Shown piece after piece: positions 1 through 64,000 of a stretch of DNA of 64,000 bases (positions within the stretch are counted from its first letter, which is position 1; every line of letters begins with the position of its first letter). This stretch comes from Fibrisoma montanum. Lineage in GTDB: Bacteria; Bacteroidota; Bacteroidia; Cytophagales; Spirosomataceae. The notes beneath the pieces are model-generated. The model was not told the DNA's origin, made no database searches, and saw only the letters and a program-made list of their open reading frames with translations. A program made the position numbers and the translations under genes. Where the stretch lies: NCBI RefSeq assembly GCF_003583365.1, contig NZ_QXED01000005.1:248001-312000 (forward strand), written 5' to 3'.

Positions 1-1863
1 TTGCCAACCGACCGTTTGGCCGTACTCCGTTGACACGGGCAACGTACCGCAACCGTTCGGACAGGTTATTCCCGTACCCCTTCGCGAAAAGCCGCCATTC
101 CACATCGTGATGCCGGTTGTTGAACTCCTCGATTCGGCCATGTCGAAAACCACGCCGGTATTTTTCAACTCGCTCCTTAGTAATTCGTGCTTGCCTTTGA
201 AGTCAGCCGTTTTCTGCTTTACCAGCAAGAGCCCTGCTTTATCATACCCGATTGGCCGGTTTTTAGCGTGCTGAATCTGTCGGTATACGATGAGCGTACC
301 GGTGATCAACGTTACCGAGACGGTAAACTGGAGCACAATCAGGAGCTTACGCGGGGTAGCCACCAACCGCCCGCTGTTCAGAGTTCCTTTGAGGACTTTA
401 ACGGGCTGGAATGACGACAGGTAGAACGCGGGATAGCTGCCTGCTACAAAGCCGGTCAACAGGATGAAGCCCAACCCGGCCAGCCAGAAGTATAGATTAG
501 TCCAGCGAAAGGTTAACTGCTTGGCCGCAATGTCATTAAACCAGGGCAATGAAAAATGTATCAACAAGACGGACGCTACAAAAGCCAGGCCAACGACCAG
601 AAACGATTCGCTGAAGAATTGGCCCACTAACTGCCCCCGTAGCGAACCCACTGCTTTCCGAATACCCACTTCTTTCGCTCGTTTCATGGAACGGGCTGTA
701 CTTAGATTCATGAAGTTGATGCAGGCTAACAGTAATACAAATGCGCCAATCAGGCCAATCAACCACACCATCTGTACCGGCCCCTTATCGTCCTCATAGT
801 AGTTGCCGTACAGGTGCCATCGACTCATTGGAAGCAAGGCTATCTGCGGCTGGCTGGCTACCTGCTTCTGTGCGCCCTCCAGGTTTCTGATTTTATTCAG
901 CTCAATATCTTTAATGAGCGCAGAAACCTGATCAAAGTCGATACCCGGCTGAAGCTGGACATAGACAGATAAAAACCAGTTATTCCATTGCTGTTCTTTT
1001 ACCCAGGGATTGACCGAAGTCCAAAGCACGAAGGGTGCAAGAAATTTTATCCCGTTGAACTCCGTATTGTGGGGAAAGTCTTCGTACACGCCGGTCACTC
1101 TGGCGTCCATGTCCGTGTTGATTTTGACGTGTTTGCCCATTGGATCGGCGTTTCCAAACAGAGCCTGAGCCGTCGATGCCGATAATAGAATGGAATGAGG
1201 ATCTTGCAGCCCTGCCCATGTCCCTTTCAGCATCGTTAACGTAAGCATTTCGGGTGCCCCTGCTTCAATAAACCGGCCTGTCTCAGTTAGCTTTGTCTGG
1301 TCAGCCGTCAGGATATGCTCTTCGGGGTCATTGGCGATCAAAATGTGCTTGAAAAAGCGTTGGTAACTGGTTTTCAGTTCTGTTGCCAGCGGATAGGGTA
1401 ACGATGTGTTTGAATAACGTCTCCCATCTTCCCGAATACCGCGCTCTCTAACCTGCGCAATCCGGCCGTAATTCTGGTGATAGTTGTTGAAAGACAACTC
1501 GTCGTGAATCCACAGGCCGATCAGCATAGCGACAGCCATGCCCACCGCCAGGCCACCGATGTTAATAGTTGAGAAAGCTTTGTTTTTGGTGAGGTTTCGC
1601 CAGGCGATTTTAAGATAGTTGCGCAGCATGTCTGTATGGCTTGGATTTGGATATTGGTTGGGTTTGCGTCTAATAAATCTGGGGCGCACGTAGGCCAGCA
1701 CCTCGCGCCAGTACGTCTGTCTGGCCCGGCGCTCACCCAGCCGCTGCATCCGCAGGGTGTAGCGCTCGTGGATGTCGCCCAGCACCTCCTCGCGCAGGTG
1801 GGGTGCAACCAGCCAGTTGAGCAGCTTATCGAGCCAGCGGGGTGGGGACGGGTTGGGTTTCAT
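1..1863 (-). CDS. FtsX/MacB-type permease with prefix domain, run A gene 4 (3' end outside window)
   Basis: An open frame runs from an ATG at 1863 to base 1 without a stop, giving 621 N-terminal residues. Residues 1-75 are a permease prefix domain (PHLREEVLGDIHER, then a YWREVLAY segment). The permease core starts at MLRNYLKIAWRN (about 79-90). TM1 is about 100-119, followed by an extracytoplasmic domain. The FtsX signature NFMNLSTARS...KEVGIRKAVGS is near 385, and a fourth hydrophobic stretch near 497-518 opens the second half. The visible sequence ends at YGQTVGWQ, a motif shared by paralogues in runs A and D, so about 250 residues are missing. It lies 21 bp behind the previous permease, without the GC-rich hairpin found at the other run A junctions. 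Family role: membrane subunit of a type VII (MacB/FtsX-like) ABC system. The substrate is unknown. Confidence 0.93.
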   Translation of the reverse strand, partial: MKPNPSPPRWLDKLLNWLVAPHLREEVLGDIHERYTLRMQRLGERRARQTYWREVLAYVRPRFIRRKPNQYPNPSHTDMLRNYLKIAWRNLTKNKAFSTINIGGLAVGMAVAMLIGLWIHDELSFNNYHQNYGRIAQVRERGIREDGRRYSNTSLPYPLATELKTSYQRFFKHILIANDPEEHILTADQTKLTETGRFIEAGAPEMLTLTMLKGTWAGLQDPHSILLSASTAQALFGNADPMGKHVKINTDMDARVTGVYEDFPHNTEFNGIKFLAPFVLWTSVNPWVKEQQWNNWFLSVYVQLQPGIDFDQVSALIKDIELNKIRNLEGAQKQVASQPQIALLPMSRWHLYGNYYEDDKGPVQMVWLIGLIGAFVLLLACINFMNLSTARSMKRAKEVGIRKAVGSLRGQLVGQFFSESFLVVGLAFVASVLLIHFSLPWFNDIAAKQLTFRWTNLYFWLAGLGFILLTGFVAGSYPAFYLSSFQPVKVLKGTLNSGRLVATPRKLLIVLQFTVSVTLITGTLIVYRQIQHAKNRPIGYDKAGLLLVKQKTADFKGKHELLRSELKNTGVVFDMAESRSSTTGITMWNGGFSRRGTGITCPNGCGTLPVSTEYGQTVGWQ

Positions 1864-1884
1864 ATCGCTGGTAGGTGACGTAGG

Positions 1885-4491
1885 CTATTCGGTGCGCAGG
1901 CTTTTTACCGGATTCATCAGGGCGGCTTTGATGCTCTGGAAGCTGACCGTCAGCAAGGCAATACCTACCGCCAACAGCCCGGCCAGGCCAAAGACCCACC
2001 ACTCGATGTCAATCTTGTAGGCGAAGTTCTGCAACCACTGATGCATGGTGTACCAGGCTATCGGCACCGCAATCACAATGGCGATAATCACCAGTCGAAT
2101 AAAGTCTTTTGCCAGCAACTGAATAATCTCTGCTATACTAGCCCCCAGTATTTTACGTACGCCAATCTCACGCGTACGAACCTGCGCCGTGAACGTTGCC
2201 AGCCCAAACAGACCCAGGCAGGAGATCAGAATGGCTATGGAAGCAAACAGATTGAAGAGCGTACCGGTACGTTGTTCTACCCGGTAGAGATTGTCGAACA
2301 GCTTGTCGAGGAAAAAGTATTCGAACGGGTAATTCGCATTGTACTGTTTCCACGAGCGTTCGGTGGCGGCAAGTACCGGTTCGGCCTCATTGCCCGTCGT
2401 TTTAACGTAAATCGCATTGAGTCGGTCGGGGGCGTAGTAGAAAACGGCCGGTTCGATTTTCTGCCGCATGGAGGCAAAGTGGAAATCCTTTACTACACCA
2501 ACGATGGTTCCGTCGCGGTCCCACAGTTTAAACCGCTTACCGACCGGATTTTGAATACGGGCAGCCTTCACGGCGGCTTCGTTCAGGATAAAGCGGGTCG
2601 AATCAGCTACGGCACCCGTGAAGTTGGCCCCCTGTTGCAGCTTCATCCTGAAGAAAGGCACAAAGTCTTTGTCAATGGCCACCGGATACACAAACATTGT
2701 CTCTCCCTGTTCCTTACCATCCCATTGTGTATCACCGGTCTGTTCGCCCAGTTGAACGATATTGGCACTGGCCCGGGTGACTCCTGCCACACCGGGCTGG
2801 TTCAGGAGGTCTGCTTTCACGGCCTCGTAATGCTTCCCCATGTCGCGCATGAAAAAGGCAAACACGTGCGTTTTGTCGTACCCTAATTCCTTCGAGCGAA
2901 TGTATTGCAGTTGCTTGCCGATGATGAACGTACCGGCTATCAGAATCACCGAAACGGCAAACTGCGTAACGACCAGAACTTTCCGGAACGCTACGTCGCT
3001 CAAACGGGCGGAAATCTTTCCCCGCAATGCTTTCAGCGGTTCAAACGACGACAGCAGCAGAGCCGGGTAAATGCTCGAAGCCGCCAGTGTCCCAAGGATA
3101 GTTAGCCCCATAACCTGCCAGAGCTGGCTATCCAGCAGATTAAGAACCAGTTCTTTACCCGAAATCTGGTTGTAGACCGGCAACAGCAGGTAAATCAGAC
3201 CAAGCGCCAGCAGGGTAGCCAGCGAGAAAAGGAGTGCCGTCTCGACCAGAAACTGCATGAAGAGCTGACTGCGGGCTGCGCCTACAATTTTGCGCATGCT
3301 GACTTCTTTGGAGCGAAGCATAGCCCGGGCCGTTGAAAGATTGACGTAGTTAATGCAGGCAATCGTCAGAATAAGCAGGGCAATAATGCCGAACATCCGG
3401 ACCGTCTCGATACCGCCGTTCGTGCCATCGGCCCGGTACAAGTGCATGTCGGGCAACGGCTGCAACAGGTAGCTGAGGTCGGTGTCGTCGGGTTTATGAC
3501 TGAGGTGAATGGCCCGCAGTTTCTCGGCTACGCTACTGATGGAAGCGCCCGGTTGTAGGAGCAGGTACGTATTGTAGTTGAACTGACTGAAGTCGTTGGC
3601 CAGCGTTTTATCGTCGTCCCGGTTCGTATAGCGATCCTTGAACATGAGCGATATTGGGAGCAGTATATCAGCCCTGATACTCGAGTTTTTTGGAAAGTCG
3701 CGGACCACACCACTCACCTTGAATGAGGTTTTATCATCGACCGACAGGGTTTTACCCAGTGGGTTTTCATCGCCGAAATACCGTTTGGCCGTCGTTTCGG
3801 TTAGCACAACGGAAGAGTTGTCGGGGAAAGGGGCAGCAGGGTTACCCTGAATCAGCTGGAAATCAAAGACCGGAAAGAGCGATGGATCGGTGAAGAACGT
3901 ATTGTCTTCCTTGAAGAGCTTATCCTTGTATCGAAATAACGTATAAGATCCATTATATGAAATACGAACGGCATCGTTCACTTCGGGTACTTGCTTCTTG
4001 GCGTAATCGGCAATGGGGGCAACGGTTACGGTCCAGATTTGCCGACTGCTGCCGGTGCCTGCCCAGTTCTCCAGGCGGTAAATGGAGTCGGCTTGCCGGT
4101 GAAACCGGTCAAAACTCAGTTCACTCTGCACCCATAGCAGAATAAGTAGACCAACGGCCAACCCGACGGTCAGGCCAGTCATGTTGATCAGCGAGTAGAA
4201 CTGATTTTTGGTCAGATTGCGCCAGGCTGTTTTGATATAGTTGCGAATCATGTCAGTAAACAGGGGTTTAGCGTATTCGGATGGTCTGCGTTTGATAAAT
4301 TGAGGCCGCAGGTAAGCCAGCACCTCGCGCCAGTACGTCTGTCTGGCCCGGCGCTCGCCGAGTCGCTGCATCCGCAGGGCGAAGCGTTCGTGGATGTCGC
4401 CCAGCACTTCCTCGCGCAGGTGCGGAGCCACCAGCCAGTTGAGCAGCTTGTCGGGCCAGTTGGGGGGCGGAGGTGGTTGGTTCGGGTTCAT
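1885..4491 (-). CDS. FtsX/MacB-type permease with prefix domain, run A gene 3
   Basis: About 868 residues from the ATG at 4491. An in-frame ATG at 4530 would add 13 residues (MTKLSPSPPAPQT), but that extension lies inside the GC-rich intergenic hairpin, so I prefer 4491. Order: prefix domain (about 1-75), TM1 (about 100-120), first periplasmic domain, FtsX motif INYVNLSTARA near 382, TM block to about 490, TM5 near 502-522 (QFAVSVILIAGTF), second periplasmic domain, and a C-terminal TM block from about 752 ending NPVKSLRTE. The first cytoplasmic motif reads KEVSMRKIVGA where most paralogues have KEVGIRK, so this half is more diverged. The prefix is almost identical to that of the next gene upstream although the cores differ strongly. 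Probably the membrane component of an ABC efflux or mechanotransmission system. No ATPase is nearby. Confidence 0.93.
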   Translation of the reverse strand: MNPNQPPPPPNWPDKLLNWLVAPHLREEVLGDIHERFALRMQRLGERRARQTYWREVLAYLRPQFIKRRPSEYAKPLFTDMIRNYIKTAWRNLTKNQFYSLINMTGLTVGLAVGLLILLWVQSELSFDRFHRQADSIYRLENWAGTGSSRQIWTVTVAPIADYAKKQVPEVNDAVRISYNGSYTLFRYKDKLFKEDNTFFTDPSLFPVFDFQLIQGNPAAPFPDNSSVVLTETTAKRYFGDENPLGKTLSVDDKTSFKVSGVVRDFPKNSSIRADILLPISLMFKDRYTNRDDDKTLANDFSQFNYNTYLLLQPGASISSVAEKLRAIHLSHKPDDTDLSYLLQPLPDMHLYRADGTNGGIETVRMFGIIALLILTIACINYVNLSTARAMLRSKEVSMRKIVGAARSQLFMQFLVETALLFSLATLLALGLIYLLLPVYNQISGKELVLNLLDSQLWQVMGLTILGTLAASSIYPALLLSSFEPLKALRGKISARLSDVAFRKVLVVTQFAVSVILIAGTFIIGKQLQYIRSKELGYDKTHVFAFFMRDMGKHYEAVKADLLNQPGVAGVTRASANIVQLGEQTGDTQWDGKEQGETMFVYPVAIDKDFVPFFRMKLQQGANFTGAVADSTRFILNEAAVKAARIQNPVGKRFKLWDRDGTIVGVVKDFHFASMRQKIEPAVFYYAPDRLNAIYVKTTGNEAEPVLAATERSWKQYNANYPFEYFFLDKLFDNLYRVEQRTGTLFNLFASIAILISCLGLFGLATFTAQVRTREIGVRKILGASIAEIIQLLAKDFIRLVIIAIVIAVPIAWYTMHQWLQNFAYKIDIEWWVFGLAGLLAVGIALLTVSFQSIKAALMNPVKSLRTE

Positions 4492-4496
4492 GGTTT

Positions 4497-4549
4497 GTGG
4501 GGCTGGGGGCGAAGGGCTGAGCTTGGTCACCCCAAGCCCCCGGCCCCAC
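4497..4549. repeat. GC-rich intergenic inverted repeat (copy 1)
   Basis: Fourteen-base arms at 4497-4510 and 4536-4549 pair with one G.T wobble around a 25-nt loop. The loop carries TGGGGTGAC on the coding strand. It sits between the stop of one permease and the start of the next. The copy at 7192-7244 is essentially identical. Confidence 0.85.
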
Positions 4550-4561
4550 GCCCTTAGCCAA

Positions 4562-7186
4562 TTACTCGGACCGTAAACTTTTAACCGGATTCACCAGGGC
4601 CGCTTTGATGGCCTGATAGCTGACTGTGAGTAACGTAATGAGTAGTGCTCCGCCACCAGCCACGGCGAATATCCACCAACTGATGTCGGTGCGGTACGTG
4701 TACTTCTGGAGCCAGTTGTTGAGAAAGTACCAGGCTATTGGAGTGGCTATCACGAAAGCAACAATAACCAACAGCACGAAGTCTTTCGAAAGCAGTCGCC
4801 ACAGATTAAACACCGATGCGCCCAACACTTTGCGCACCCCAATCTCTTTGGTGCGCTGTTCGGCCACGAACGAAGCTAGTCCGAAAAGACCCAGGCAGGA
4901 GATAAAGATGGCCAGTGCGGCAAAGATGCCTGCCAGGGTGCCAATCCTCTCTTCAGCCTCAAACTTTTCAGCGTATTCCTGATCGACAAAATCGTAATCA
5001 AAAGGAACTGATGGAATCACTTTCTTGAAGACCGACTCAATCTTGGGTAAGGCATCGGAGGCTGCTACGTTCGGCTTGATTTTGATATTAATCCAGTTAA
5101 GTGGTCCTCTGAGGAAGAATATGGTCGGGTGTACCGGCTCAAATGGCGAGGTCATTACCATGTCTTTAATGACGCCCACAATCCGGAATGGTTGACCGTC
5201 GCGACGGATAATTTCGCCAACTGGCTTCTGTAAGCCCATGAACTTGACGGCTGCTTCGTTAACCACAAAACCCGCCGAATCGGAGGCAAAGTCCCGCGAG
5301 AAGTCCCGCCCGGCAACGAACTGCCAACCTACGGTTTTGCCATATTCAGGCGAAACGGTTAGGGTGCCGAAGTCAGCTTGTAGAGAAGGATCTTTACCGG
5401 TCCACTCAAAACCCCCATTATTTGACCATAACTCTGTGGCACGGCTGGCCGATTGCGCCGTTTCGAAAACAACACCGGTGTTCTTCAGTTCCTGGCGTAG
5501 CACGTCGAATTTGGTGTAGAAATCATCGGCTGCCATTCGAACCTGCAACAACCCTTCACGATTGTAGCCTACAGGGCGATTCTTAGCATACTGAATCTGG
5601 CGATAGACGATGATGGTACCAATGATGAGCGTAACGGATACGGCAAACTGAACTACGACTAAAACTTTGCGGGGAATAGCCGCTAGCCGCCCCACTCGAA
5701 AGGTACCTTTCAGGACTTTGATGGGCTGGAAGCCGGACAGATACAAGGCCGGATAGCTGCCTGCTAATAAACCTGTGATTAGAATGAAGCATAGGCTAAA
5801 CAACCAGAAGTAAGGATTCTCCCAAAGGATCGTCATCTGTTTGTCAGCCAGTTGATTAAACCAGTTGATGGTCAAGGCGACTAAGCCAATGGCTACCCCA
5901 AAAGCCAGAATAACGACGAGGAACGACTCGCTGAAGAACTGCCCGATCAACTGCCTCCGCACCGACCCAACGGCCTTGCGGATGCCGACTTCCTTGGCGC
6001 GTTTGTCGGAGCGGGCAGTGCTCAGGTTCATGAAGTTGATGCAGGCCAGCAGTAACACAAACGCCCCGATGATGCTAAACAGCCAGACATACTGGATGAA
6101 GCCGCCGTTGTTGTTTCCTTGCTTATCGAAATCCGAATACAGATGCCACTTGCTCATCGGGTGTAGGAAAATCTGGAAGTTGAAGGCGAGCTGCTCCTTA
6201 TTATCCCCGAGGTTCTTGTGCTTGATATCCTTGATCTTAGCCGATAGTTTATCCACATCCACATTCGGCTGAAGCTCAGCGTATGTTTGAATAAAGTTAT
6301 TGAACCAACTTTGTTCTTTTATCCACGTATTCGCCGATACGTACAGATTCCAGGGAGCAAAAAACTTAACCTGATGAAACTCGGTATTGTGAGGTAGATC
6401 TTGGTAAACACCGGTGACTTTAGCATCCATTGCGTTGTTGATCTTCACTACTTTCCCCATCGGATCAGCGTCGCCGAAGAGCGCTTTTGCCGCCGATGCG
6501 GAGAGCAAAATTGAGTTTAGCTCCTGAAGCCCCGCCCGCGTACCCTTCAGCATGTCGAGCGTCAGCATATCTGGTGCTTCGGACTCGATGAACTCGCCGG
6601 TTATCGAAAGCTTATTATCTCCCACTGCCAGAATGTGATCCTGTATTCGCCAGGCCTTCAGAACGCGCTTGAAATCGTTAGGATATTTGGTTTTCAACTC
6701 GGTGCCCAGTGGGTAAGGCAATGAGCTTCCCGTCCAGGTTTCGCCATTAACAGTTCCATGTTGGGCTACTTGCACAATCCGATCGTAGTTCTCGTGGTAC
6801 CTATCAAACGAGAGTTCATCCCATACCCAAAGGCCAATCGAGATAGCGACGGCCATACCCACAGCAAGCCCCGAAATGTTGATGAACGAGTATCCTTTAT
6901 TTTTGGCGAGGTGGCGCCAGGCAGTTTTGATATAGTTGCGTAGCATGTCAGTAATCAAAGGGTTAGGATACGCTTGGGGTTTACGTTTTATAAATCGGGG
7001 TCGCACATAGGCCAGCACCTCGCGCCAGTACGTTCTTCGGGCCTTGCGTTCGCCCAACCGCTGCACCCGTAAGGCATAGCGCTCGTGGATGTCGCCCAGC
7101 ACTTCCTCGCGCAGGTGCGGAGCCACCAGCCAGTTGAGCAGGCGGTCGGGCCAGTTGGGGGGCGGAGGTGGTTGGTTCGGGTTCAT
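4562..7186 (-). CDS. FtsX/MacB-type permease with prefix domain, run A gene 2
   Basis: About 874 residues from the ATG at 7186. The in-frame ATG at 7225 adds the same 13 residues as in the neighbouring gene and falls in the hairpin element, so it is disfavoured. Prefix domain about 1-75, core from MLRNYIKTAWRHL, TM1 near 103-122, FtsX motif NFMNLSTARS near 385 with KEVGIRKAVGS, TM5 near 505-526 (QFAVSVTLIIGTI), and a periplasmic domain with YGKTVGWQFVAGRDFSR. The C-terminal block starts near 759 (FISCLGLFGLASF, KEIGVRKVLGAS) and ends NPVKSLRSE. Both FtsX halves look intact. Its core resembles run D permeases more than its immediate neighbours (same YGKTVGWQ and GYNREGL-type segments). Membrane subunit of unknown specificity. 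Confidence 0.93.
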   Translation of the reverse strand: MNPNQPPPPPNWPDRLLNWLVAPHLREEVLGDIHERYALRVQRLGERKARRTYWREVLAYVRPRFIKRKPQAYPNPLITDMLRNYIKTAWRHLAKNKGYSFINISGLAVGMAVAISIGLWVWDELSFDRYHENYDRIVQVAQHGTVNGETWTGSSLPYPLGTELKTKYPNDFKRVLKAWRIQDHILAVGDNKLSITGEFIESEAPDMLTLDMLKGTRAGLQELNSILLSASAAKALFGDADPMGKVVKINNAMDAKVTGVYQDLPHNTEFHQVKFFAPWNLYVSANTWIKEQSWFNNFIQTYAELQPNVDVDKLSAKIKDIKHKNLGDNKEQLAFNFQIFLHPMSKWHLYSDFDKQGNNNGGFIQYVWLFSIIGAFVLLLACINFMNLSTARSDKRAKEVGIRKAVGSVRRQLIGQFFSESFLVVILAFGVAIGLVALTINWFNQLADKQMTILWENPYFWLFSLCFILITGLLAGSYPALYLSGFQPIKVLKGTFRVGRLAAIPRKVLVVVQFAVSVTLIIGTIIVYRQIQYAKNRPVGYNREGLLQVRMAADDFYTKFDVLRQELKNTGVVFETAQSASRATELWSNNGGFEWTGKDPSLQADFGTLTVSPEYGKTVGWQFVAGRDFSRDFASDSAGFVVNEAAVKFMGLQKPVGEIIRRDGQPFRIVGVIKDMVMTSPFEPVHPTIFFLRGPLNWINIKIKPNVAASDALPKIESVFKKVIPSVPFDYDFVDQEYAEKFEAEERIGTLAGIFAALAIFISCLGLFGLASFVAEQRTKEIGVRKVLGASVFNLWRLLSKDFVLLVIVAFVIATPIAWYFLNNWLQKYTYRTDISWWIFAVAGGGALLITLLTVSYQAIKAALVNPVKSLRSE

Positions 7187-7191
7187 GGTTT

Positions 7192-7244
7192 GTGGGGCTG
7201 GGGGCGAAGGGCTGAGCTTGGTCACCCCAAGCCCCCGGCCCCAC
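7192..7244. repeat. GC-rich intergenic inverted repeat (copy 2)
   Basis: Arms at 7192-7205 and 7231-7244 are the same 14-base arms as copy 1, with the same 25-nt loop. It is part of a longer near-identical block shared by the two junctions. Confidence 0.85.
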
Positions 7245-7256
7245 GCCCTGAGCCAA

Positions 7257-9953
7257 TTACTCGGACCGTAAACTTTTGACCGGATTCACCAGGGCCGCTT
7301 TTATCGCCTGATAACTGACGGTCAGCAGAGCGATGGCGATGGCTGAAAGTCCCGCCACGGCAAATACCCACCACTCCACATCAATGTGATAAGCAAACTC
7401 TTGTAGCCATTGATGGGTAGCCCACCAGGCCAGCGGGAAAGCAATGCCATTGGCGATCAAAACCAGTCTTAGAAAGTCTTTAGAAAGTAAGGCGGTAAGA
7501 TTGAGGATGCTTGCGCCTAATACCTTACGGACGCCAATTTCCTTGATGCGTTGTTCGGCGGCATAGGTGGCCAACCCGAATAACCCCAGACAGGCAATGA
7601 AAATCGTAGCCAACGCTACCCAGATCAGCAGGGTTTCCCGGCGCTGGTCTTCGACGTAAAAGCGGGCCAGTTGATCATCCAGAAAGTGATATTCCAACTG
7701 GTGCGTAGGATCAATACTAGTCAAAACGTCGTTCATTTTGGCCAAGGTCGCCGGAATATCCTTGCCTTCAATTCGGGCTGTATAATAATCGATCGGATAG
7801 ACCGGATTATTCTGGTAAGCCAACACCAGCGGGGCAATCTTTTCGCGTAAGGATTGGAAATGAAAATCCTTTACAATACCGACGACCCTTGCGTTAAAAG
7901 GCTGATTAGCCTCGTTAAGTGGGCTATAGCTCCCGCCCATTGCTCGGGTGGGTATCTCAACTTGCTGCGCCGAGGCTTCCCGGATACCGAGTAGTTTGGC
8001 GGCCGTTTCGTTGAGGATGACGGATGTCGAATCGCTCATTCCGCCAAAATTTCGGCCGTTCAGCAACTGTACTTCAAAGGTCTTGGCGAAGTTCTCGTCG
8101 GCTCCAATCAGATAAGCGATTTTGTGTTCGTCGGTATTTCCCTCGGGCCTGATTTTGACCGTAGAAATTGTTTTCCACTCGCCCGGTACTCGCGAGGTCG
8201 CCGACACGTTTTTGACGGTTGGAATCCGGCTAAATTCGGTTTTGATCGTTTCGGCACTACTCCGTACTTTACCACTGTTAATGTCGATCACCAGCAACAA
8301 ATCTTTGTTAAAGCCCAGATTCTTATTGTTGGCAAACCGAACTTGCTGGAACAGCACGATGGTGGCGATCATCATGACGACCGAAATCGTAAACTGAAAC
8401 ACGACTAATCCTTTTCGCAATGACAGATCGCCTTTATTTTGCAGTTTAAGATTCTTCAGCAACAACAGGGGACTAAAACGTGACAGTAAAAAGGCGGGAT
8501 AACTACCCGATAATAAACCTGTGATAACCAGGGCGACGAAGGTGTAAATCCAAATTCGATAATCACTATAAAAGCCTAACGAGAGCTCTTTATGAGTGAA
8601 TTCATTAAAGGCAGGAAGCAGTAGATTGACCAATACCACGGCCAGCAGAAAAGAAATAGCCGTTACGACCAGCGATTCGGTCAGGAACTGATGTATGAGA
8701 TGACTCTGAAACGCGCCACTGGCTTTGCGAACACCAATTTCCTTCGACCGGTTGGAAGCCCGTGCCGTGGCGAGGTTCATGTAATTGATGCAGGCAATGA
8801 GTAAGACAAACAAGGCAACAACCGCAAAGATTTTGATGTAAAGCAAAACTCCCTGGCTCATCGCTTCTACGTTACCGTTTCTGGCGCCATCCTCAATGTT
8901 TTCGGAGTGCAGATGCATGTCAGCGAGAGGTTGCAGTGAATACCTCACCGAATGCCCGGCCTCCCGTTTCAGATTGATATTGAGTAGGTTGTTGATTTTA
9001 TTAGCTGCGACTTCCGGATTGGCCTGTTGCTTCAATAGGAAAAACGTCAGGAAATTTTGGTCATCCCAATTAGTTATCCATTCGGCAAAGTCGTCGCTGT
9101 TGGCGATGGTTGCTTCCGAAATCATCGAATTGAAGGTAAAACTTGAATTGCGGGGGTGATTTTTCAGAACCGCCGTTATCTTGAGCGGTTTATCGGGCAT
9201 GAATTCAACGATGACGGTTTTGCCGACAACCTGGGTGGTGTTGAAAAGCCGCTGCGCCAACTCCTCGACGATAATAATGGAATTTGGCTCGTTCAAACCT
9301 GATTTACTGTCCCCATCAATAGCTTCAAAGTCAAAAACTTCCAACAATCCTGAGGAGCCAAAGGCGATTGTCTCCTGAAACGTATTTTTGTTGTCGGGGT
9401 TTGATAGGTTCGCCCTTCCGACTCGGTTAATGCGAGCCGAGTTTTCGATCTCTCCAATGCGTTTCTTGGATTCTTCGGCCACTTTGTAGCTCGATGCCGC
9501 AATGGTCAGATCGTCATTCGGTGTCTTTCTATGCTGAACAGCCCGGTAAATTCTGCTCGTTTTGCTGTGTTGCTGATCAAACGTCAGTTCATCGAAGAGG
9601 TATAATCCGATCAGCAAAAAACAGGTAACGCCAAAAGTCAAACCGGCTACGTTAAGCCCGGTGTACAGTTTATTCCGGCTCAGGGTTCGGAAGGCAATCT
9701 TGAAGTGGTTGCGCAGCATGTCCATATTCGTTGGGTTCGGATAGTTAACAGGTTGTCGTTTCATGAATCCAGGTCGCACGTACGCCAGCACCTCGCGCCA
9801 GTACGTGGCCCGCGCCTTACGCTCGCCAAGTCGCTGTACACGTAGCAGGTAGCGTTCGTGGATGTCGCCCAGCACCTCCTCGCGCAGGTGCGGAGCCACC
9901 AGTCTGCTGAGCAGCTTGTCGGGCCAGCGGGGACGTTTCGTAGCGTTTGGCAT
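7257..9953 (-). CDS. FtsX/MacB-type permease with prefix domain, run A gene 1
   Basis: Predicted 898 residues, first permease after padR1. It starts MPNATKRPRWPDKLL, so its first residues resemble the run B starts (MPNATRPPRW) while the rest of the prefix is of the run A type (PHLREEVLGDIHERY). TM1 is near 112-132. The FtsX motif INYMNLATARAS with KEIGVRKASGA is near 384, TM5 near 516-537 (FTISVVMMIATIV), and the C-terminal block starts near 784 (FIACLGLFGLATYAAEQ). The periplasmic portions differ from its neighbours and the gene looks somewhat AT-richer. The start follows an intergenic hairpin (9954-10014). Both halves of the family architecture are present. Substrate unknown. Confidence 0.93.
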   Translation of the reverse strand: MPNATKRPRWPDKLLSRLVAPHLREEVLGDIHERYLLRVQRLGERKARATYWREVLAYVRPGFMKRQPVNYPNPTNMDMLRNHFKIAFRTLSRNKLYTGLNVAGLTFGVTCFLLIGLYLFDELTFDQQHSKTSRIYRAVQHRKTPNDDLTIAASSYKVAEESKKRIGEIENSARINRVGRANLSNPDNKNTFQETIAFGSSGLLEVFDFEAIDGDSKSGLNEPNSIIIVEELAQRLFNTTQVVGKTVIVEFMPDKPLKITAVLKNHPRNSSFTFNSMISEATIANSDDFAEWITNWDDQNFLTFFLLKQQANPEVAANKINNLLNINLKREAGHSVRYSLQPLADMHLHSENIEDGARNGNVEAMSQGVLLYIKIFAVVALFVLLIACINYMNLATARASNRSKEIGVRKASGAFQSHLIHQFLTESLVVTAISFLLAVVLVNLLLPAFNEFTHKELSLGFYSDYRIWIYTFVALVITGLLSGSYPAFLLSRFSPLLLLKNLKLQNKGDLSLRKGLVVFQFTISVVMMIATIVLFQQVRFANNKNLGFNKDLLLVIDINSGKVRSSAETIKTEFSRIPTVKNVSATSRVPGEWKTISTVKIRPEGNTDEHKIAYLIGADENFAKTFEVQLLNGRNFGGMSDSTSVILNETAAKLLGIREASAQQVEIPTRAMGGSYSPLNEANQPFNARVVGIVKDFHFQSLREKIAPLVLAYQNNPVYPIDYYTARIEGKDIPATLAKMNDVLTSIDPTHQLEYHFLDDQLARFYVEDQRRETLLIWVALATIFIACLGLFGLATYAAEQRIKEIGVRKVLGASILNLTALLSKDFLRLVLIANGIAFPLAWWATHQWLQEFAYHIDVEWWVFAVAGLSAIAIALLTVSYQAIKAALVNPVKSLRSE

Positions 9954-10014
9954 AGGGCTGGGGGCTTAGGGCAGGGGGGTAGGGGCTAGGTAGTTACCCC
10001 ACGCCCCTAGCCCT
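9954..10014. repeat. GC-rich intergenic inverted repeat (copy 3)
   Basis: Arms 9954-9965 and 10003-10014 pair over 12 bases with one wobble. The loop contains the GTTACCCC core (TGGGGTAAC on the coding strand). It separates padR1 from the first permease. Confidence 0.75.
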
Positions 10015-10021
10015 TATCTGG

Positions 10022-10357
10022 TTAACTCCACTTCAGTATGGTTTGCGGCACAATGCGTTCCCAGAGTCGGTTGCGGACCGAACGGACATCGTTCAGAACG
10101 CGGCCGCCCAGGGCCGTGACGGTGAACAGCCGTTTGCGTCGGCCCCCGCGTTCGGGCGTAGCCTCGCCCAGTTCGGAGCGGAGGTAGCCCTTCTGTTCAA
10201 GTCGTTGCAGAGCCGCATGAACCGCCCCGGTGCTGACGGTCTGGCCGGTCTCCCGTTCGAGTTCTTCGGCAATAACCACCGAATACGCTTTGGGAGAAAG
10301 CACGGCTACGGCTAGCAGAACGACCTCTTCAAATTCGCCTAAATCACTCCGTCGCAT
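10022..10357 (-). CDS. PadR-family transcriptional regulator (padR1), head of run A
   Basis: 111 residues from ATG 10357. The PadR-type winged helix is recognisable: LGEFEEVVLLAVA at the start, a recognition-helix region GAVHAALQRLEQKGYLRSE, and the wing ERGGRRKRLFTVT. There is no long C-terminal dimerisation domain, so it belongs to the short PadR class usually found beside permease-prefix transporters. It is followed after 68 bp by the first run A permease and probably shares its transcript. A sigma54-like element lies 53 bp upstream of the start and a tripartite TGTCC/GGACA site lies further upstream. Likely role: local repressor of the operon, possibly controlled by contact with the prefix domains of its permeases. 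That last point is inference. Confidence 0.92.
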   Translation of the reverse strand: MRRSDLGEFEEVVLLAVAVLSPKAYSVVIAEELERETGQTVSTGAVHAALQRLEQKGYLRSELGEATPERGGRRKRLFTVTALGGRVLNDVRSVRNRLWERIVPQTILKWS

Positions 10358-10410
10358 GGGCAGAAAACAGCGGTTGGTTTGGGTTATCGGATATTATCTA
10401 TTTCTGTATG

Positions 10411-10425
10411 TCAAATGCCTTGCCA
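10411..10425 (-). promoter_or_regulatory. Sigma54-like -24/-12 promoter of padR1
   Basis: The minus strand reads TGGCAAGGCATTTGA. GG and TTG have exactly the spacing of the sigma54 consensus (TGGCACG-N4-TTGC), but the usual C of the -12 GC pair is A. The same element, TGGCA-N3-CATTTG(A/T), precedes padR2 and padR3 at equivalent places. Confidence 0.68.
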
Positions 10426-10436
10426 AAAAGAAAAAA

Positions 10437-10460
10437 GGCCCTTTCCAACGCAGAAAGGGC
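10437..10460. terminator. Bidirectional terminator-like hairpin between enhancer and padR1 promoter
   Basis: GCCCTTTC (10438-10445) and GAAAGGGC (10453-10460) form a perfect stem with a 7-nt loop. It has TTTT on the right and an A-rich tract on the left, so either strand would give a U-tract. It lies in the spacer between the tripartite site and the -24/-12 element and may insulate padR1 from the divergent AraC gene. Confidence 0.6.
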
Positions 10461-10487
10461 TTTTGTACTTTGTGAGTGCTATAGGAT

Positions 10488-10524
10488 TGTCCAGAAACGG
10501 ACAGACTTTGTACGAGCGCGGACA
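10488..10524. promoter_or_regulatory. Tripartite TGTCC/GGACA site upstream of padR1 (putative enhancer)
   Basis: TGTCC at 10488-10492, N6, GGACA at 10499-10503, N16, GGACA at 10520-10524. The inverted pair plus a third direct half-site recurs with identical spacing at 21782-21818 and 59916-59952. Its inner edge is 62 bp from the sigma54-like element, a position typical for NtrC-class activator sites. It is also within 120 bp of the divergent AraC gene and could serve both. Confidence 0.7.
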
Positions 10525-10637
10525 AGCCGGTAAACAAACCTGAAAACGATCATCAACTGGCCAGTTTCTGCCGGCTGGCGGATGTTTGGGGGATAGTAGT
10601 GAAGCGTGTAACTTTAGATCGGCAGACACGAGAGCTG

Positions 10638-11450
10638 ATGACCGAAATCTTTGACAATATTCGAAGGCTGTACCGGTTTTATACGCCTGCTAATGAGCTG
10701 GCCGATTATGTTGAGTTCTTTTCGGAATCATCCGCAGAGGACACGTACCGACATGTGGCTGACAATCGGTTTACGATCAGAATGTTTCCTAGCTGGACAC
10801 CGACGTGTTATATCAACCTGGGCGCGCCGTATCAAATGGATGTCGGTGATAACCGGTATCTGATCCGGAAGGACACCGACGTGCTGTTGCTGCGAAATTC
10901 CATTGTTGAGCGAATTAACTTACCCTCCGATCACATCTTCACAATCAAGTTTTATCCCGGTGGACTCGAAGCCATTCTGGGCGTTAGTCAAGTTCAGTTT
11001 GTGGATCAGGTTGTGCGGCTGGAGACGGTCTTGCCGGCTGACCTGATCCAGCGAATGAAACGGCTGCAAGCATTTGATGAACGGATTGAGCTGCTCGAAT
11101 CATTCCTGTTGAGTCAGTATGGCGGCTGGAAAAAAATGGATCATTACCGAACCATCGTGACCGACACCATTGGTACGTTTGCTGCCAACGGACTGGTGCT
11201 TAGTCCCAGCCAACTGGCCGACCGAACCTTCGTTACGTCTAAAACCATCAACCGGTATTTTCATCGGGTAATCGGTACGTCTCCTAAGCAGTATCTGTCT
11301 CAGGTGAGGGCCCGGACAGCTCTTTCCAGGTACGTTTCGGATATGAATCAGTTCTCGCCCTATGAGTATGGCTACTACGATATGAGCCATTTCTACAAAG
11401 ACGTTGTCAAATTTACCGGTCAGACCCTAAAGCAGAACGTCGGGAAATAA
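10638..11450 (+). CDS. AraC-family transcriptional regulator (divergent from padR1)
   Basis: 270 residues from ATG 10638. An in-frame GTG at 10599 would add 13 residues. The ATG start gives an N-terminus MTEIFDNIRRLYRF that fits the family, but the choice is not certain. The N-terminal half (about 1-150) looks like a ligand or effector domain of the kind found in Bacteroidota AraC proteins (LYRFYTPANEL, then a segment around MFPSWTPTCYINLG). The C-terminal half has the double-HTH region: LSPSQLADRTFVTSKTINR, then FHRVIGTSPKQYLSQVRAR and YGYYDMSHFYKDV. It is transcribed away from padR1 and shares an intergenic region with the tripartite site. The ligand is unknown. It could control the following secreted hydrolase, 67 bp downstream. 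Confidence 0.88.
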   Translation: MTEIFDNIRRLYRFYTPANELADYVEFFSESSAEDTYRHVADNRFTIRMFPSWTPTCYINLGAPYQMDVGDNRYLIRKDTDVLLLRNSIVERINLPSDHIFTIKFYPGGLEAILGVSQVQFVDQVVRLETVLPADLIQRMKRLQAFDERIELLESFLLSQYGGWKKMDHYRTIVTDTIGTFAANGLVLSPSQLADRTFVTSKTINRYFHRVIGTSPKQYLSQVRARTALSRYVSDMNQFSPYEYGYYDMSHFYKDVVKFTGQTLKQNVGK

Positions 11451-11517
11451 TGTCCGTTTTTTACTAAAATCTTCGCGGGCAACCCAGTTGATTTGTCGAA
11501 AGTTTAATCATAACCGG

Positions 11518-12963
11518 ATGAATAGATTTTCGATACATGTCCTTGCGCTAGTGCTTGTTTTGCAGTCGATTGGCTACGCACAGGGTCAACCTGGGGTGGT
11601 AAGGGCCCTGGAACCCTGCGCGTGTCAGGTTAAGGTAGACAGCAGCTTTCGGACTCGCTGCGCCTACCTGATCGTACCCGAAAATCGCAGAAAGAAAAAC
11701 GGCAAAACCATTAAACTGCCGTTCATTGTCGTCGAAAGCAAGAACCCGAACAAGAAGAAAGATCCGCTGCTCTACACCGCCGGTGGCCCTGGGGGCAGTT
11801 CATTGGGGTGGGCGAGGGGCGTTCCGCAGCGGTTAGTCATTAATGATCGTGATTGTATTGCGTTTGAACAGCGAGGTACTCGCTACGCCGTTCCGAACCT
11901 CTGGAGCAACGAACTGAGTGATGCAATCAAAGAATCCTACCGCAAAAATCTGAACAAAGACAGCATGGTGGTTGTGGGCGTCAAACGCTATAAAAAAGCT
12001 CTCGAAGCCAAAGGAATTGATTTGTCCGGCTACAACACGGATGAAACCGTGTCGGATATTCATGATCTGCTGGCTACGCTGACGCTCGATTCGGTCAATC
12101 TATCCGGGGGCTCGTACAGCGGAGGCCTCATGCTGGCTGTGCTGCAACGGGACCCCACCCGTATTCGATCAGTGGTGCTGGACTCTCCATTGCCGACGTT
12201 TGTGCCGATCGATGAAGATGAGCCAGCCAACTTTAACGAGGCCTTACAGAGGCTTTTCAAGCGGGTGGAAAGCGATTCAACCGACAAAAAACGGTATGGA
12301 AGCCTGAGCGAACGATTCCGGCATTATTTCACGTCCATTGGTAATAAGACGTTTACGATCCCTTACGTGGAAAAAGGAACAATGGATACATTGCGTTTGC
12401 AATACACCCGAAATGACCTCTGGACTATTATTCAGAACAACTTTTACCCGCCCCAACTCCAGCAGCTTCCTTATATCCTTACCGATCTGATGGCCGGAAA
12501 TCATTACAATTACGTCAAGCCTTACCTGGATCAGCTATTCAGTCAGGGAAACGGGCCTTCGGGCATGCGTATATCGGTTTATTGCGCCGATCAGACGGCT
12601 TATCACAGTGAGAAAGTTGCTCACCAGCTCTACGATGCTTACCCGCACATGCGGGGGTATCATATCAACGATGTGTACCAGGCCATGTGCGACTGCTGGC
12701 AGGTACCTCCGATCAAACCCGAAACGAAACAGCCGTTCTATTCAACCAAACCGGCGTTGCTGGCTGCTGGTGAACTGGATAACGCCTGCCGTCCTTTGTA
12801 CATCGACATGATTCATCATTACATGCCAAATAGTCAGCGGCTACTGTTTAAAAACCGCTCGCATGGCGTAGGTGGGCCGGATATGAACCGCTTTACGCGG
12901 GAGTTTCTCAATAATCCATACCGGAAACTAGAGTCAGCAACGCCGGAAATCATTGCGTACTAA
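11518..12963 (+). CDS. Secreted alpha/beta hydrolase, S33/TAP-like peptidase family
   Basis: 481 residues from ATG 11518. An upstream in-frame ATG at 11488 would put ten charged residues before the signal peptide MNRFSIHVLALVLVLQSIGY, so 11518 is preferred. The oxyanion-hole motif is GGPGGSS near residue 90, and the nucleophile elbow is GGSYSGG with the probable Ser at 199. C-terminal acid and base candidates are AGELDNACRP (Asp) and NRSHGVGG (His), in a TAP-like C-terminal region. The elbow is unusual: the position normally Gly in GxSxG is Ser. It follows the AraC gene by 67 bp on the same strand and ends against run B with a shared terminator. Probably a periplasmic or exported aminopeptidase or esterase. 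Substrate not deducible. Confidence 0.87.
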   Translation: MNRFSIHVLALVLVLQSIGYAQGQPGVVRALEPCACQVKVDSSFRTRCAYLIVPENRRKKNGKTIKLPFIVVESKNPNKKKDPLLYTAGGPGGSSLGWARGVPQRLVINDRDCIAFEQRGTRYAVPNLWSNELSDAIKESYRKNLNKDSMVVVGVKRYKKALEAKGIDLSGYNTDETVSDIHDLLATLTLDSVNLSGGSYSGGLMLAVLQRDPTRIRSVVLDSPLPTFVPIDEDEPANFNEALQRLFKRVESDSTDKKRYGSLSERFRHYFTSIGNKTFTIPYVEKGTMDTLRLQYTRNDLWTIIQNNFYPPQLQQLPYILTDLMAGNHYNYVKPYLDQLFSQGNGPSGMRISVYCADQTAYHSEKVAHQLYDAYPHMRGYHINDVYQAMCDCWQVPPIKPETKQPFYSTKPALLAAGELDNACRPLYIDMIHHYMPNSQRLLFKNRSHGVGGPDMNRFTREFLNNPYRKLESATPEIIAY

Positions 12964-12973
12964 GTAAGTGAAC

Positions 12974-13026
12974 GGCCACCGGGATGGAAGAAAGTATGTT
13001 GCTCAATTTTCTCCATTCCGGTGGCC
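12974..13026. terminator. Bidirectional terminator between the secreted hydrolase and run B
   Basis: Arms GGCCACCGGGATGGA (12974-12988) and TCCATTCCGGTGGCC (13012-13026) form a 15-bp stem with one wobble or mismatch. It sits between the converging stops at 12963 and 13033. Confidence 0.78.
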
Positions 13027-13032
13027 ATTCGT

Positions 13033-15684
13033 TTATTCAGTACGTAACGACTTGATCGGGTTCGACAGAGCCGCCCGGATGCTCTGGAAGCTGACCGTCA
13101 GCAGGGCGATCGCGATGGCCATAACAGCAGCAACGACAAACGTCCAGGCACTGATGTCGATGCGGTACGGGTAGTTCTGCAACCACGCGTCAATCGCATA
13201 CCAGGCGGCCGGGAAGGCGAACACAAACGAAAAGCCCACCAGCTTCAGAAAATCCGACGAAAGCAGTTGCACCAGGCTCGAAACCGATGCACCCAGTACC
13301 TTACGGATACCAATCTCCTTCGTACGCCGTTCGGCCGAGAGGGTGGCCAGCCCGAACAGACCAATACACGAAATAAAGATGGTCAGGATAGCCCCGAACA
13401 GCATAATCTGCTTCCATTTGGCCTCGGCTTCGTATTTGCTGCGGTTCGATTCGTCCAGGAACGTATACGAGTACGGCATAATGGGAAACAGACGTTTGAA
13501 GGTCTTTTCCAGATGACGGAGACTGGCCGTTTCGGTTCCGGGCTTGATCTTTACAAAGAACTTGCCGTACGGATTCGTCGGCTTCATCGTGAACAGTTGC
13601 GGGCCAATTTCTTCGCTCAGCGAGGCATAATGATGGTCTTTCACTACGCCCACGACCCGGTACTTTTCATTTTCGTTGTACCAGAAATCAACCACCTGCC
13701 CGATTGGATTCTTCCAGCCGGCTTTTTTAACGAACGTTTCGTTCACCAGCACCGCCTGTGTAGAGTCTGTTCGCAGGTCTGCTGAGAAATTACGCCCCTG
13801 CACAATCGGGATTTTGAACAAGGGAAGGAAATTAGGATCAATGGTTTCGTACGCGAAGTTTTGCTGCGTTTCTCCGTTTATCTTGGCAATCGTACCCCAG
13901 CGACCACCGTTTTTGGGCGTAACACCAACGATGTTGGGGTTTTTGAGCAACTCGTCACGTAGCAGTTTCAGCTCATTTCGATTTAACCTTGATTTTTCAA
14001 CGTCAATCACGTGCCGGTCGTCGTAGCCCAGGTCCTTGTTGGTTAGGTACTCGAATTGTGAGTATATCGTCAGCGTACCGATAATCAGGAACGACGCGAT
14101 AGCAAACTGAAGCACAACCAGCGATTTCTGAAGGTAGTTTCGGCCCGACAGTTTGAACCGGCTGTACAGCGTTTGCACGGGGTCGTAACTCGACAGGACC
14201 AGCGCCGGATAAAAGCCCGCCAGCAGGCCAGTGGCGAGAAATAGGCCAATGTAGCCCGCCACCAGTTTGACGTCGAACAGGTACGACAGCGCCAGGGCTT
14301 TGTTGGCAAGCTGATTGAAGGTCGGTAGTACCAGCAGCACTAGTAGCACGGCGAAGACAAACGCAGCGAAGCACAGCAGGAACGACTCACCCAGAAACTG
14401 AAACGTCAGTTGCGAACGGCCACCACCCACGACTTTCCGGATGCCGATTTCCTTGGCCCGTTTCAACGACCGCGCTACGGTCAGGTTCACGAAGTTGATG
14501 CAGGCAATGATGAGAATGAACAGCGCAATACCCGTCAGGATGTAGGAGTACATGGGGTTACTGCGATCAACCAGCCCATTATCAGGGGGCAGGTCTTTGT
14601 TGAGGTGCATGTCCGTAAACGGCTGAAGCATATACTCCATTCGGTTCTTCATGCCGAATTGCTGAGCCATCGTTTTGATCGCGTCGCGGGCATCGGCCAC
14701 ATAAATCCGATTCATCTGCTTCTCAACTTTGCCCAGATTGGCATTCGGGTTGAGCAGCACGAACGTATTGAGGAAAAAATTGAACCAGTTGTTATTATCG
14801 GCCATTGCCTCCTGCGGAACAATAAGCTGCTTCAGGATGTCAAACTTAATCGACGAGTTCTGGGGGCATTTGGCCGAAACGCCGGTTATGATATAGGGGC
14901 TGAACTGGCTATTGTCCTCGTAATCTGAGTCTTTGAGATAAATTATCTTGCCCAGTACATCGGTGGTGCCAAATTCCCGCTGCGCTACGTCCTCCGAAAC
15001 GACAACCGAATTGGGGGCCTTGAGTGCCGTTTTCGGGTTGCCGCTCAACAAGGGAAAGCTGAACACCGAGAAAATGTTGGAATCGGCTTCAAACACCGGC
15101 TGGCTCGTTACCTCGTTCCCACGTTTCATGTCGAGCCGTTGCTCCCGGTACCGAACAAACGACAGAATCTCCGGGACGCCGGCCATGAACCTGGGCCCCT
15201 GAAAGTAGCCGGTGTTCGTTCCCACGCGCTCCTGTACGCCGGCGGGGTTAAACTCCCGGTTCGTTATCCGATAAATGTGCGGGTTGTTGGCGTGGAAACG
15301 GTCATAGCTGACTTCATCTTTGGTGTACAGCATAATGAGCATGGCCGCGGCCAAACCAATGCTGAGACCAACGACGTTGATGAGCGAATACACCTTGTTG
15401 TGGGCGAGGGTTCGCCAGGCGATGGTGAAATAATTACGTAGCATATCAGGACTCAGTAAAAAAGGAGGAGGATATTCTCTTGCTTGTTTTGATTTGGCCA
15501 GCGGCCGTAACAGTTTTAGGACATTCAGACAATAGCGCCAGTCGGCCCGCCGTTTGCCCACCGTCATGACCCAGTAGTGGTACAATTCCAGCAGGTCACC
15601 CTGCACGTCTTCGCGGGTGTCGGGGTGGCTCCACCAGGAGAGAAGCCTGGTGGCCCAGCGCGGTGGTCGGGTGGCGTTTGGCAT
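13033..15684 (-). CDS. FtsX/MacB-type permease with prefix domain, run B gene 3
   Basis: Predicted 883 residues, starting MPNATRPPRWATRLL. The prefix is of the run B type (HPDTREDVQGDLLELYHYW, about 18-36, then KRRADWRYCLNVLKLLRPL). The core starts at MLRNYFTIAWRTL, with TM1 near 108-128. The FtsX motif NFVNLTVARSLKRAKEIGIRK is near 391 with GGGRSQL in place of GSxRxQL. TM5 is near 518-540 (QFAIASFLIIGTL). The second periplasmic domain carries VVGVVKDHHYASL. The C-terminal block starts near 766 (FISCIGLFGLATLSAERR) and ends NPIKSLRTE. It is last in the run and terminates at the shared hairpin. Membrane component of a predicted ABC-type system with no partner in the window. Confidence 0.93.
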   Translation of the reverse strand: MPNATRPPRWATRLLSWWSHPDTREDVQGDLLELYHYWVMTVGKRRADWRYCLNVLKLLRPLAKSKQAREYPPPFLLSPDMLRNYFTIAWRTLAHNKVYSLINVVGLSIGLAAAMLIMLYTKDEVSYDRFHANNPHIYRITNREFNPAGVQERVGTNTGYFQGPRFMAGVPEILSFVRYREQRLDMKRGNEVTSQPVFEADSNIFSVFSFPLLSGNPKTALKAPNSVVVSEDVAQREFGTTDVLGKIIYLKDSDYEDNSQFSPYIITGVSAKCPQNSSIKFDILKQLIVPQEAMADNNNWFNFFLNTFVLLNPNANLGKVEKQMNRIYVADARDAIKTMAQQFGMKNRMEYMLQPFTDMHLNKDLPPDNGLVDRSNPMYSYILTGIALFILIIACINFVNLTVARSLKRAKEIGIRKVVGGGRSQLTFQFLGESFLLCFAAFVFAVLLVLLVLPTFNQLANKALALSYLFDVKLVAGYIGLFLATGLLAGFYPALVLSSYDPVQTLYSRFKLSGRNYLQKSLVVLQFAIASFLIIGTLTIYSQFEYLTNKDLGYDDRHVIDVEKSRLNRNELKLLRDELLKNPNIVGVTPKNGGRWGTIAKINGETQQNFAYETIDPNFLPLFKIPIVQGRNFSADLRTDSTQAVLVNETFVKKAGWKNPIGQVVDFWYNENEKYRVVGVVKDHHYASLSEEIGPQLFTMKPTNPYGKFFVKIKPGTETASLRHLEKTFKRLFPIMPYSYTFLDESNRSKYEAEAKWKQIMLFGAILTIFISCIGLFGLATLSAERRTKEIGIRKVLGASVSSLVQLLSSDFLKLVGFSFVFAFPAAWYAIDAWLQNYPYRIDISAWTFVVAAVMAIAIALLTVSFQSIRAALSNPIKSLRTE

Positions 15685-15696
15685 AGGGTTGTGGGG

Positions 15697-15774
15697 GAAG
15701 GGCAGGGGGCGTGGGGCTTAGGGCTTGGGGCAGGGGCTAGGTAGTTACCCCATGCCCCCGGCCCCTTGCCCTTC
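15697..15774. repeat. GC-rich intergenic inverted repeat (copy 4)
   Basis: Arms 15697-15710 (GAAGGGCAGGGGGC) and 15761-15774 (GCCCCTTGCCCTTC) form a 14-bp stem with one wobble around a long G-rich loop containing GTTACCCCA. It fills the gap between two run B permeases. Confidence 0.8.
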
Positions 15775-15778
15775 GCTA

Positions 15779-18466
15779 TTATTCAGAACGTAAGGACTTG
15801 ACTGGGTTCATCAGGGCGGCTTTGATGCTCTGGAAGCTGACCGTCAGCAGGGCAATACCAATGGCTGCTATGCCCGCCAGGGCGAACATCCACCACGACA
15901 GGTCAATCTTGTAAGCGAAATCCTGCAGCCAGCGACTCATGCCATACCACGCAATGGGCGTGGCAATGAGCAGGGCCAGCACAACGGGCTTCAAAAAGTC
16001 TTTTGACAGTAGCCCAACGATGCTGGCGACGGATGCCCCCAGAACTTTCCGAACCCCGATTTCTTTAGTGCGCCGTTGCGCCGTGAAGGTGGCCAGACCA
16101 AACAAACCCAGGCAGGCGATGAAGATCGTCAACCCGGCAAAAATGGTAAACAATTGACCAATGCGCTGCTCCGACTGGTACATGGTATTGAAGCGGTCGT
16201 TCAGGAATGAATAGGCAAACGGGTTGTCCGTCTGGGTTTTCCAGATTCGTTCGATCTGCCCAAGCAGAGCCGCCATGTCGCGGGTATGAATGCGGAGAGC
16301 CATCTGATAGGAATCGGCCCCGTAAATCATTACCAAAGGGGCAATCGGCTGGTGCATCGATGCAAAATGGAAGTCCTTAACGACCCCTACCACAGTATAG
16401 GTACGTTTGCTTTCGGGGCTTCCGTTGCCCACTGCCGTGAGCCGTTGCCCAATCGGATTCTTTCCGCGGGATGCGGTCCAGCCAAACTGACGGGCGGCTG
16501 CTTCGTTGATTAAGACAGCGGAACTGTCGGACGGAAACGCTTTTGAGAAGTTACGGCCAAGTGCCAGGCGAATTCCCAGGGTAGGCAGGTAGCTTTCGTC
16601 GATGTAGTACGCCTGATTGCGGTAGGTGACCGATTCGCCCTTGCTGTTTGTCGACTGAAATCCATCGGTGCCCGTGTTGGACGCCCCGGCGGGCAGGTAT
16701 CCCGCCAGCGTAACTGCACGTACCTGCGATAGCCTGGTTAATTCGGCTTTGAGCGCGTTGACTTTGTTGTCAAGTGCGTACGTATCGTGGATGATCAGGA
16801 CCTGGTCTTTATCGTAACCTACCTTTTTACTCTGGATAAAGTCTAATTGCTGATACACGGTCAGGGTACTGATAATCATGCCAATCGAAACCACAAACTG
16901 AACCGTCACCAGCGTATTACGTAGCTGACCACTCCGGGCGCCACTCTGTAGCGCCAGAGCCGAACCGTTGCCTTTTAACACAGTGATCGGTCTGAACGCG
17001 GACAGGAAAAAGGCCGGATAGCTACCCGCGAGTAATCCGACCAGCAAACAGCCGAATCCAATGCCCGGCAGCATCCAGCCGCTGGTGAGGGTGCTCAGGT
17101 CGAACTGCTTACCCGCCAGTTGATTAAAACCGGGTAATACGGCCAGCACAATACCTAATCCAATCAGTAAAGCCATGAACGTAATCAGCACGGACTCACT
17201 CAGAAACTGACCAATCAGTTGCTGTTGCTGCGATCCGAGCGCCTTGCGAATGCCGACTTCTTTGGCACGACCCGCTGATCCGGCCGTCGACAGGTTCATA
17301 AAGTTGATGCAGGCAATCAGCAGGATAAAAGCCGCAATGGCCGAGAAAATGTACACGTATTTGATGTCGCCATTAGGCTCAATCTCCCCTTCCAGGTCGG
17401 AGTGAAGGTGAATGTCGGTAACCGGCTGGAACTGAAATCCGAAGCGGTCTCCTTTCCTGGAAAACTCGGCCAGACTTATGCCTAACAACTGCTGCAGCTC
17501 GGGACCAATGTACCTCTGCACCAGATCAGGCATCTGCGCTTTCAGCGTCTCAATCGAATAACCGGGACGTAGGGTCAGATACGTCAGGGCACCGCTCGAC
17601 AGCCACGTATTTCGTAAGTCGATGGAGCTGAGCGATCCGAATATGTTGTAGTGAAAGTGGGTGTTCGACGGTATATCCTGACACACACCCGTTACCCGAA
17701 AGAGTGCCCGCGAACCTAGCGTCAAGGTTTGGCCGATGGGATTCTGGGCTCCAAAATACTTGCGGGCAATGGTCTCCGTAATAACGATGGTATTAGGTTC
17801 TCTTAAGACAGTGCGTTTGTCACCCTGCAGCAGGGGAATGGAGAAGAATTGGAAAAAGTTGGAATCGGGGAAAACAACGTGTTCTTCCTTGAACCGCGCT
17901 GACCCGCGTTTGACAATAAACGTTCCTTCCTGATACAACCGGACGGCTGCTTCGACACCCGGATAGTCGTGTACCAACGCCGGACCAGCCGGAACGCCTA
18001 CAGGAGCTGTACGAAGCTCTTTACCGCCTATCTGACCGTTCATGGTCATGCGGAACATGCGGTCGGCGTTAGCGTAATAACGGTCGTAACTCAACTCGTG
18101 CGTAACAAACAGCATAATTAACAGGCAGGTCGCCAGGCCAACGGCCAATCCGACAATGTTGATCGTCGCGAAGGCTTTTTTACGCCACAGATTTCTCAGG
18201 GCAATTTTGATATAGTTCCGTATCATATCGGGACTTAAAAAAAAGGGTTGCGCGTATTCGGTCGACTGTTTCTGTTTGGCCAGCGGCCGTAGTAACCTCA
18301 GTGCGTTCAGACAATAGCGCCAGTCGGCCCGCCGTTTGCCCACCGTCCTGACCCAGTAGTGATACAGTTCCAGCAGGTCGCCCTGTACGTCTTCGCGGGT
18401 GTCGGGGTGGCTCCACCAGGAGAGAAGCCTGGTGGCCCAGCGCGGTGGTCGGGTGGCGTTTGGCAT
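15779..18466 (-). CDS. FtsX/MacB-type permease with prefix domain, run B gene 2
   Basis: Predicted 895 residues, starting MPNATRPPRWATRLL as in the following gene. Run B prefix (HPDTREDVQGDLLELYHYW), core from MIRNYIKIALRNLW, TM1 near 110-130. The first periplasmic domain carries DVVVFPDSNFF-like and IPSNTHFHY segments. The FtsX motif NFMNLSTAGSAGRAKEVGIRK is near 385 with GSQQQQLIGQFLSES, TM5 near 517-538 (QFVVSIGMIISTL), and the C-terminal block from about 779 (FIACLGLFGLATFTAQRR) ending NPVKSLRSE. Its start codon region and the junction behind it are nearly identical to those of the neighbouring genes, while the periplasmic domains differ. This suggests homogenised ends and diversified sensing or cargo domains. 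Substrate unknown. Confidence 0.93.
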   Translation of the reverse strand: MPNATRPPRWATRLLSWWSHPDTREDVQGDLLELYHYWVRTVGKRRADWRYCLNALRLLRPLAKQKQSTEYAQPFFLSPDMIRNYIKIALRNLWRKKAFATINIVGLAVGLATCLLIMLFVTHELSYDRYYANADRMFRMTMNGQIGGKELRTAPVGVPAGPALVHDYPGVEAAVRLYQEGTFIVKRGSARFKEEHVVFPDSNFFQFFSIPLLQGDKRTVLREPNTIVITETIARKYFGAQNPIGQTLTLGSRALFRVTGVCQDIPSNTHFHYNIFGSLSSIDLRNTWLSSGALTYLTLRPGYSIETLKAQMPDLVQRYIGPELQQLLGISLAEFSRKGDRFGFQFQPVTDIHLHSDLEGEIEPNGDIKYVYIFSAIAAFILLIACINFMNLSTAGSAGRAKEVGIRKALGSQQQQLIGQFLSESVLITFMALLIGLGIVLAVLPGFNQLAGKQFDLSTLTSGWMLPGIGFGCLLVGLLAGSYPAFFLSAFRPITVLKGNGSALALQSGARSGQLRNTLVTVQFVVSIGMIISTLTVYQQLDFIQSKKVGYDKDQVLIIHDTYALDNKVNALKAELTRLSQVRAVTLAGYLPAGASNTGTDGFQSTNSKGESVTYRNQAYYIDESYLPTLGIRLALGRNFSKAFPSDSSAVLINEAAARQFGWTASRGKNPIGQRLTAVGNGSPESKRTYTVVGVVKDFHFASMHQPIAPLVMIYGADSYQMALRIHTRDMAALLGQIERIWKTQTDNPFAYSFLNDRFNTMYQSEQRIGQLFTIFAGLTIFIACLGLFGLATFTAQRRTKEIGVRKVLGASVASIVGLLSKDFLKPVVLALLIATPIAWYGMSRWLQDFAYKIDLSWWMFALAGIAAIGIALLTVSFQSIKAALMNPVKSLRSE

Positions 18467-18479
18467 AGGGTTGTGGGGT

Positions 18480-18555
18480 AAGGGCAGGGGGCGTGGGGCT
18501 TAGGGCTTGGGGCAGGGGCTAGGCAGTTACCCCATGCCCCCGGCCCCTTGCCCTT
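18480..18555. repeat. GC-rich intergenic inverted repeat (copy 5)
   Basis: Arms 18480-18492 and 18543-18555 pair over 13 bases with one wobble. The loop has GTTACCCCA. It is nearly identical to copy 4. Confidence 0.8.
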
Positions 18556-18560
18556 CGCTA

Positions 18561-21251
18561 TTATTCAGAACGTAAGGACTTGACTGGGTTCATCAGGGCG
18601 GCTTTGATACTCTGAAAGCTGACCGTCAGCAAGGCAATACCAATGGCTGCTATGCCCGCCAGCGCAAACATCCACCACTCGATATCAATCTTGTAGGCAA
18701 ATCCCCGGAGCCAGCGATTCATGGCATACCAGGCCACCGGCGACGCCAAAATGAGGGCAATCAACACAGGCTTCAAAAAGTCGGTCGATAGCAAGGCAAC
18801 AATGTTGGTCACTGATGCACCCAGTACCTTCCGAACGCCAATTTCTTTGGTGCGCTGCTCGGCACTGAAGGTGGCCAGACCAAACAGGCCCAGGCAGGCC
18901 ACGAAGATGGTCAGCCCGGCGAAAAGGCTCAGGATACGTCCCGTTTTCACTTCGGCCTCATACATGGACTGGTATTTCTCATCCATGAACCCGTAGCGGA
19001 ACGGTTCGTCCGTGTTGAAGCCTGTCCAACGCTCCTGCACCGATGCCAGCAAACCGGCCACGTCTTTCGTTCGGGTTTTGACAAGGATACAGCCCGAATT
19101 CGTGCTGTTGAACATCACCATTGGGGCAATGCGCTCGTGTAGCGACCGGAAATGGAAATCGCGTACTACGCCGATGACTTCGTAGGTCCGGTCGGTGTCG
19201 CGTTGCCCATTTATGGACGGCAGGAGTAACTTACGACCCAGCGCCTGATTTCCCCACCCGAAATGTCGGGCCGCTGTTTCATTGATAATGACGCCAAAAC
19301 CGTCTGTTTGGTTAGCTGCCGAGAAGTTGCGGCCGGCAGCTAGTTTCATACCCAGTGTTGGCAGGTACTGGTCGTCTATGCCGAACAAAGCCAGACGCGT
19401 TAACTGCCGGGCATTCCCCTCCGGCTGCATACTAACCAGCCCCACGTTGTAGCGGGTATTCGGCAGGAACGCCGATACGCTGGCGTTCACTACACGGGCA
19501 TCCTGCGCCAGTTGCTGACGCAATACGGCTTCGTTTTTACCCAACGCCGACGTGCCTTCCAGAATCAGTACCTGCTCTTTGTCGTAACCGAGCTTAATGT
19601 CCTGAATATAGCTCAATTGCCGGTACACCACCGTTGTACCAATCATCAGGCTAATCGACACGAAAAACTGAACTACTACCAGACTGCTGCGTAGCCCGAT
19701 GCTGGTGCGACCATTGGCAACGCGCAGGGCATTGGCTCCGCCTTTGAGAATCGCAATGGGATTAAACGACGACAGGAAAAACGCGGGGTAGCTACCCGCC
19801 AGCAGACTCACTACCAGCCCAAACCCGAGCAAGGCAGGCAGTATCCATGGAGTCTGTACCATATCCAGTCGCAACGCCTTTCCCGACAATTCGTTGAACA
19901 GCGGCAGTACCAGATAAACAAGGCCCACGGCCAGCGTCAGCGCCAGTCCGGTGAGCAGCATCGACTCCACCAGAAACTGCCCGACCAGCTTGCCCTTTTC
20001 CGAACCCAGCGCCTTGCGAATACCCACTTCCTTAGCGCGTTTGGATGCCCCGGCGGTACTCAGGTTCATGAAATTGATGCAGGCCAGCAGCAGCATGAAC
20101 ACTGCAATAGCGCCAAAAATGTACACGTACCGTACATCGCCACCCGGTTCCAGTTCGGTTTCAGGTTTGAGGTCCGAATGCAGGTGAATGTCTGTCATTG
20201 GTTGCAGAAACAGGCCTACATCGTTGCCTTGCTCGCGAAACTGCGCCAAACTGATACCCGTCATCTGCTTCAGAGCTGGCCCCATGTACGTATCTACGAT
20301 TCGCGGCAGTTTGGCTTCCAGTTTATGATAATCGTACCCTTCGGGCAGCAGCAGGTAGGTAAAGAAGTTAGAGATTAACCAGTTTGCCTGATTGGCTTCA
20401 GGTAAAGTCGCCATGGAACCCAGCACGTCGAAGTGAACATGCGAGTTGGTGGGTACTTCGGCGAACACGCCCGTGACGGTATAATTCGTCTGTCGGGCTT
20501 TAACGGTCAGCACCTTACCGATGGGGTCGTCGTTACCAAAATACTTCTGCGCGGTGGCCGACGAGATAACAAGCGTATTGGGCTGCGACAGGGCGGTTCG
20601 GGTATCACCCTTTATGAGCGGCAGAGTGAACACCTGAAAGAACGTGGAGTCGGCAAAGTAGAACCGCTCTTCCTTGAATTCGTTGTCGCCATACGCAAAA
20701 CGCGTTGCCTCACCAGACCGTATGCGGGTAGTTGCCTGCACCTCCGGAAAGGTGGATTCAAGCGTTTTTGCGACCAGCGGCATCACGTTGGCCTCGCGCA
20801 TCTTCTCGCCGTTCATGGTGCCCTTGAACACGACACGCACAATCCGATCCGCTTTTTCATTATAACGGTCGTAGCTCAGCTCGTCAAAAACAAACAGGCT
20901 GATGAGAATGCATGTGGCCAGACCTATGGATAATCCGACGATGTTAATGGCCGAAAAAGCCCGATTTCGGTTGAGGTTACGCCAGGCGATGGTGAAATAA
21001 TTACGTAGCATATCAGGACTCAGTAAAAAAGGAGGAGGATATTCTCTTGCTTGTTTTGATTTGGCCAGGGGCCGTAGTAACCTCAGTGCGTTCAGACAAT
21101 AGCGCCAGTCGGCCCGCCGTTTGCCCACCGTCCTGACCCAGTAGTGGTACAGTTCCAGCAGGTCGCCCTGCACGTCTTCGCGGGTGTCAGGGTGGCCCCA
21201 CCAGGTTAGCAGTTGGGTGGCCCAGTGCGGTGGTTTCGTAGCGTTTGGCAT
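18561..21251 (-). CDS. FtsX/MacB-type permease with prefix domain, run B gene 1
   Basis: Predicted 896 residues, first permease after padR2. It starts MPNATKPPHWATQLL, with the run B prefix (HPDTREDVQGDLLELYHYWV), core from MLRNYFTIAWRNL, and TM1 near 113-132. The FtsX motif NFMNLSTAGASKRAKEVGIRK is near 387, followed by GSEKGKLVGQFLVES. TM5 is near 520-541 (QFFVSISLMIGTTVV), and the C-terminal block from about 779 (FVACLGLFGLATFSAEQ) ends NPVKSLRSE. DNA at 20987-21080, covering the prefix-core linker, almost repeats 15419-15510 two genes further on, so the module has been copied within the run. Both FtsX halves are intact. Partner ATPase not present locally. Confidence 0.93.
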   Translation of the reverse strand: MPNATKPPHWATQLLTWWGHPDTREDVQGDLLELYHYWVRTVGKRRADWRYCLNALRLLRPLAKSKQAREYPPPFLLSPDMLRNYFTIAWRNLNRNRAFSAINIVGLSIGLATCILISLFVFDELSYDRYNEKADRIVRVVFKGTMNGEKMREANVMPLVAKTLESTFPEVQATTRIRSGEATRFAYGDNEFKEERFYFADSTFFQVFTLPLIKGDTRTALSQPNTLVISSATAQKYFGNDDPIGKVLTVKARQTNYTVTGVFAEVPTNSHVHFDVLGSMATLPEANQANWLISNFFTYLLLPEGYDYHKLEAKLPRIVDTYMGPALKQMTGISLAQFREQGNDVGLFLQPMTDIHLHSDLKPETELEPGGDVRYVYIFGAIAVFMLLLACINFMNLSTAGASKRAKEVGIRKALGSEKGKLVGQFLVESMLLTGLALTLAVGLVYLVLPLFNELSGKALRLDMVQTPWILPALLGFGLVVSLLAGSYPAFFLSSFNPIAILKGGANALRVANGRTSIGLRSSLVVVQFFVSISLMIGTTVVYRQLSYIQDIKLGYDKEQVLILEGTSALGKNEAVLRQQLAQDARVVNASVSAFLPNTRYNVGLVSMQPEGNARQLTRLALFGIDDQYLPTLGMKLAAGRNFSAANQTDGFGVIINETAARHFGWGNQALGRKLLLPSINGQRDTDRTYEVIGVVRDFHFRSLHERIAPMVMFNSTNSGCILVKTRTKDVAGLLASVQERWTGFNTDEPFRYGFMDEKYQSMYEAEVKTGRILSLFAGLTIFVACLGLFGLATFSAEQRTKEIGVRKVLGASVTNIVALLSTDFLKPVLIALILASPVAWYAMNRWLRGFAYKIDIEWWMFALAGIAAIGIALLTVSFQSIKAALMNPVKSLRSE

Positions 21252-21272
21252 AGGGTTGTGGGCGAGGGGCGA

Positions 21273-21326
21273 GGGGCTTAGGGCGTGGGGGCTAGGAGTT
21301 ACCCCATGCCCCCGGCCCCAAGCCCC
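21273..21326. repeat. GC-rich intergenic inverted repeat (copy 6)
   Basis: Arms 21273-21283 and 21316-21326 pair over 11 bases with one mismatch. The loop contains GTTACCCCATG. It separates padR2 from its first permease. This is the weakest stem of the family. Confidence 0.6.
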
Positions 21327-21333
21327 AAGCTAT

Positions 21334-21672
21334 TTATCCAGTAATCAGTTGGAGGGTTTGCGGAGGCAGTGAACGCCACAACTCCTCGCGGACTTGTTTG
21401 ACGTCCCGTAACGCTTTTCGTCCGGCGGCCGTGACCGTAAAAAACCGTTTCCGCCGACCACCGCGCTCGGCTGTGGCCCCACCCATGCGCGAAGCCAGAA
21501 AGCCTTTCTCCTCCAGACGTTGGAGGGTCGTATGGACCGTACTGAAGCCGACAGACCGGCCGGTTTTCTGCTCGATTTCCTGCGTGACGGTTACGCCATA
21601 GGCTTCTTCGTCGAGGATGGCGACGGTCAGCATGACTACTTCTTCAAACTCTCCCAGAAAGGCTCGTTTCAT
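21334..21672 (-). CDS. PadR-family transcriptional regulator (padR2), head of run B
   Basis: 112 residues from ATG 21672 (MKRAFLGEFEEVV). The frame stays open upstream to 21819, but that 49-residue extension would run through the sigma54-like element and into the tripartite site, and it is absent from the other two PadR proteins. The internal start is therefore chosen. The winged-helix features match padR1 and padR3: LGEFEEVVMLTVAILDEEAYG, STVHTTLQRLEEKGFLASRMGG, ERGGRRKRFFTVT. The permease gene starts 82 bp downstream, after GC-rich repeat 6. Probable local regulator of run B. Effector unknown. Confidence 0.9.
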   Translation of the reverse strand: MKRAFLGEFEEVVMLTVAILDEEAYGVTVTQEIEQKTGRSVGFSTVHTTLQRLEEKGFLASRMGGATAERGGRRKRFFTVTAAGRKALRDVKQVREELWRSLPPQTLQLITG

Positions 21673-21701
21673 GGCTTCGGCATTTTCTCCGATAATGCCG
21701 A

Positions 21702-21716
21702 ACAAATGCGGTGCCA
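21702..21716 (-). promoter_or_regulatory. Sigma54-like -24/-12 promoter of padR2
   Basis: The minus strand reads TGGCACCGCATTTGT, with -24/-12 spacing identical to the elements before padR1 and padR3. It is 29 bp from the chosen padR2 start. The -12 element is TTGT rather than TTGC. Confidence 0.68.
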
Positions 21717-21781
21717 ACCGGGCAGAAAGGCCCCGAAAGCCATAAAACAGCCCTTTTAGGCCAAACGGCGCTTGATGGGGT

Positions 21782-21818
21782 TGTCCGCTTTTGGACACTG
21801 ACCGTACCGAAACGGACA
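21782..21818. promoter_or_regulatory. Tripartite TGTCC/GGACA site upstream of padR2 (putative enhancer)
   Basis: TGTCC 21782-21786, N6, GGACA 21793-21797, N16, GGACA 21814-21818. Spacing is identical to the other two copies although the intervening bases differ. The gap to the -24/-12 element is 65 bp. Confidence 0.7.
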
Positions 21819-21847
21819 AGTCAGCCCAGGCCTGGGCCGACTTGTCC
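21814..21847. promoter_or_regulatory. 34-bp near-perfect palindrome overlapping the padR2 tripartite site
   Basis: GGACAAGTC, one base, GCCCAGGCCTGGGC, one base, GACTTGTCC: each half pairs with the other apart from one mismatched pair. It starts at the third GGACA half-site and ends with a fourth inverted half-site (TGTCC). It may be an extended operator or the terminator of run C, whose last gene stops at 21910. Confidence 0.55.
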
Positions 21848-21909
21848 GCAGTAAACAGAGCAGGTTGTCGGTGGAATAGAACGGAAAGCGGTTGGGGTTG
21901 AACGGGCGG

Positions 21910-24318
21910 TTATTCCGTCCGGATTGACTTTACCGGATTGGCCAGGGCGGCTTTGATCACCTGCAAACTGATGACTACGCTCGTCAGTATAGCCAGCAGC
22001 ACGCCAACCTGCACAAACGGTTGCCAGTTGATTGGCGTGTGGTAGGCGTAGTCGGCCAGCCAGTCCGAAATTACCAGATACGCGAGGGGCCAGGCAATGC
22101 CGTTGGCGATACCCATAAGCCAGACGTATTCCCGCAGGAACAAGGTCACGATGCTGGGCACCGATGCACCGAGTACCTTCCGAATACCAACTTCCCGGGT
22201 CCGGCGGGCTACGCTCAGCGACACCAGGCCAAGTACACCCAGGACGACAATCAGAAGCGCGAGACCGGTGGCAACGTAAGCGGCTTTTTCGAGCTGCAAC
22301 TCAGTTTGATACAGCTTTTGCAACGTCTGGTCCATGAATGCGTAATCGAACGGGGCGTCGGGGAAGAGCTTTTGCCAGGTCTGTTCAATGGCCGCTATTG
22401 TTGGTTGTGTGTTGCCCGGAGCGATTCGGAAGGAGAAAAAGCGGTAGAGGGGGCGGGTCTCAACGTGCAGCAGGGCCAATGGGGTAATGGCCTGGTGCAT
22501 CGAGCCCACGTGAAAGTTCTGAACAACGCCCCGGATCTCGAACCGACGGGGGCTGCCCTGGAAACGAACTCCCCGGCCAACGGCTGATTGTGGATTCGCA
22601 AACCCCAGTACCCGCGCGGCCGCTTCGTTGATGACCACACTCGTTGAGTCGTAGTTACCCTGACCGTAGTGAAAAAAGCGTCCGCTTTTCAGAGCAATCC
22701 GGTACGTTTGGGCGAAGTATTCATCGGTGGTCATAAGGTTGACACTAACGGCCCCGGTTGAGTCCTTGCCTTCGGGATACAAATTGCCGCTGTTGCCGAC
22801 ATTGCCGTTGGGTATCTCGAACGAAAGACTCGCCGAACGGATACCCGGCAGTCGGGCGAACTGATCGCGGGCGGCTTCCATCCGGGCGACGCCTTCTTTT
22901 GACCAGGTTCGGGGGAGCGACGATACAGTCAGTACGGCTTCTTTCTTGAAACCAAGATCCGTGTTGAAGAAATAGGCAATCTGGCGGGAAACAACGACTG
23001 CACCAATGAATACAAAAACGGCGATGCTGAACTGAACCGTGACCAGTCCGCGACGAAAAAGCACACCCTCCCGGGCTGATTTGCCTTTGCCTCTGAGCGA
23101 GTCGACCGACGAGTAGGCGGACAGGTGCAGGGCCGGGTAGCCGCCCGCCAGACCGCCAATCCCCAGTACCATCACCAGCAGCAGCCAACTGTACTGCCAG
23201 GGGAGTTGAGTCAGCGACGGAACGGGTTTGCCGACGACCTCATTGAACAGGGGTCGGAAAACAAAATACAGCGCTATTGAGAAGAGCGTAGCGACCATCG
23301 TCAGGACAAGCGCTTCCAGCAAAAACTGGGCGGTTAACTGCCGGCGGAGTCCCCCCAGCACTTTACGCACGCCGATTTCCCGCAGCCGGGACGACGAGCT
23401 GCCCATCGAAATGTTGACGAAGTTGACCACCGCCATCAGGAGAATAAATACGGCTACGGCCGCCAACGTAATGATCATCTTGCCCACCAGGCCGTTGTTA
23501 CTTTGCAGGTAAAAGTCGGTCAGGGGCGTAACATAAGCTGTCAGGTTTTGTCGGATCTCGGCCGGGGTGTTGGTCGCGATCAGGTGAGCGAGGGGCTTCT
23601 CCAGATCGGCCGGCGTTACGCCCGGTTGCAGTTCGACATAGTTGACAATGTATGGGTTGAGCCACGAATCCAGCGTGGCGCCAAAGTAGGGGAGCGCCCC
23701 GGCCGCCATGAAGATTTCATTGTCTTCGGGCAGCAGCTGCCATACCGAATTAGGAGGTAACGGTTTCAATACGCCCGTAACGATAAACGCCTGCCGACCC
23801 TGCTGTGGCGTTTCGACGGTCAGGGATTGGTTGAGCACATCGGTTGTTCCGAACAGCTTGAGGGCTTTGGCTTCGGTCATGACGATGGCGTTGGGGCCGG
23901 TCAGCGCCGTTTTTGGATCGCCGTGCAGCAGGTCAAAACCAAACATGGTCAGCAGGGTGGAGTCGCCAATCTGGATAGACTCCCGAAAATGGCGATTGCC
24001 CGTTGAGACGGTGGCCCCTACGCCGTGGAAGCGGTAATAGTTGGCAACCAGGGTGGGGTACTGCGCCGTCAGGGCCGGCCCCATTGGCGCCAGTGTCGTA
24101 ATAGGCATTCCCATATTATCCTCCTTCCATCGGCTCTGGACAATGCACTGCTGACCGGCATTGCGCAGCCGTTGATTGACCTGGTACTCACCCCAGATGT
24201 AGCTGCCGATCAGCAGGGTAAAGGTGATCCCGACGGCCAGACCGATGATGTTCAGAAGGGAGTAAAATTTGCGACGGAGCAGGTTCCGCCAGGCGATTTT
24301 GAAGTAGCTGCGAAGCAT
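21910..24318 (-). CDS. FtsX/MacB-type permease without prefix, run C gene 4 (divergent)
   Basis: 802 residues starting directly at the core (MLRSYFKIAWRNL), so no prefix domain. TM1 is near 21-42 (IIGLAVGITFTLLIGSY). The first periplasmic domain is rich in Gly/Ser and short motifs. The FtsX motif is altered (VVNFVNISMGSSSSRLREIGVRK, near 293). TM5 is near 423-444 (QFSIAVFVFIGAVVV). The C-terminal block from about 686 reads VVLGVLGLVSLSVARRTREVGIRK rather than FISCLGLFGLA, and ends NPVKSIRTE. It is the most diverged permease in the window. It sits after an exceptionally long perfect hairpin (24341-24404) and is last in run C, just before the padR2 control region. Membrane component of unknown specificity. 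Confidence 0.92.
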   Translation of the reverse strand: MLRSYFKIAWRNLLRRKFYSLLNIIGLAVGITFTLLIGSYIWGEYQVNQRLRNAGQQCIVQSRWKEDNMGMPITTLAPMGPALTAQYPTLVANYYRFHGVGATVSTGNRHFRESIQIGDSTLLTMFGFDLLHGDPKTALTGPNAIVMTEAKALKLFGTTDVLNQSLTVETPQQGRQAFIVTGVLKPLPPNSVWQLLPEDNEIFMAAGALPYFGATLDSWLNPYIVNYVELQPGVTPADLEKPLAHLIATNTPAEIRQNLTAYVTPLTDFYLQSNNGLVGKMIITLAAVAVFILLMAVVNFVNISMGSSSSRLREIGVRKVLGGLRRQLTAQFLLEALVLTMVATLFSIALYFVFRPLFNEVVGKPVPSLTQLPWQYSWLLLVMVLGIGGLAGGYPALHLSAYSSVDSLRGKGKSAREGVLFRRGLVTVQFSIAVFVFIGAVVVSRQIAYFFNTDLGFKKEAVLTVSSLPRTWSKEGVARMEAARDQFARLPGIRSASLSFEIPNGNVGNSGNLYPEGKDSTGAVSVNLMTTDEYFAQTYRIALKSGRFFHYGQGNYDSTSVVINEAAARVLGFANPQSAVGRGVRFQGSPRRFEIRGVVQNFHVGSMHQAITPLALLHVETRPLYRFFSFRIAPGNTQPTIAAIEQTWQKLFPDAPFDYAFMDQTLQKLYQTELQLEKAAYVATGLALLIVVLGVLGLVSLSVARRTREVGIRKVLGASVPSIVTLFLREYVWLMGIANGIAWPLAYLVISDWLADYAYHTPINWQPFVQVGVLLAILTSVVISLQVIKAALANPVKSIRTE

Positions 24319-24340
24319 AGTTGTATGGGTATGAGTATGA

Positions 24341-24404
24341 GGCTTGGGGCAAAGGGCGTGGGGCTGGGGGTGGGTTTGTTACCCCACGCCCTTTGCCCCA
24401 AGCC
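24341..24404. repeat. GC-rich intergenic inverted repeat (copy 7), perfect 23-bp stem
   Basis: Arms 24341-24363 and 24382-24404 are perfectly complementary over 23 bases around an 18-nt loop containing TTGTTA. It occupies most of the 91-bp gap between two run C permeases. It is the strongest uninterrupted stem I found. Confidence 0.92.
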
Positions 24405-24409
24405 CAGGG

Positions 24410-26764
24410 CTATTCAGTTCGTAAACTCGTCACTGGATTCGCCAGGGCGGCTTTGATGCTTTGGAAGCTTACCGTTGCCAGGGCAATGCTGATCGCCAGT
24501 AGACCCGCCACGGCGAATACCCACCAGGCAATATCTACCTTATAAGCGAAGTCCTGCAGCCACTGATTCATGGCGTACCAGGCCAGCGGTGATGCCACCA
24601 CAATGGCAATCAGTACCAGTTTCAGCGTGTCTTTCGACAGTAGGGCGACGATACTGGTTACGCTGGCACCCAGCACTTTGCGAATGCCGATTTCTTTCGT
24701 GCGCTGTTCGGCGGTATACGTTGTCAGGCCGAACAGCCCGAGGCACGACACGAGTACAGTCAGTACCGCAAATCCGTCGAAAAGTGTCATCATAAGCCGG
24801 TCTTTGCGGTATTGGGCGTCTACTGATTCATCCAGGAATGAGTAGTCGAAAGGAATATTCGGATAATGTTCCTTCCAGGCAGCCTGTACGATCGGCAGGT
24901 GTTCCGGCTGAAGTTTCAGCGTCAGGCTGGCTGGCGGGAACGTGTTGTAGATCAGCACCAGCGGCTCGACCGGACTGTGCAGCGACCGGTAATTGAAGTT
25001 CCTGACCACCCCAATCACCTTGCCCTTGTGCATGAAGCCTTCTATAGCCTGCCCAACGGCCTGCTGCCAGCCCGCCATCCTGACAAAGGCTTCGTTCACC
25101 AGAAAGCCCCCCGTCCGGTCAGCCTCCGACGTATTGGTCAGATTACGCCCGCTGATTATCTTCATGTTCAGCAGGGGAACAAACCGTTCATCAATGAAGA
25201 AGTAGTTGCTGGTAACCTCGCGTTTCTTTCCGTTCGCGCGGAAGAATGTAGTACCGACTGGTAGTATGGCGTCGGGCTGTAGCCCTGAACCAAGGGTTAC
25301 GTCGGTAATTTCGCTACGCTGCCGCAATGTATTCGCCAACGCTGGTGCCAGAGTCCGGGCCAGTGAATCGTCGGGTAGGGGAACGGTCAGGACCTGGTTG
25401 CTCGAAAAGCCCAGCGACAGGCGTTGCAGGTAGTTCATCTGGCTACGGATAACCACCACGCCGACAATCATGGCGACGGTAAGGGTGAATTGAAACACAG
25501 TTATGCTTCGGCGCAGCCATAGCCCTGTGCCGAAATGCCCGAACCGTCCGCGCAGTACGTTCGCTGAGTCATAGCCGGAGAGCACGAAAGCGGGATACAG
25601 GCCACCCAGGACCGTTGTGACCAGTATGGACACAGCCGCCATCAATAACCCATCGGTCCAGTGGATCGAAAGCCGTATCTGCAGCAACGTATTGAAGTAC
25701 GGAACAGCGACAACCAGAAGCCCGACCGCCAGACTGACGGCCAGCAGACTGAGCAGCAACGATTCTGACAGAAACTGCCCAATTAGTTGACTGCGCACGG
25801 CTCCGTTGGCTTTGCGAATGCCTACCTCTTTAGCGCGGCTGGTCGCCCGGGCAGTGAGCAGATTGATGTAATTCAGAATGGCGATGGCGAACACAAAAGC
25901 GGCCAGGAACGCAAACAGATAGCCGTACTGGCGGTTGCCCTTGGGGGTATCAGCCATCTTGCCCTGACTAAAATGCACATCGGCCAACGGCTCCGCCTGA
26001 AACCGGACCGCGTAGCCCTCGGCTCCCATCCGCTTGAATTCCGGTTGAATGTACGTCTGGCTGAGCAAGGCCAGTTTCTGCTCAAACGCCCGAAGGTTCG
26101 GCTGGTTCCGAAACAGCACAAACGTGTAGGCTGGAAAGTCTTCGCCTAACCAGGAAGTGGAGGTCGAAAAGTCTTTATGTAATAGGGCGCTAATGTGCAA
26201 GTCAGTGTTGGAGGGTAAGTCCGCAATCACGCCCGTGATCCGGTACGTTGTCTTGTTGCATTGGAAGAGTTCACCCAGCGCATTGGTTTGACCTACGTAC
26301 TTTCGGGCAAACGACTCAGTCACCACGGCGCTGTTGGGCCTGGTTAAAGCCCCAAGCGGATCACCGGCCAGAAACTCGTACGAAAAAGCGTTGAAGGCAT
26401 CCGAGTCGGTGTAGAATACGTCGGGCTGATTAAACAGCTTGTCACCATACCGAACCGTAGCCGATAGTGGTTCAAAGCGCACAGCCGCTTCCACTTCCGG
26501 GTAATTCTGCCTGAGGACGCTGGCCAACAGAATCGGGCAGGACGCCACGGACATCGGCGCTTCGGGTGTTTTCAGGCTGGTCGTAATCCGCACAATCCGA
26601 TCGGCCTTGCTGTGATAGCCGTCGAAGGTAAACTCGTGCTTTACGTACAGAAACATGAGCAGACAGGCGGCTAACCCAACGGCGAGTCCTCCAATGGTTA
26701 AAGCGGTGTAAAGCCGGTTTCGGCGCAGGGTCCGCCAGGCGATTTTAAGGTAGTTGCGAAGCAT
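24410..26764 (-). CDS. FtsX/MacB-type permease without prefix, run C gene 3
   Basis: 784 residues from ATG 26764 (MLRNYLKIAWRTLRRN). An ATG at 26785 would add seven residues from inside the hairpin element and is disfavoured. TM1 is near 20-42, followed by a periplasmic domain. The FtsX motif ILNYINLLTARATSRAKEVGIRKANGA is near 295, with GQFLSESLLL after it. TM5 has FQFTLTVAMIVGVVVI, the second periplasmic domain ends before DRLMMTLFDGFAVL, and the C-terminal block has VSCLGLFGLTTYTAEQ ending NPVTSLRTE. The start segment (MLRNYLKIAWRTLRRNRLYT) is shared exactly with the next gene upstream, including its DNA, so the 5' ends have been homogenised. Confidence 0.93.
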   Translation of the reverse strand: MLRNYLKIAWRTLRRNRLYTALTIGGLAVGLAACLLMFLYVKHEFTFDGYHSKADRIVRITTSLKTPEAPMSVASCPILLASVLRQNYPEVEAAVRFEPLSATVRYGDKLFNQPDVFYTDSDAFNAFSYEFLAGDPLGALTRPNSAVVTESFARKYVGQTNALGELFQCNKTTYRITGVIADLPSNTDLHISALLHKDFSTSTSWLGEDFPAYTFVLFRNQPNLRAFEQKLALLSQTYIQPEFKRMGAEGYAVRFQAEPLADVHFSQGKMADTPKGNRQYGYLFAFLAAFVFAIAILNYINLLTARATSRAKEVGIRKANGAVRSQLIGQFLSESLLLSLLAVSLAVGLLVVAVPYFNTLLQIRLSIHWTDGLLMAAVSILVTTVLGGLYPAFVLSGYDSANVLRGRFGHFGTGLWLRRSITVFQFTLTVAMIVGVVVIRSQMNYLQRLSLGFSSNQVLTVPLPDDSLARTLAPALANTLRQRSEITDVTLGSGLQPDAILPVGTTFFRANGKKREVTSNYFFIDERFVPLLNMKIISGRNLTNTSEADRTGGFLVNEAFVRMAGWQQAVGQAIEGFMHKGKVIGVVRNFNYRSLHSPVEPLVLIYNTFPPASLTLKLQPEHLPIVQAAWKEHYPNIPFDYSFLDESVDAQYRKDRLMMTLFDGFAVLTVLVSCLGLFGLTTYTAEQRTKEIGIRKVLGASVTSIVALLSKDTLKLVLIAIVVASPLAWYAMNQWLQDFAYKVDIAWWVFAVAGLLAISIALATVSFQSIKAALANPVTSLRTE

Positions 26765-26780
26765 AGTTGTAGGGGCTTGG

Positions 26781-26857
26781 AGCAAAGGGCGTGGGGCAAG
26801 GGGCTGGGGGTGGGGGTGGGTTTGTTACCCCACGCCCATTGCCCCCAGCCCTTTGCT
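26781..26857. repeat. GC-rich intergenic inverted repeat (copy 8), 31-bp imperfect stem
   Basis: Arms 26781-26811 and 26827-26857 match at 26 of 31 positions with a 15-nt loop. The right arm reaches into the stop codon of the upstream permease (26856). The loop-proximal core is GTTACCCCA. Confidence 0.85.
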
Positions 26858-29213
26858 ATTCAGTTCGTAAACTTTTCACTGGATTCATCAGGGCAGCTTT
26901 GATGCTTTGGAAGCTTACCGTTGCCAGGGCAATGCCGATCGCCAGCAAACCCGCCAGCCCAAACATCCACCAGGCAATGTCAATCTTGTAAGCGAAGTCT
27001 TGTAACCACTCATTCATGGCGTACCAGGCAAGGGGCGACGCAAGTACAATGGCGATGAACACCAGTTTCAGGATGTCTATTGAAAGCAGGGATATAATAC
27101 TAGCGACGCTGGCACCCAGCACTTTTCGAACACCAATCTCTTTTGTGCGCTGTTCGGATGTAAAAGCAATCAGCCCAAACAGGCCAAGGCAGGAGATAAG
27201 AATAATGAGCGTTGAAAACCAGGTGAGCAGGATTTTAGCTTTCTCTTCCTGCTGGTACTGTTTGTCGAAGCTTGTGTCCAGAAAAGCCGCTTCGAAGGGA
27301 TACTCCGGTATGAGCGAAGCCCAGGCTGACCGGACGACCTCCACATCAGACGGCCTGAGCCGAACCAGCACGTTGAGCGGGTTGTCTGTCTGGTAATACA
27401 GCATCATGGGCTCAATCCGGTTGTGCAGCGACGCGAAGTGGTGGTCGCGTACCACACCAATTACCTGCCGAGGTAGCGAATCATTCGATGACGTCTTTAC
27501 TGTCTGACCAATGGCCTGATCCATCCGCCAGCCCATCCATTTAACAAAGCTTTCGTTGACGATAACGGCCCGGTTTTTATCGCTGGCAAGTTCAGAATTG
27601 AAATTTCGACCCGCTTGCAGTTTGATTTGCAGTAGGTTCAGATAAGCCTCGTCGATACGGGCGAAAAATACCAACTGCTCAGTTTTCTGACCGTCGACTT
27701 CTCGAACGACACTCCCTTTTGCGTCATTGGTAATGGGACTCAGGCCCAGCGAAACGGCTTCGATGCGGCTGTTCTGGGCCAGCATCGTTTTCAGAACGCG
27801 CATCTTCTGTCGAATCGCTTCTTCGGCCGGCACACTCACTACCAGAACCTGCTCTTTCGTAAAACCGGGGTCTTTGCTACGTAGATAATCCGTCTGTTGC
27901 CGCACGACCAGCGTACTGACGATGAGACTTACCGACAGCGTAAATTGCAGTACGACCAGCGACTTTCGGGTCCACTGGCGACCCATTCCGCGTGATTGCC
28001 CTTTCAGTGCCCCCACCGGCTGAGCCGACGACAGGAACAGGGCCGGGTACAATCCGGTGAGCAAACCCACTAACCCAAGCCCGGCAAGCCCACCCGAAAC
28101 GAATGACCAGTTGGGCAGCGTCAGCGGAATAGCGGTGAACTGTTCAAACACCGGACGAACCACAAGTATCACGCCCAGTGACAAAACAGTGCTCATGAGC
28201 ATAACCAACCACGCTTCGCCGAGAAACTGACCAAGCAACTGATGGCTACCAGCTCCCATTACCTTTCGAATTCCGACCTCTTTCTGCCGCTTGGTAGCCT
28301 GAACCACGTACAGGTTCATGTAATTTATGCACGCAACCAGCAAAATAAATGCGGCCACAATGGAGAAAATAGTTAGGTACATCCGGTTGCCTTTGGGCGT
28401 ATCATCGAACAGGCCATCAACGAAATGCAGCTCCGTGAGCGGTTGTAGCTGATGCTCTATTTTGATATCATACCCTAATGCCTTAATGCGGGGGGCTACC
28501 TGTGTCTTATCAAATTGAGCCAGCTTTCGGCGGAATCCACTTGCCTGCGTCTGATCGGCCAGGAGCACATACGTAAAACAGGACGTGTCAAATACGTCTT
28601 CAGCCGAAGCAGGGGCATCCCGCCAGGACAGAAGCGCGCTGAACCTTAGATCAGTGTTAGGCGGAAGGTCCTGCAATACGCCGGTCACTGTATAAGGCTG
28701 CTTATTCAGTATCAGGATTTTTCCAGTTGGATCGGCTGCGCCAAAATATTTCCCGGCTAATTGCTGAGTCAGCACCACACTATTGGGCTTGTCTAAAGCG
28801 GTTTTACTGCCGGAAAGCAACCGGTACGAGAACACGTCGAAAACGCTTTTATCCGTTTCGTACACATCGCCTTCGTTCGTCAGTTCATTGCCGTGTCGTT
28901 TGGTTGCTACGGGTACAGATTTGAATCGAACCGTTTTCAGCACCTCGGGATGTGTCTGCTGTAATCTAGGACCAACATCGGCACCCGACAGCGCCAGACC
29001 ATCATCCGAATCAGCCATTTTGAATCGGGTGATGACGCGAAAGATCGAATCCGCCCGCTCATGAAACCGGTCAAATGTGAGTTCGTTCCAGACGTACAGA
29101 CTTATCAGCCAGCAAGCGGCCATACTGACCGACAAGCCTATCATGTTGATCCCGGTGTAAAGCCGGTTTCGGCGCAGGGTCCGCCAGGCGATTTTAAGGT
29201 AGTTGCGAAGCAT
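26856..29213 (-). CDS. FtsX/MacB-type permease without prefix, run C gene 2
   Basis: 785 residues from ATG 29213. The frame extends upstream to 29276, but that extension (MGRGVTNPPPAPSPRPHAPTT) is translated hairpin repeat and not credible. TM1 is near 20-42 (MIGLSVSMAACWLISLYVW). The FtsX motif INYMNLYVVQATKRQKEVGIRKVMGA is near 289, where the usual LSTARS is replaced by LYVVQA. TM5 contains QFTLSVSLIVSTLVV. The second periplasmic domain has NSELASDKNRAVIVNESFV. The C-terminal block has LISCLGLFGLIAFTSEQ and ends NPVKSLRTE. It lies 78 bp behind the next gene with hairpin copy 9 between. Membrane component of unknown specificity. Confidence 0.93.
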   Translation of the reverse strand: MLRNYLKIAWRTLRRNRLYTGINMIGLSVSMAACWLISLYVWNELTFDRFHERADSIFRVITRFKMADSDDGLALSGADVGPRLQQTHPEVLKTVRFKSVPVATKRHGNELTNEGDVYETDKSVFDVFSYRLLSGSKTALDKPNSVVLTQQLAGKYFGAADPTGKILILNKQPYTVTGVLQDLPPNTDLRFSALLSWRDAPASAEDVFDTSCFTYVLLADQTQASGFRRKLAQFDKTQVAPRIKALGYDIKIEHQLQPLTELHFVDGLFDDTPKGNRMYLTIFSIVAAFILLVACINYMNLYVVQATKRQKEVGIRKVMGAGSHQLLGQFLGEAWLVMLMSTVLSLGVILVVRPVFEQFTAIPLTLPNWSFVSGGLAGLGLVGLLTGLYPALFLSSAQPVGALKGQSRGMGRQWTRKSLVVLQFTLSVSLIVSTLVVRQQTDYLRSKDPGFTKEQVLVVSVPAEEAIRQKMRVLKTMLAQNSRIEAVSLGLSPITNDAKGSVVREVDGQKTEQLVFFARIDEAYLNLLQIKLQAGRNFNSELASDKNRAVIVNESFVKWMGWRMDQAIGQTVKTSSNDSLPRQVIGVVRDHHFASLHNRIEPMMLYYQTDNPLNVLVRLRPSDVEVVRSAWASLIPEYPFEAAFLDTSFDKQYQQEEKAKILLTWFSTLIILISCLGLFGLIAFTSEQRTKEIGVRKVLGASVASIISLLSIDILKLVFIAIVLASPLAWYAMNEWLQDFAYKIDIAWWMFGLAGLLAIGIALATVSFQSIKAALMNPVKSLRTE

Positions 29214-29230
29214 AGTTGTAGGGGCGTGGG

Positions 29231-29292
29231 GCCTAGGGCTTGGGGCTGGGGGCGGGTTTGTTACCCCACGCCCCAAGCCCCAAGCCCTGGGC
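29231..29292. repeat. GC-rich intergenic inverted repeat (copy 9)
   Basis: Arms 29231-29256 and 29267-29292 pair over 26 bases with about three non-Watson-Crick positions and a 10-nt loop. It overlaps the stop codon of the upstream permease (29292). The core GTTACCCCACG is conserved. Confidence 0.8.
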
Positions 29293-31703
29293 TATTCGGT
29301 TCGTAAACTCGTCACTGGATTCATCAGGGCGGCTTTGATGCTTTGGAAGCTTACCGTTGCCAGGGCAATGCCGATCGCCAGCAAACCCGCTACGGCGAAT
29401 ACCCACCAGGCGATGTCGATCTTGTAGGTAAAGTCCTGCAACCACCCGTTCATGACATACCAGGCCACCGGCGAAGCGATGAGTATGGCAATCAGCACCA
29501 GTTTCAGGAAATCCTGGGAGAGCAAAGCGACGATGCTCGTGACGGATGCACCGAGAACTTTACGGATACCAATTTCTTTGGTTCGCTGAACCACTACGTG
29601 CGATACCAGCCCGTATAAGCCAAGGCAGCAAATCAGGATGGCAATCCCGGTGAACGCATTGATTAGTTTATTAATCATGTTTTCGGTCTGGTACAGGCTG
29701 GCTACCTGCTGGTCGAGAAACTCGTACTCAAATACCTCGTCGGGGTAGATTTGCTGCCAAACTTGTCGAATGCGTTCAAGCGTCTGCGCGGAGTTCTGAC
29801 CCGAAATTCGAATGCCTGCTTTCCGGTACCAGTCGGCGTAACTGGCGATGACGCAAGGCCCAATTTCATCGCGCAGTGATTTCTGATGAAAATCGGTAAC
29901 GACGCCCACAATAGGTAACGGAACGGGCGATAGGTAGTATTGAAGCTTTTTGCCCAGAACCTGCTGCGGATCATGAAAGCCAAGTTTGTGGAGCAGGGTT
30001 TCATTAATCAGGTACTCCCGGATGGTGTCGCTGGGTGTTATATTTCGGCCAGCCAGCAACTTTATACTGTACGTACTCATGTAATCGGCATCGCCCAGCC
30101 GCTCCAGCACCGGAAACTTGGCCCATTCGGCACTGCCATTGAATTTAAACGAACCGCCATAACCCAGGACGCTGGAAGGCGGCAGCACGGTTAAACTAAC
30201 GGACCGTATATCGGTATACGACGAAAGCTGCTGTTTAAACGCATCCTGTTTCGCTTTTTGGCCCTGCGGCAACGTGATCGTTATCACATTGTCTTGCCGA
30301 AAACCCAGATCAGCCTGTTGCATGTATTGAAGTTGATAGGCCACCACGAATGCACCTAGAATCAACGCCTGGCAAACCGCAAACTGCGTGACAACCAGCA
30401 CCCGGCGAACCGTAAAGCCACGACCAGACTGCCCAACCGCCGAACCGGTTAACCTGCCCCGCAGGGCAGCCAGTGGCGAGAAGCCTGACAGGACTGCAGC
30501 CGGGTAACCACCCGCCAGCAAAACAACAACGGTCAGCAACAGACCTACGAAACCCAATGTCAACCCATCGAGCCGTAGTGTCAGATTAAGTTGTATCCAA
30601 TTGTTGAACAGCGGTAGTAACACAAGAACGAGCAGAATGGCCACGACCATAGCGGCCATAATAATCAGGGCTGTTTCGAGTAGAAACTGACCAATCAACT
30701 GACCCCGCGAACTGCCCAGCGTTTTTCGGACGCCTACCTCCTTACTACGCCGGAGAGCCTGTGCAGTAGCCAGATTGATAAAATTGATGCAGGCTGCTAC
30801 GACCAATAAAATTCCAACAGCGCCCAGCGACCACAACAGCGAGGGACGAATGGCTCTGCCGGGATCACGGGCTATATCAAAATGAAACTCCCGCATTGGC
30901 TGCACCGTAAAGCGAAACACATTGGCGTCGGAGCCGTAATGCTTCTTGGCAAGGGCTGGCAGCGCCCGTTGCAGACTTACGGCTGACTCCGGATTTTTGA
31001 GCGTAGCGTACAGCCGGTTGGTGCTGTTCAGAAACCCCCAGTCCGCTACGTTGAAATCCGGCGACAGCTTTTTCAACGTAGCCATTGAGATAAATAAATC
31101 CAGGTCAGTGTCGGTCGTGGCAGGTGGGTCAGCCAGCAGGCCGGTCACGGTAACATCGCTTTTGTTGTTAAGGGTCAGTACCTGGCCAATCGGGTTGGTG
31201 TCACCGAAGTACTTCTTCGCCCAGGATTCGGTCAGGACAACCATATTGGGCTCACGCAGGGCGGTTTTCGGATTGCCCTGCAACCAGGTATAAGTCAGCA
31301 CATCAAACCATTCCGGCTCCACCAATCCTGTCCCTTTGTGTTCCAGAAAGCGTATGGTTTCCTGCTGACCCCGGCGTTTGACACTGACCGTTAAGTCGCG
31401 GTTCATTATCAAAAAAGCCGCCTGGTCGACCTGCGGATACTGGGTACGTAACACCTGGGCCATCGGAAGTGGCGCTTCGGGATTGTATTCTGTGTAACCG
31501 TCGGGGAGGTACACATCCGTAGCGATGCGAACGATGCGGTCGTAGTTGGCGTGGTGCCGGTCGGTGCTGAGGTGATGACGTAAAAAGAGGAAGATTACCA
31601 AAGCCCCCGCTACACCAACCGATAGGCCGATGGTGTTCAATAGCGCATAGCTACGTTGTGTGCGCAGGTGCCGAAGGGCAATAGTGAAGTAGTTCTGAAA
31701 CAT
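29292..31703 (-). CDS. FtsX/MacB-type permease without prefix, run C gene 1
   Basis: 803 residues starting MFQNYFTIALRHLRTQRSY, so the core begins at once. TM1 is near 20-41 (TIGLSVGVAGALVIFLFLR). The FtsX motif NFINLATAQALRRSKEVGVRK is near 299, followed by TLGSSRGQLIGQFLLET. The TM5 region is VLVVTQFAVCQALILGAFVV, with an unusual Cys-Gln in the middle. The C-terminal block has LICCLGLYGLVSHVVVQRTKEIGIRK and ends NPVTSLRTE. It is the first gene of run C and is preceded by a short 5' inverted repeat (31708-31741) and by the terminator of the phosphatase-like gene. Neither a PadR gene nor a sigma54-like element is visible, so this run is regulated differently from A, B and D. Confidence 0.93.
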   Translation of the reverse strand: MFQNYFTIALRHLRTQRSYALLNTIGLSVGVAGALVIFLFLRHHLSTDRHHANYDRIVRIATDVYLPDGYTEYNPEAPLPMAQVLRTQYPQVDQAAFLIMNRDLTVSVKRRGQQETIRFLEHKGTGLVEPEWFDVLTYTWLQGNPKTALREPNMVVLTESWAKKYFGDTNPIGQVLTLNNKSDVTVTGLLADPPATTDTDLDLFISMATLKKLSPDFNVADWGFLNSTNRLYATLKNPESAVSLQRALPALAKKHYGSDANVFRFTVQPMREFHFDIARDPGRAIRPSLLWSLGAVGILLVVAACINFINLATAQALRRSKEVGVRKTLGSSRGQLIGQFLLETALIIMAAMVVAILLVLVLLPLFNNWIQLNLTLRLDGLTLGFVGLLLTVVVLLAGGYPAAVLSGFSPLAALRGRLTGSAVGQSGRGFTVRRVLVVTQFAVCQALILGAFVVAYQLQYMQQADLGFRQDNVITITLPQGQKAKQDAFKQQLSSYTDIRSVSLTVLPPSSVLGYGGSFKFNGSAEWAKFPVLERLGDADYMSTYSIKLLAGRNITPSDTIREYLINETLLHKLGFHDPQQVLGKKLQYYLSPVPLPIVGVVTDFHQKSLRDEIGPCVIASYADWYRKAGIRISGQNSAQTLERIRQVWQQIYPDEVFEYEFLDQQVASLYQTENMINKLINAFTGIAILICCLGLYGLVSHVVVQRTKEIGIRKVLGASVTSIVALLSQDFLKLVLIAILIASPVAWYVMNGWLQDFTYKIDIAWWVFAVAGLLAIGIALATVSFQSIKAALMNPVTSLRTE

Positions 31704-31707
31704 GAAT

Positions 31708-31741
31708 GTCCGTACCCTGATTCGGCGGTCAAGGTACGGAC
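31708..31741. promoter_or_regulatory. Inverted repeat immediately upstream of run C
   Basis: GTCCGTACC (31708-31716) and GGTACGGAC (31733-31741) are perfect 9-base arms with a 16-nt spacer, starting 5 bp before the start codon at 31703. It could be an operator or a 5' UTR hairpin hiding the initiation region. Confidence 0.5.
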
Positions 31742-31762
31742 GATGTTGATATCTAGGCTGTT

Positions 31763-31790
31763 AAAAAAAGTTAAGCCTTGTAAGCGGCTT
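31763..31790 (-). terminator. Terminator after the phosphatase-like gene
   Basis: On the minus strand a short stem AAGCC...GGCTT is followed by AAC and seven T residues, a few bases after the stop codon at 31799. Confidence 0.65.
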
Positions 31791-31798
31791 CTGTTGGA

Positions 31799-33034
31799 TT
31801 ACTTCAACACCACCCACTTGTTGACCGAGTTGGCGGGGCCTTCGAGCCAGATTTTGTAGAACGACGATGGTTTGTCTTTCACCGGGACGCTGAACTGCTG
31901 CTGGCTTAACGGCACCTGGCCAACCAGTTGATACGTGTCTTTGCCGCCGGTTTCAAACTGATTGGTGGTTGCCAGCCAGACCTTGACGCTGCCGGTTGGT
32001 TCCAGCGTTTTCCAATGGATTTGCAACGTGCCGTTGTCAAGCACAACCTGCGGGTCGGCCAGGGAAACCGGTCCCAGCAGGGAAACCCCGTCTACTTCCG
32101 GCACCAGATCGTTGGGAATGTCGATGCGCATAAATCGGGCTATTGTCGGCATCAGATCAACAATACCCGGTGCAAACTGCCGCCCGTAGGTGTTCAATCC
32201 CGGCTGGTTAGACACAACCCAGGTGGTCCGCTCGCGATCCGACTGCCCACCGTGGTTAAGTCCGGTTTTAGCGTCGCGGCCGTGGTCGGTGGTAATAATC
32301 AGCAGCCAGTCTTCCGGAAATTGTTGCTGACGTAGCTGAAACGCGCGGCTGAGCCGCCCGATCTGGGCGTCCATTTTTCTGACGGCCTCGTCCATCTGGG
32401 GGCTGTCGCCGTACTTATGCCCAATGTCGTCGGTGAACTCAAGATACACCCACGACAGGTCGGGGGCCTGGCTGGTCAGGCAGGTAACGGCTTCGTCGAT
32501 GACCCGGTTGTCAATCCGGTTCATAAATGTCCGTTCCTGGTCGTGCGGGAAATTCACGGTATCCAGCTCGTAGCCATCAGCATGGTAATCAACGTTGATA
32601 GTACCGGTCTGGGGCAGGCCGTCGCCCACCAGTTTGGTGCGGTTATCCAGCCAACTGCTGAATACAGCCGTTTTTTTATGAGGATACTGATTTTTGAGAA
32701 GCCGAAAAAGGGTGGGGTAGTGGTAGTTGGGTGCTTTGATGTCGTTGCCCCAGACGTTGTGTTTGTTCACCCAGGTGCCCGTCAGCAGGCTATTGTAACC
32801 CACCGCCGAGATGGTCGGCGTTTGTGAATACGTCCCTTTCTGCCCTCCCACGTACGCCCGTTTGTAGAAGCCAGCCTTCGCCAGACTGTCCAGATGGGGC
32901 GTCGGCACCTTCTCAATCACGTCGGCCGGTATCCCATCGACGATAACAAAGACAGCTTTGGGCGTGCGGTTTTGAGCCAGTAAGGAAAACGGCGCAGCAA
33001 CGGTCAGCAGGGCAAGAGCGAACAGCTTTTTCAC
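31799..33034 (-). CDS. Secreted type I phosphodiesterase/alkaline phosphatase-family protein
   Basis: 411 residues from a GTG start at 33034, with a clear signal peptide ([21 protein letters not shown]). The alkaline-phosphatase-superfamily fold is indicated by metal-binding motifs in order: FVIVDGIP (Asp), [15 protein letters not shown] (nucleophile region), [12 protein letters not shown] (Asp, His) and [16 protein letters not shown] (Asp, His). After about residue 300 there is an extra C-terminal region ending in [17 protein letters not shown], resembling a small beta domain. Likely a periplasmic phosphodiester or nucleotide hydrolase. It follows the NamZ-like gene by 81 bp on the same strand, so the two may form a cell-wall or extracellular-degradation operon. 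Substrate not deducible. Confidence 0.88.
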
Positions 33035-33115
33035 GATACGTATGCAAATGAACTAATCGGACCCAAAAATAACGGTTCGTCTTCGTCCTGGCCGACAGGC
33101 TACGTTAAGCATTCG

Positions 33116-34360
33116 TTACGGATACAGCAGATACTTCTTCCGCATCGTTTTATAGTCAGACAACCCCGGCTCCCAGCTCTGGCGTATCTCTTTTTCACTC
33201 GCGCCGGCGATGATCTGCTTTTTCAGGTTTTCGGTGCCCGCCAGCTTATCGAAGTTGCCGATCTCCTTACTCTGGCTTATGTCAAAAAAACGCGCTTTGT
33301 CGGGATAGGCCTTGTACAGCTCCATGAGCCATTGCAGGTTGAGTTGCCGGGTTTTTCGGAGGGCATTGGTATCGTACTTCCGCAGGTCGAGACCATAACA
33401 ATCCGTATCCTGGTGCAGGGGCGCTTCTTTCATACCTTTGATGCTGACCGGCCGGAACGAGAACGAATAGGTACCCTTCAGGGCCGGAGCGCCCAGCACC
33501 GTGAACGGGATGTAGGTGCCCCGGCCCTGACTGATGATAGTGCCTTCGAACAGACAAACACTCGGATAAAGGAGGATAGACTGCTGGGTATTCAGGTTTG
33601 GCGAAGGGGCCACCGGCAGTACGTAGGGGGTGTCGTGCGTGTAGTTAGCTACCTTGATGATCTTCAGTTTGCACGAATTTTTGGGTAGGCTCCAGCCTTC
33701 CCCGTTAATCATTTGGGCAAACTCGCCAATGGTCATGCCGTGCGTAATGGGAATCCTGTGCTTGCCGATGCCCGAATGCAGGTGATCTTCCAGAATGGGG
33801 CCATCCACGATAAAACCGTTGGGGTTGGGCCGGTCCAGAATCAGTAATTCTTTGTTGGCCTCGACGCAGGCTTCCATAATGTCATTCAACGTATTGATAT
33901 ACGTATAAAAGCGGGCCCCTACGTCCTGGATGTCGAAGATCAGCAGATCAATCTTGTCTAGCTGCTCTTTCGACGGTTTCCGGTTTTTGCCGTACAGCGA
34001 GATAATGGGAATCCCGGTTTTGGCATCGACTTCATCGGCAACCCTGGCTCCGTTGCTGGCGTTACCGCGAAAGCCGTGTTCGGGTCCGAATACCATAACG
34101 ATGTTCACGCCCAGGCTTTGCAGACTGTCTACGCTGGGTTTACTGCCGATGATGGAAGTCGGGTTGACCACCATCCCGATCCGTTTTCCTTTGAGATACG
34201 GCAGGTAAGCCGATACCTGATCGGCACCCGTGATCAGATTCGGCTTCGACGGACCAGTACCAACAGGGGCGTTTGGTTGCGTAACGGGCGTTGGGTCGAT
34301 AAACGGTGTCGCGCACAGCCCCAGTACCAGCGGGAGCCAGACAATGGAAAACGATTTCAT
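33116..34360 (-). CDS. DUF1343/NamZ-like exo-beta-N-acetylmuramidase family protein
   Basis: 414 residues with a signal peptide (MKSFSIVWLPLVLGLCA) and a linker rich in Pro/Thr. The DUF1343 signature is strong: KGKRIGMVVNPTS, VFGPEHGFRGNASNGARV, SLYGKNRKPS, LLIFDIQDVGARFYTYI, LDRPNPNG and PITHGMTIGEFA. The family was shown in Bacillus (NamZ) to be an exo-muramidase releasing terminal N-acetylmuramic acid from peptidoglycan fragments. Here that activity is inferred from family membership. The protein probably acts in the periplasm in cell-wall recycling. It lies behind an AraC gene on the same strand (125 bp gap) and ahead of the phosphatase-like gene. Confidence 0.9.
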   Translation of the reverse strand: MKSFSIVWLPLVLGLCATPFIDPTPVTQPNAPVGTGPSKPNLITGADQVSAYLPYLKGKRIGMVVNPTSIIGSKPSVDSLQSLGVNIVMVFGPEHGFRGNASNGARVADEVDAKTGIPIISLYGKNRKPSKEQLDKIDLLIFDIQDVGARFYTYINTLNDIMEACVEANKELLILDRPNPNGFIVDGPILEDHLHSGIGKHRIPITHGMTIGEFAQMINGEGWSLPKNSCKLKIIKVANYTHDTPYVLPVAPSPNLNTQQSILLYPSVCLFEGTIISQGRGTYIPFTVLGAPALKGTYSFSFRPVSIKGMKEAPLHQDTDCYGLDLRKYDTNALRKTRQLNLQWLMELYKAYPDKARFFDISQSKEIGNFDKLAGTENLKKQIIAGASEKEIRQSWEPGLSDYKTMRKKYLLYP

Positions 34361-34485
34361 ACAATTCAGATCAGCAATAAGGCGGCAAGTTGAACAGAAA
34401 ACGAGAATGTGCCAAACCTAACAAAAAGACCCAGCCTGGAAAACTCTTCGATGGACACGTAGGTCAGGATACTGCGAGCGGATAG

Positions 34486-35406
34486 TTATAGTGTGGAAAG
34501 CAGATTAAGCCGGTACGTAGTAGGGGTGCTCTTGTAATGGCGTTTGAACAGCTTGTTAAGGTGGCATACGTCGGTGAAGCCAAATTCGTCGGCAACCTCC
34601 GACACGGTCAGTGAGGTCTGCTGAAGTCGCCTGGCCACTAATTTGAGCTTGTGCCGGATAATAAACTGCTGAATGGAAGCGCCGACCTGCTGCTTGAACA
34701 GGGCGCTCAAATGGCTGGGCGAGTAATTGAAGGCATCAGCAATCGTATCCATACGTAACCGATGCGGCTCACCGATATAACGAGTGATGTAGGCGATCAC
34801 CCGCCGGGTAATTTCCGACGAATGCGTGGGCTGCACGGATGTGGTCGGGGCAGACCGGGCGAGCAACCGGCAGACCAAACTCAGAATAACCGCCATCAAT
34901 GATTCAACAATGCAATTGTCGGAAGATGGGCGCAGGCTTTGCTTCTCCGCCAGCAGCATGACTACCAGTGCCCGAAGCTTGTCCTGGTCGGCGACGTCGG
35001 TGGCAATTGATCCCAGGCAGGGCGAGGTGGCGGCATCGAGATAGCCCCACGTATGGTTTTCCCGGGCGGGCAAGCTATCAACGAAGAACCGCGAAAACGA
35101 AAGCCGGTAAACGCTTGTTCGCTGCGCCATCGAAAAGCTGTGCTGATCCTGAGCAGCCAGGAAGAAGACATCCCCCGGGCCATACACAACCGGATTTCCA
35201 TTGACTACGAGGTGGCCTTCGCCCGCCTGAACCAGAATCAGTTCCTGACAATCAGGCCACCGCTTCGGCATAATCCGCTGATCCAGTTTAACATGTTCGA
35301 CAAACCAGGATTCCGACTGAGAACTGCGTTGTGTAAGCATGAGTAGTGAAGGTTTATGGCTACTGCTACCGGAACCAACACAATGCCATTCTGACAACGT
35401 AGCCAT
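34486..35406 (-). CDS. AraC-family transcriptional regulator with cupin-like N-terminus
   Basis: 306 residues from ATG 35406. A second in-frame ATG at 35340 (MLTQRSSQSESWF) would give 284 residues and may be the true start. The N-terminal sensing domain has a cupin-like stretch (LVVNGNPVVYGPGDVFFLAAQDQHSF). The C-terminus has two HTH motifs: DTIADAFNYSPSHLSALFKQ, then SLTVSEVADEFGFTDVCHLNKLF and KSTPTTYRLN. It is divergent from the sigma54 activator gene and shares a 155-bp region with two adjacent 16-bp palindromes. It could regulate itself, the activator, or the NamZ-phosphatase pair downstream. Effector unknown. Confidence 0.88.
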   Translation of the reverse strand: MATLSEWHCVGSGSSSHKPSLLMLTQRSSQSESWFVEHVKLDQRIMPKRWPDCQELILVQAGEGHLVVNGNPVVYGPGDVFFLAAQDQHSFSMAQRTSVYRLSFSRFFVDSLPARENHTWGYLDAATSPCLGSIATDVADQDKLRALVVMLLAEKQSLRPSSDNCIVESLMAVILSLVCRLLARSAPTTSVQPTHSSEITRRVIAYITRYIGEPHRLRMDTIADAFNYSPSHLSALFKQQVGASIQQFIIRHKLKLVARRLQQTSLTVSEVADEFGFTDVCHLNKLFKRHYKSTPTTYRLNLLSTL

Positions 35407-35467
35407 CCGGTTTTGAAAAGATTGTTGATTGTCAAAGGGTTATTAAATTTAGAGGTAAATCGGTATC

Positions 35468-35500
35468 CTCCACTATAGTAGAGACTCCAATATATTGGAG
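35468..35500. promoter_or_regulatory. Two adjacent 16-bp palindromes between the AraC gene and the sigma54 activator gene
   Basis: CTCCACTATAGTAGAG (35468-35483, one mismatched pair) and CTCCAATATATTGGAG (35485-35500, perfect) are separated by one base and share the CTCCA half. They lie 61 bp before the activator start. Likely an operator pair. Confidence 0.65.
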
Positions 35501-35561
35501 AGGCTGGCTGGAGTCGTTTTGGAGGTTTATCTTTACCGGTAGTCAACGTTCTTAATCCGAC

Positions 35562-38108
35562 ATGCTGCCCGTCAACGAGCCAACCGCCCTGCCTTCCCTG
35601 CTCATAGTGGAAGACGAGTTTCTGATTGCCAACGATCTACGGCGGATGCTCACCAAGGCAGGCTACCGGGTAGCGGGTATTGCCGGGTCCGTAGCGGAAG
35701 CCAAAGAACTGCTGGGCAATCAGCAGACCGACATTGTGCTGCTGGATATTTTTCTGGACGGCCCGGAAACGGGTATTGACCTCGCCCAGTGGCTGAACCG
35801 GCAGGCCATTCCGTTCGTGTTTCTGTCGGCTAATTTGACGGATAGCCTGCTCGAAGCAGCCAAGGTGACCCAGCCGTTCGGATTCCTGACCAAACCCTTC
35901 CGGGAGAAAGACGTACTGTCGACGCTGGAGATTGCCCGGTACCGCCATGCGCACAGCGAAGAAGCCAAACTACGTCAGCAGCAAAGCATTCAGATCGCGG
36001 TCAATAACGCCAGTATCAATATTCAGGACCGCGAACAGTTTTGTCTGGCCATTGCCGAACAGATCAATCGATTCGTACCGTTCTCATTTCTCACCTTCCG
36101 GATTAGTTTGCCGGACGACTCCTCGTTTTACTGGCTCATGCTGGAAAAAATGGGCGACAACGCGTTCAGGCGGATAACCCTGGCGACTCTGCTACCGGAC
36201 GAAGCCGATACAATCCTACCGCAAAAACCTGATAAAGAAGCGCCGGATCCGCTGGGCGAACAGACAGGCGTATTCTGTGGGGAAGCATTTGAGCGGCTCT
36301 GCGGGCAATACGTTACCGTGCGGGCCAGTCGGGATCGGTTCGGCGTACGGTCGCTGGCCCTGTTTCCGATTCCGCTGAAGCGCAATGCCGTAACCACGAT
36401 TATGCTGTCGAGTACTCTTGCCGATGGGTTTACGGACCAGGATTACCAGACGGTCAGCCTGATCTGCCCGCAGATTGCCCTGACCCTGGATAATCTGCTC
36501 GCTTATGAAGAACTGGACACACGTCGGCAGGTAAAGGCCATTGAACTCGCCATTGCCAATGCGTTCCGCAGTGGGGTGAGCATGAACACCATGCTCACGC
36601 AGGTGGCCGGGTCGATCAACGAGTTGCTGCCCTTTGATCTGCTGGCGCTGTACCGAACCGACGAGCAACGGACCTCGGCAGTTAGTACACTCAGTACGGT
36701 GCAGAAAATGAATGGCCGTTTTGAGCCGCTGGATGTTCAGTCGTTACCCGTGTATACCACAATCAGCCCGGCAGCCTGGGCTGCCACCCTGGATTCGCTG
36801 CAAACCTGGCTCGCCAAGCCCACGCTCCATGTAGGCTTTCAGTTTACCGATCAGGCAGCCACCAACGTACTTGACGGGCTTTTTCGGAAAACGCTGGGGC
36901 TGCAATCCATTATGTACGTGCCCGTTTTTGTCAGCGATCAACCGGCGGCCTCGCTTATACTGGCCAGCAAAGTCCCCTACGCTTTTACGTACCGAGACCT
37001 GCACACCCTGCAGGACATCAGCGTTCAGATGGCGCTGGCGCTGGACAATGTGCTTGCCTTCGAGCGGATTAACCAATTGAGCAAGCGGCTGGAACAGGAG
37101 AAAACCTACCTCGCCGAAGAGATCAAAACCAGCTACAATTTCGGGGAAATCATTGGTCAGAGTGCGGTCATGCAGGCTGTGTTTACCAACATTAGCCAGG
37201 TGGCTCCTACCGACGCGACCGTGCTGATCCTGGGCGAAACCGGAACGGGTAAAGAACTGGTGGCTCGCACGGTGCATACCCTCTCACCACGGAATGGGCG
37301 GCCCATAGTCAAGATTAACTGTGCCGCGCTGCCTGCCCAACTGATTGAATCGGAGCTGTTTGGCCACGAACGGGGCAGTTTTACGGGAGCCACCGAGAAG
37401 CGCATCGGCAAGTTTGAACTGGCCGACAGCGGTACGCTGTTTCTGGATGAAATTGGTGAACTGCCCCTCGAACTACAGGCCAAACTCCTGCGGGCCATTC
37501 AGGAAAAGGAAATCGAACGCATTGGCGGCAAAGGGCCTATCCGCATCGATGTCCGGATTATTGCGGCCACCAACCGCAACTTGCAGGAAGAGGTTGCTAA
37601 AGGCCGGTTCCGGTCGGATCTCTACTACCGGCTGAACGTATTTCCGATTGTGGTGCCGCCCCTGCGAGAACGTACCGACGATATTCAGCCGCTGGCGCTG
37701 CATTTTCTGCGACGCATCAGCAAGAAACTGGGTAAACCCCTGACCGGCATTGCCAACGACGCCCTTCGGCAGATATTGACGTATTCCTGGCCCGGCAATA
37801 TCCGGGAACTGGAACACGTACTGGAACGGGCCGCTATACTGTCGCGCTCAACGACGCTGGAACTGGCCGAACCACTGCGGTCGGCACCCTCGTCCGACGA
37901 ACCAGCGTTTACCGAACCGCGAAGCGATTACGTACGGCCCATCAACGAAACCATGCGGACGGCTATCCTGGCTGCTCTGGCCAAATCGGGCGGGCGTATC
38001 CGGGGGCAGGGCGGAGCGGCCGAACTGCTGCACCTTAAACCCACAACGCTGGAGGCCCGGATGAAAAAACTGCGCATCAGCGTCCCGCCTAAATCGACCG
38101 GTAGCTGA
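35562..38108 (+). CDS. Sigma54-dependent response regulator, REC-GAF-GAF-AAA+-Fis HTH
   Basis: 848 residues. The receiver domain (about 11-125) has acidic residues E17/D18, the phospho-acceptor D62 in VLLDIF and K111 in FLTKPF. Two GAF-like regions follow (about 150-310 and 325-505), then a linker helix. The AAA+ domain has Walker A GETGTGKE (558-565, K564), the sigma54-contact loop GSFTGA (605-610, a Ser variant of GAFTGA), Walker [10 protein letters not shown] (D629/E630) and ATNRNL. A Fis-type HTH ([23 protein letters not shown]) closes the protein. It therefore has every part needed to activate sigma54 holoenzyme after phosphorylation. It converges with a HisKA_2 kinase. The three padR control regions carry sigma54-like promoters with TGTCC/GGACA sites, making this the prime candidate activator. 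Confidence 0.94.
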
Positions 38109-38128
38109 GCTACAAGTCCGGCAATAAC

Positions 38129-38159
38129 GCCGTTTTGGGCAAAACAGCGCTATTTTTTT
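38129..38159 (+). terminator. Intrinsic terminator of the sigma54 activator gene
   Basis: GCCGTTTT (38129-38136), a 4-nt loop and AAAACAGC (38141-38148) form a stem with one mismatch, followed by CTA-less sequence leading to seven T residues (38153-38159). It overlaps the end of the convergent kinase gene. Confidence 0.72.
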
Positions 38160-40474
38160 GTGGGGCTAAAGTCCAGTTGTATGCCAACGCCCTGGGCATG
38201 GCGAATCTGGAGCTGGCCCCCAATCTGGCGGCTCAGGCCCTGAATCATCGTCAGGCCCAGCGTATTGCTGCGGGCAGGGTCGAACTCGGCGGGGAAGCCC
38301 ACACCATTATCCTCAATAATGAGCCGGTATGCTGGTTGGGTCAGCGGCTGCAGGCTAACGCGAATCACCCCCGACGGGTGGGTACCAGTAGCGCAGGCCG
38401 GAAAGGCGTATTTAAGCGAATTGGTAACAGCCTCATTGATGATTAGCCCAATGGGCGTAGCCAGATTCACATCGAGTCGGACCGGAGCCACCTCCAGTTC
38501 TGCCCGGACAGCCGGCTGGGTGTTGAATGATTCCAGCAGATAGTCAATCAGTTCGCCGATGTATCCGGCCATATCTACCTTCGACAGATGATCCGATTCG
38601 TACAGCCGCTGATGAATCAGCGCCATGGTCTGAACCCGATTCTGACTTTCCCGGATGGCGGTCAGGGCTACCGAATCCTGCAGATAGTCCGACTGCGCGT
38701 TCAGCAGGCTGGTGATGACCTGTAGATTGTTCTTCACCCGGTGGTGGATTTCTTTGAGCATCCATTCTTTCTCCACCAGCAGCGCTTCTTTCTCGGTGAC
38801 GATCTGTTCGAGCGACTGGTTTTTCTGGTCAATCTCCCGCTGTTTGGCTTCCAGCAGTCGGTTACTCCGCTGTTTGAGCCGGTAGCGGTTGTAGCTGACA
38901 CCCAGCAGACCCGCCAGCAGAACGGCCCCAATCATCATGGCAGTCTGGTTTGTTCTGGCCCGTTTCAACGCCGACTGCTGGAGTTCGCTCTGCTTGGTCA
39001 GCAGCGCAATATTCTGCTCTTTCGCCCGCGTGTCGTACTGAATCTGTAGCTGGGAAAGCTGTCTGCTTTTCGCTTCGTTGAACAGGGAATCGTTCAGGGT
39101 TTTGTACAAACGGAAATGGTTAATGGCCGACAGGTAACTGCCCTGCGCCGAATCGACCCTGAACAGCATGAAATGAATGTCCCTCAGCGACGACAAAGCT
39201 TCTTTCTGGGGTAGTATGGTCAGGGCTTTTGTCAGATAATCACCAGCCTCTTTATACCGCTGCTGCCGGAGGTAGAAAGCGCCTAACTCCTGCCTGACGC
39301 GCAGTGACCCTTCGAAGTCGAGTCCGTTCTTTTCGTACCAGTACAGCGCTTCCAGGTAAGACCGCTCGGCCAGCCGGTTGTTGTTTAACGCTTCGTAGCA
39401 ATACGCCAGATTCTGCGCCACGCAACCTTTCTGGATAATGGTATTCGTTGGAATCTCCTTGACCAGTTGCTGAATGAAATGGAGAGCTTCGGTTGGTTGT
39501 CGTCTGTTAATCATGTCTTTAGCAATAGTCCCGGCGGCATTGAAAAGCGCAAAATTTGGAAGTCGTTCCCGACGCCAGGCCGTGAACGACTTTTTGGCCC
39601 AGTCAATGTGCTTCTGGTGATTGCCGGCCACTTCATATACCTGCGCCAGATCGCCGTAAAAAGCCGCTGCCGAGGCTGTATCTGCTGTTTTGTGCATGGT
39701 ATCGATGCACAGCAGCGCGTATCTCAGGGCACCGTTCAAATCGCCTTTGACGCGGCTGATGGACGATAACAGATTGTAGGTATAGTGTAAATTAGGATAG
39801 TGAATGGCTCTGTACCGCTTCAGAACGGCGAGGAGTTCAGTTTCGGCCAGCGCCAGCTTGCCTTCATAAAAATGGGTAACCGCAACTTCTTTCAGGGCAT
39901 ATAGCTCACTTTCGGGTTTAGAAATGGACCGATAGATAGCCGCTGCCCGCCGGAAATTGGCCACCACCTTTATTGAGTCCGGCGCGTAGTTGCGGAGCCA
40001 GATGGCGAATCTGGTTCGGGCTATGGCTTCGCCTTCTTTATCGCCCGACCGCTGGCAGTTCGCGATAAGACTCGCAAACCGTGACCGGCCGCTGGCCGTA
40101 TGGCCGCTTTCCAGATCAGCGACGATCAGTAAACTTTCGGTTTCGTGTTGCCGGGTCACCAAATGCAGTGAGTCACTTAATTTCCTGGCCCAGTTGAGGT
40201 ACATCCGGCTGCTGTCCAGATCGGCTTTCGACTCCCCCGGTTTGTAAATGTGAAACTTGCCTAATTCGAGTAAAATAGCAACCCTATGGTCATCGGCTCG
40301 GCTTTTCGGCAAATCATCGAGCAGGCCATTCACGCGTTGCCGGTTTATGTTCTGTCCGTTCGATACCAGCGCAGCCAGCAACAACACGAACAGCACGGAA
40401 ATCCGCCTGTAACCGGAGACTATTTTAAGGGTGGCCAGTAAATGACCCGCACGTTTAGCCGCACCTGGCTGCAT
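38150..40474 (-). CDS. TPR-containing sensor histidine kinase, HisKA_2 family
   Basis: About 774 residues from ATG 40474 (MQPGAAKRAGHLL), with a hydrophobic segment near 25-40 that could be a signal or anchor. A TTG at 40591 overlapping the upstream stop would add 39 residues. Residues about 45-440 are tetratricopeptide-like helical repeats (for example LNNNRLAERSYLEALYWYEK and QQRYKEAGDYLTKALTILP). A TM helix (MMIGAVLLAGLLGVSY) and a coiled coil follow. The phosphotransfer motif EIHHRVKNNLQ has its likely phospho-His at 578. The ATPase domain has NEAVTNSLKYAFP, EDNGVGFP and LGLTMIQGL. It faces the sigma54 activator gene tail to tail, the usual sign of a two-component pair. Signal unknown. 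Confidence 0.9.
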   Translation of the reverse strand: MQPGAAKRAGHLLATLKIVSGYRRISVLFVLLLAALVSNGQNINRQRVNGLLDDLPKSRADDHRVAILLELGKFHIYKPGESKADLDSSRMYLNWARKLSDSLHLVTRQHETESLLIVADLESGHTASGRSRFASLIANCQRSGDKEGEAIARTRFAIWLRNYAPDSIKVVANFRRAAAIYRSISKPESELYALKEVAVTHFYEGKLALAETELLAVLKRYRAIHYPNLHYTYNLLSSISRVKGDLNGALRYALLCIDTMHKTADTASAAAFYGDLAQVYEVAGNHQKHIDWAKKSFTAWRRERLPNFALFNAAGTIAKDMINRRQPTEALHFIQQLVKEIPTNTIIQKGCVAQNLAYCYEALNNNRLAERSYLEALYWYEKNGLDFEGSLRVRQELGAFYLRQQRYKEAGDYLTKALTILPQKEALSSLRDIHFMLFRVDSAQGSYLSAINHFRLYKTLNDSLFNEAKSRQLSQLQIQYDTRAKEQNIALLTKQSELQQSALKRARTNQTAMMIGAVLLAGLLGVSYNRYRLKQRSNRLLEAKQREIDQKNQSLEQIVTEKEALLVEKEWMLKEIHHRVKNNLQVITSLLNAQSDYLQDSVALTAIRESQNRVQTMALIHQRLYESDHLSKVDMAGYIGELIDYLLESFNTQPAVRAELEVAPVRLDVNLATPIGLIINEAVTNSLKYAFPACATGTHPSGVIRVSLQPLTQPAYRLIIEDNGVGFPAEFDPARSNTLGLTMIQGLSRQIGGQLQIRHAQGVGIQLDFSPTKK

Positions 40475-40587
40475 ATTTTCGGGAGTTACGCAGGCGCAAC
40501 CCGTTGCAAAACTGGTTAGCAAGCCTGCCAATGAGGGCGCTGTTCGACAAATATACACCGTCACCTGGCAAGGCGCTTTCGTCCCGA

Positions 40588-41154
40588 TCAAGGTTTATAC
40601 AGCCAGCGGGCCACCAGCCGAACGTAACGGGGCATAATGACAAACGTCATCAGGCCAACGATGAGCAGGCTGGTTACGAACGCGCGAACCACCGGAACCG
40701 CAAGTATGGGAAAGGCTGTCAGGGCCGGGCCGAGGAGCTGCGGAATCAGAAATGATAAGGGAAAAATGGCAGATAAGGTTATCAGAAACTGTTTATAAGC
40801 CGGGGCTACTTTGTGGCTGGGTGGTGTGAACCAGAATTCAAGCCCGGTCCTGATATCGATTCGTTCGACTTCGTTCAGCAGCGGACGTACTTCGTCAAGG
40901 AGTCGTTTGCGGGTGTCGGAGGCCAGCCAGTCGCGCAGGTAGGCCTCCGACTCAAAATGCAGCACAATGGTATATTCCTCGCTCTGCCCGTGCGGCCGAA
41001 TTACGTTTACGCCCCGGTGTCCCGGTGCCGTCTGGGCCAGCGGAACAATTTTGTTTAACCAGTTTTCGTAAGCCTGAACAGACTGCCGGTAAGGCCGCTG
41101 GACGATGATGGTCGTAACAGCACTGTTGGAATCGATGGAAATGCCTGCAGCCAT
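40588..41154 (-). CDS. Antibiotic biosynthesis monooxygenase (ABM) domain protein with membrane segments
   Basis: 188 residues from ATG 41154; a GTG at 41163 would add three. Residues about 14-100 match an ABM-like ferredoxin fold (SAVTTIIVQRPYRQSVQAYENW, then GHRGVNVIRPHG and EYTIVLHFESEAYLRDWLAS). Residues about 120-175 hold two hydrophobic helices (ITLSAIFPLSFLIPQLLG, AFVTSLLIVGLMTFVIMP). This ABM-plus-TM layout occurs in bacterial proteins of unknown role. It ends 113 bp before the kinase start chosen here, on the same strand, so it may be co-transcribed. A link to signalling is a guess. Confidence 0.82.
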   Translation of the reverse strand: MAAGISIDSNSAVTTIIVQRPYRQSVQAYENWLNKIVPLAQTAPGHRGVNVIRPHGQSEEYTIVLHFESEAYLRDWLASDTRKRLLDEVRPLLNEVERIDIRTGLEFWFTPPSHKVAPAYKQFLITLSAIFPLSFLIPQLLGPALTAFPILAVPVVRAFVTSLLIVGLMTFVIMPRYVRLVARWLYKP

Positions 41155-41289
41155 ACATTGCACTTAATTAGTGTATGCGCCCATTCAGGGAATGTGTTCA
41201 GGGCGCTTACTAGTAACGACCATCGGCACGAAATACGGCTGTAAGCCAGGCCGACGGATGGGATCAAACCGGTTTTAAAAAGCTAATTC

Positions 41290-41327
41290 TGTCATCCCGA
41301 CGCCAGGACCGGGCCGCCGGGATGACA
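41290..41327. terminator. Terminator hairpin after the lysophospholipase-like gene
   Basis: TGTCATCCCG (41290-41299) and CGGGATGACA (41318-41327) are perfect 10-base arms with a GC-rich loop, 25 bp beyond the stop at 41352. It may also be a dispersed repeat. Confidence 0.65.
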
Positions 41328-41351
41328 AAAGATTAACGTTGCCGTTTGGCC

Positions 41352-42194
41352 TTAATCCGCCCGTTTGTTTAGCCAGCTCAAAATATCCTGCATGACAATC
41401 TCCCGGTCTGTATCATTCAGCAAATCGTGATAATGCCCTTCATACAGTTTCAGTGTTTTATCGTCGGATGAGGCCGTGTCATAAAAATACTGACTGCCAC
41501 TGGGTTTGGTGGCTTTGTCGGCAGTACCGTGCAGGATCAGCAGGGGTAGGTTTATGGTAGCCATCTCAGCCTTTAGTCGTTCGTCGGCAAGCGACAATTG
41601 CTGTACAGTTTTCGTCGGCTGGACTTCATCCGCAATAAGCGGGTCATTATTCATAAAGTCAACTACGGCCTGATCGCGGGAAAAATCCTCGTTTTTCAGT
41701 CGCAGTACGTGGGCATGGGGGAATACGTGGCTTAAACCCCTTAGAACAGCCACGGCAAAATCGGGGGCAGGCACCTGAAACGCGAAACTTTCACAAATGA
41801 AACCGCTGAGCTTCTCCTGATGCTCCAATGCATAAACAGACGACAAAACACCGCCCGCACTATGCCCCAGCAGGAACGTAGGCAAGCCCGGATGGGCGGC
41901 TTTGGCAAGATCGACTAACTTGTCCAGCTCTTTGACAAACGCTTCATAGTCGGCTATGTAGTACCGTTCTCCATCGGAGTTTCCCCGGCCCGGAAAGTCA
42001 ATGCCGTAGACTTCATAATTCTGAGCCGTTAGCTGTTCGGCAGCCCATTGAAAGTAGCCACTGTGTGAGTTAAATCCGTGGGCCAGAACGACAAGGGCTT
42101 TTGGCGCGTCGGCTGCATGCCAGTTCTTGTAGGAAACAGCAAGGCCCTGTTCCGAAACGAACGACTTGGTTTGGGGTTGACTAAGGGTTTGCAT
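41352..42194 (-). CDS. Alpha/beta hydrolase, monoacylglycerol lipase/lysophospholipase type
   Basis: 280 residues from ATG 42194 (MQTLSQPQTKSFV). The frame is open to 42593, but the first 133 residues would lie inside the dioxygenase gene in another frame and look like a shadow, so the internal ATG is used. Hydrolase_4-type features: VVLAHGFNSHSGYF (oxyanion region), YGIDFPGRGNSDGER, nucleophile elbow GHSAGG, acid region ILHGTADKATKP and the final His in YEGHYHDLLND. No signal peptide, so cytoplasmic. It lies 34 bp behind the dioxygenase-like gene on the same strand. The pairing with a VOC dioxygenase and a second hydrolase suggests metabolism of a small aromatic or ester compound. Inference only. 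Confidence 0.9.
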   Translation of the reverse strand: MQTLSQPQTKSFVSEQGLAVSYKNWHAADAPKALVVLAHGFNSHSGYFQWAAEQLTAQNYEVYGIDFPGRGNSDGERYYIADYEAFVKELDKLVDLAKAAHPGLPTFLLGHSAGGVLSSVYALEHQEKLSGFICESFAFQVPAPDFAVAVLRGLSHVFPHAHVLRLKNEDFSRDQAVVDFMNNDPLIADEVQPTKTVQQLSLADERLKAEMATINLPLLILHGTADKATKPSGSQYFYDTASSDDKTLKLYEGHYHDLLNDTDREIVMQDILSWLNKRAD

Positions 42195-42228
42195 TGTATT
42201 TGTAGTGTTTGGTTTCCTGGTAAACTCG

Positions 42229-43170
42229 TCAGTTGGTCCGCAGCACCGGGAGCGCCTTTTCAATTCGGTCCCGGGAAGCTGCGTACTGTTTAGGTAGTTT
42301 AAGGTGGCTGCCCAGTTCGGCCAGCGGCTCATCAACCGTAAAGCCCGGATTGTCGGTCGCGATCTCAAACAGAACACCACCGGGTTCGCGGAAGTAGAGC
42401 GAAAAAAAGTAGTCGCGGTCAATCTTCGGGGTGATCTGTAAGCCACTGGCCAGAATCTTTTCCCGAAATGCCATCTGAACCGTGTCGTTGGCCACCCGAA
42501 AAGCAACGTGGTGATTCGTCCCGGCGGCATTGCGGCCCATTTGTCCATCCGGCTCTTCGAGCAGGTCAACGATGGCGGCTTCGGGTACGGCATCCGTTCG
42601 GAACCGGTACCTATTACCTTCCTGCGCCAGTTGCCGATACCCGAAAATATCGGTCAGGATCTTCGCCGTAGCGTCTATTTTTTGCAGTGTCAGCGTAATG
42701 GTATGGAACCCCCGGGTGGCCATGTCCTGCCTGACCGTGTCAGTTTCCCAGGCTATGCGGTTGTCGGGCTGTTGGGAAACAACCAGCGTCAGTGCCAGCC
42801 CGTCGGGGTCTGTAAACGGAAGATACCGTTCGCCGAAACGCTCGGCCTGTTCACCCATCGATACGCCAGCCTCGCGGAAGCGGGCAACCCAATTGTCCAG
42901 ACTACCGGCTGGTACTGAATAGCCAATTTCGGTCGCCATACCGGTACCGTTCCGACCGGGGCCGATGCCTTCCCAGGGGAAGAACGTCAGAATGGTACCG
43001 GGAGCCCCCTGCTCATTGCCGTAATAAAAATGGTAGGTGGTGGGGTCGTCGAAATTAACCGTTTTCTTGACCATGCGCAGGCCAAGTACCCGAGTATAAA
43101 AATCGTAGTTGCGTTGGGCGTTGTTGGCAATGGCCGTTATGTGGTGAAGACCTAAAATTGAATCGTTCAT
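42229..43170 (-). CDS. Ring-cleaving dioxygenase-like protein (two VOC/glyoxalase domains)
   Basis: 313 residues from ATG 43170 (MNDSILGLHHITAIA); a TTG at 43191 would add seven. The first VOC domain (about 5-140) starts LHHITAIANNAQRNYDFYTRVLG. The second (about 150-300) has GFHTITLTLQ, NHHVAFRV and GGVLFEIATD, with His and Glu candidates for metal binding. The length and motifs match the MhqO/YkcA-like family linked to quinone or catechol stress in Bacillus. The substrate here is unproven. It forms a tight pair with the lysophospholipase-like gene. Confidence 0.9.
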   Translation of the reverse strand: MNDSILGLHHITAIANNAQRNYDFYTRVLGLRMVKKTVNFDDPTTYHFYYGNEQGAPGTILTFFPWEGIGPGRNGTGMATEIGYSVPAGSLDNWVARFREAGVSMGEQAERFGERYLPFTDPDGLALTLVVSQQPDNRIAWETDTVRQDMATRGFHTITLTLQKIDATAKILTDIFGYRQLAQEGNRYRFRTDAVPEAAIVDLLEEPDGQMGRNAAGTNHHVAFRVANDTVQMAFREKILASGLQITPKIDRDYFFSLYFREPGGVLFEIATDNPGFTVDEPLAELGSHLKLPKQYAASRDRIEKALPVLRTN

Positions 43171-43214
43171 GGCAAAAGGGTTAAGCAGCAATACCGATTG
43201 GTTTACAGAATGAA

Positions 43215-43255
43215 GACAGGCTGACCCGTCTCGAACGTGTAGGGGTCAGCCTGTC
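43215..43255. terminator. Terminator-like hairpin after the chloroperoxidase-like hydrolase
   Basis: GACAGGCTGACCC (43215-43227) and GGGTCAGCCTGTC (43243-43255) are perfect 13-base arms with a 15-nt loop, 5 bp beyond the stop codon. The T-tract is weak, so the hairpin may act by RNA stabilisation. Confidence 0.65.
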
Positions 43256-43260
43256 GCGGG

Positions 43261-44088
43261 CTATGATTCTGATTGCAAAAAGGCCAGTAAGTCCGCATTG
43301 ATCGTAGCGGCTTCGGTGGTTGGCATGCCGTGCGGAAAGCCGGGATACGTGATCAGACGACCGTTCTTCAGAAGTTTAATGGCTTTGTGGGCGGTAATCT
43401 GAATAGGTACAATCTGATCATCTTCTCCGTGCATGACCAGTACCGGTACGTCGATGCTTTTGAGGTCTTCGGTGAAATCAGTTTCCGAGAACGCTTTAAT
43501 GCCATAGTAGTGAGCATTGATCCCCCCCATCATTCCCTGGCGCCACCAGTTGTCCCGTACACCTTGTAAAACCTTGGCTCCCTCCCGGTTATAGCCGTAA
43601 AACGGCAGGGTAAAATCCTGAAAATATTGGGGACGGCTGGTAGCCGTGTTTTCCCGAATCTCATCAAACACGGAAATTGGTACCCCGTCTGGATTCGTTT
43701 CGTTTTGTACCATCAGCGGGGTGACCGCACTAATGAGAACCGCTTTGGCCACCCGCCCCTGTCCGTACCTGGCAACGTAGCGGGCTACTACCCCGCCCCC
43801 CGTTGAGTGCCCAATGTGAATAGCATTGCTCAGGTCGAGGTGATCGACCAGCTCGGCGGCATCGGCGGCATAAGTGTCGATGTCGTGTCCGTTGGGTGAT
43901 TGAGTAGAGCGTCCGTGGCCCCGTCGATCAAGGGCAACGACCCGATACCCGTGCTTCAGAAAAAACATCAGTTGAGCGTCCCAGTCATCGCTGGATAACG
44001 GCCAGCCGTGGTGAAAGACAATGGGCTGACCTGTTCCCCAGTCTTTGAAATAGATCTCGGTACCGTCTTTAACAGTTAGCGTAGGCAT
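43261..44088 (-). CDS. Alpha/beta hydrolase, non-haem chloroperoxidase/arylesterase type
   Basis: 275 residues. Strong family marks: YFKDWGTGQPIVFHHGWPLS, RVVALDRRGHGRSTQ, nucleophile elbow IGHSTGGG, acid region VLVMHGEDDQIVP and the final His in YPGFPHGMPTTE. The length is typical (about 275). The protein has no signal peptide. Members of this family hydrolyse small esters and show perhydrolase activity. The physiological substrate is unknown. It is divergent from the SDR gene across a 409-bp region and followed by a hairpin, so it may be transcribed separately from the dioxygenase pair. Confidence 0.91.
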   Translation of the reverse strand: MPTLTVKDGTEIYFKDWGTGQPIVFHHGWPLSSDDWDAQLMFFLKHGYRVVALDRRGHGRSTQSPNGHDIDTYAADAAELVDHLDLSNAIHIGHSTGGGVVARYVARYGQGRVAKAVLISAVTPLMVQNETNPDGVPISVFDEIRENTATSRPQYFQDFTLPFYGYNREGAKVLQGVRDNWWRQGMMGGINAHYYGIKAFSETDFTEDLKSIDVPVLVMHGEDDQIVPIQITAHKAIKLLKNGRLITYPGFPHGMPTTEAATINADLLAFLQSES

Positions 44089-44497
44089 ATTCTTTCGCTT
44101 TAATGGTTAGTAAGTTCCGGAGCGGTTGAGGCTCTCCGGTTGACTGAGACAAAGTTGGGGGGAGGTGACGGACGAATCGCGGTACGAATTGCGGGAAATG
44201 CGGTACTTTCAGCGGTTCTTGAAGGAAGAGCGGGTGTGCCTGCCTACAGGGTGCGGGCGTTCGAGATTATAGAGATCAGCCGCACCGGAAAAGGTCAGTT
44301 GCTTCTGCCCAACGATTTCGATGGCCGTATGGGAGCTATTGAGCGCAGAAAAGCACGTATCAACCAGACAAAAGGCAGCGCTGTGGGAGGGAATCCCGCC
44401 AGCCACGAAAAGCATACAACGACCCCGGATTTGTATAATCCGACCGCCAGCCGATGGGGCGACCTTTGCATGGTTTACCAACTAAATCAATGCAATC
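44089..44497. other. 409-bp divergent intergenic region without a convincing gene
   Basis: Short open frames exist on both strands (for example plus 44140 onward, minus 44209-44481), but none has recognisable motifs and the plus one runs into the SDR gene in another frame. It presumably holds the divergent promoters of the hydrolase and SDR genes. I could not identify a convincing promoter pair. Confidence 0.55.
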
Positions 44498-45337
44498 ATG
44501 AGCAACGTAGTGATTATCACGGGAGCCTCCTCCGGTATTGGAAAAGAAAGTGCCAGGTTGTTTGCCCGGCATGGGTATCGGGTATTTGCCACGGCCCGTA
44601 ACGTAGAGCGCATGAAGGACCTTGCGGCCCTCGGCTGCGTTATGATTCCGATGGACGTAACCGATGAAGAGAGCATTCAGCAGGCGTTTAAGCAAATTTA
44701 CGCCCAGACCAGTCGGGTAGACGTACTGGTGAACAACGCGGGTTTCTCTCAGAACGGTTTTTTTGAGGAACTGACTCCGCAACACCTTCGCTATCAGTTT
44801 GAGGTGAACGTTTTTGGGCTGGTGCGGGTGACCCAGATGGTGCTCCCAATCATGCGGAAGGCCCGGCAGGGGCGCATTATCAACGTCGGTTCGGTCGGAG
44901 GGGATTTCACGACGGCCGGGGCCAGCGCCTACCACGCGTCGAAATACGCGCTGGAAAGCTTGACTGATGGCCTGCGTCAAGAGATGAAAAACTTTGGCAT
45001 CGACGTAGTACTGGTCAAACCCGGTGGGGTCGAAACCGAATTCATCAACAATGCGGCCTCGTTCTATCCCGAGCCGATTGCCGGTAATCCGTACGGGGCG
45101 ATGCGCGAGAAATTTCTGAAGATGACCGAAACCATTCTGGACTCGACCAACAGTTCGTTTCCGATCCTGAAAGCCACGGAGGTGGCAAAAGCTATATTTG
45201 ACAGCACAACGGCCAGCCAGCCACGCACCCGCGTGCGGGTAGGGCGGACCGCCAGGATGATACCGCTTATGAAGGGCGTACTGAGCGACCGCGCCTTCGA
45301 CAACATGATTATGGGCCAGCTTGGTTTGAACAAATGA
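44498..45337 (+). CDS. Short-chain dehydrogenase/reductase (classical SDR)
   Basis: 279 residues. Classical SDR landmarks: cofactor motif TGASSGIG (8-15), MDVTDEES, LVNNAGFSQNG, the catalytic Ser in NVGSVGG and YHASK with Tyr/Lys. The Arg after the Gly-rich loop (ATARNVERM) suggests NADP(H) preference, which is inference. Substrate unknown. The stop overlaps the start of the following AraC gene by four bases (ATGA), so the two are translationally coupled and the AraC protein probably senses something related to this enzyme. Confidence 0.92.
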   Translation: MSNVVIITGASSGIGKESARLFARHGYRVFATARNVERMKDLAALGCVMIPMDVTDEESIQQAFKQIYAQTSRVDVLVNNAGFSQNGFFEELTPQHLRYQFEVNVFGLVRVTQMVLPIMRKARQGRIINVGSVGGDFTTAGASAYHASKYALESLTDGLRQEMKNFGIDVVLVKPGGVETEFINNAASFYPEPIAGNPYGAMREKFLKMTETILDSTNSSFPILKATEVAKAIFDSTTASQPRTRVRVGRTARMIPLMKGVLSDRAFDNMIMGQLGLNK

Positions 45338-46242
45338 GCGACTTTCTGAAGATAGACTCCATTAGTCAGCTGCACCGGATGCTGGGGTACGAAAAACCCC
45401 GGCATCCGTTGGTAACCGTGATCGACTACGGCCAGGTTACGGCTCACCCGGAGCATTACAACGTCAGAATCGTGGTCGATTTTTACGTCATCAGCCTCAA
45501 GAGCCCCGCTCCCAGGTCCATGCAGTACGGTCGGCAGTACTACGACTTCGAGGAAGGAACGATGATGTTTATGGCGCCGGGGCAGGTCTTCTCCGTTCAG
45601 GCGTTCAACGAAGAGACACAGTACGAGGGCTGGGGACTCTACTTCCACCCCGATCTGCTCGCTCATTCCGATTTGGGCCGGAAGATGAAGGACTACACAT
45701 TCTTTTCCTACGCCGTCAGCGAAGCCCTGCACGTGTCGGACGAGGAGCGGCAAACCCTTTCGGTGCTGGTTGATACGATACGCAGCGAATACAGCGGGAA
45801 CCTGGACCCCTACAGCCAGCGGGTGATTGTTACGGCAATTGAACAACTGCTCAACTACGCCCACCGCTTTTACGGGCGGCAGTTTCTGACCCGGCAAAAG
45901 CTCAATACGGACCTGGTTTCCCGGTTTGAGGAACTGCTGATCGGCTACTTTCAGACTAACCAGCAGCGCGAAAACGGCCTGCCGGGTGTAGAATACCTGG
46001 CCGGCCAGCTGGGTCTTTCAGCCGGCTACCTGACCGATCTGCTGAAACGGGAAACGGGTAAAACGGCTAAGGAGTATGTCCAGCACTACGTCATCGAACA
46101 GGCCAAGCTGAGGTTGTTGAGCACCAGCGAAACCGTCAACGAAATTGCCTATGGGCTGGGCTTTGAGTATCCACAGTACTTTAACCGGCTCTTCAAAGCA
46201 AAAACCGGCATGACCCCCATGGCGTATCGGACTCCAAATTGA
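45334..46242 (+). CDS. AraC-family transcriptional regulator coupled to the SDR gene
   Basis: 302 residues. The N-terminal part (about 25-170) is a cupin-like sensing domain of the type seen in Bacteroidota AraC proteins (FEEGTMMFMAPGQVFSV, GWGLYFHPDLL). The C-terminal double HTH has VEYLAGQLGLSAGYLTDLLK, TGKTAKEYVQHYVIEQAK, ETVNEIAYGLGFEYPQYF and TGMTPMAYR. Its start overlaps the SDR stop. It converges with run D, and a shared hairpin lies between the stops. Likely an autoregulator of the SDR pair. Ligand unknown. Confidence 0.92.
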   Translation: MSDFLKIDSISQLHRMLGYEKPRHPLVTVIDYGQVTAHPEHYNVRIVVDFYVISLKSPAPRSMQYGRQYYDFEEGTMMFMAPGQVFSVQAFNEETQYEGWGLYFHPDLLAHSDLGRKMKDYTFFSYAVSEALHVSDEERQTLSVLVDTIRSEYSGNLDPYSQRVIVTAIEQLLNYAHRFYGRQFLTRQKLNTDLVSRFEELLIGYFQTNQQRENGLPGVEYLAGQLGLSAGYLTDLLKRETGKTAKEYVQHYVIEQAKLRLLSTSETVNEIAYGLGFEYPQYFNRLFKAKTGMTPMAYRTPN

Positions 46243-46244
46243 TG

Positions 46245-46283
46245 GGGCCTGGCAGAGATTCCCCATTCTCCTCTGCCAAGCCC
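46245..46283. terminator. Bidirectional terminator between the AraC gene and run D
   Basis: GGGCCTGGCAGAG (46245-46257) and CTCTGCCAAGCCC (46271-46283) pair at 12 of 13 positions with a 13-nt loop, between the converging stops at 46242 and 46289. Confidence 0.68.
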
Positions 46284-46288
46284 TATCG

Positions 46289-48916
46289 TTACTCGCTTCG
46301 TAAGCTTTTGACCGGATTAACCAACGCTGCTTTGATAGCCTGGAAACTGACCGTTAGCAACGTGAGGAGTACCGCGCCCAGGATTGCCACCGCAAAAATC
46401 CACCACGACAGCTCCGTACGGTACTGGTAATTCTGAAGCCAGCCGCTCATGAAGTAATAGGCAATCGGGACGGCAATCAGGCAGGCGATGAGGACCAGCA
46501 CCACAAAGTCTTTCGAGAGCATCTGCCACACGTTGGCCACCGACGCGCCCAGCACTTTGCGAATGCCAATCTCCTTAGTGCGTTGCTCAGCCGTAAAGGA
46601 AGCCAGACCAAATATCCCCAGGCAACTAATTAATACAGCCAAACCCGCAAAGAAAGTAGATAGCTTCCCAATTCGTTCTTCGGCACCAAACTTGGCTCTG
46701 TACTCATCATCCACGAACTTGTACTCGAACGGAACCGAAGGTACTACTGCCTTGAAGACGGCCTCTATCTTCGATAAAGCATCATTGACGCTGGTCTGCG
46801 GGTTGATCTTAACAAATAGCCATCGCTTGTAGCCCCGTAGCGAAAAGATCGTCGGGCGAACCGGCTCGAAGGGCGAATCCATCACCATATCCTTGATAAC
46901 TCCCAGAATTCGGAACGTGCCTTTGTGCCAATCGTCCGATCGAACGATTTCGCCGACCGGTTTTTTTAGACCCATCACTTTTACGGCTGCTTCATTAACT
47001 ACTAAGCCCGAGGAGTCACTCGGAAATTGCCGCGAAAAGTCGCGTCCTGCTACAAATTGCCAGCCAATAGTTTTGCCGTACTCATACGAAACGCCCAGCG
47101 TGCCGAAGTCGTCATCAGCTCCAGGGACTTTACCGGTCCATTCAAAGCCCGTGTTATTGGAGCCGACTTTCGTGAGTGGACTGGCCGATTCGGCCACTTC
47201 GTAGACTACACCGGTTCGGAGCAGTTCGCCACGGAGCACATCAACCTTGTCCAACAAGCCATTCTCGGGGAAACTCAACAGGCCATTGCGCGAGTATCCA
47301 ACCGGACGATTCTTGACGAACTGAATCTGGTGATGCACGACAAGGGTACCGATAATTAAGGCAATGGAAATTGTGAACTGAAAAACGACCAACAGCTTGC
47401 GGGAGTAAGCCGCCGAACGTCCGCTTAAGATACCACCTTTCAATGTCCTGATTGGCTGCAAGGAAGACAGATAGAAAGCCGGATAGCTGCCCGCTAACAA
47501 GGCCGTGAATCCAGTGAAGGTTAGACCTGCAATCCAGAAAACCGGATTTGTCCACAGAAGGGCTATTGTCTTATCAGCAACGCCATTAAACCAAGGTAGT
47601 ATAACCTGAACTATCCCTAAACACACCATAAAGGCAAGCCCGGCCATGAGCAGTGATTCACTCAGAAACTGCCCAACCAACTGAGCCCGCTGCGAGCCAA
47701 CGGCTTTGCGGATGCCTACCTCTTTAGCGCGTTTTTCGGAGCGGGCGGTTGACAGATTCATAAAGTTGATGCAGGCCAAGAGCAGCACAAACACGCCGAT
47801 GATACCATAAAACCACACAAACTTTACTCCCTCACTCGTGACCTTGACTCCGTTTTCAAAGGTTGAATACAAATGCCACTGACTCATGGGGTGCAGAAAT
47901 ACTTCCGGCTTTTGGGCTGCTTTTTTCGCATCCAAGTGCTTGAGCATGATGTTCTTCAGTTTACTCGAAACTTGCTCAAACGTGGTATGAGGGGCTATCT
48001 GCACGTAGATGGGGAAATTGTTTTCGCCCCACTTGTCCTGCGCTTCCTTTACCCACGGGTTAATTGACGCGTATAAATCAAAGGGGGCGATATAGGTTAC
48101 GTCTTTGAATTCGGAATTAGTAGGTAAATCTTTATACACGCCTGTCACTTTGGCTTCTGCTTTCGTGTCAATCGTCACAATCTGGTTAATCGGGTCAGCG
48201 CCACCGAATAACTTTTGAGCCAGCGATGCCGACAGCAGAATAGAGTTTGTCTCCCGAAGACTGGCCCGGCTCCCGCGAAGCATGCGTAAGCTCAGCATAT
48301 CCGGCGCTTCGGATTGCATGAACCGCCCGGATTGCGTGAACTCATCGTCGCCGTTGGCAATAATGTAATTCACCGGCTGCGTTGACATGACAACGTGGGT
48401 GAAGTCACCGCTAAAGGACGACCGTAGTTCCTGGCCAAGCGGAGTCGGACTGGATTGACCACCCGTTTCTTTCTTGCCGTCGATGGTAAAGTGCCGCAGG
48501 ACCGTGGCGATGCGGTCGTAGTTCTGGTGATATTTATTGTAAGATAGCTCGTCCCAAACCCACAGCCCAATCAGCATAGCAACGGCCATACCGCTCGCTA
48601 AACCGGTAATATTGATGAATGAGTACACCCGGTTCTTAGCCAGATTCCGGAACGCGACGGTCAGATAATTGCGGATCATGTCAGTGTGTGTTGGTCTGGG
48701 ATACTCACTTTTTTGTCGTTTTATAAGCGAGGGGCGCATCAGGCTTACCACGTCGCGTATGTAGCGCCACCGCGCTTTTTGCACCCCTACTGTTGCTACT
48801 CGTTCATGAAACAGCTCATTGAGGTCGCCCTCCATCTCGTCGAGTCGGTGCGGGGCGCAGAACCAGCGCAGCAGGCGCGTAGCCCAGCGCGGGGGTGAAG
48901 GTCTGACTGACGCCAT
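46289..48916 (-). CDS. FtsX/MacB-type permease with prefix domain, run D gene 5
   Basis: 875 residues from ATG 48916 (MASVRPSPPRWATRLLRWF), 2 bp after the preceding stop. The open frame upstream to 49036 overlaps the previous gene and is rejected. The prefix is of the run D type (CAPHRLDEMEGDLNELFHERV), core from MIRNYLTVAFRNL, TM1 near 103-123. The FtsX motif NFMNLSTARSEKRAKEVGIRK is near 375 with AVGSQRAQLVGQFLSES. TM5 is QFTISIALIIGTLVV. The second periplasmic domain has YGKTIGWQFVAGRDFSR, and the C-terminal block LISCLGIFGLASFTAEQ ends NPVKSLRSE. Intact. Last gene of run D, terminating at the hairpin shared with the AraC gene. Confidence 0.93.
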   Translation of the reverse strand: MASVRPSPPRWATRLLRWFCAPHRLDEMEGDLNELFHERVATVGVQKARWRYIRDVVSLMRPSLIKRQKSEYPRPTHTDMIRNYLTVAFRNLAKNRVYSFINITGLASGMAVAMLIGLWVWDELSYNKYHQNYDRIATVLRHFTIDGKKETGGQSSPTPLGQELRSSFSGDFTHVVMSTQPVNYIIANGDDEFTQSGRFMQSEAPDMLSLRMLRGSRASLRETNSILLSASLAQKLFGGADPINQIVTIDTKAEAKVTGVYKDLPTNSEFKDVTYIAPFDLYASINPWVKEAQDKWGENNFPIYVQIAPHTTFEQVSSKLKNIMLKHLDAKKAAQKPEVFLHPMSQWHLYSTFENGVKVTSEGVKFVWFYGIIGVFVLLLACINFMNLSTARSEKRAKEVGIRKAVGSQRAQLVGQFLSESLLMAGLAFMVCLGIVQVILPWFNGVADKTIALLWTNPVFWIAGLTFTGFTALLAGSYPAFYLSSLQPIRTLKGGILSGRSAAYSRKLLVVFQFTISIALIIGTLVVHHQIQFVKNRPVGYSRNGLLSFPENGLLDKVDVLRGELLRTGVVYEVAESASPLTKVGSNNTGFEWTGKVPGADDDFGTLGVSYEYGKTIGWQFVAGRDFSRQFPSDSSGLVVNEAAVKVMGLKKPVGEIVRSDDWHKGTFRILGVIKDMVMDSPFEPVRPTIFSLRGYKRWLFVKINPQTSVNDALSKIEAVFKAVVPSVPFEYKFVDDEYRAKFGAEERIGKLSTFFAGLAVLISCLGIFGLASFTAEQRTKEIGIRKVLGASVANVWQMLSKDFVVLVLIACLIAVPIAYYFMSGWLQNYQYRTELSWWIFAVAILGAVLLTLLTVSFQAIKAALVNPVKSLRSE

Positions 48917-48918
48917 CG

Positions 48919-51579
48919 TCACTCGCTTCGTAAGCTTTTGACCGGATTCATCAGGGCAGCTTTGATGGCCTGGAAACTGACCGTCAGTAGCGTTATAAGC
49001 AACGCACCAGCGCCCGCCAAAGCGAAAATCCACCACGACAACTCAGTGCGGTACGTGTAATTCTGCAGCCAGCCGCTCATGGAATAGAAGGCAGTCGGGA
49101 TGGCGATCAGGCAGGCTACGATGACGAGCACCACAAAGTCTTTGGAAAGCATCTGCCACAGGCTGGCCACTGATGCGCCCAATATTTTACGGATGCCGAT
49201 CTCTTTCGTCCGTTGCTCGGCGGTGAACGAGGCCAGACCAAACAGACCCAGGCAGGAGATCAAGACAGCCAGCGAGGCAAAGAAGCCGGCCAGTGTACCA
49301 ATTCGTTCTTCGGCCGCAAACTTGGCAGCATACTCCTGATCGACGAATTTATACTCAAAAGGAGCTGAGGGAATGAGTTTTTTGAAGACGGCTTCAATCT
49401 TGAACAAGGCGTCGCTCGCGGTTACTTCTGGCCGAATCTTAATGTTGATCCAGCTTACTGACCCGTTGTGCCCTTTAATGTAGAAGACCGTAGGAATAAT
49501 AGGTTCATAAGGCGACTCCATCACCATGTCTTTAATGACGCCCAGAATTCGGTACTGAATAGGTGGTTTGTTGTTCTCCCACCACCTCCAGGTGACCAGT
49601 TCACCGACCGCAGCGTCGGCTGCCGGATTGGCTAAGCCCATGTACCTGGCTGCTGCCTCATTGATAACCATGCCTAAGGAGTCACTGGCGTATTTTCGGG
49701 AGAAGTCCCGGCCCGCTACAAACTGCCAGCCAACTGTTTTCCCGTGTTCGTGAGTTACCGCCAGCGTACCAAAGCTTTCGTCTTTACGGGGGTCTTTCCC
49801 CTTCCACTCAAATCCGTTATTGCCTGAATAAACGTCTGTAACGGGTCCCATCGACTGCGACATTTCAGCCACTACGCCCGTGTTCTTCAGTTCACGTCTC
49901 AACACATCGTACTTACCGTAAAAATCATCAGACTTCATTGGCATCGTGATCAGACCTTCTCGCGAATAACCCACTGGTCGTTGCTTGGCGTACTGAATTT
50001 GTCGATAGACGATGATGGTGCTGATGATGAGCGTTACCGAAACGGTGAACTGAACGACGACCAGTACCCTACGGGGAACGGCCGCAAAACGCCCTACTCG
50101 GAACGTTCCCTTGAGCACTTTGACCGGCTGGAACGAGGATAGATACAATGCCGGATAACTACCCGCTAATAAACCAGTAATAAAAACGAAGGCCGTACTT
50201 GTCGCCCAGAACCAGCCATTGTTCCAGGGCATTACGATCTGCTTGGCGACCAGATTATTAAACCAGTTCAGCGAGACGGTAGTAAGAAACAGGGCCACCA
50301 CCAGTGCGAGCATGGCTACTAAGAATGACTCGCTAAAAAACTGACTGATCAGTTGCCCACGTACCGACCCGACGGTTTTACGAATGCCCACTTCTTTCGC
50401 GCGTTTTTCGGAGCGGGCCGTGCTCAGGTTCATGAAATTGATACAGGCCAGGAGTAACACAAATCCACCAATAATGCCAACCAACCATACCATCTGCACT
50501 GGCCCTTTGTTGATCTGGCCCCTCTCGTAAGGAAACAAGTGCCACCGACTCATGGGATAGAGTAAAATCTGCGGTTTGCGCGCCGACTCTTCAGGCAAGT
50601 GAGCGATGTTGTTAAGTTCGGCATTTTTGATCCGTTCGGAGACCTGATCAAACGTCGAACCGGCTGGGATTTCCGCGTAGATTTTAATAAAATGATTACG
50701 CCAATTATCAATAGCTCTTTTTTCAATCCAGTCATTCTCTTGAAGGAAAAGTGCCCAGGTTGTTAGGAATCTGGTTTTATGAAATTCGGTATTCAGCGGA
50801 AGGTCTTCGTAGACGCCGGTCACTTTCACTTGCGTCTGGTTATTGAGCGTAATCACTTTGTTGAGCGGGTCGGCGTCGCCGAATAGCGCCCGAGCTGTTT
50901 GAGCAGAAATCAAGATTGCATTTGGGTCGTTCAGACCAGCCCGATTGCCATAGATCATTTTTAGGCTGAGCATCTCGGGGGCTTCCGGATCCATGAACTG
51001 CCCCGTGACGGACAGTTTGTTGTCGCCGGCCGCCAGAATCTTGTCTTGTTGAAATGACGCCCGTACCAGGTGCCTGAAGGTATCGCGGTACTTAGTTTTA
51101 AGCTCCGTTCCCAAGGGATAGACCATAGTCTGACCAACGCCAGTCTCACCCTCGTGAATTTGTTGTTTGACGACCTGCGCAATGCGGTCGTAGTTTTGGT
51201 GGTAATTGTTAAACGATAGCTCATCCCAGATCCAAAGACCATTGAGCATAGCCACCGCCATACCTACGGCCAGACCACCAATGTTAATGGCCGAATAACC
51301 TTTGTTTTTGGTGAGGTTACGCCAGGCGATTTTGATGTAATTACGTAGCATATCAGTAAATAAAGGATCAGGATATTCAGCTGGTTGTCGTCGAATAATA
51401 AAAGGTCGCATCAGGCTCAGCACATCGCGCCAGTAGCGCCACCGCGCCTGACGCAGCCCCTCCATCTCGACCCGCTGGTGAAACAGCTCGTCGAGGTCGC
51501 CCTCCAGCTCATCGAGTCGGTGCGGGGCGCAGAACCAGCGCAGCAGGCGTTGGGCTAAGGGCGGAGGGGCAGCACTCAT
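48919..51579 (-). CDS. FtsX/MacB-type permease with prefix domain, run D gene 4
   Basis: 886 residues from ATG 51579 (MSAAPPPLAQRLLRWFCAP), 4 bp after the preceding stop. Prefix with HRLDELEGDLDELFHQRVEM, core from MLRNYIKIAWRNL, TM1 near 102-122 (the unusual NGLWIWDE follows it). FtsX motif near 376 (NFMNLSTARSEKRAKEVGIRKTVGS), TM5 with QFTVSVTLIISTIIV. The second periplasmic domain has HGKTVGWQFVAGRDFSR and an insertion around PAADAAVGELVTWRWWENN. The C-terminal block LISCLGLFGLASFTAEQ ends NPVKSLRSE. Very similar to gene 5 and to run A gene 2. Substrate unknown. Confidence 0.93.
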   Translation of the reverse strand: MSAAPPPLAQRLLRWFCAPHRLDELEGDLDELFHQRVEMEGLRQARWRYWRDVLSLMRPFIIRRQPAEYPDPLFTDMLRNYIKIAWRNLTKNKGYSAINIGGLAVGMAVAMLNGLWIWDELSFNNYHQNYDRIAQVVKQQIHEGETGVGQTMVYPLGTELKTKYRDTFRHLVRASFQQDKILAAGDNKLSVTGQFMDPEAPEMLSLKMIYGNRAGLNDPNAILISAQTARALFGDADPLNKVITLNNQTQVKVTGVYEDLPLNTEFHKTRFLTTWALFLQENDWIEKRAIDNWRNHFIKIYAEIPAGSTFDQVSERIKNAELNNIAHLPEESARKPQILLYPMSRWHLFPYERGQINKGPVQMVWLVGIIGGFVLLLACINFMNLSTARSEKRAKEVGIRKTVGSVRGQLISQFFSESFLVAMLALVVALFLTTVSLNWFNNLVAKQIVMPWNNGWFWATSTAFVFITGLLAGSYPALYLSSFQPVKVLKGTFRVGRFAAVPRRVLVVVQFTVSVTLIISTIIVYRQIQYAKQRPVGYSREGLITMPMKSDDFYGKYDVLRRELKNTGVVAEMSQSMGPVTDVYSGNNGFEWKGKDPRKDESFGTLAVTHEHGKTVGWQFVAGRDFSRKYASDSLGMVINEAAARYMGLANPAADAAVGELVTWRWWENNKPPIQYRILGVIKDMVMESPYEPIIPTVFYIKGHNGSVSWINIKIRPEVTASDALFKIEAVFKKLIPSAPFEYKFVDQEYAAKFAAEERIGTLAGFFASLAVLISCLGLFGLASFTAEQRTKEIGIRKILGASVASLWQMLSKDFVVLVIVACLIAIPTAFYSMSGWLQNYTYRTELSWWIFALAGAGALLITLLTVSFQAIKAALMNPVKSLRSE

Positions 51580-51583
51580 ACGA

Positions 51584-54217
51584 TTACTCGCTACGTAATG
51601 ACTTGACCGGATTAATTAGAGCGGCTTTAATGGCCTGAAAACTGACTGTCAACAAGACGATTACTATGGCCGAGCTTAGCGCGATAGTGAACGTATTAAT
51701 GCCAATCGAAATGCGGTACGTGTACCCTTGAAGCCATTTATTCATAGCGTACCAGCCAATTGGTGCTCCAATGACAAACGCGATGACGGTTAGATAGATA
51801 AACTCTTTGGTAAGGAGTTGGACAATACTGGTTACGGAGGCTCCCAAGGTTTTTCGAATGCCAATCTCTTTTGTTCGTTGCTGAGCCGTGTAGGCAGCTA
51901 GTCCAAATAGTCCTAAACAGGCGATAAAGATTGTCAGCCCGGAAAAGAGACTAGTCAGAGTACCAACACGTTGTTCGTCAGCGAACTTGGCTTCATACGA
52001 CTCGTCGGCGAACGTATAGGCAAATGGATACGCTGGATTATACTTTTTGAAGATTGCTTCGGTAGTTTCCAGGTTTCTGGCCAGCGTGTTAGCCGGATTT
52101 AACCGGATGCTTGTCCAACCGAGACCTATCGGACTACCCGGACCCGTAACAACAACCGGGTTAACGGGATCGTAAGGTGACGCAAATACGAAGTCCTTCA
52201 CCACACCAACTATATGCCAATCGCGATCATGAAAGTGAATAGTTGTTCCAACCGGGTTTTTCAAATGCATCGTTTTGACGGCCGTTTCGTTCAGCATGAC
52301 TGCCGTAGAATCCGTTGGATACTGACGAACGTTAATTTCCCGACCTGACAGCAACTTTGCACCTGTTGTTTTAAGGAAATTGGCGTCGGTGCCAAACCGG
52401 TCAAACTCGATATCCTTGTCGGCTTTGGTGCTGCCAGGCCAAGAAAGACCCCACTGACGAGAATTGATCTCGGTAAGAGGGCCAAGTGATCGGCTAACCG
52501 AAACAGCGGCTCCGCTACGGATCAGATCCTGTTGCAGCGCGTCGTAATGCGATGGCAAGTCGCCGTGCAGGAAGGAGAATAGAAGGTTATTTTGATCGTA
52601 CCCACTTTCTCGGTTTTGACCGTACTGAATTTGTTGCTGAATAACCAGCGTGGCTATAATCAGGACAATAGCAAACGTAAACTGAAGAACGACCAGGCCT
52701 TTTCTGGGCGAAAACGTAGCCGTTACGGGCTGTAATGTTCCTTTCAGGACGCGTATAGGCTGGAAGTTCGCGAGATAAAAAGCCGGATAGCTTCCCGCTA
52801 GTATACCTGTAAGCAGAACAAACCCCAGCGCCGTGAGCCAGAAGTCAATCGAGCTAAACGGTAACGAGAGCTGTTTACCCGTTACGGTATTAAACAAGGG
52901 CATACAAAGCGCAATGAGCAGTAAGGCCACAATGCCAGCAAACAAGGCGAGCAACACGGATTCACTAATAAACTGAAAAATTAGAGAGCGTTTCTGGGCC
53001 CCAGCTACTTTTCGAATGCCAACTTCCTTTGCTCGTTTTTCACTACGGGCCGTGCTCAGATTAATGAAGTTGACAGCGGCAATGAGCAGAATAAACGCGG
53101 CAATCAGACCAAACAAACGAACGGTAACAATCTTGCCATCAACCAGGGAACCATTTTCCTGCTCCGAAAATAAGTGCCATTTCCTGGCCGGGTGGAGAAA
53201 AATCTGACGGTTCGACACATCATCCAGAACGCCTTTAAGGCGCTGAGCAGTGACGTGCTTAATTTTGTTCTCCGTGATAACCGGGTCTACCTCATCTTTC
53301 AGCAGAACAAACGTATACTCATTGTTCGAAGCCCAGTCGTCGGAACCCCAACCTGATGATATGAAATATGTATACGGGAGTAGATACGATACATGGCTGA
53401 ATCGCGAATTGTTGGGTAGGTCATCCAGCACACCAGTTACCGAAAAGCTATCCTTATGGTCAACCTGAATGATTTTACCCAGCGCTTGAGTCGTTCCAAA
53501 CAGTTTTTCGGCTAATGATTTAGTGATAACGATGCCAGCAGGCTCTGAGAGGGACGTTCGGGGATTGCCCGTTATAAAGGGTAAATCAAATAAATTCAGG
53601 AAGGCAGGTTCCGCAAATGCACCGTCGATACTCAGGTTTTTCTCATTAGTAGTCAGAATAAACGTAGTCGGTCGATACCGGGACGCATCTTCAATGTCGG
53701 CGTAGTCTTGTTTCAGGACTGGCGCTAAAGGGCGTGGGGTTGTTTCCCAAGCTTGTGTGATACCACTAAACTTGTCGCGGTTGTATACCTGAAAGAGACG
53801 ATCAGTTTTGTTATAAAATCGATCATAGGTTAATTCACTCTGTATCCACAGAATGATAAGGGCCGAAGCCGCCATTCCCACAGCCAGCCCGGCAATATTG
53901 ATAAACGTGTAGCTTTTGGCGCGAGCCAGATTTCGAAACGCGACGGTTAAATAATTACGGATCATGTCTGTATAGCTTGGGGTTGGATATTGCCGGTACG
54001 CTGGATCGTTTGATTGTCGTCTCATTAGTGAAGGCCGCATCAAGCTTGCTACGTCACGCCAGTAGCGCCACCGCGCCTGACGCAGCCCCTCCATCTCGAC
54101 CCGTTGCTGGAACAGCTCGTCGAGGTCGTCTTCCAGCTCGTCGAGCCGTTGCGGGGCGCAGAACAAGCGCAGCAGGCGCGTGGCCCAGCGCGGGGGTGAA
54201 GGTCTGACCGACGCCAT
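51584..54217 (-). CDS. FtsX/MacB-type permease with prefix domain, run D gene 3 (mosaic)
   Basis: 877 residues from ATG 54217 (MASVRPSPPRWATRLLRLF), 2 bp after the preceding stop. The prefix (CAPQRLDELEDDLDELFQQRV) is a run D prefix almost identical at the DNA level to its neighbours, but the core differs from them: TM1 with ASALIILWIQSELTYDRFY, FtsX motif AVNFINLSTARSEKRAKEVGIRKVAGAQKRSL, TM5 with QFTFAIVLIIATLVI, and C-terminal FIACLGLFGLAAYTAQQ ending NPVKSLRSE. There is an extra NDPAYRQY stretch in the linker. The core looks clearly AT-richer than the prefix and flanking genes, suggesting that a differently derived permease core was joined to a local prefix. Both FtsX halves remain intact. 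Confidence 0.92.
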   Translation of the reverse strand: MASVRPSPPRWATRLLRLFCAPQRLDELEDDLDELFQQRVEMEGLRQARWRYWRDVASLMRPSLMRRQSNDPAYRQYPTPSYTDMIRNYLTVAFRNLARAKSYTFINIAGLAVGMAASALIILWIQSELTYDRFYNKTDRLFQVYNRDKFSGITQAWETTPRPLAPVLKQDYADIEDASRYRPTTFILTTNEKNLSIDGAFAEPAFLNLFDLPFITGNPRTSLSEPAGIVITKSLAEKLFGTTQALGKIIQVDHKDSFSVTGVLDDLPNNSRFSHVSYLLPYTYFISSGWGSDDWASNNEYTFVLLKDEVDPVITENKIKHVTAQRLKGVLDDVSNRQIFLHPARKWHLFSEQENGSLVDGKIVTVRLFGLIAAFILLIAAVNFINLSTARSEKRAKEVGIRKVAGAQKRSLIFQFISESVLLALFAGIVALLLIALCMPLFNTVTGKQLSLPFSSIDFWLTALGFVLLTGILAGSYPAFYLANFQPIRVLKGTLQPVTATFSPRKGLVVLQFTFAIVLIIATLVIQQQIQYGQNRESGYDQNNLLFSFLHGDLPSHYDALQQDLIRSGAAVSVSRSLGPLTEINSRQWGLSWPGSTKADKDIEFDRFGTDANFLKTTGAKLLSGREINVRQYPTDSTAVMLNETAVKTMHLKNPVGTTIHFHDRDWHIVGVVKDFVFASPYDPVNPVVVTGPGSPIGLGWTSIRLNPANTLARNLETTEAIFKKYNPAYPFAYTFADESYEAKFADEQRVGTLTSLFSGLTIFIACLGLFGLAAYTAQQRTKEIGIRKTLGASVTSIVQLLTKEFIYLTVIAFVIGAPIGWYAMNKWLQGYTYRISIGINTFTIALSSAIVIVLLTVSFQAIKAALINPVKSLRSE

Positions 54218-54219
54218 CG

Positions 54220-56850
54220 TTACTCGCTTCGTAAGCTTTTGACCGGATCTAACAAGGCGGCTTTAATAGCCTGGAAGCTCACGGTCAGCAGCGTAATGAC
54301 CAACGCGCCAGCGCCCGTTAAGGCGAAGACCCACCAGGTTACGTCGGTACGGTACTCATACTGCGCCAGCCAGTTGTTGAGAAAATACCAGGCAATGGGC
54401 GTAGCAATTAGGAACGCAATCAGCACCAGTACGACAAAGTCTTTCGACAGGAGACGCCAGACGTTGAACACCGACGCCCCCAGCACTTTGCGGATACCGA
54501 TTTCTTTAGTGCGCTGTTCGGCAACAAAAGAGGCTAAGCCAAACAGGCCCAGGCAGGAGATAAAGATGGCCAGACTGGCAAAGAGACTGGACAGTGTGCC
54601 AATACGTTCCTCGCTCCGAAACTTCTGATCGTACTCCTGATCCACAAACGTGTAGTTGAAGGGCGCTTCGGGCAGGTGTTCCTTCAGCACCGCGTTAATG
54701 GCAGCCAGGGCCGCCTGTGGACTGCGCTCCGGATTCAGCCGCATGGTCAGGAATTTGCCGGGGTTATTGTCGATAAAAAAGAGGGTCGGTTTGGCCGGTT
54801 CGTAGGGTGAATCCATCACCATGTCCTTGATCACGCCGATGACGTGAAAACGGACATTGAAATCACTGCCACTCCAGGTGATGGTTTTCCCGACGACATC
54901 CTGCATGCCCATAAACGCCACGGCAGATTCGTTCAGCACGACGCCCATTGAGTCGGAGGCCAGTTGCCGGGAGAAATCGCGCCCTTCTTTGAACTGCCAC
55001 CCTACGGCCCTGCCGAATTCGTGCGATATGCCAATTGTCCCGAAATTAACCTGCAATGTGGGGTCTTTGCCTGCCCAGTCAAATCCGCCGTTGGTCGAAC
55101 GAACTTCGGTCAGCGGACTCGCCGATTCGCCCACCTCAAGCACAGCCCCTGATTTAATCAGCTCGTTTCGCACGGTCTCCCGGTGCCGTTCGTAATGAGG
55201 AACGTTCAGAAGCAATGAAACCAGGCCGTTTCGACTGTAGCCAATGGGGCGGTTCTTCGCGTGTTGAATCTGCCGATATACAATCAGGGTACCAATGATG
55301 AGCGTAATCGATACCGTAAATTGCATAACGACCAACGCCCGGCGGGAAACAGCAACGCCCTTGTTTGCCCGGAACGTACCTTTCAGGACAGATACGGGAC
55401 GGAACGACGACAGGTAAAGCGCTGGATAACTCCCCGCAATCAGGCCCGTAAGCACCGTGAATCCCAAGCCAGACAGCCAGAAAAGCGGGGTGTTGACCGG
55501 AACGGTCATGTGCTTGTCAGCCACCTCGTTGAAGAGCGGAATCGCCAGGTAGGTAAGCCCAATTGATGCGCCATAAGCCATGGTAACGACCAGCAGCGAC
55601 TCGCTGAAAAACTGAACGATTAGCTCCTTGCGCCGGGAGCCGATTGCTTTTCGGACACCCACTTCTTTGGCCCGATTGACGGAGCGGGCTGTTGACAGGT
55701 TCATGAAGTTGATGCAGGCCAGCAACAGCACGAATACCCCGATGATACCAAATAACCAGACGAACTGAATCCGTCCGCCCACATTAACGCCGTTTTTCCA
55801 GTCCGAATACAGATGCCAGCGCGCCATCGGATAAAGAACGACTTCTGGTTTTTGAGGAGATAGTGTTCGTGTATTATCGGCTAACAGGTTCCTGATTTTT
55901 GCTGACACATCCGCTGCTGTAACCTGCGGAGCGAGTTCAACGAAAATCTCAAACGACGTATTGGTCCAGTCGTCTTTGGCTTCATCTACCCAGGGCGTTG
56001 CAGCAGCATAGAGGTCCCAGGGCGCAATGAACTGAACGTCGTCAAAGCTGTTTCCGCTGGGTATGTCCTCGTAGACACCCGTAACGTTAACCGTCATCGT
56101 ATTGTCGAGGGTCAATGTCTTATTCAGTGGGTTTGTATCCCCGAACAAAGCCTTTGCCAGCGACGCGGATAGCAATATGGATGCTGGTTCTTTTAACCCA
56201 TCCCGGCTGCCTTTCAGCATCGTTAATGATAGCATCTCGGGCGCTCCGGGCGTCATGAATTTGCCGCTCTTCGAAAAGACCTGGTTTTTCAGCGTAATGG
56301 TATGCCAACTGGTCCACCAGGCTAATACTACCTCTTCAAAAGCATCGCCGTAGGTAGCTGTAAGCGTTTGAGCCAGCGGAATTGGCAAGCCTGCTCGGGT
56401 ATCCGTTTCGCCGTTGACCGTTCGGTTCCGCATCAACTGTGCAATCCGGTCATAGTTCTGGTATGATCTATTGACCGACAGTTCATCATAAAGCCAGAGG
56501 CCAATCAGCATAGCCACCGCCATTCCCACGGCCAACCCACTGATGTTGATGAAGGAGTACACCCGATTTCTGGCCAGGTTGCGGAGGGCGATTTTGAGAT
56601 AATTACGTAGCATGTCCATAGTACGTGGGTTTGGATACTCATTTTTTTGTCGTTTGATGATGAAGGGCCGCATCAGGCTCAGCACATCCCGGCAGTAGCG
56701 CCACCGCGCCCGACGCAATCCCACCGTTTCGACCCGCTGCTGGAACAGCTCGTTCAGGTCGTCTTCCAGCTCGTCGAGCAGGTGCGGGGCGCAGAACCAA
56801 CGCAGCAGGCGCGTGGCAAGTCCAGGTGGTGACTTAAGAGCGGAGCGCAT
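54220..56850 (-). CDS. FtsX/MacB-type permease with prefix domain, run D gene 2
   Basis: 876 residues from ATG 56850 (MRSALKSPPGLATRLLRWF), 4 bp after the previous stop. Prefix CAPHLLDELEDDLNELFQQRVETVG, core from MLRNYLKIALRNLARNRVY, TM1 near 101-121 (VAMLIGLWLYDE). The FtsX motif NFMNLSTARSVNRAKEVGVRK is near 375 followed by GSRRKELIVQFFSES. TM5 is QFTVSITLIIGTLIV. The second periplasmic domain has FGRAVGWQFKEGRDFSR. The C-terminal block FISCLGLFGLASFVAEQ ends NPVKSLRSE after LLDPVKS in place of LVNPVKS. The first 120 bp of the core are nearly the same DNA as in gene 1. Substrate unknown. Confidence 0.93.
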   Translation of the reverse strand: MRSALKSPPGLATRLLRWFCAPHLLDELEDDLNELFQQRVETVGLRRARWRYCRDVLSLMRPFIIKRQKNEYPNPRTMDMLRNYLKIALRNLARNRVYSFINISGLAVGMAVAMLIGLWLYDELSVNRSYQNYDRIAQLMRNRTVNGETDTRAGLPIPLAQTLTATYGDAFEEVVLAWWTSWHTITLKNQVFSKSGKFMTPGAPEMLSLTMLKGSRDGLKEPASILLSASLAKALFGDTNPLNKTLTLDNTMTVNVTGVYEDIPSGNSFDDVQFIAPWDLYAAATPWVDEAKDDWTNTSFEIFVELAPQVTAADVSAKIRNLLADNTRTLSPQKPEVVLYPMARWHLYSDWKNGVNVGGRIQFVWLFGIIGVFVLLLACINFMNLSTARSVNRAKEVGVRKAIGSRRKELIVQFFSESLLVVTMAYGASIGLTYLAIPLFNEVADKHMTVPVNTPLFWLSGLGFTVLTGLIAGSYPALYLSSFRPVSVLKGTFRANKGVAVSRRALVVMQFTVSITLIIGTLIVYRQIQHAKNRPIGYSRNGLVSLLLNVPHYERHRETVRNELIKSGAVLEVGESASPLTEVRSTNGGFDWAGKDPTLQVNFGTIGISHEFGRAVGWQFKEGRDFSRQLASDSMGVVLNESAVAFMGMQDVVGKTITWSGSDFNVRFHVIGVIKDMVMDSPYEPAKPTLFFIDNNPGKFLTMRLNPERSPQAALAAINAVLKEHLPEAPFNYTFVDQEYDQKFRSEERIGTLSSLFASLAIFISCLGLFGLASFVAEQRTKEIGIRKVLGASVFNVWRLLSKDFVVLVLIAFLIATPIAWYFLNNWLAQYEYRTDVTWWVFALTGAGALVITLLTVSFQAIKAALLDPVKSLRSE

Positions 56851-56854
56851 AGAC

Positions 56855-59485
56855 TTATTCGCTGCGTAACGATTTAACCGGGTTGACTAAAGCCGCCCTG
56901 ATGGCCTGATAGCTGACGGTTAGTAAGGTAATCAGCAGCGCACCCGCGCCTGAAACCGCGAAAATCCACCAAGCCAGTTCCGTGTGGTATTGATACTTCT
57001 GTAGCCAGCCGTTCAGGAAGTAACGGGCAATGAACGTGGAGATACCAAAGGCGATTATTACCAGGATCACAAAGTCTTTCGAGAGCAGCAGCCACAAATT
57101 AGTTACCGAAGCGCCCAGCACTTTCCGCACGCCAATTTCTTTGGTCCGTTGTTCGGCGATAAACGAGGCTAAGCCAAACAGCCCCAGGCAACTAATCAGA
57201 ATAGCGAGAATAGCGAAGCTCGAAGCCAGTTTGCCAATCCGTTCTTCGGCGGCAAATTTTAAGGCGTATTGCTGATCCGTGAACTTGTAATCGAACGGGC
57301 TGCCGGGATTGAATTTACGGAATACACCCTCAATGTTAGCCAGTGACTCGCTGGCGCTGCGGTTAGGATTGAGCTTGATGTTGATGACGTTGGCCCAGCC
57401 ATAATCCAGCATATAAACCGTCTGGTAAATCGGCTCGAAGGGCGAGCCCATGAGCATATCCTTGATGACCCCGACTACCCGGAATGACCTATCGTTCCAT
57501 TTAATCTGCTTGCCTACCGGGTCTTTCAGGCCCATGTACCGAACAGCCGTTTGGTTGAGCACTATGCCCGACGAATCGGTGGCAAACTGCCGCGATAAGT
57601 CTCTGCCCTGCACAAACTGCCAGCCCACCGTTTTGCCGAAATCGTGCGAAACGGCAACGGTACCGAAGCTCGCCTTCAAGGCCGGATCTTTGCCTTCCCA
57701 GGTGAAGCCGCCGTTCCGCGAGTTCAGATTCGTTGTCGGGGTTGATGAGGTCGACATATCAACAGCCGCCCCGGTTTGAATCAGGGCGTCGCGGAGTGCG
57801 TTGTAATGCTGATACAGTTCCGGCGTGTTCATCGCCACGGTAATCAGGCCACTCCGGTCATACCCAACCGGACGGTTTTTAGCGTGCTGAATCTGACGGA
57901 ACACGATGATCGTTCCGATAATTAAGGTGACCGATACCGTAAACTGCACCACCACCAGCACCTGCCGCGGTACCGAGGCAAACCGCCCCACCCGAAATGT
58001 ACCTTTTAAGACTTTAACCGCTTGGAACGACGATAAGTAAAAGGCAGGATAGCTACCCGCAATGAGACCCGTTACCAAACTAAACCCGATGCCGCAGAGC
58101 CAGAAGACCGGATTCGCCCATAAAATACCGATTTGCTTATCGGCCACCTCGTTGAAAACGGGTAAGACGAGTAGCACCAGCAGAATGGATAGAACAAACG
58201 CAAAGGCAACGACCAGCAACGACTCGCTAAAAAACTGCGCAATCAACTGACTACGTACTGAACCGACGGCTTTGCGGATGCCGACTTCTTTGGCGCGTTT
58301 CTCGCTTCGGGCGGTGCTAAGGTTCATAAAATTGATGCACGCCAGGAGCAACACGAAGACCCCGATGATGCCGAACAGCCACACGTACTGAATCCGCCCG
58401 TCGCTATTCCCCGCTTTATCCCAGCCGGTGTAGAGGTGCCATTCGCGCATGGGCTGCAGATAGACTTTTGGTTTGAGAAACGCTACTTCCGGCGTATGTT
58501 TCAGCCGAATGTCTTTGATTTTTGCCGATACGGCCTCGAACGTAGTATTCGGCGCAATCTGCACCAGCACCTGCCAGGAATTATTGCCCCATTCTACGTT
58601 GTCCTGCGCCCGCTTCACCCATTCCTGCGACGATGCATAAAGGTCCCAGGGGGCAATAAATTTCAGATCCCAATATTCGGTGTTGTACGGAAAATCTTCG
58701 TAAACGCCCGTCACCTTGACATCCAGCCGGTTATCAATTTTCACCATCTTGCCTACCGGATCAGTCTCGCCAAACAGGGCTTCAGCCGTCGACTCCGATA
58801 GCAAAATTGAGTTCTGGTCTTTTAAACCAGCCCGCGTGCCGCTAAGCATGTTCAGCGTGAGCATATCGGGCGCACCGGCACTCATATAACTACCGGTTTT
58901 AGTCAGTTTTTTGTCGCCGTAGGCCAGGATGTGATCATTATTGCCATCATAAGACAGCATGACGACGTGCGAAAAATTTTCGCCGTAAACGTTCCTCAGT
59001 TCAGGCCCCATGGGAGCCGGGTTATAGCCACTGTGAAACACCTCTCCCTCGAAGGTTCCGGTTTGCATGACCTTGGCAATGCGGTTGTAGTTCTGGAAAT
59101 ACCGGTCAAATGAGAGTTCGTCGTATATCCAGAGGCCAATCAACATGGCCACCGCCATTCCCACGGCCAGCCCACTGATGTTGATGAAGGAGTACACCCG
59201 ATTTCTGGCCAGGTTGCGGAGGGCGATTTTGAGATAATTACGTAGCATGTCCATAGTACGTGGGTTTGGGTACTCATTTGGTTGTCGTCTGATGATGAAG
59301 GGCCGTATCAGGCTCAGCACATCCCGGCAGTAGCGCCACCGCGCCCGACGCAATCCCACCGTTTCGACCCGCTGGTGGAACAGTTCGTTCAGGTCGTCTT
59401 CCAGCTCGTTGAGCCGGTGTGGAGCGCAGAACCAGCGCAGCAGGCGTTGGGCTAATTGGGGCGGGGATGCAGTTGACTTGCTCAT
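56855..59485 (-). CDS. FtsX/MacB-type permease with prefix domain, run D gene 1, coupled to padR3
   Basis: 876 residues from ATG 59485 (MSKSTASPPQLAQRLL). This ATG overlaps the padR3 stop (ATGA). The frame is open to 59515, but that would overlap padR3 more deeply. Prefix CAPHRLNELEDDLNELFHQRVETVG, core from MLRNYLKIALRNLARNRVY, TM1 near 108-128. The FtsX motif NFMNLSTARSEKRAKEVGIRKAVGSVRSQL is near 384. TM5 is QFTVSVTLIIGTIIV. The second periplasmic domain has FGKTVGWQFVQGRDLSRQF. The C-terminal block LISCLGLFGLASFIAEQ ends NPVKSLRSE. Translational coupling to the regulator implies balanced production of PadR and permease. No ATPase follows in the operon. Confidence 0.94.
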   Translation of the reverse strand: MSKSTASPPQLAQRLLRWFCAPHRLNELEDDLNELFHQRVETVGLRRARWRYCRDVLSLIRPFIIRRQPNEYPNPRTMDMLRNYLKIALRNLARNRVYSFINISGLAVGMAVAMLIGLWIYDELSFDRYFQNYNRIAKVMQTGTFEGEVFHSGYNPAPMGPELRNVYGENFSHVVMLSYDGNNDHILAYGDKKLTKTGSYMSAGAPDMLTLNMLSGTRAGLKDQNSILLSESTAEALFGETDPVGKMVKIDNRLDVKVTGVYEDFPYNTEYWDLKFIAPWDLYASSQEWVKRAQDNVEWGNNSWQVLVQIAPNTTFEAVSAKIKDIRLKHTPEVAFLKPKVYLQPMREWHLYTGWDKAGNSDGRIQYVWLFGIIGVFVLLLACINFMNLSTARSEKRAKEVGIRKAVGSVRSQLIAQFFSESLLVVAFAFVLSILLVLLVLPVFNEVADKQIGILWANPVFWLCGIGFSLVTGLIAGSYPAFYLSSFQAVKVLKGTFRVGRFASVPRQVLVVVQFTVSVTLIIGTIIVFRQIQHAKNRPVGYDRSGLITVAMNTPELYQHYNALRDALIQTGAAVDMSTSSTPTTNLNSRNGGFTWEGKDPALKASFGTVAVSHDFGKTVGWQFVQGRDLSRQFATDSSGIVLNQTAVRYMGLKDPVGKQIKWNDRSFRVVGVIKDMLMGSPFEPIYQTVYMLDYGWANVINIKLNPNRSASESLANIEGVFRKFNPGSPFDYKFTDQQYALKFAAEERIGKLASSFAILAILISCLGLFGLASFIAEQRTKEIGVRKVLGASVTNLWLLLSKDFVILVIIAFGISTFIARYFLNGWLQKYQYHTELAWWIFAVSGAGALLITLLTVSYQAIRAALVNPVKSLRSE

Positions 59486-59808
59486 GACCAGGCGGTTTTT
59501 GGGATGGCCTCCCACATCTGGCTCCGCAACTCCCGTACTTCTTCAAGGGCTCGCCGACCCGCATTGGTGACCGTATAGAGCCGCTTCCGTCGACCACCCC
59601 GTTCGGCTGATATGCCGCCCATCTCCGACCGGACCAGCCCTTTTTCCTGAAGGCGGTTCAATGCCGAATGCACCGCGCCCAGGTTGACCGACCGGTTCAT
59701 CTGCTGCTCAATCTCGTTGACAACGGCGGCTCCGTACGCATCGCCCGCCCGGATCGCCACAGCCAGCAACACTACCTCCTCGAACTCGCCTAAGTAAGTT
59801 CCCTTCAT
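59482..59808 (-). CDS. PadR-family transcriptional regulator (padR3), head of run D
   Basis: 108 residues: MKGTYLGEFEEVVLLAVAI, GAVHSALNRLQEKGLVRSEMGG, ERGGRRKRLYTVT, a complete PadR winged helix with a short tail. The stop overlaps the permease start (ATGA). A sigma54-like element lies 28 bp upstream and the tripartite site beyond it. Compared with padR1 and padR2 the recognition-helix region differs at several positions (SALNRLQEKG against AALQRLEQKG), so the three may read different operators. Likely regulates run D. Confidence 0.93.
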   Translation of the reverse strand: MKGTYLGEFEEVVLLAVAIRAGDAYGAAVVNEIEQQMNRSVNLGAVHSALNRLQEKGLVRSEMGGISAERGGRRKRLYTVTNAGRRALEEVRELRSQMWEAIPKTAWS

Positions 59809-59836
59809 GCCCGAATATTAGTTGTGTAAATGTATA

Positions 59837-59851
59837 ACAAATGGCCTGCCA
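59837..59851 (-). promoter_or_regulatory. Sigma54-like -24/-12 promoter of padR3
   Basis: The minus strand reads TGGCAGGCCATTTGT, with the same spacing as before padR1 and padR2 and TTGT in place of TTGC at -12. Confidence 0.68.
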
Positions 59852-59860
59852 GATTAACGA

Positions 59861-59890
59861 AAAGGCCATTCCAGTGCTGGAATGGCCTTT
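59861..59890. terminator. Perfect hairpin between the padR3 enhancer-like site and promoter
   Basis: Arms 59861-59874 and 59877-59890 (AAAGGCCATTCCAG and its complement) are perfect over 14 bases with almost no loop. It lies 83 bp beyond the clpP stop and probably ends clpP transcripts, but it sits exactly in the enhancer-promoter spacer. Confidence 0.65.
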
Positions 59891-59915
59891 CTGCCAATGA
59901 GTTTATGCAGGCACC

Positions 59916-59952
59916 TGTCCAGAAACGGACACTGTTTGTACGCTGGTGGACA
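59916..59952. promoter_or_regulatory. Tripartite TGTCC/GGACA site upstream of padR3 (putative enhancer)
   Basis: TGTCC 59916-59920, N6 (AGAAAC, the same as at padR1), GGACA 59927-59931, N16, GGACA 59948-59952. The gap to the -24/-12 element is 64 bp. It lies between the clpP stop and padR3, so only padR3 is a plausible target. Confidence 0.72.
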
Positions 59953-59972
59953 GGGTTGCTCTGGTCAGGCGT

Positions 59973-60650
59973 CTACCGTTGCAGTACGTCGTCGATGAAG
60001 CCGTATTCCCTGGCTTCGTCGGCTTTCATCCAGTGGTCGCGGTCGGCTTTGCGTTCGAGTTCGTCGACTGGCCGCCCGGTATGGTGAGCCATAATTTCGT
60101 ACAGTTCGGTCCGTAGTTTTACGATTTCGCGGGCCGTAATTTCAATGTCTACGGATTGCCCCTGGGCTCCACCGTGCGGCTGGTGAATCATCACGCGGGC
60201 GTGGGGGAGGGCCGACCGCTTGCCCGAAGCACCGGCGCATAACAGTACCGCCCCGAAGGACAGGGCAATGCCGGTGCAGATGGTCGCTACGTCGGGACGA
60301 ACGTACTGCATGGTGTCGTAAATGCCCAGTCCGGCGTAGACCGACCCTCCCGGACTGTTGATGTACATCAGGATGTCTTTTTTCGCATCGGCCGACTCCA
60401 GGAACAGCAACTGGGCGATGATGATGTTGGCGATGTTGTCGTCGACGGCCGCCCCCATGAACACAATCCGGTCAGCCATCAGGCGTGAGAAGACATCGAC
60501 CTCCCGGAAGTTCATCGGACGTTCTTCGATGACGGCCCGCGTCATGTTTTCGACTTGATGCAAGTAGCGATCAACGGTTAGGCCGTTCAGGTGTTGGTGG
60601 TGCACGGCGAACCGCCGGAACTCGCTTCGGCTAAGCTCTGGATAATACAT
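59973..60650 (-). CDS. clpP: ATP-dependent Clp protease proteolytic subunit
   Basis: 225 residues from ATG 60650 ([14 protein letters not shown]). The frame is open to 60743, but the extra 31 residues do not resemble ClpP. Catalytic triad: Ser131 in [11 protein letters not shown], His156 in VMIHQPHGG and Asp205 in DRDHWM. The oxyanion strand INSPGGSV (98-105) and the [13 protein letters not shown] helix are present. The serine context ALSFGA departs from the usual AASMGA, so this may be an additional ClpP paralogue rather than the housekeeping copy. No clpX or trigger-factor gene is adjacent. Forms a barrel protease with Clp ATPases in the cytoplasm. Confidence 0.93.
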
Positions 60651-60782
60651 AAGACAGGGGAATAAGTATGGGATGAAAACTTGATGCTTCAGACAGGCGG
60701 TTGAAAAAGGCAATACAAAGCCGGATGGCTTGTTTATAGCCATTTAAAAACGCCGATGAATTAACTGATTTATCCGGGGGAA

Positions 60783-61001
60783 CTAACCGAACAGACGAAC
60801 GTGGATAGCTTCCAGTTCGGCGCGAAGCTGTCGGCGGCCAAACAGACGTAACGCCCTATACGCCAGCTGCTGCCCGGCCAGTTTCTGCTGTAGGTCCCGG
60901 TCCCACAGCAAACGAACCGCTACGTCGAGCTGCTGCTCTTCGGGTAGTGTGCCTTCGGCGTACGCTTCCAGCAGGTGAACTTCTTCCAGGAGGGGACGCA
61001 T
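60783..61001 (-). CDS. Small acidic protein downstream of an ECF sigma factor
   Basis: 72 residues (MRPLLEEVHLLEAYAEGTL, PEEQQLDVAVRLLWDRDLQQ, then an Arg-rich end). It has no membrane segment and no recognised domain, and it looks mainly helical. It starts 5 bp after the sigma factor stop, which suggests co-transcription and a role in modulating the sigma factor, possibly as a non-membrane anti-sigma-like protein. That is inference from position. Confidence 0.72.
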   Translation of the reverse strand: MRPLLEEVHLLEAYAEGTLPEEQQLDVAVRLLWDRDLQQKLAGQQLAYRALRLFGRRQLRAELEAIHVRLFG

Positions 61002-61006
61002 AGACT

Positions 61007-61561
61007 TTATGATTTAAACTGCTCGATGGTCAGATGGCTCACGGCACGGCGTAAGCGTTCCAGGCACTTAAACTTCTGAACGGTGGCCGACCGAACGCTC
61101 CGGTACCCATGCTCCGTGGCAATCTGCTCCAGACGCTGACCGAAATAGTAAAAGCTAACCAGAATCGATTTACAGGTTTCGCCCAGTTGTTCAACGAAGG
61201 CCATCAGCGATGCCGTCGGTGGCTCAGCGTCAGGTGTGGGGTCTTCGGCCAGGTCGGCGTGGGTATCCGTCAACGCGGTCTGGCGGGCTCGTTTTGCCAG
61301 CTCCTGCCGCCAGAGGTTTTTGCAAATGCCCATCAGATACGTAGTCACCGACGCAGTTAACGTAAGCTGCTCGAACACCACCTTTTCGTAGTACGTAATC
61401 AGCGCTTCCTGAACGAGGTCTTTGGCGTCGTCGTCGGAACCACCGTGTTCCCGGACGTAATGACGCACCATTGGGTACGTCTTCGCATAGATCCGTTCCA
61501 GCGTTTGTGCCCGGTCGGTCAGCAGGGCGGCTTCCATTGATCGGCTTTGTGTCGAAACCAT
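61007..61561 (-). CDS. RNA polymerase sigma factor, ECF (sigma-70) family
   Basis: 184 residues. Region 2 has YPMVRHYVREHGGSDDDAKDLVQEALITYY with the conserved DLVQEA core, then TYLMGICKNLWRQEL (2.4 area). Region 4 reads SILVSFYYFGQRLEQIATEHGYRS followed by ATVQKFKCLERLR (HTH). The linker between them is short and rich in Asp/Pro. No anti-sigma gene of the FecR type is adjacent, only the small acidic protein. Its regulon is unknown, and it is unrelated to the sigma54 elements described for padR. Confidence 0.9.
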   Translation of the reverse strand: MVSTQSRSMEAALLTDRAQTLERIYAKTYPMVRHYVREHGGSDDDAKDLVQEALITYYEKVVFEQLTLTASVTTYLMGICKNLWRQELAKRARQTALTDTHADLAEDPTPDAEPPTASLMAFVEQLGETCKSILVSFYYFGQRLEQIATEHGYRSVRSATVQKFKCLERLRRAVSHLTIEQFKS

Positions 61562-61685
61562 ACGCTTTTTACAGGTTAATCGGAATCAGGCGCAACTATC
61601 ACCCATGAACAGGAAAAATAAGATGCAGATTCTTCCGGTGCAACCGAATCCTCTCTGCTTGCATCTTAACGGAAAAGATAGACCA

Positions 61686-62117
61686 ATGAACGCTACCTTC
61701 TTTCGATCATTTGCCATTGCGGCCGGTGTAATGCTGGCTTTGTTGTATTCATCAGACGTTACAGGCCAGCCGGGTATCAACGGCGGTAAACCCATCATTA
61801 CGTATAACACGTACGGACCGGTATCTATCCAGACGCAGTCGCCACCGTCGTTTCCAGGCGGGGAGGAGAAACTCGAAGCGTTTGTGCTGAGGAGCGTTGA
61901 GGACGCCGAAGACCCAATCAAGCTACCCCGAAAAGTGTGGCTGACGGCCAGTATTAACAAGGACGGTAAGGTAATTAGCCTGGTGCCGACCTACGACGGT
62001 GACCCAGCTTTAAAGCGTGGAATGGAGCGGATTGCTAAAGCAATGCCCCAATGGAATCCGGGTCTGATCAACGGCAAAGGCGTGGAGACCCAGTTTCAGT
62101 TTCTGGTTAGACGGTAA
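61686..62117 (+). CDS. TonB-C-terminal-like secreted or anchored protein
   Basis: 143 residues from ATG 61686 (MNATFFRSFAIAAGVMLALL), with a signal peptide or anchor. The open frame reaches 61605, but that start gives 27 polar residues before the hydrophobic segment. The C-terminal half (FPGGEEKLEAFVLR, then VWLTASINKDGKVISL and GMERIAKAMPQWNPG) resembles the TonB C-terminal domain found in many Bacteroidota proteins. It lacks the Pro-rich periplasmic spacer of a true TonB, so it may be a stand-alone periplasmic domain. Function unknown. Confidence 0.78.
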   Translation: MNATFFRSFAIAAGVMLALLYSSDVTGQPGINGGKPIITYNTYGPVSIQTQSPPSFPGGEEKLEAFVLRSVEDAEDPIKLPRKVWLTASINKDGKVISLVPTYDGDPALKRGMERIAKAMPQWNPGLINGKGVETQFQFLVRR

Positions 62118-62126
62118 CAGATCATT

Positions 62127-62156
62127 GTGTTGTCAGCGTTAAGAAGTTGACAACAC
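62127..62156. terminator. Hairpin between converging genes
   Basis: GTGTTGTCA (62127-62135) and TGACAACAC (62148-62156) are perfect 9-base arms with a 12-nt loop, between the stops at 62117 and 62237. The U-tract is weak on both strands. Confidence 0.5.
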
Positions 62157-62236
62157 AAAACGAACTTTGAACAGCAACTTGTGTCGCAATGACCGTTGAC
62201 AGACGAGCATTCGCTTCGCTGGTTGATCATTGCCCT

Positions 62237-63109
62237 TTACCGAATAAACGGACGTATTGACTCCCACACAGCGGGGAAGTTGCAGAAGATAACCACATGC
62301 GGGCAGCCGGGAATGATACTGAGCTGGCTTCGGGGAATGAGTTTGGCGGCCGTTGTCACCCGATCAATCGTATGGTAAGTATCGCTATCTCCGCTCATGA
62401 CCAACACCGGACATTTGATTTTTTCAAACGTTTCAGCACTTATGTAATCGTCGTTGTACAGCTTGTTGAGCATCGACAGGCTCTCGCCCCAGCGTTCCGG
62501 CTCCGGCATGAGGGCTTTCCGGCTTTCGAAAAGAGTCCTGGCCTGACCCATCAGCATGTCGGGCGAATAGGTAAACGTATTAGTGCGGGAACCCTTCGGC
62601 GTATCGCCCGCACCAATCGCGATGAGCTTCCTGACCGCCTGAGGATATAAAGCCGCCAGTTTATACCCCGCAAACGCTCCGTCACTGAACCCTAACACCA
62701 GCACACTATCCTGCGTAAGGCTTCGGATCAGTTTGTAAGCATCTTCGGCGCGTTGCTGCCAGGTGTAGGGTTGCGAGCCGATCTGAGACTTGCCATGGCC
62801 TCGGGTTGCTAAACAAATGACCTGATGGGTTTGGGAAAGCCTGGCGATCAACGGCTCAAATTCACTGATATAGCCGTAAACTCCGCCATGCAGCAATAGG
62901 ATCGGCTTCCCTTTGCCGTACACTTCGTAGTAAAGCCTGGCGTCGCCCACGTCGATGTATCGGCCGGCACGTGGGTTATTGCCATACGGAATTTTATCGT
63001 CCTGCGTAGAGAGAAGCCCAGTTGCTCCAGCCCGGTTAAACGCGAAAGAAGCTACCAGACATAAACCCATCAATAGGGAACGGTTTAGAAAAAAATACTT
63101 GAGGTGCAT
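62237..63109 (-). CDS. Secreted alpha/beta hydrolase
   Basis: 290 residues with an N-terminal hydrophobic signal (SLLMGLCLVASFAFN). Fold motifs: ILLLHGGVYGY (oxyanion region), VICLATRGHGKSQ, nucleophile elbow LGFSDGAFAG (GxSxG with Ser followed by Asp), acid region VLVMSGDSDTYH and the final His in IPGCPHVVIF. The length fits a small esterase or lipase-like hydrolase. Probably periplasmic. Substrate unknown. Converges with the TonB-C-like gene. Confidence 0.87.
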   Translation of the reverse strand: MHLKYFFLNRSLLMGLCLVASFAFNRAGATGLLSTQDDKIPYGNNPRAGRYIDVGDARLYYEVYGKGKPILLLHGGVYGYISEFEPLIARLSQTHQVICLATRGHGKSQIGSQPYTWQQRAEDAYKLIRSLTQDSVLVLGFSDGAFAGYKLAALYPQAVRKLIAIGAGDTPKGSRTNTFTYSPDMLMGQARTLFESRKALMPEPERWGESLSMLNKLYNDDYISAETFEKIKCPVLVMSGDSDTYHTIDRVTTAAKLIPRSQLSIIPGCPHVVIFCNFPAVWESIRPFIR

Positions 63110-63246
63110 AGCTGTTTGAGGATGTTGGTCAGGGTATGGTTGGTTATCTATCAGCCGCCAAGTAACACGTATAATGCCTGAAATACGTTATTTTCACCTG
63201 TCCAAGTTTACGTCAAATTTGTTCAATCGGGTCTGATACGTGAAGT

Positions 63247-64000
63247 ATGCTTAAAAATTCGGAAGAAGAGTCGCTGCGTCAGTGTCTTCGGTTAATCGAA
63301 GCGCAGTTAGGCTGGGGGGATGGCACCGGCTGGACGCAGTACGACTTTGAAACGCTCAGCGAAGCCATTCAGGAGCGGACTCAGGTGCGGCTTAGCGTGA
63401 CTACGCTCAAACGAGTCTGGGGGAAGATCAGATACGACAGCGCGCCCACACTGACCACCCTGAACACGCTGGCCCGGTTTGCCGGGTACCCCGACTGGCG
63501 TGGCTTCAAACAGCGCCAGTCAGAACCGACTCACTACGTCTATGATGCGGACGTGGCTGCGGAGGAACCCGTCGTGAACTACCCAATTCCTGACAAAGAA
63601 CCGGACGTATCGACCCGCCGTTTGTTCCGGCGCTACTGGCTAGTGCTGGGCCTGGGGCTGGTAGTGGCAGGATGCCTGTTTATTGCATTCAAAGAAAAGT
63701 CAGGCGCAATTACCATCAACCCAAATCAGTTTGCGTTCAGGGCCAATAAAATGACTACGGTTGGTGTACCAAATTCGGTCGTGTTTAACTACGATGCTCG
63801 GGCGGCCAGAACGGACTCGGTGTTCATCGTCCAAACCTGGGATATCAGACGAAAAACCTTAATGGCCAAGGATAAGCATGCGCATTCCGCGATGTACTAT
63901 TATCCCGGTTTCTTTCGAACCAAACTGATTGTCGACGGGCAGGTTGCCAAAACGCACGACCTGTGTATCAACACCGACGGCTGGCTCGGGCTGGTTGAAA
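63247..64000 (+). CDS. Membrane-anchored protein with N-terminal HTH-like domain (3' end outside window)
   Basis: An open frame runs from ATG 63247 to the window edge (251 codons and one base). Residues about 1-90 look like a small HTH-like domain found in Bacteroidota (YDFETLSEAIQERTQVRLS, then TTLKRVWGKI, LARFAGYPDWRGFK). A single TM helix follows near 132-148 (YWLVLGLGLVVAGCLF), and then an extracytoplasmic region rich in beta-strand-like stretches (FIVQTWDIRRK, AMYYYPGFFRTKLIVDG). Such one-pass proteins may couple an outside signal to DNA or protein contacts inside. No function is known. Confidence 0.78.
   Translation, partial: MLKNSEEESLRQCLRLIEAQLGWGDGTGWTQYDFETLSEAIQERTQVRLSVTTLKRVWGKIRYDSAPTLTTLNTLARFAGYPDWRGFKQRQSEPTHYVYDADVAAEEPVVNYPIPDKEPDVSTRRLFRRYWLVLGLGLVVAGCLFIAFKEKSGAITINPNQFAFRANKMTTVGVPNSVVFNYDARAARTDSVFIVQTWDIRRKTLMAKDKHAHSAMYYYPGFFRTKLIVDGQVAKTHDLCINTDGWLGLVE

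Follow-up and report, generated by a model that had tools for sequence, protein, structure and literature searches.

Among the closest described relatives of the arrangement analysed here are several sigma54 systems. At glmY, QseF/GlrR operates with a sigma54 promoter and an NtrC-family enhancer site, TGTCN10GACA, as described in the accessible part of PMC8745638. In Flavobacterium psychrophilum, the sigma54 regulon corresponds to motif SM4, of which one promoter was checked by mutagenesis, and groES is among its sigma54 promoters (accessible text of PMC9723704). A 2025 in silico study claims, in its accessible text, the first evidence that sigma54 controls FtsX-like permeases, Bacteroidia included (PMC12316311). 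The 64-kb window of the present study (the term denotes the whole stretch of DNA analysed) carries three padR-permease operons, each preceded by the same composite control unit (Table 1).

A composite control unit upstream of three padR-permease operons

The unit occupies the minus strand in all its parts and precedes the padR starts at 10357, 21672 and 59808. Read in the padR direction, two palindromes spaced 21 bp apart, or two helical turns, stand upstream of the -24/-12 pair and are followed by a gap of 62-65 bp and by TGGCA-N3-CATTTG (3/3 padR genes). This common order had been claimed in the initial annotation of the window and is borne out at each position: the pattern TGTCC-N6-GGACA-N{50,80}-TGGCA-N6-TTG has three matches in the window against none in 100 dinucleotide shuffles, and a check of the upstream sequences agrees with the gaps (62, 65 and 64 bp) and motif-to-start distances given there. 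The palindrome consensus spans 16 bp, TGT(C/A)C-N6-GGACA, with one CGTAC half-site in operon 2. The distal and proximal sites had been described as a single tripartite element; its half-sites are there, but, with a fourth one present (TGTAC at 10509 and 59937, CGTAC at 21803), we prefer to read it as a pair of 16-bp palindromes.

Chance is excluded for this unit because of its pairing and spacing, the palindrome by itself being weaker evidence. With up to one mismatch, the palindrome alone is matched seven times in the window against 2.0 expected. Its perfect form stands at nine places in the whole genome against five for a reversed control, and was rejected as a genome-wide marker on that count. 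Six of these nine perfect palindromes stand before a padR; for the other three (L001-L003) no clear target is seen, and that of L002 lies inside a reading frame. The unit as a whole is confirmed, far beyond chance.

The three operons encode 11 permeases, all of which pass the NF038404 model (permease prefix domain 2, cut-off 35) with 85.5-101.8 bits. The same proteins score 281.7-315 bits against TIGR03434 (ADOP) and do not reach its cut-off of 622.3, nor do the three PadRs (29.1, 37.9 and 42.2 bits) reach the cut-off of TIGR03433 (padR_acidobact, 101.8).

Table 1. Features of the three padR-permease operons and their control units in the window; transcription start positions and operator blocks are inferred.
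Feature	Position	Strand	Remarks
Operon 1, distal predicted enhancer palindrome	10509..10524	-	TGTCCGCGCTCGTACA on the minus strand; 1 mismatch to TGTCC-N6-GGACA
Operon 1, proximal predicted enhancer palindrome	10488..10503	-	perfect
Operon 1, terminator-like hairpin between enhancer and promoter	10438..10460	-	
Operon 1, -24/-12 element	10412..10425	-	TGGCAAGGCATTTG; predicted start near 10399
Operon 1, putative PadR operator block	10391..10411	-	
padR 1	10022..10357	-	PF03551, 34.6 bits (cut-off 27)
Operon 1, three permeases	1885..9953 (7257-9953, 4562-7225, 1885-4530)	-	NF038404 above cut-off, 3/3
Operon 2, distal degenerate predicted enhancer palindrome	21803..21818	-	TGTCCGTTTCGGTACG; 2 mismatches
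Operon 2, proximal predicted enhancer palindrome	21782..21797	-	perfect
Operon 2, -24/-12 element	21703..21716	-	TGGCACCGCATTTG; predicted start near 21690
Operon 2, putative PadR operator block	21682..21702	-	
padR 2	21334..21672	-	PF03551, 43 bits (cut-off 27)
Operon 2, three permeases	13033..21251 (18561-21251, 15779-18466, 13033-15684)	-	NF038404 above cut-off, 3/3
Operon 3, distal predicted enhancer palindrome	59937..59952	-	TGTCCACCAGCGTACA; 1 mismatch
Operon 3, proximal predicted enhancer palindrome	59916..59931	-	perfect
Operon 3, perfect inverted repeat between enhancer and promoter	59861..59890	-	by eye
Operon 3, -24/-12 element	59838..59851	-	TGGCAGGCCATTTG; predicted start near 59825
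Operon 3, putative PadR operator block	59817..59837	-	
padR 3	59482..59808	-	PF03551, 46 bits (cut-off 27)
Operon 3, five permeases	46289..59515 (56855-59515, 54220-56850, 51584-54217, 48919-51579, 46289-49036)	-	NF038404 above cut-off, 5/5

Distribution of the unit in the genome and its relatives

The genome (7.79 Mb, 39 contigs) yields 14 PadR hits, and the unit precedes eight of its ten short LGEFEE-type PadR genes; seven of these eight units carry the exact TGGCA-N6-TTG and one (L011) has TGGCC. The two short genes without the unit (L010 and L013) show TACATACAT instead. PadRs of the MKGTNLGEFEE type (L010, L013 and others such as L232, L236 and L239) have, by eye, no sigma54 unit and one or two TTTTACATACATTTAC-like blocks, which probably serve as PadR operators on a vegetative promoter.

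Across 198 related genomes, the strict composite is found in 33, at 80 places (reversed control, 0/198), and 68 of the 80 have the start of a PadR frame no more than 300 bp downstream. Among the 12 composites without such a frame, inspection by eye finds two that begin permease-like (L125, L136) and two that resemble padR remnants (L101, L119).

A further set was anchored on PadR genes picked by protein similarity alone: 30 genomes gave 139 matches in 20, of which 127 are distinct genes with usable upstream sequence, the rest being mostly the weakest and including four of the nine from genome G166. Here the exact TGGCA-N6-TTG precedes 77/127 genes (shuffles 0.4; reversed 1; other strand 1); 101/127 have a palindrome with two mismatches or fewer (shuffles 6.6; reversed 15), and 86/127 have both elements at a gap of 55-80 bp (shuffles 0; reversed 0; other strand 2). 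In 27/127 genes, the MKGTNLGEFEE type among them, the exact pair is missing and so is any palindrome with one mismatch or none. In G166, all five PadRs examined lack the unit, though this genome has rpoN and an orthologue of the regulator discussed below. The conservation of the paired motifs upstream of related padR genes, on which the initial annotation had made its proposal depend, is found, and it comes with a quantised spacing.

Spacing between palindromes and promoter

Spacing was analysed for 81 PadRs, own genome included, whose exact pair is no more than 125 bp from the start. The distances between palindrome and promoter fall into groups of 52-54, 62-66, 73-76 and 83-87 bp, each a helical turn from the next, with one exception at 141 bp. 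The phasing gives a Rayleigh value of 0.86 at a period of 10.7 bp (116 sites; at most 0.29 in 500 uniform draws), part of this signal arising because tandem sites stand 21 bp apart. When the proximal site is taken alone, gaps fall at 52-54 bp (31 genes) and 62-66 bp (45), with one at 74 bp and no site in four genes. Both main gap classes are present in all six multi-member PadR subgroups, and the pattern is therefore not one inherited distance. The palindromes are enhancer-like, standing upstream at looping distance, paired and helically phased with the promoter, and their binding is predicted. Helically phased gaps of this kind are the mark that a looping enhancer would leave, as looping requires.

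The gaps also share contents. In both spacing classes, TGGCA has an A-tract 38-40 bp and a T-tract 8-11 bp above it, at unchanged places; the two tracts lie ∼30 bp apart, with examples from the window in the gaps 10426-10487 and 59852-59915. In 25/77 gaps the tracts make up a terminator-like stem of at least 7 with TTTT (2, 2 and 1 in three shuffles). In operon 3, the inverted repeat sits downstream of a clpP-like gene (59973-60743), and gap hairpins may end upstream transcripts, for example after this gene, leaving looping free.

Fit of the promoter to sigma54

The match of the -24/-12 pair to the sigma54 consensus, treated as established in the initial annotation, stands in part. The GG-N10-G register (GG at -24, G at -13) is present at the three window sites and in 77/127 PadR-anchored genes, but the consensus C at -12 (TTGC) occurs in 6 of 81 padR promoters, where the base is otherwise T (46), A (28) or G (1). 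TGGCA-N6-TTG is also found in 8 of 18 groES upstream regions and lacking in the other ten; the next base is G (4), T (2) or A (2), and C in 0/8. The groES upstream region of the present genome contains TGGCACAGAAGTTGGC. With C absent also at the groES sites, its rarity is therefore a trait common to other likely sigma54 promoters of the group. The missing -12 C remains a departure from the sigma54 consensus. By eye, several of the groES regions (L331-L348) have TGTCAG/CTGACA-like repeats above a TGGCAC-type element, which point to a second enhancer site of another kind.

The genome has one rpoN (a single PF04552 hit); rpoN presence was discarded as a discriminating test, being found in 197/198 relatives. 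A sigma70-type scan of positions 10300-10650 finds no promoter, such a scan saying little for this phylum. At the level of sequence, the comparative test (composites in 33/198 relatives, pairs before 77/127 PadR-anchored genes, phased gaps) supports the sigma54 reading that had been put forward.

Reach beyond close relatives

A scan of a species collection gave at least 118 stretches, of which 80 listed loci were analysed. Among the matches listed (80 loci), 52 of 83 precede a PadR, and the hosts are mostly Spirosoma and Larkinella but also, among others, Runella, Fibrella, Dyadobacter, Rhodocytophaga and Flavobacterium sp. SUN052. By our arithmetic, chance could account for ∼15 of the matches listed, and the ones in Planctomycetota, FCPU426, Firmicutes, Neptunicoccus, Zixiibacteriota, Goldbacteria and Pedobacter appear to be of this kind. 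In Porphyromonas gulae and in Tannerella, Bacteroides and Kapaibacterium bins, the unit stands before HlyD-, ABC-, permease- and other export-like frames (by eye). We infer that a sigma54 switch of export operons is the older arrangement in Bacteroidota and that the padR-permease operons would have acquired it later.

A relaxed pattern, run over 395 genomes of the class, finds 41 places in 13 of them (reversed control, 0). In the 27 loci read from these 41 places, the unit precedes, besides PadR, HlyD-like, ABC-ATPase-like and permease-like frames, many with TGGCACG (by eye), and one HlyD-like frame is confirmed as PF13437. In two genomes (G031 and G138), the palindromes lie between an HlyD-like gene and the gene of an NtrC-type response regulator.

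A candidate activator

The activator is most likely the NtrC-type response regulator encoded at 549.6-551.0 kb of C36, a contig other than that of the window. Its receiver (PF00072), sigma54-interaction AAA+ (PF00158) and Fis HTH (PF02954) domains all score above cut-off, and its sigma54-contact loop reads GAFTDA where GAFTGA is standard. Within the genome, this replacement in the sigma54-contact loop is seen in two activators, L025 and L027.

A survey of this regulator covered 51 genomes chosen by us from the 135 with an orthologue, the truncated locus L289, where no palindrome is present, being left out. In 33/51 genomes, the 700 bp upstream of the regulator gene contain a palindrome with one mismatch or none, and in 18 of these it is perfect (shuffles 0.6 and 0.0). 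In the 40 genomes covered by a divergent-gene test, a divergent HlyD-like frame accompanies 31/33 palindrome-positive regions versus 1/7 negative ones. TGGCA-N6-TTG faces the HlyD side in 21/33 positive regions (gaps of 54-55, 65, 73, 75-77 and 85 bp) and the regulator in 6/33 (53 and 74 bp); these gaps show the same phasing as the padR units. The regulator orthologue is present in all 33 unit-bearing genomes versus 102/165 others (Fisher p 8e-7, kinship ignored).

The whole ∼3.4-kb regulator loci contain no palindrome in the present genome or in the ten others whose regulator is most similar, and in these eleven, which are among the 18 negatives, the gene seems detached from the palindrome. 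Because the palindrome link is absent there, the assignment of the activator in the own genome rests on orthology. The palindrome was rejected as a general property of activator genes, being found in 0/11 activator loci of this genome. The window itself encodes an activator of the REC-GAF-AAA+ type (35562-38108), convergent with a TPR/HisKA_2 kinase (38150-40591); non-prefix permeases (21910-31703) are close by.

Proposed mechanism and alternative readings

Given the sequence conservation, the spacing rule and the activator's genomic context in other genomes, we consider it probable that each padR-permease operon has a sigma54-type promoter with an upstream enhancer of its own, served by the C36 regulator and subject to PadR repression; binding, looping, sigma54 dependence and PadR repression are the predicted steps. 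Two dimers of the NtrC-type response regulator would bind the tandem palindromes, and a DNA loop would bring the AAA+ activator to RNA polymerase-sigma54 parked at TGGCA-N6-TTG, with transcription starting ∼12 nt downstream of TTG. The gap would be held to ∼53, 64 or 74 bp because contact needs the correct helix face. Each operon's PadR would probably repress by binding the 21-bp block after -12. With the C36 regulator as the likely common activator, the PadR operons would therefore form one regulon.

The block after -12 may be a PadR operator that varies with PadR type, or else, less probably, a start-region feature needed by the promoter itself. Near-invariant positions in all subgroups (A at +3 in 80/81, AA at +7/+8 in 74 and 81, T at +9 in 76) fit a promoter feature, as does the 6-bp spacer of the -24/-12 pair, which also follows PadR type weakly (56% identity within versus 51% between PadR subgroups; Spearman 0.15), the trend thus not being unique to the block. 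However, the 21-bp block following TTG shows 70% identity within subgroups and 54% across them, and its similarity follows PadR protein identity (Spearman 0.22; permutations at most 0.13), whereas the 40 bp before TGGCA give 38% and 37%. The palindrome gives 77% and 75%; the block tracks the PadR subgroup and the palindrome hardly does, so that the operons share their switch and differ more in the block. Class-like blocks in two copies before four PadR genes (L162, L163, L198 and L207, by eye) also speak for an operator. In 35 PadRs without the -24/-12 pair, the nearest class block matches at 15.1/21, against 13.3 for the farthest and 12.7 for shuffles, which favours the operator but is only suggestive.

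Two further alternatives concern the switch. The same promoter and enhancer could be served by another activator, either the window's REC-GAF-AAA+ protein, which is encoded among the padR operons, or the C37 paralogue L025, which also has the GAFTDA motif and adjoins a permease-like frame (by eye). We consider this unlikely: the window protein was set aside as cognate activator, with full-length orthologues in just 10/33 unit-bearing genomes and none in G070 (8 units) or G081 (6 units), and no palindrome stands in the 3.5-kb locus of either gene, which is equally true of the C36 gene in the own genome. Also unlikely, in our judgement, is a promoter independent of sigma54, in which TTTG would act as the -33 element of vegetative promoters in Bacteroidetes and an ordinary activator, or PadR itself, would bind the palindromes. 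The rarity of C at -12 is in keeping with this, as is a conserved AAT ∼17-20 nt beyond TTTG, a distance that we take to resemble vegetative promoter spacing. Yet TGGCA and TTG form a strict pair whose distances from the palindromes follow the helical phase, these palindromes also face TGGCAC-type elements upstream of HlyD-like genes, and some PadRs have no palindromes; the -33/-7 reading was rejected, TAnnTTTG being absent in register (by eye).

The sigma54 switch with the C36 regulator and PadR repression would supply a candidate regulator and expression condition for the prefix-domain permeases of Bacteroidota, and it gives a sigma54 regulon of the phylum both a candidate activator and a putative site for it to bind. 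The dozens of natural spacing variants make the helical phasing of a bacterial enhancer visible in evolution. In its broadest form, a two-component system and sigma54 would arm the padR-permease family through phased enhancers, with a private PadR lock over the start of each operon, a picture to which we give an even chance. If it holds, paralogues could spread by duplication, with the common switch kept and the lock alone changed, which suggests a route for carrying one regulatory unit across a large paralogous family.

Comparison with known systems

A literature search of titles and abstract openings, with most subscription journals outside its reach, found among the papers listed neither sigma54 control of PadR-permease operons nor the enhancer, probable activator, phasing rule or PadR lock. 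The initial annotation had called the arrangement new. Sigma54 before COG0577 permeases has already been published in silico (accessible text of PMC12316311), but the PadR-gated form was not found in the literature, and the claim narrows to that form. As in the COG0577 permeases of that study, sigma54-type promoters here precede MacB/FtsX-type permeases; its accessible text gives no PadR, enhancer site or activator, with ‘padr’ and ‘upstream activat’ occurring 0 times in the main text. The F. psychrophilum SM4 regulon likewise shows -24/-12 promoters in Bacteroidota, groES included, and differs in having other targets, with 0 occurrences of PadR in its accessible text (PMC9723704).

The padR_acidobact/ADOP pairs (TIGR03433 and TIGR03434) share with the present operons a padR beside duplicated permeases; unlike them, the proteins described here score far below both cut-offs, and the 11 permeases pass NF038404 instead. 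Like QseF/GlrR at glmY, as far as PMC8745638 is accessible, the unit combines upstream palindromic response-regulator sites, with similar half-sites, and a -24/-12 promoter. Unlike that system, it has TGTC-N8-GACA rather than N10, precedes many paralogous operons, carries a base other than C at -12 and places a putative PadR operator at the start.
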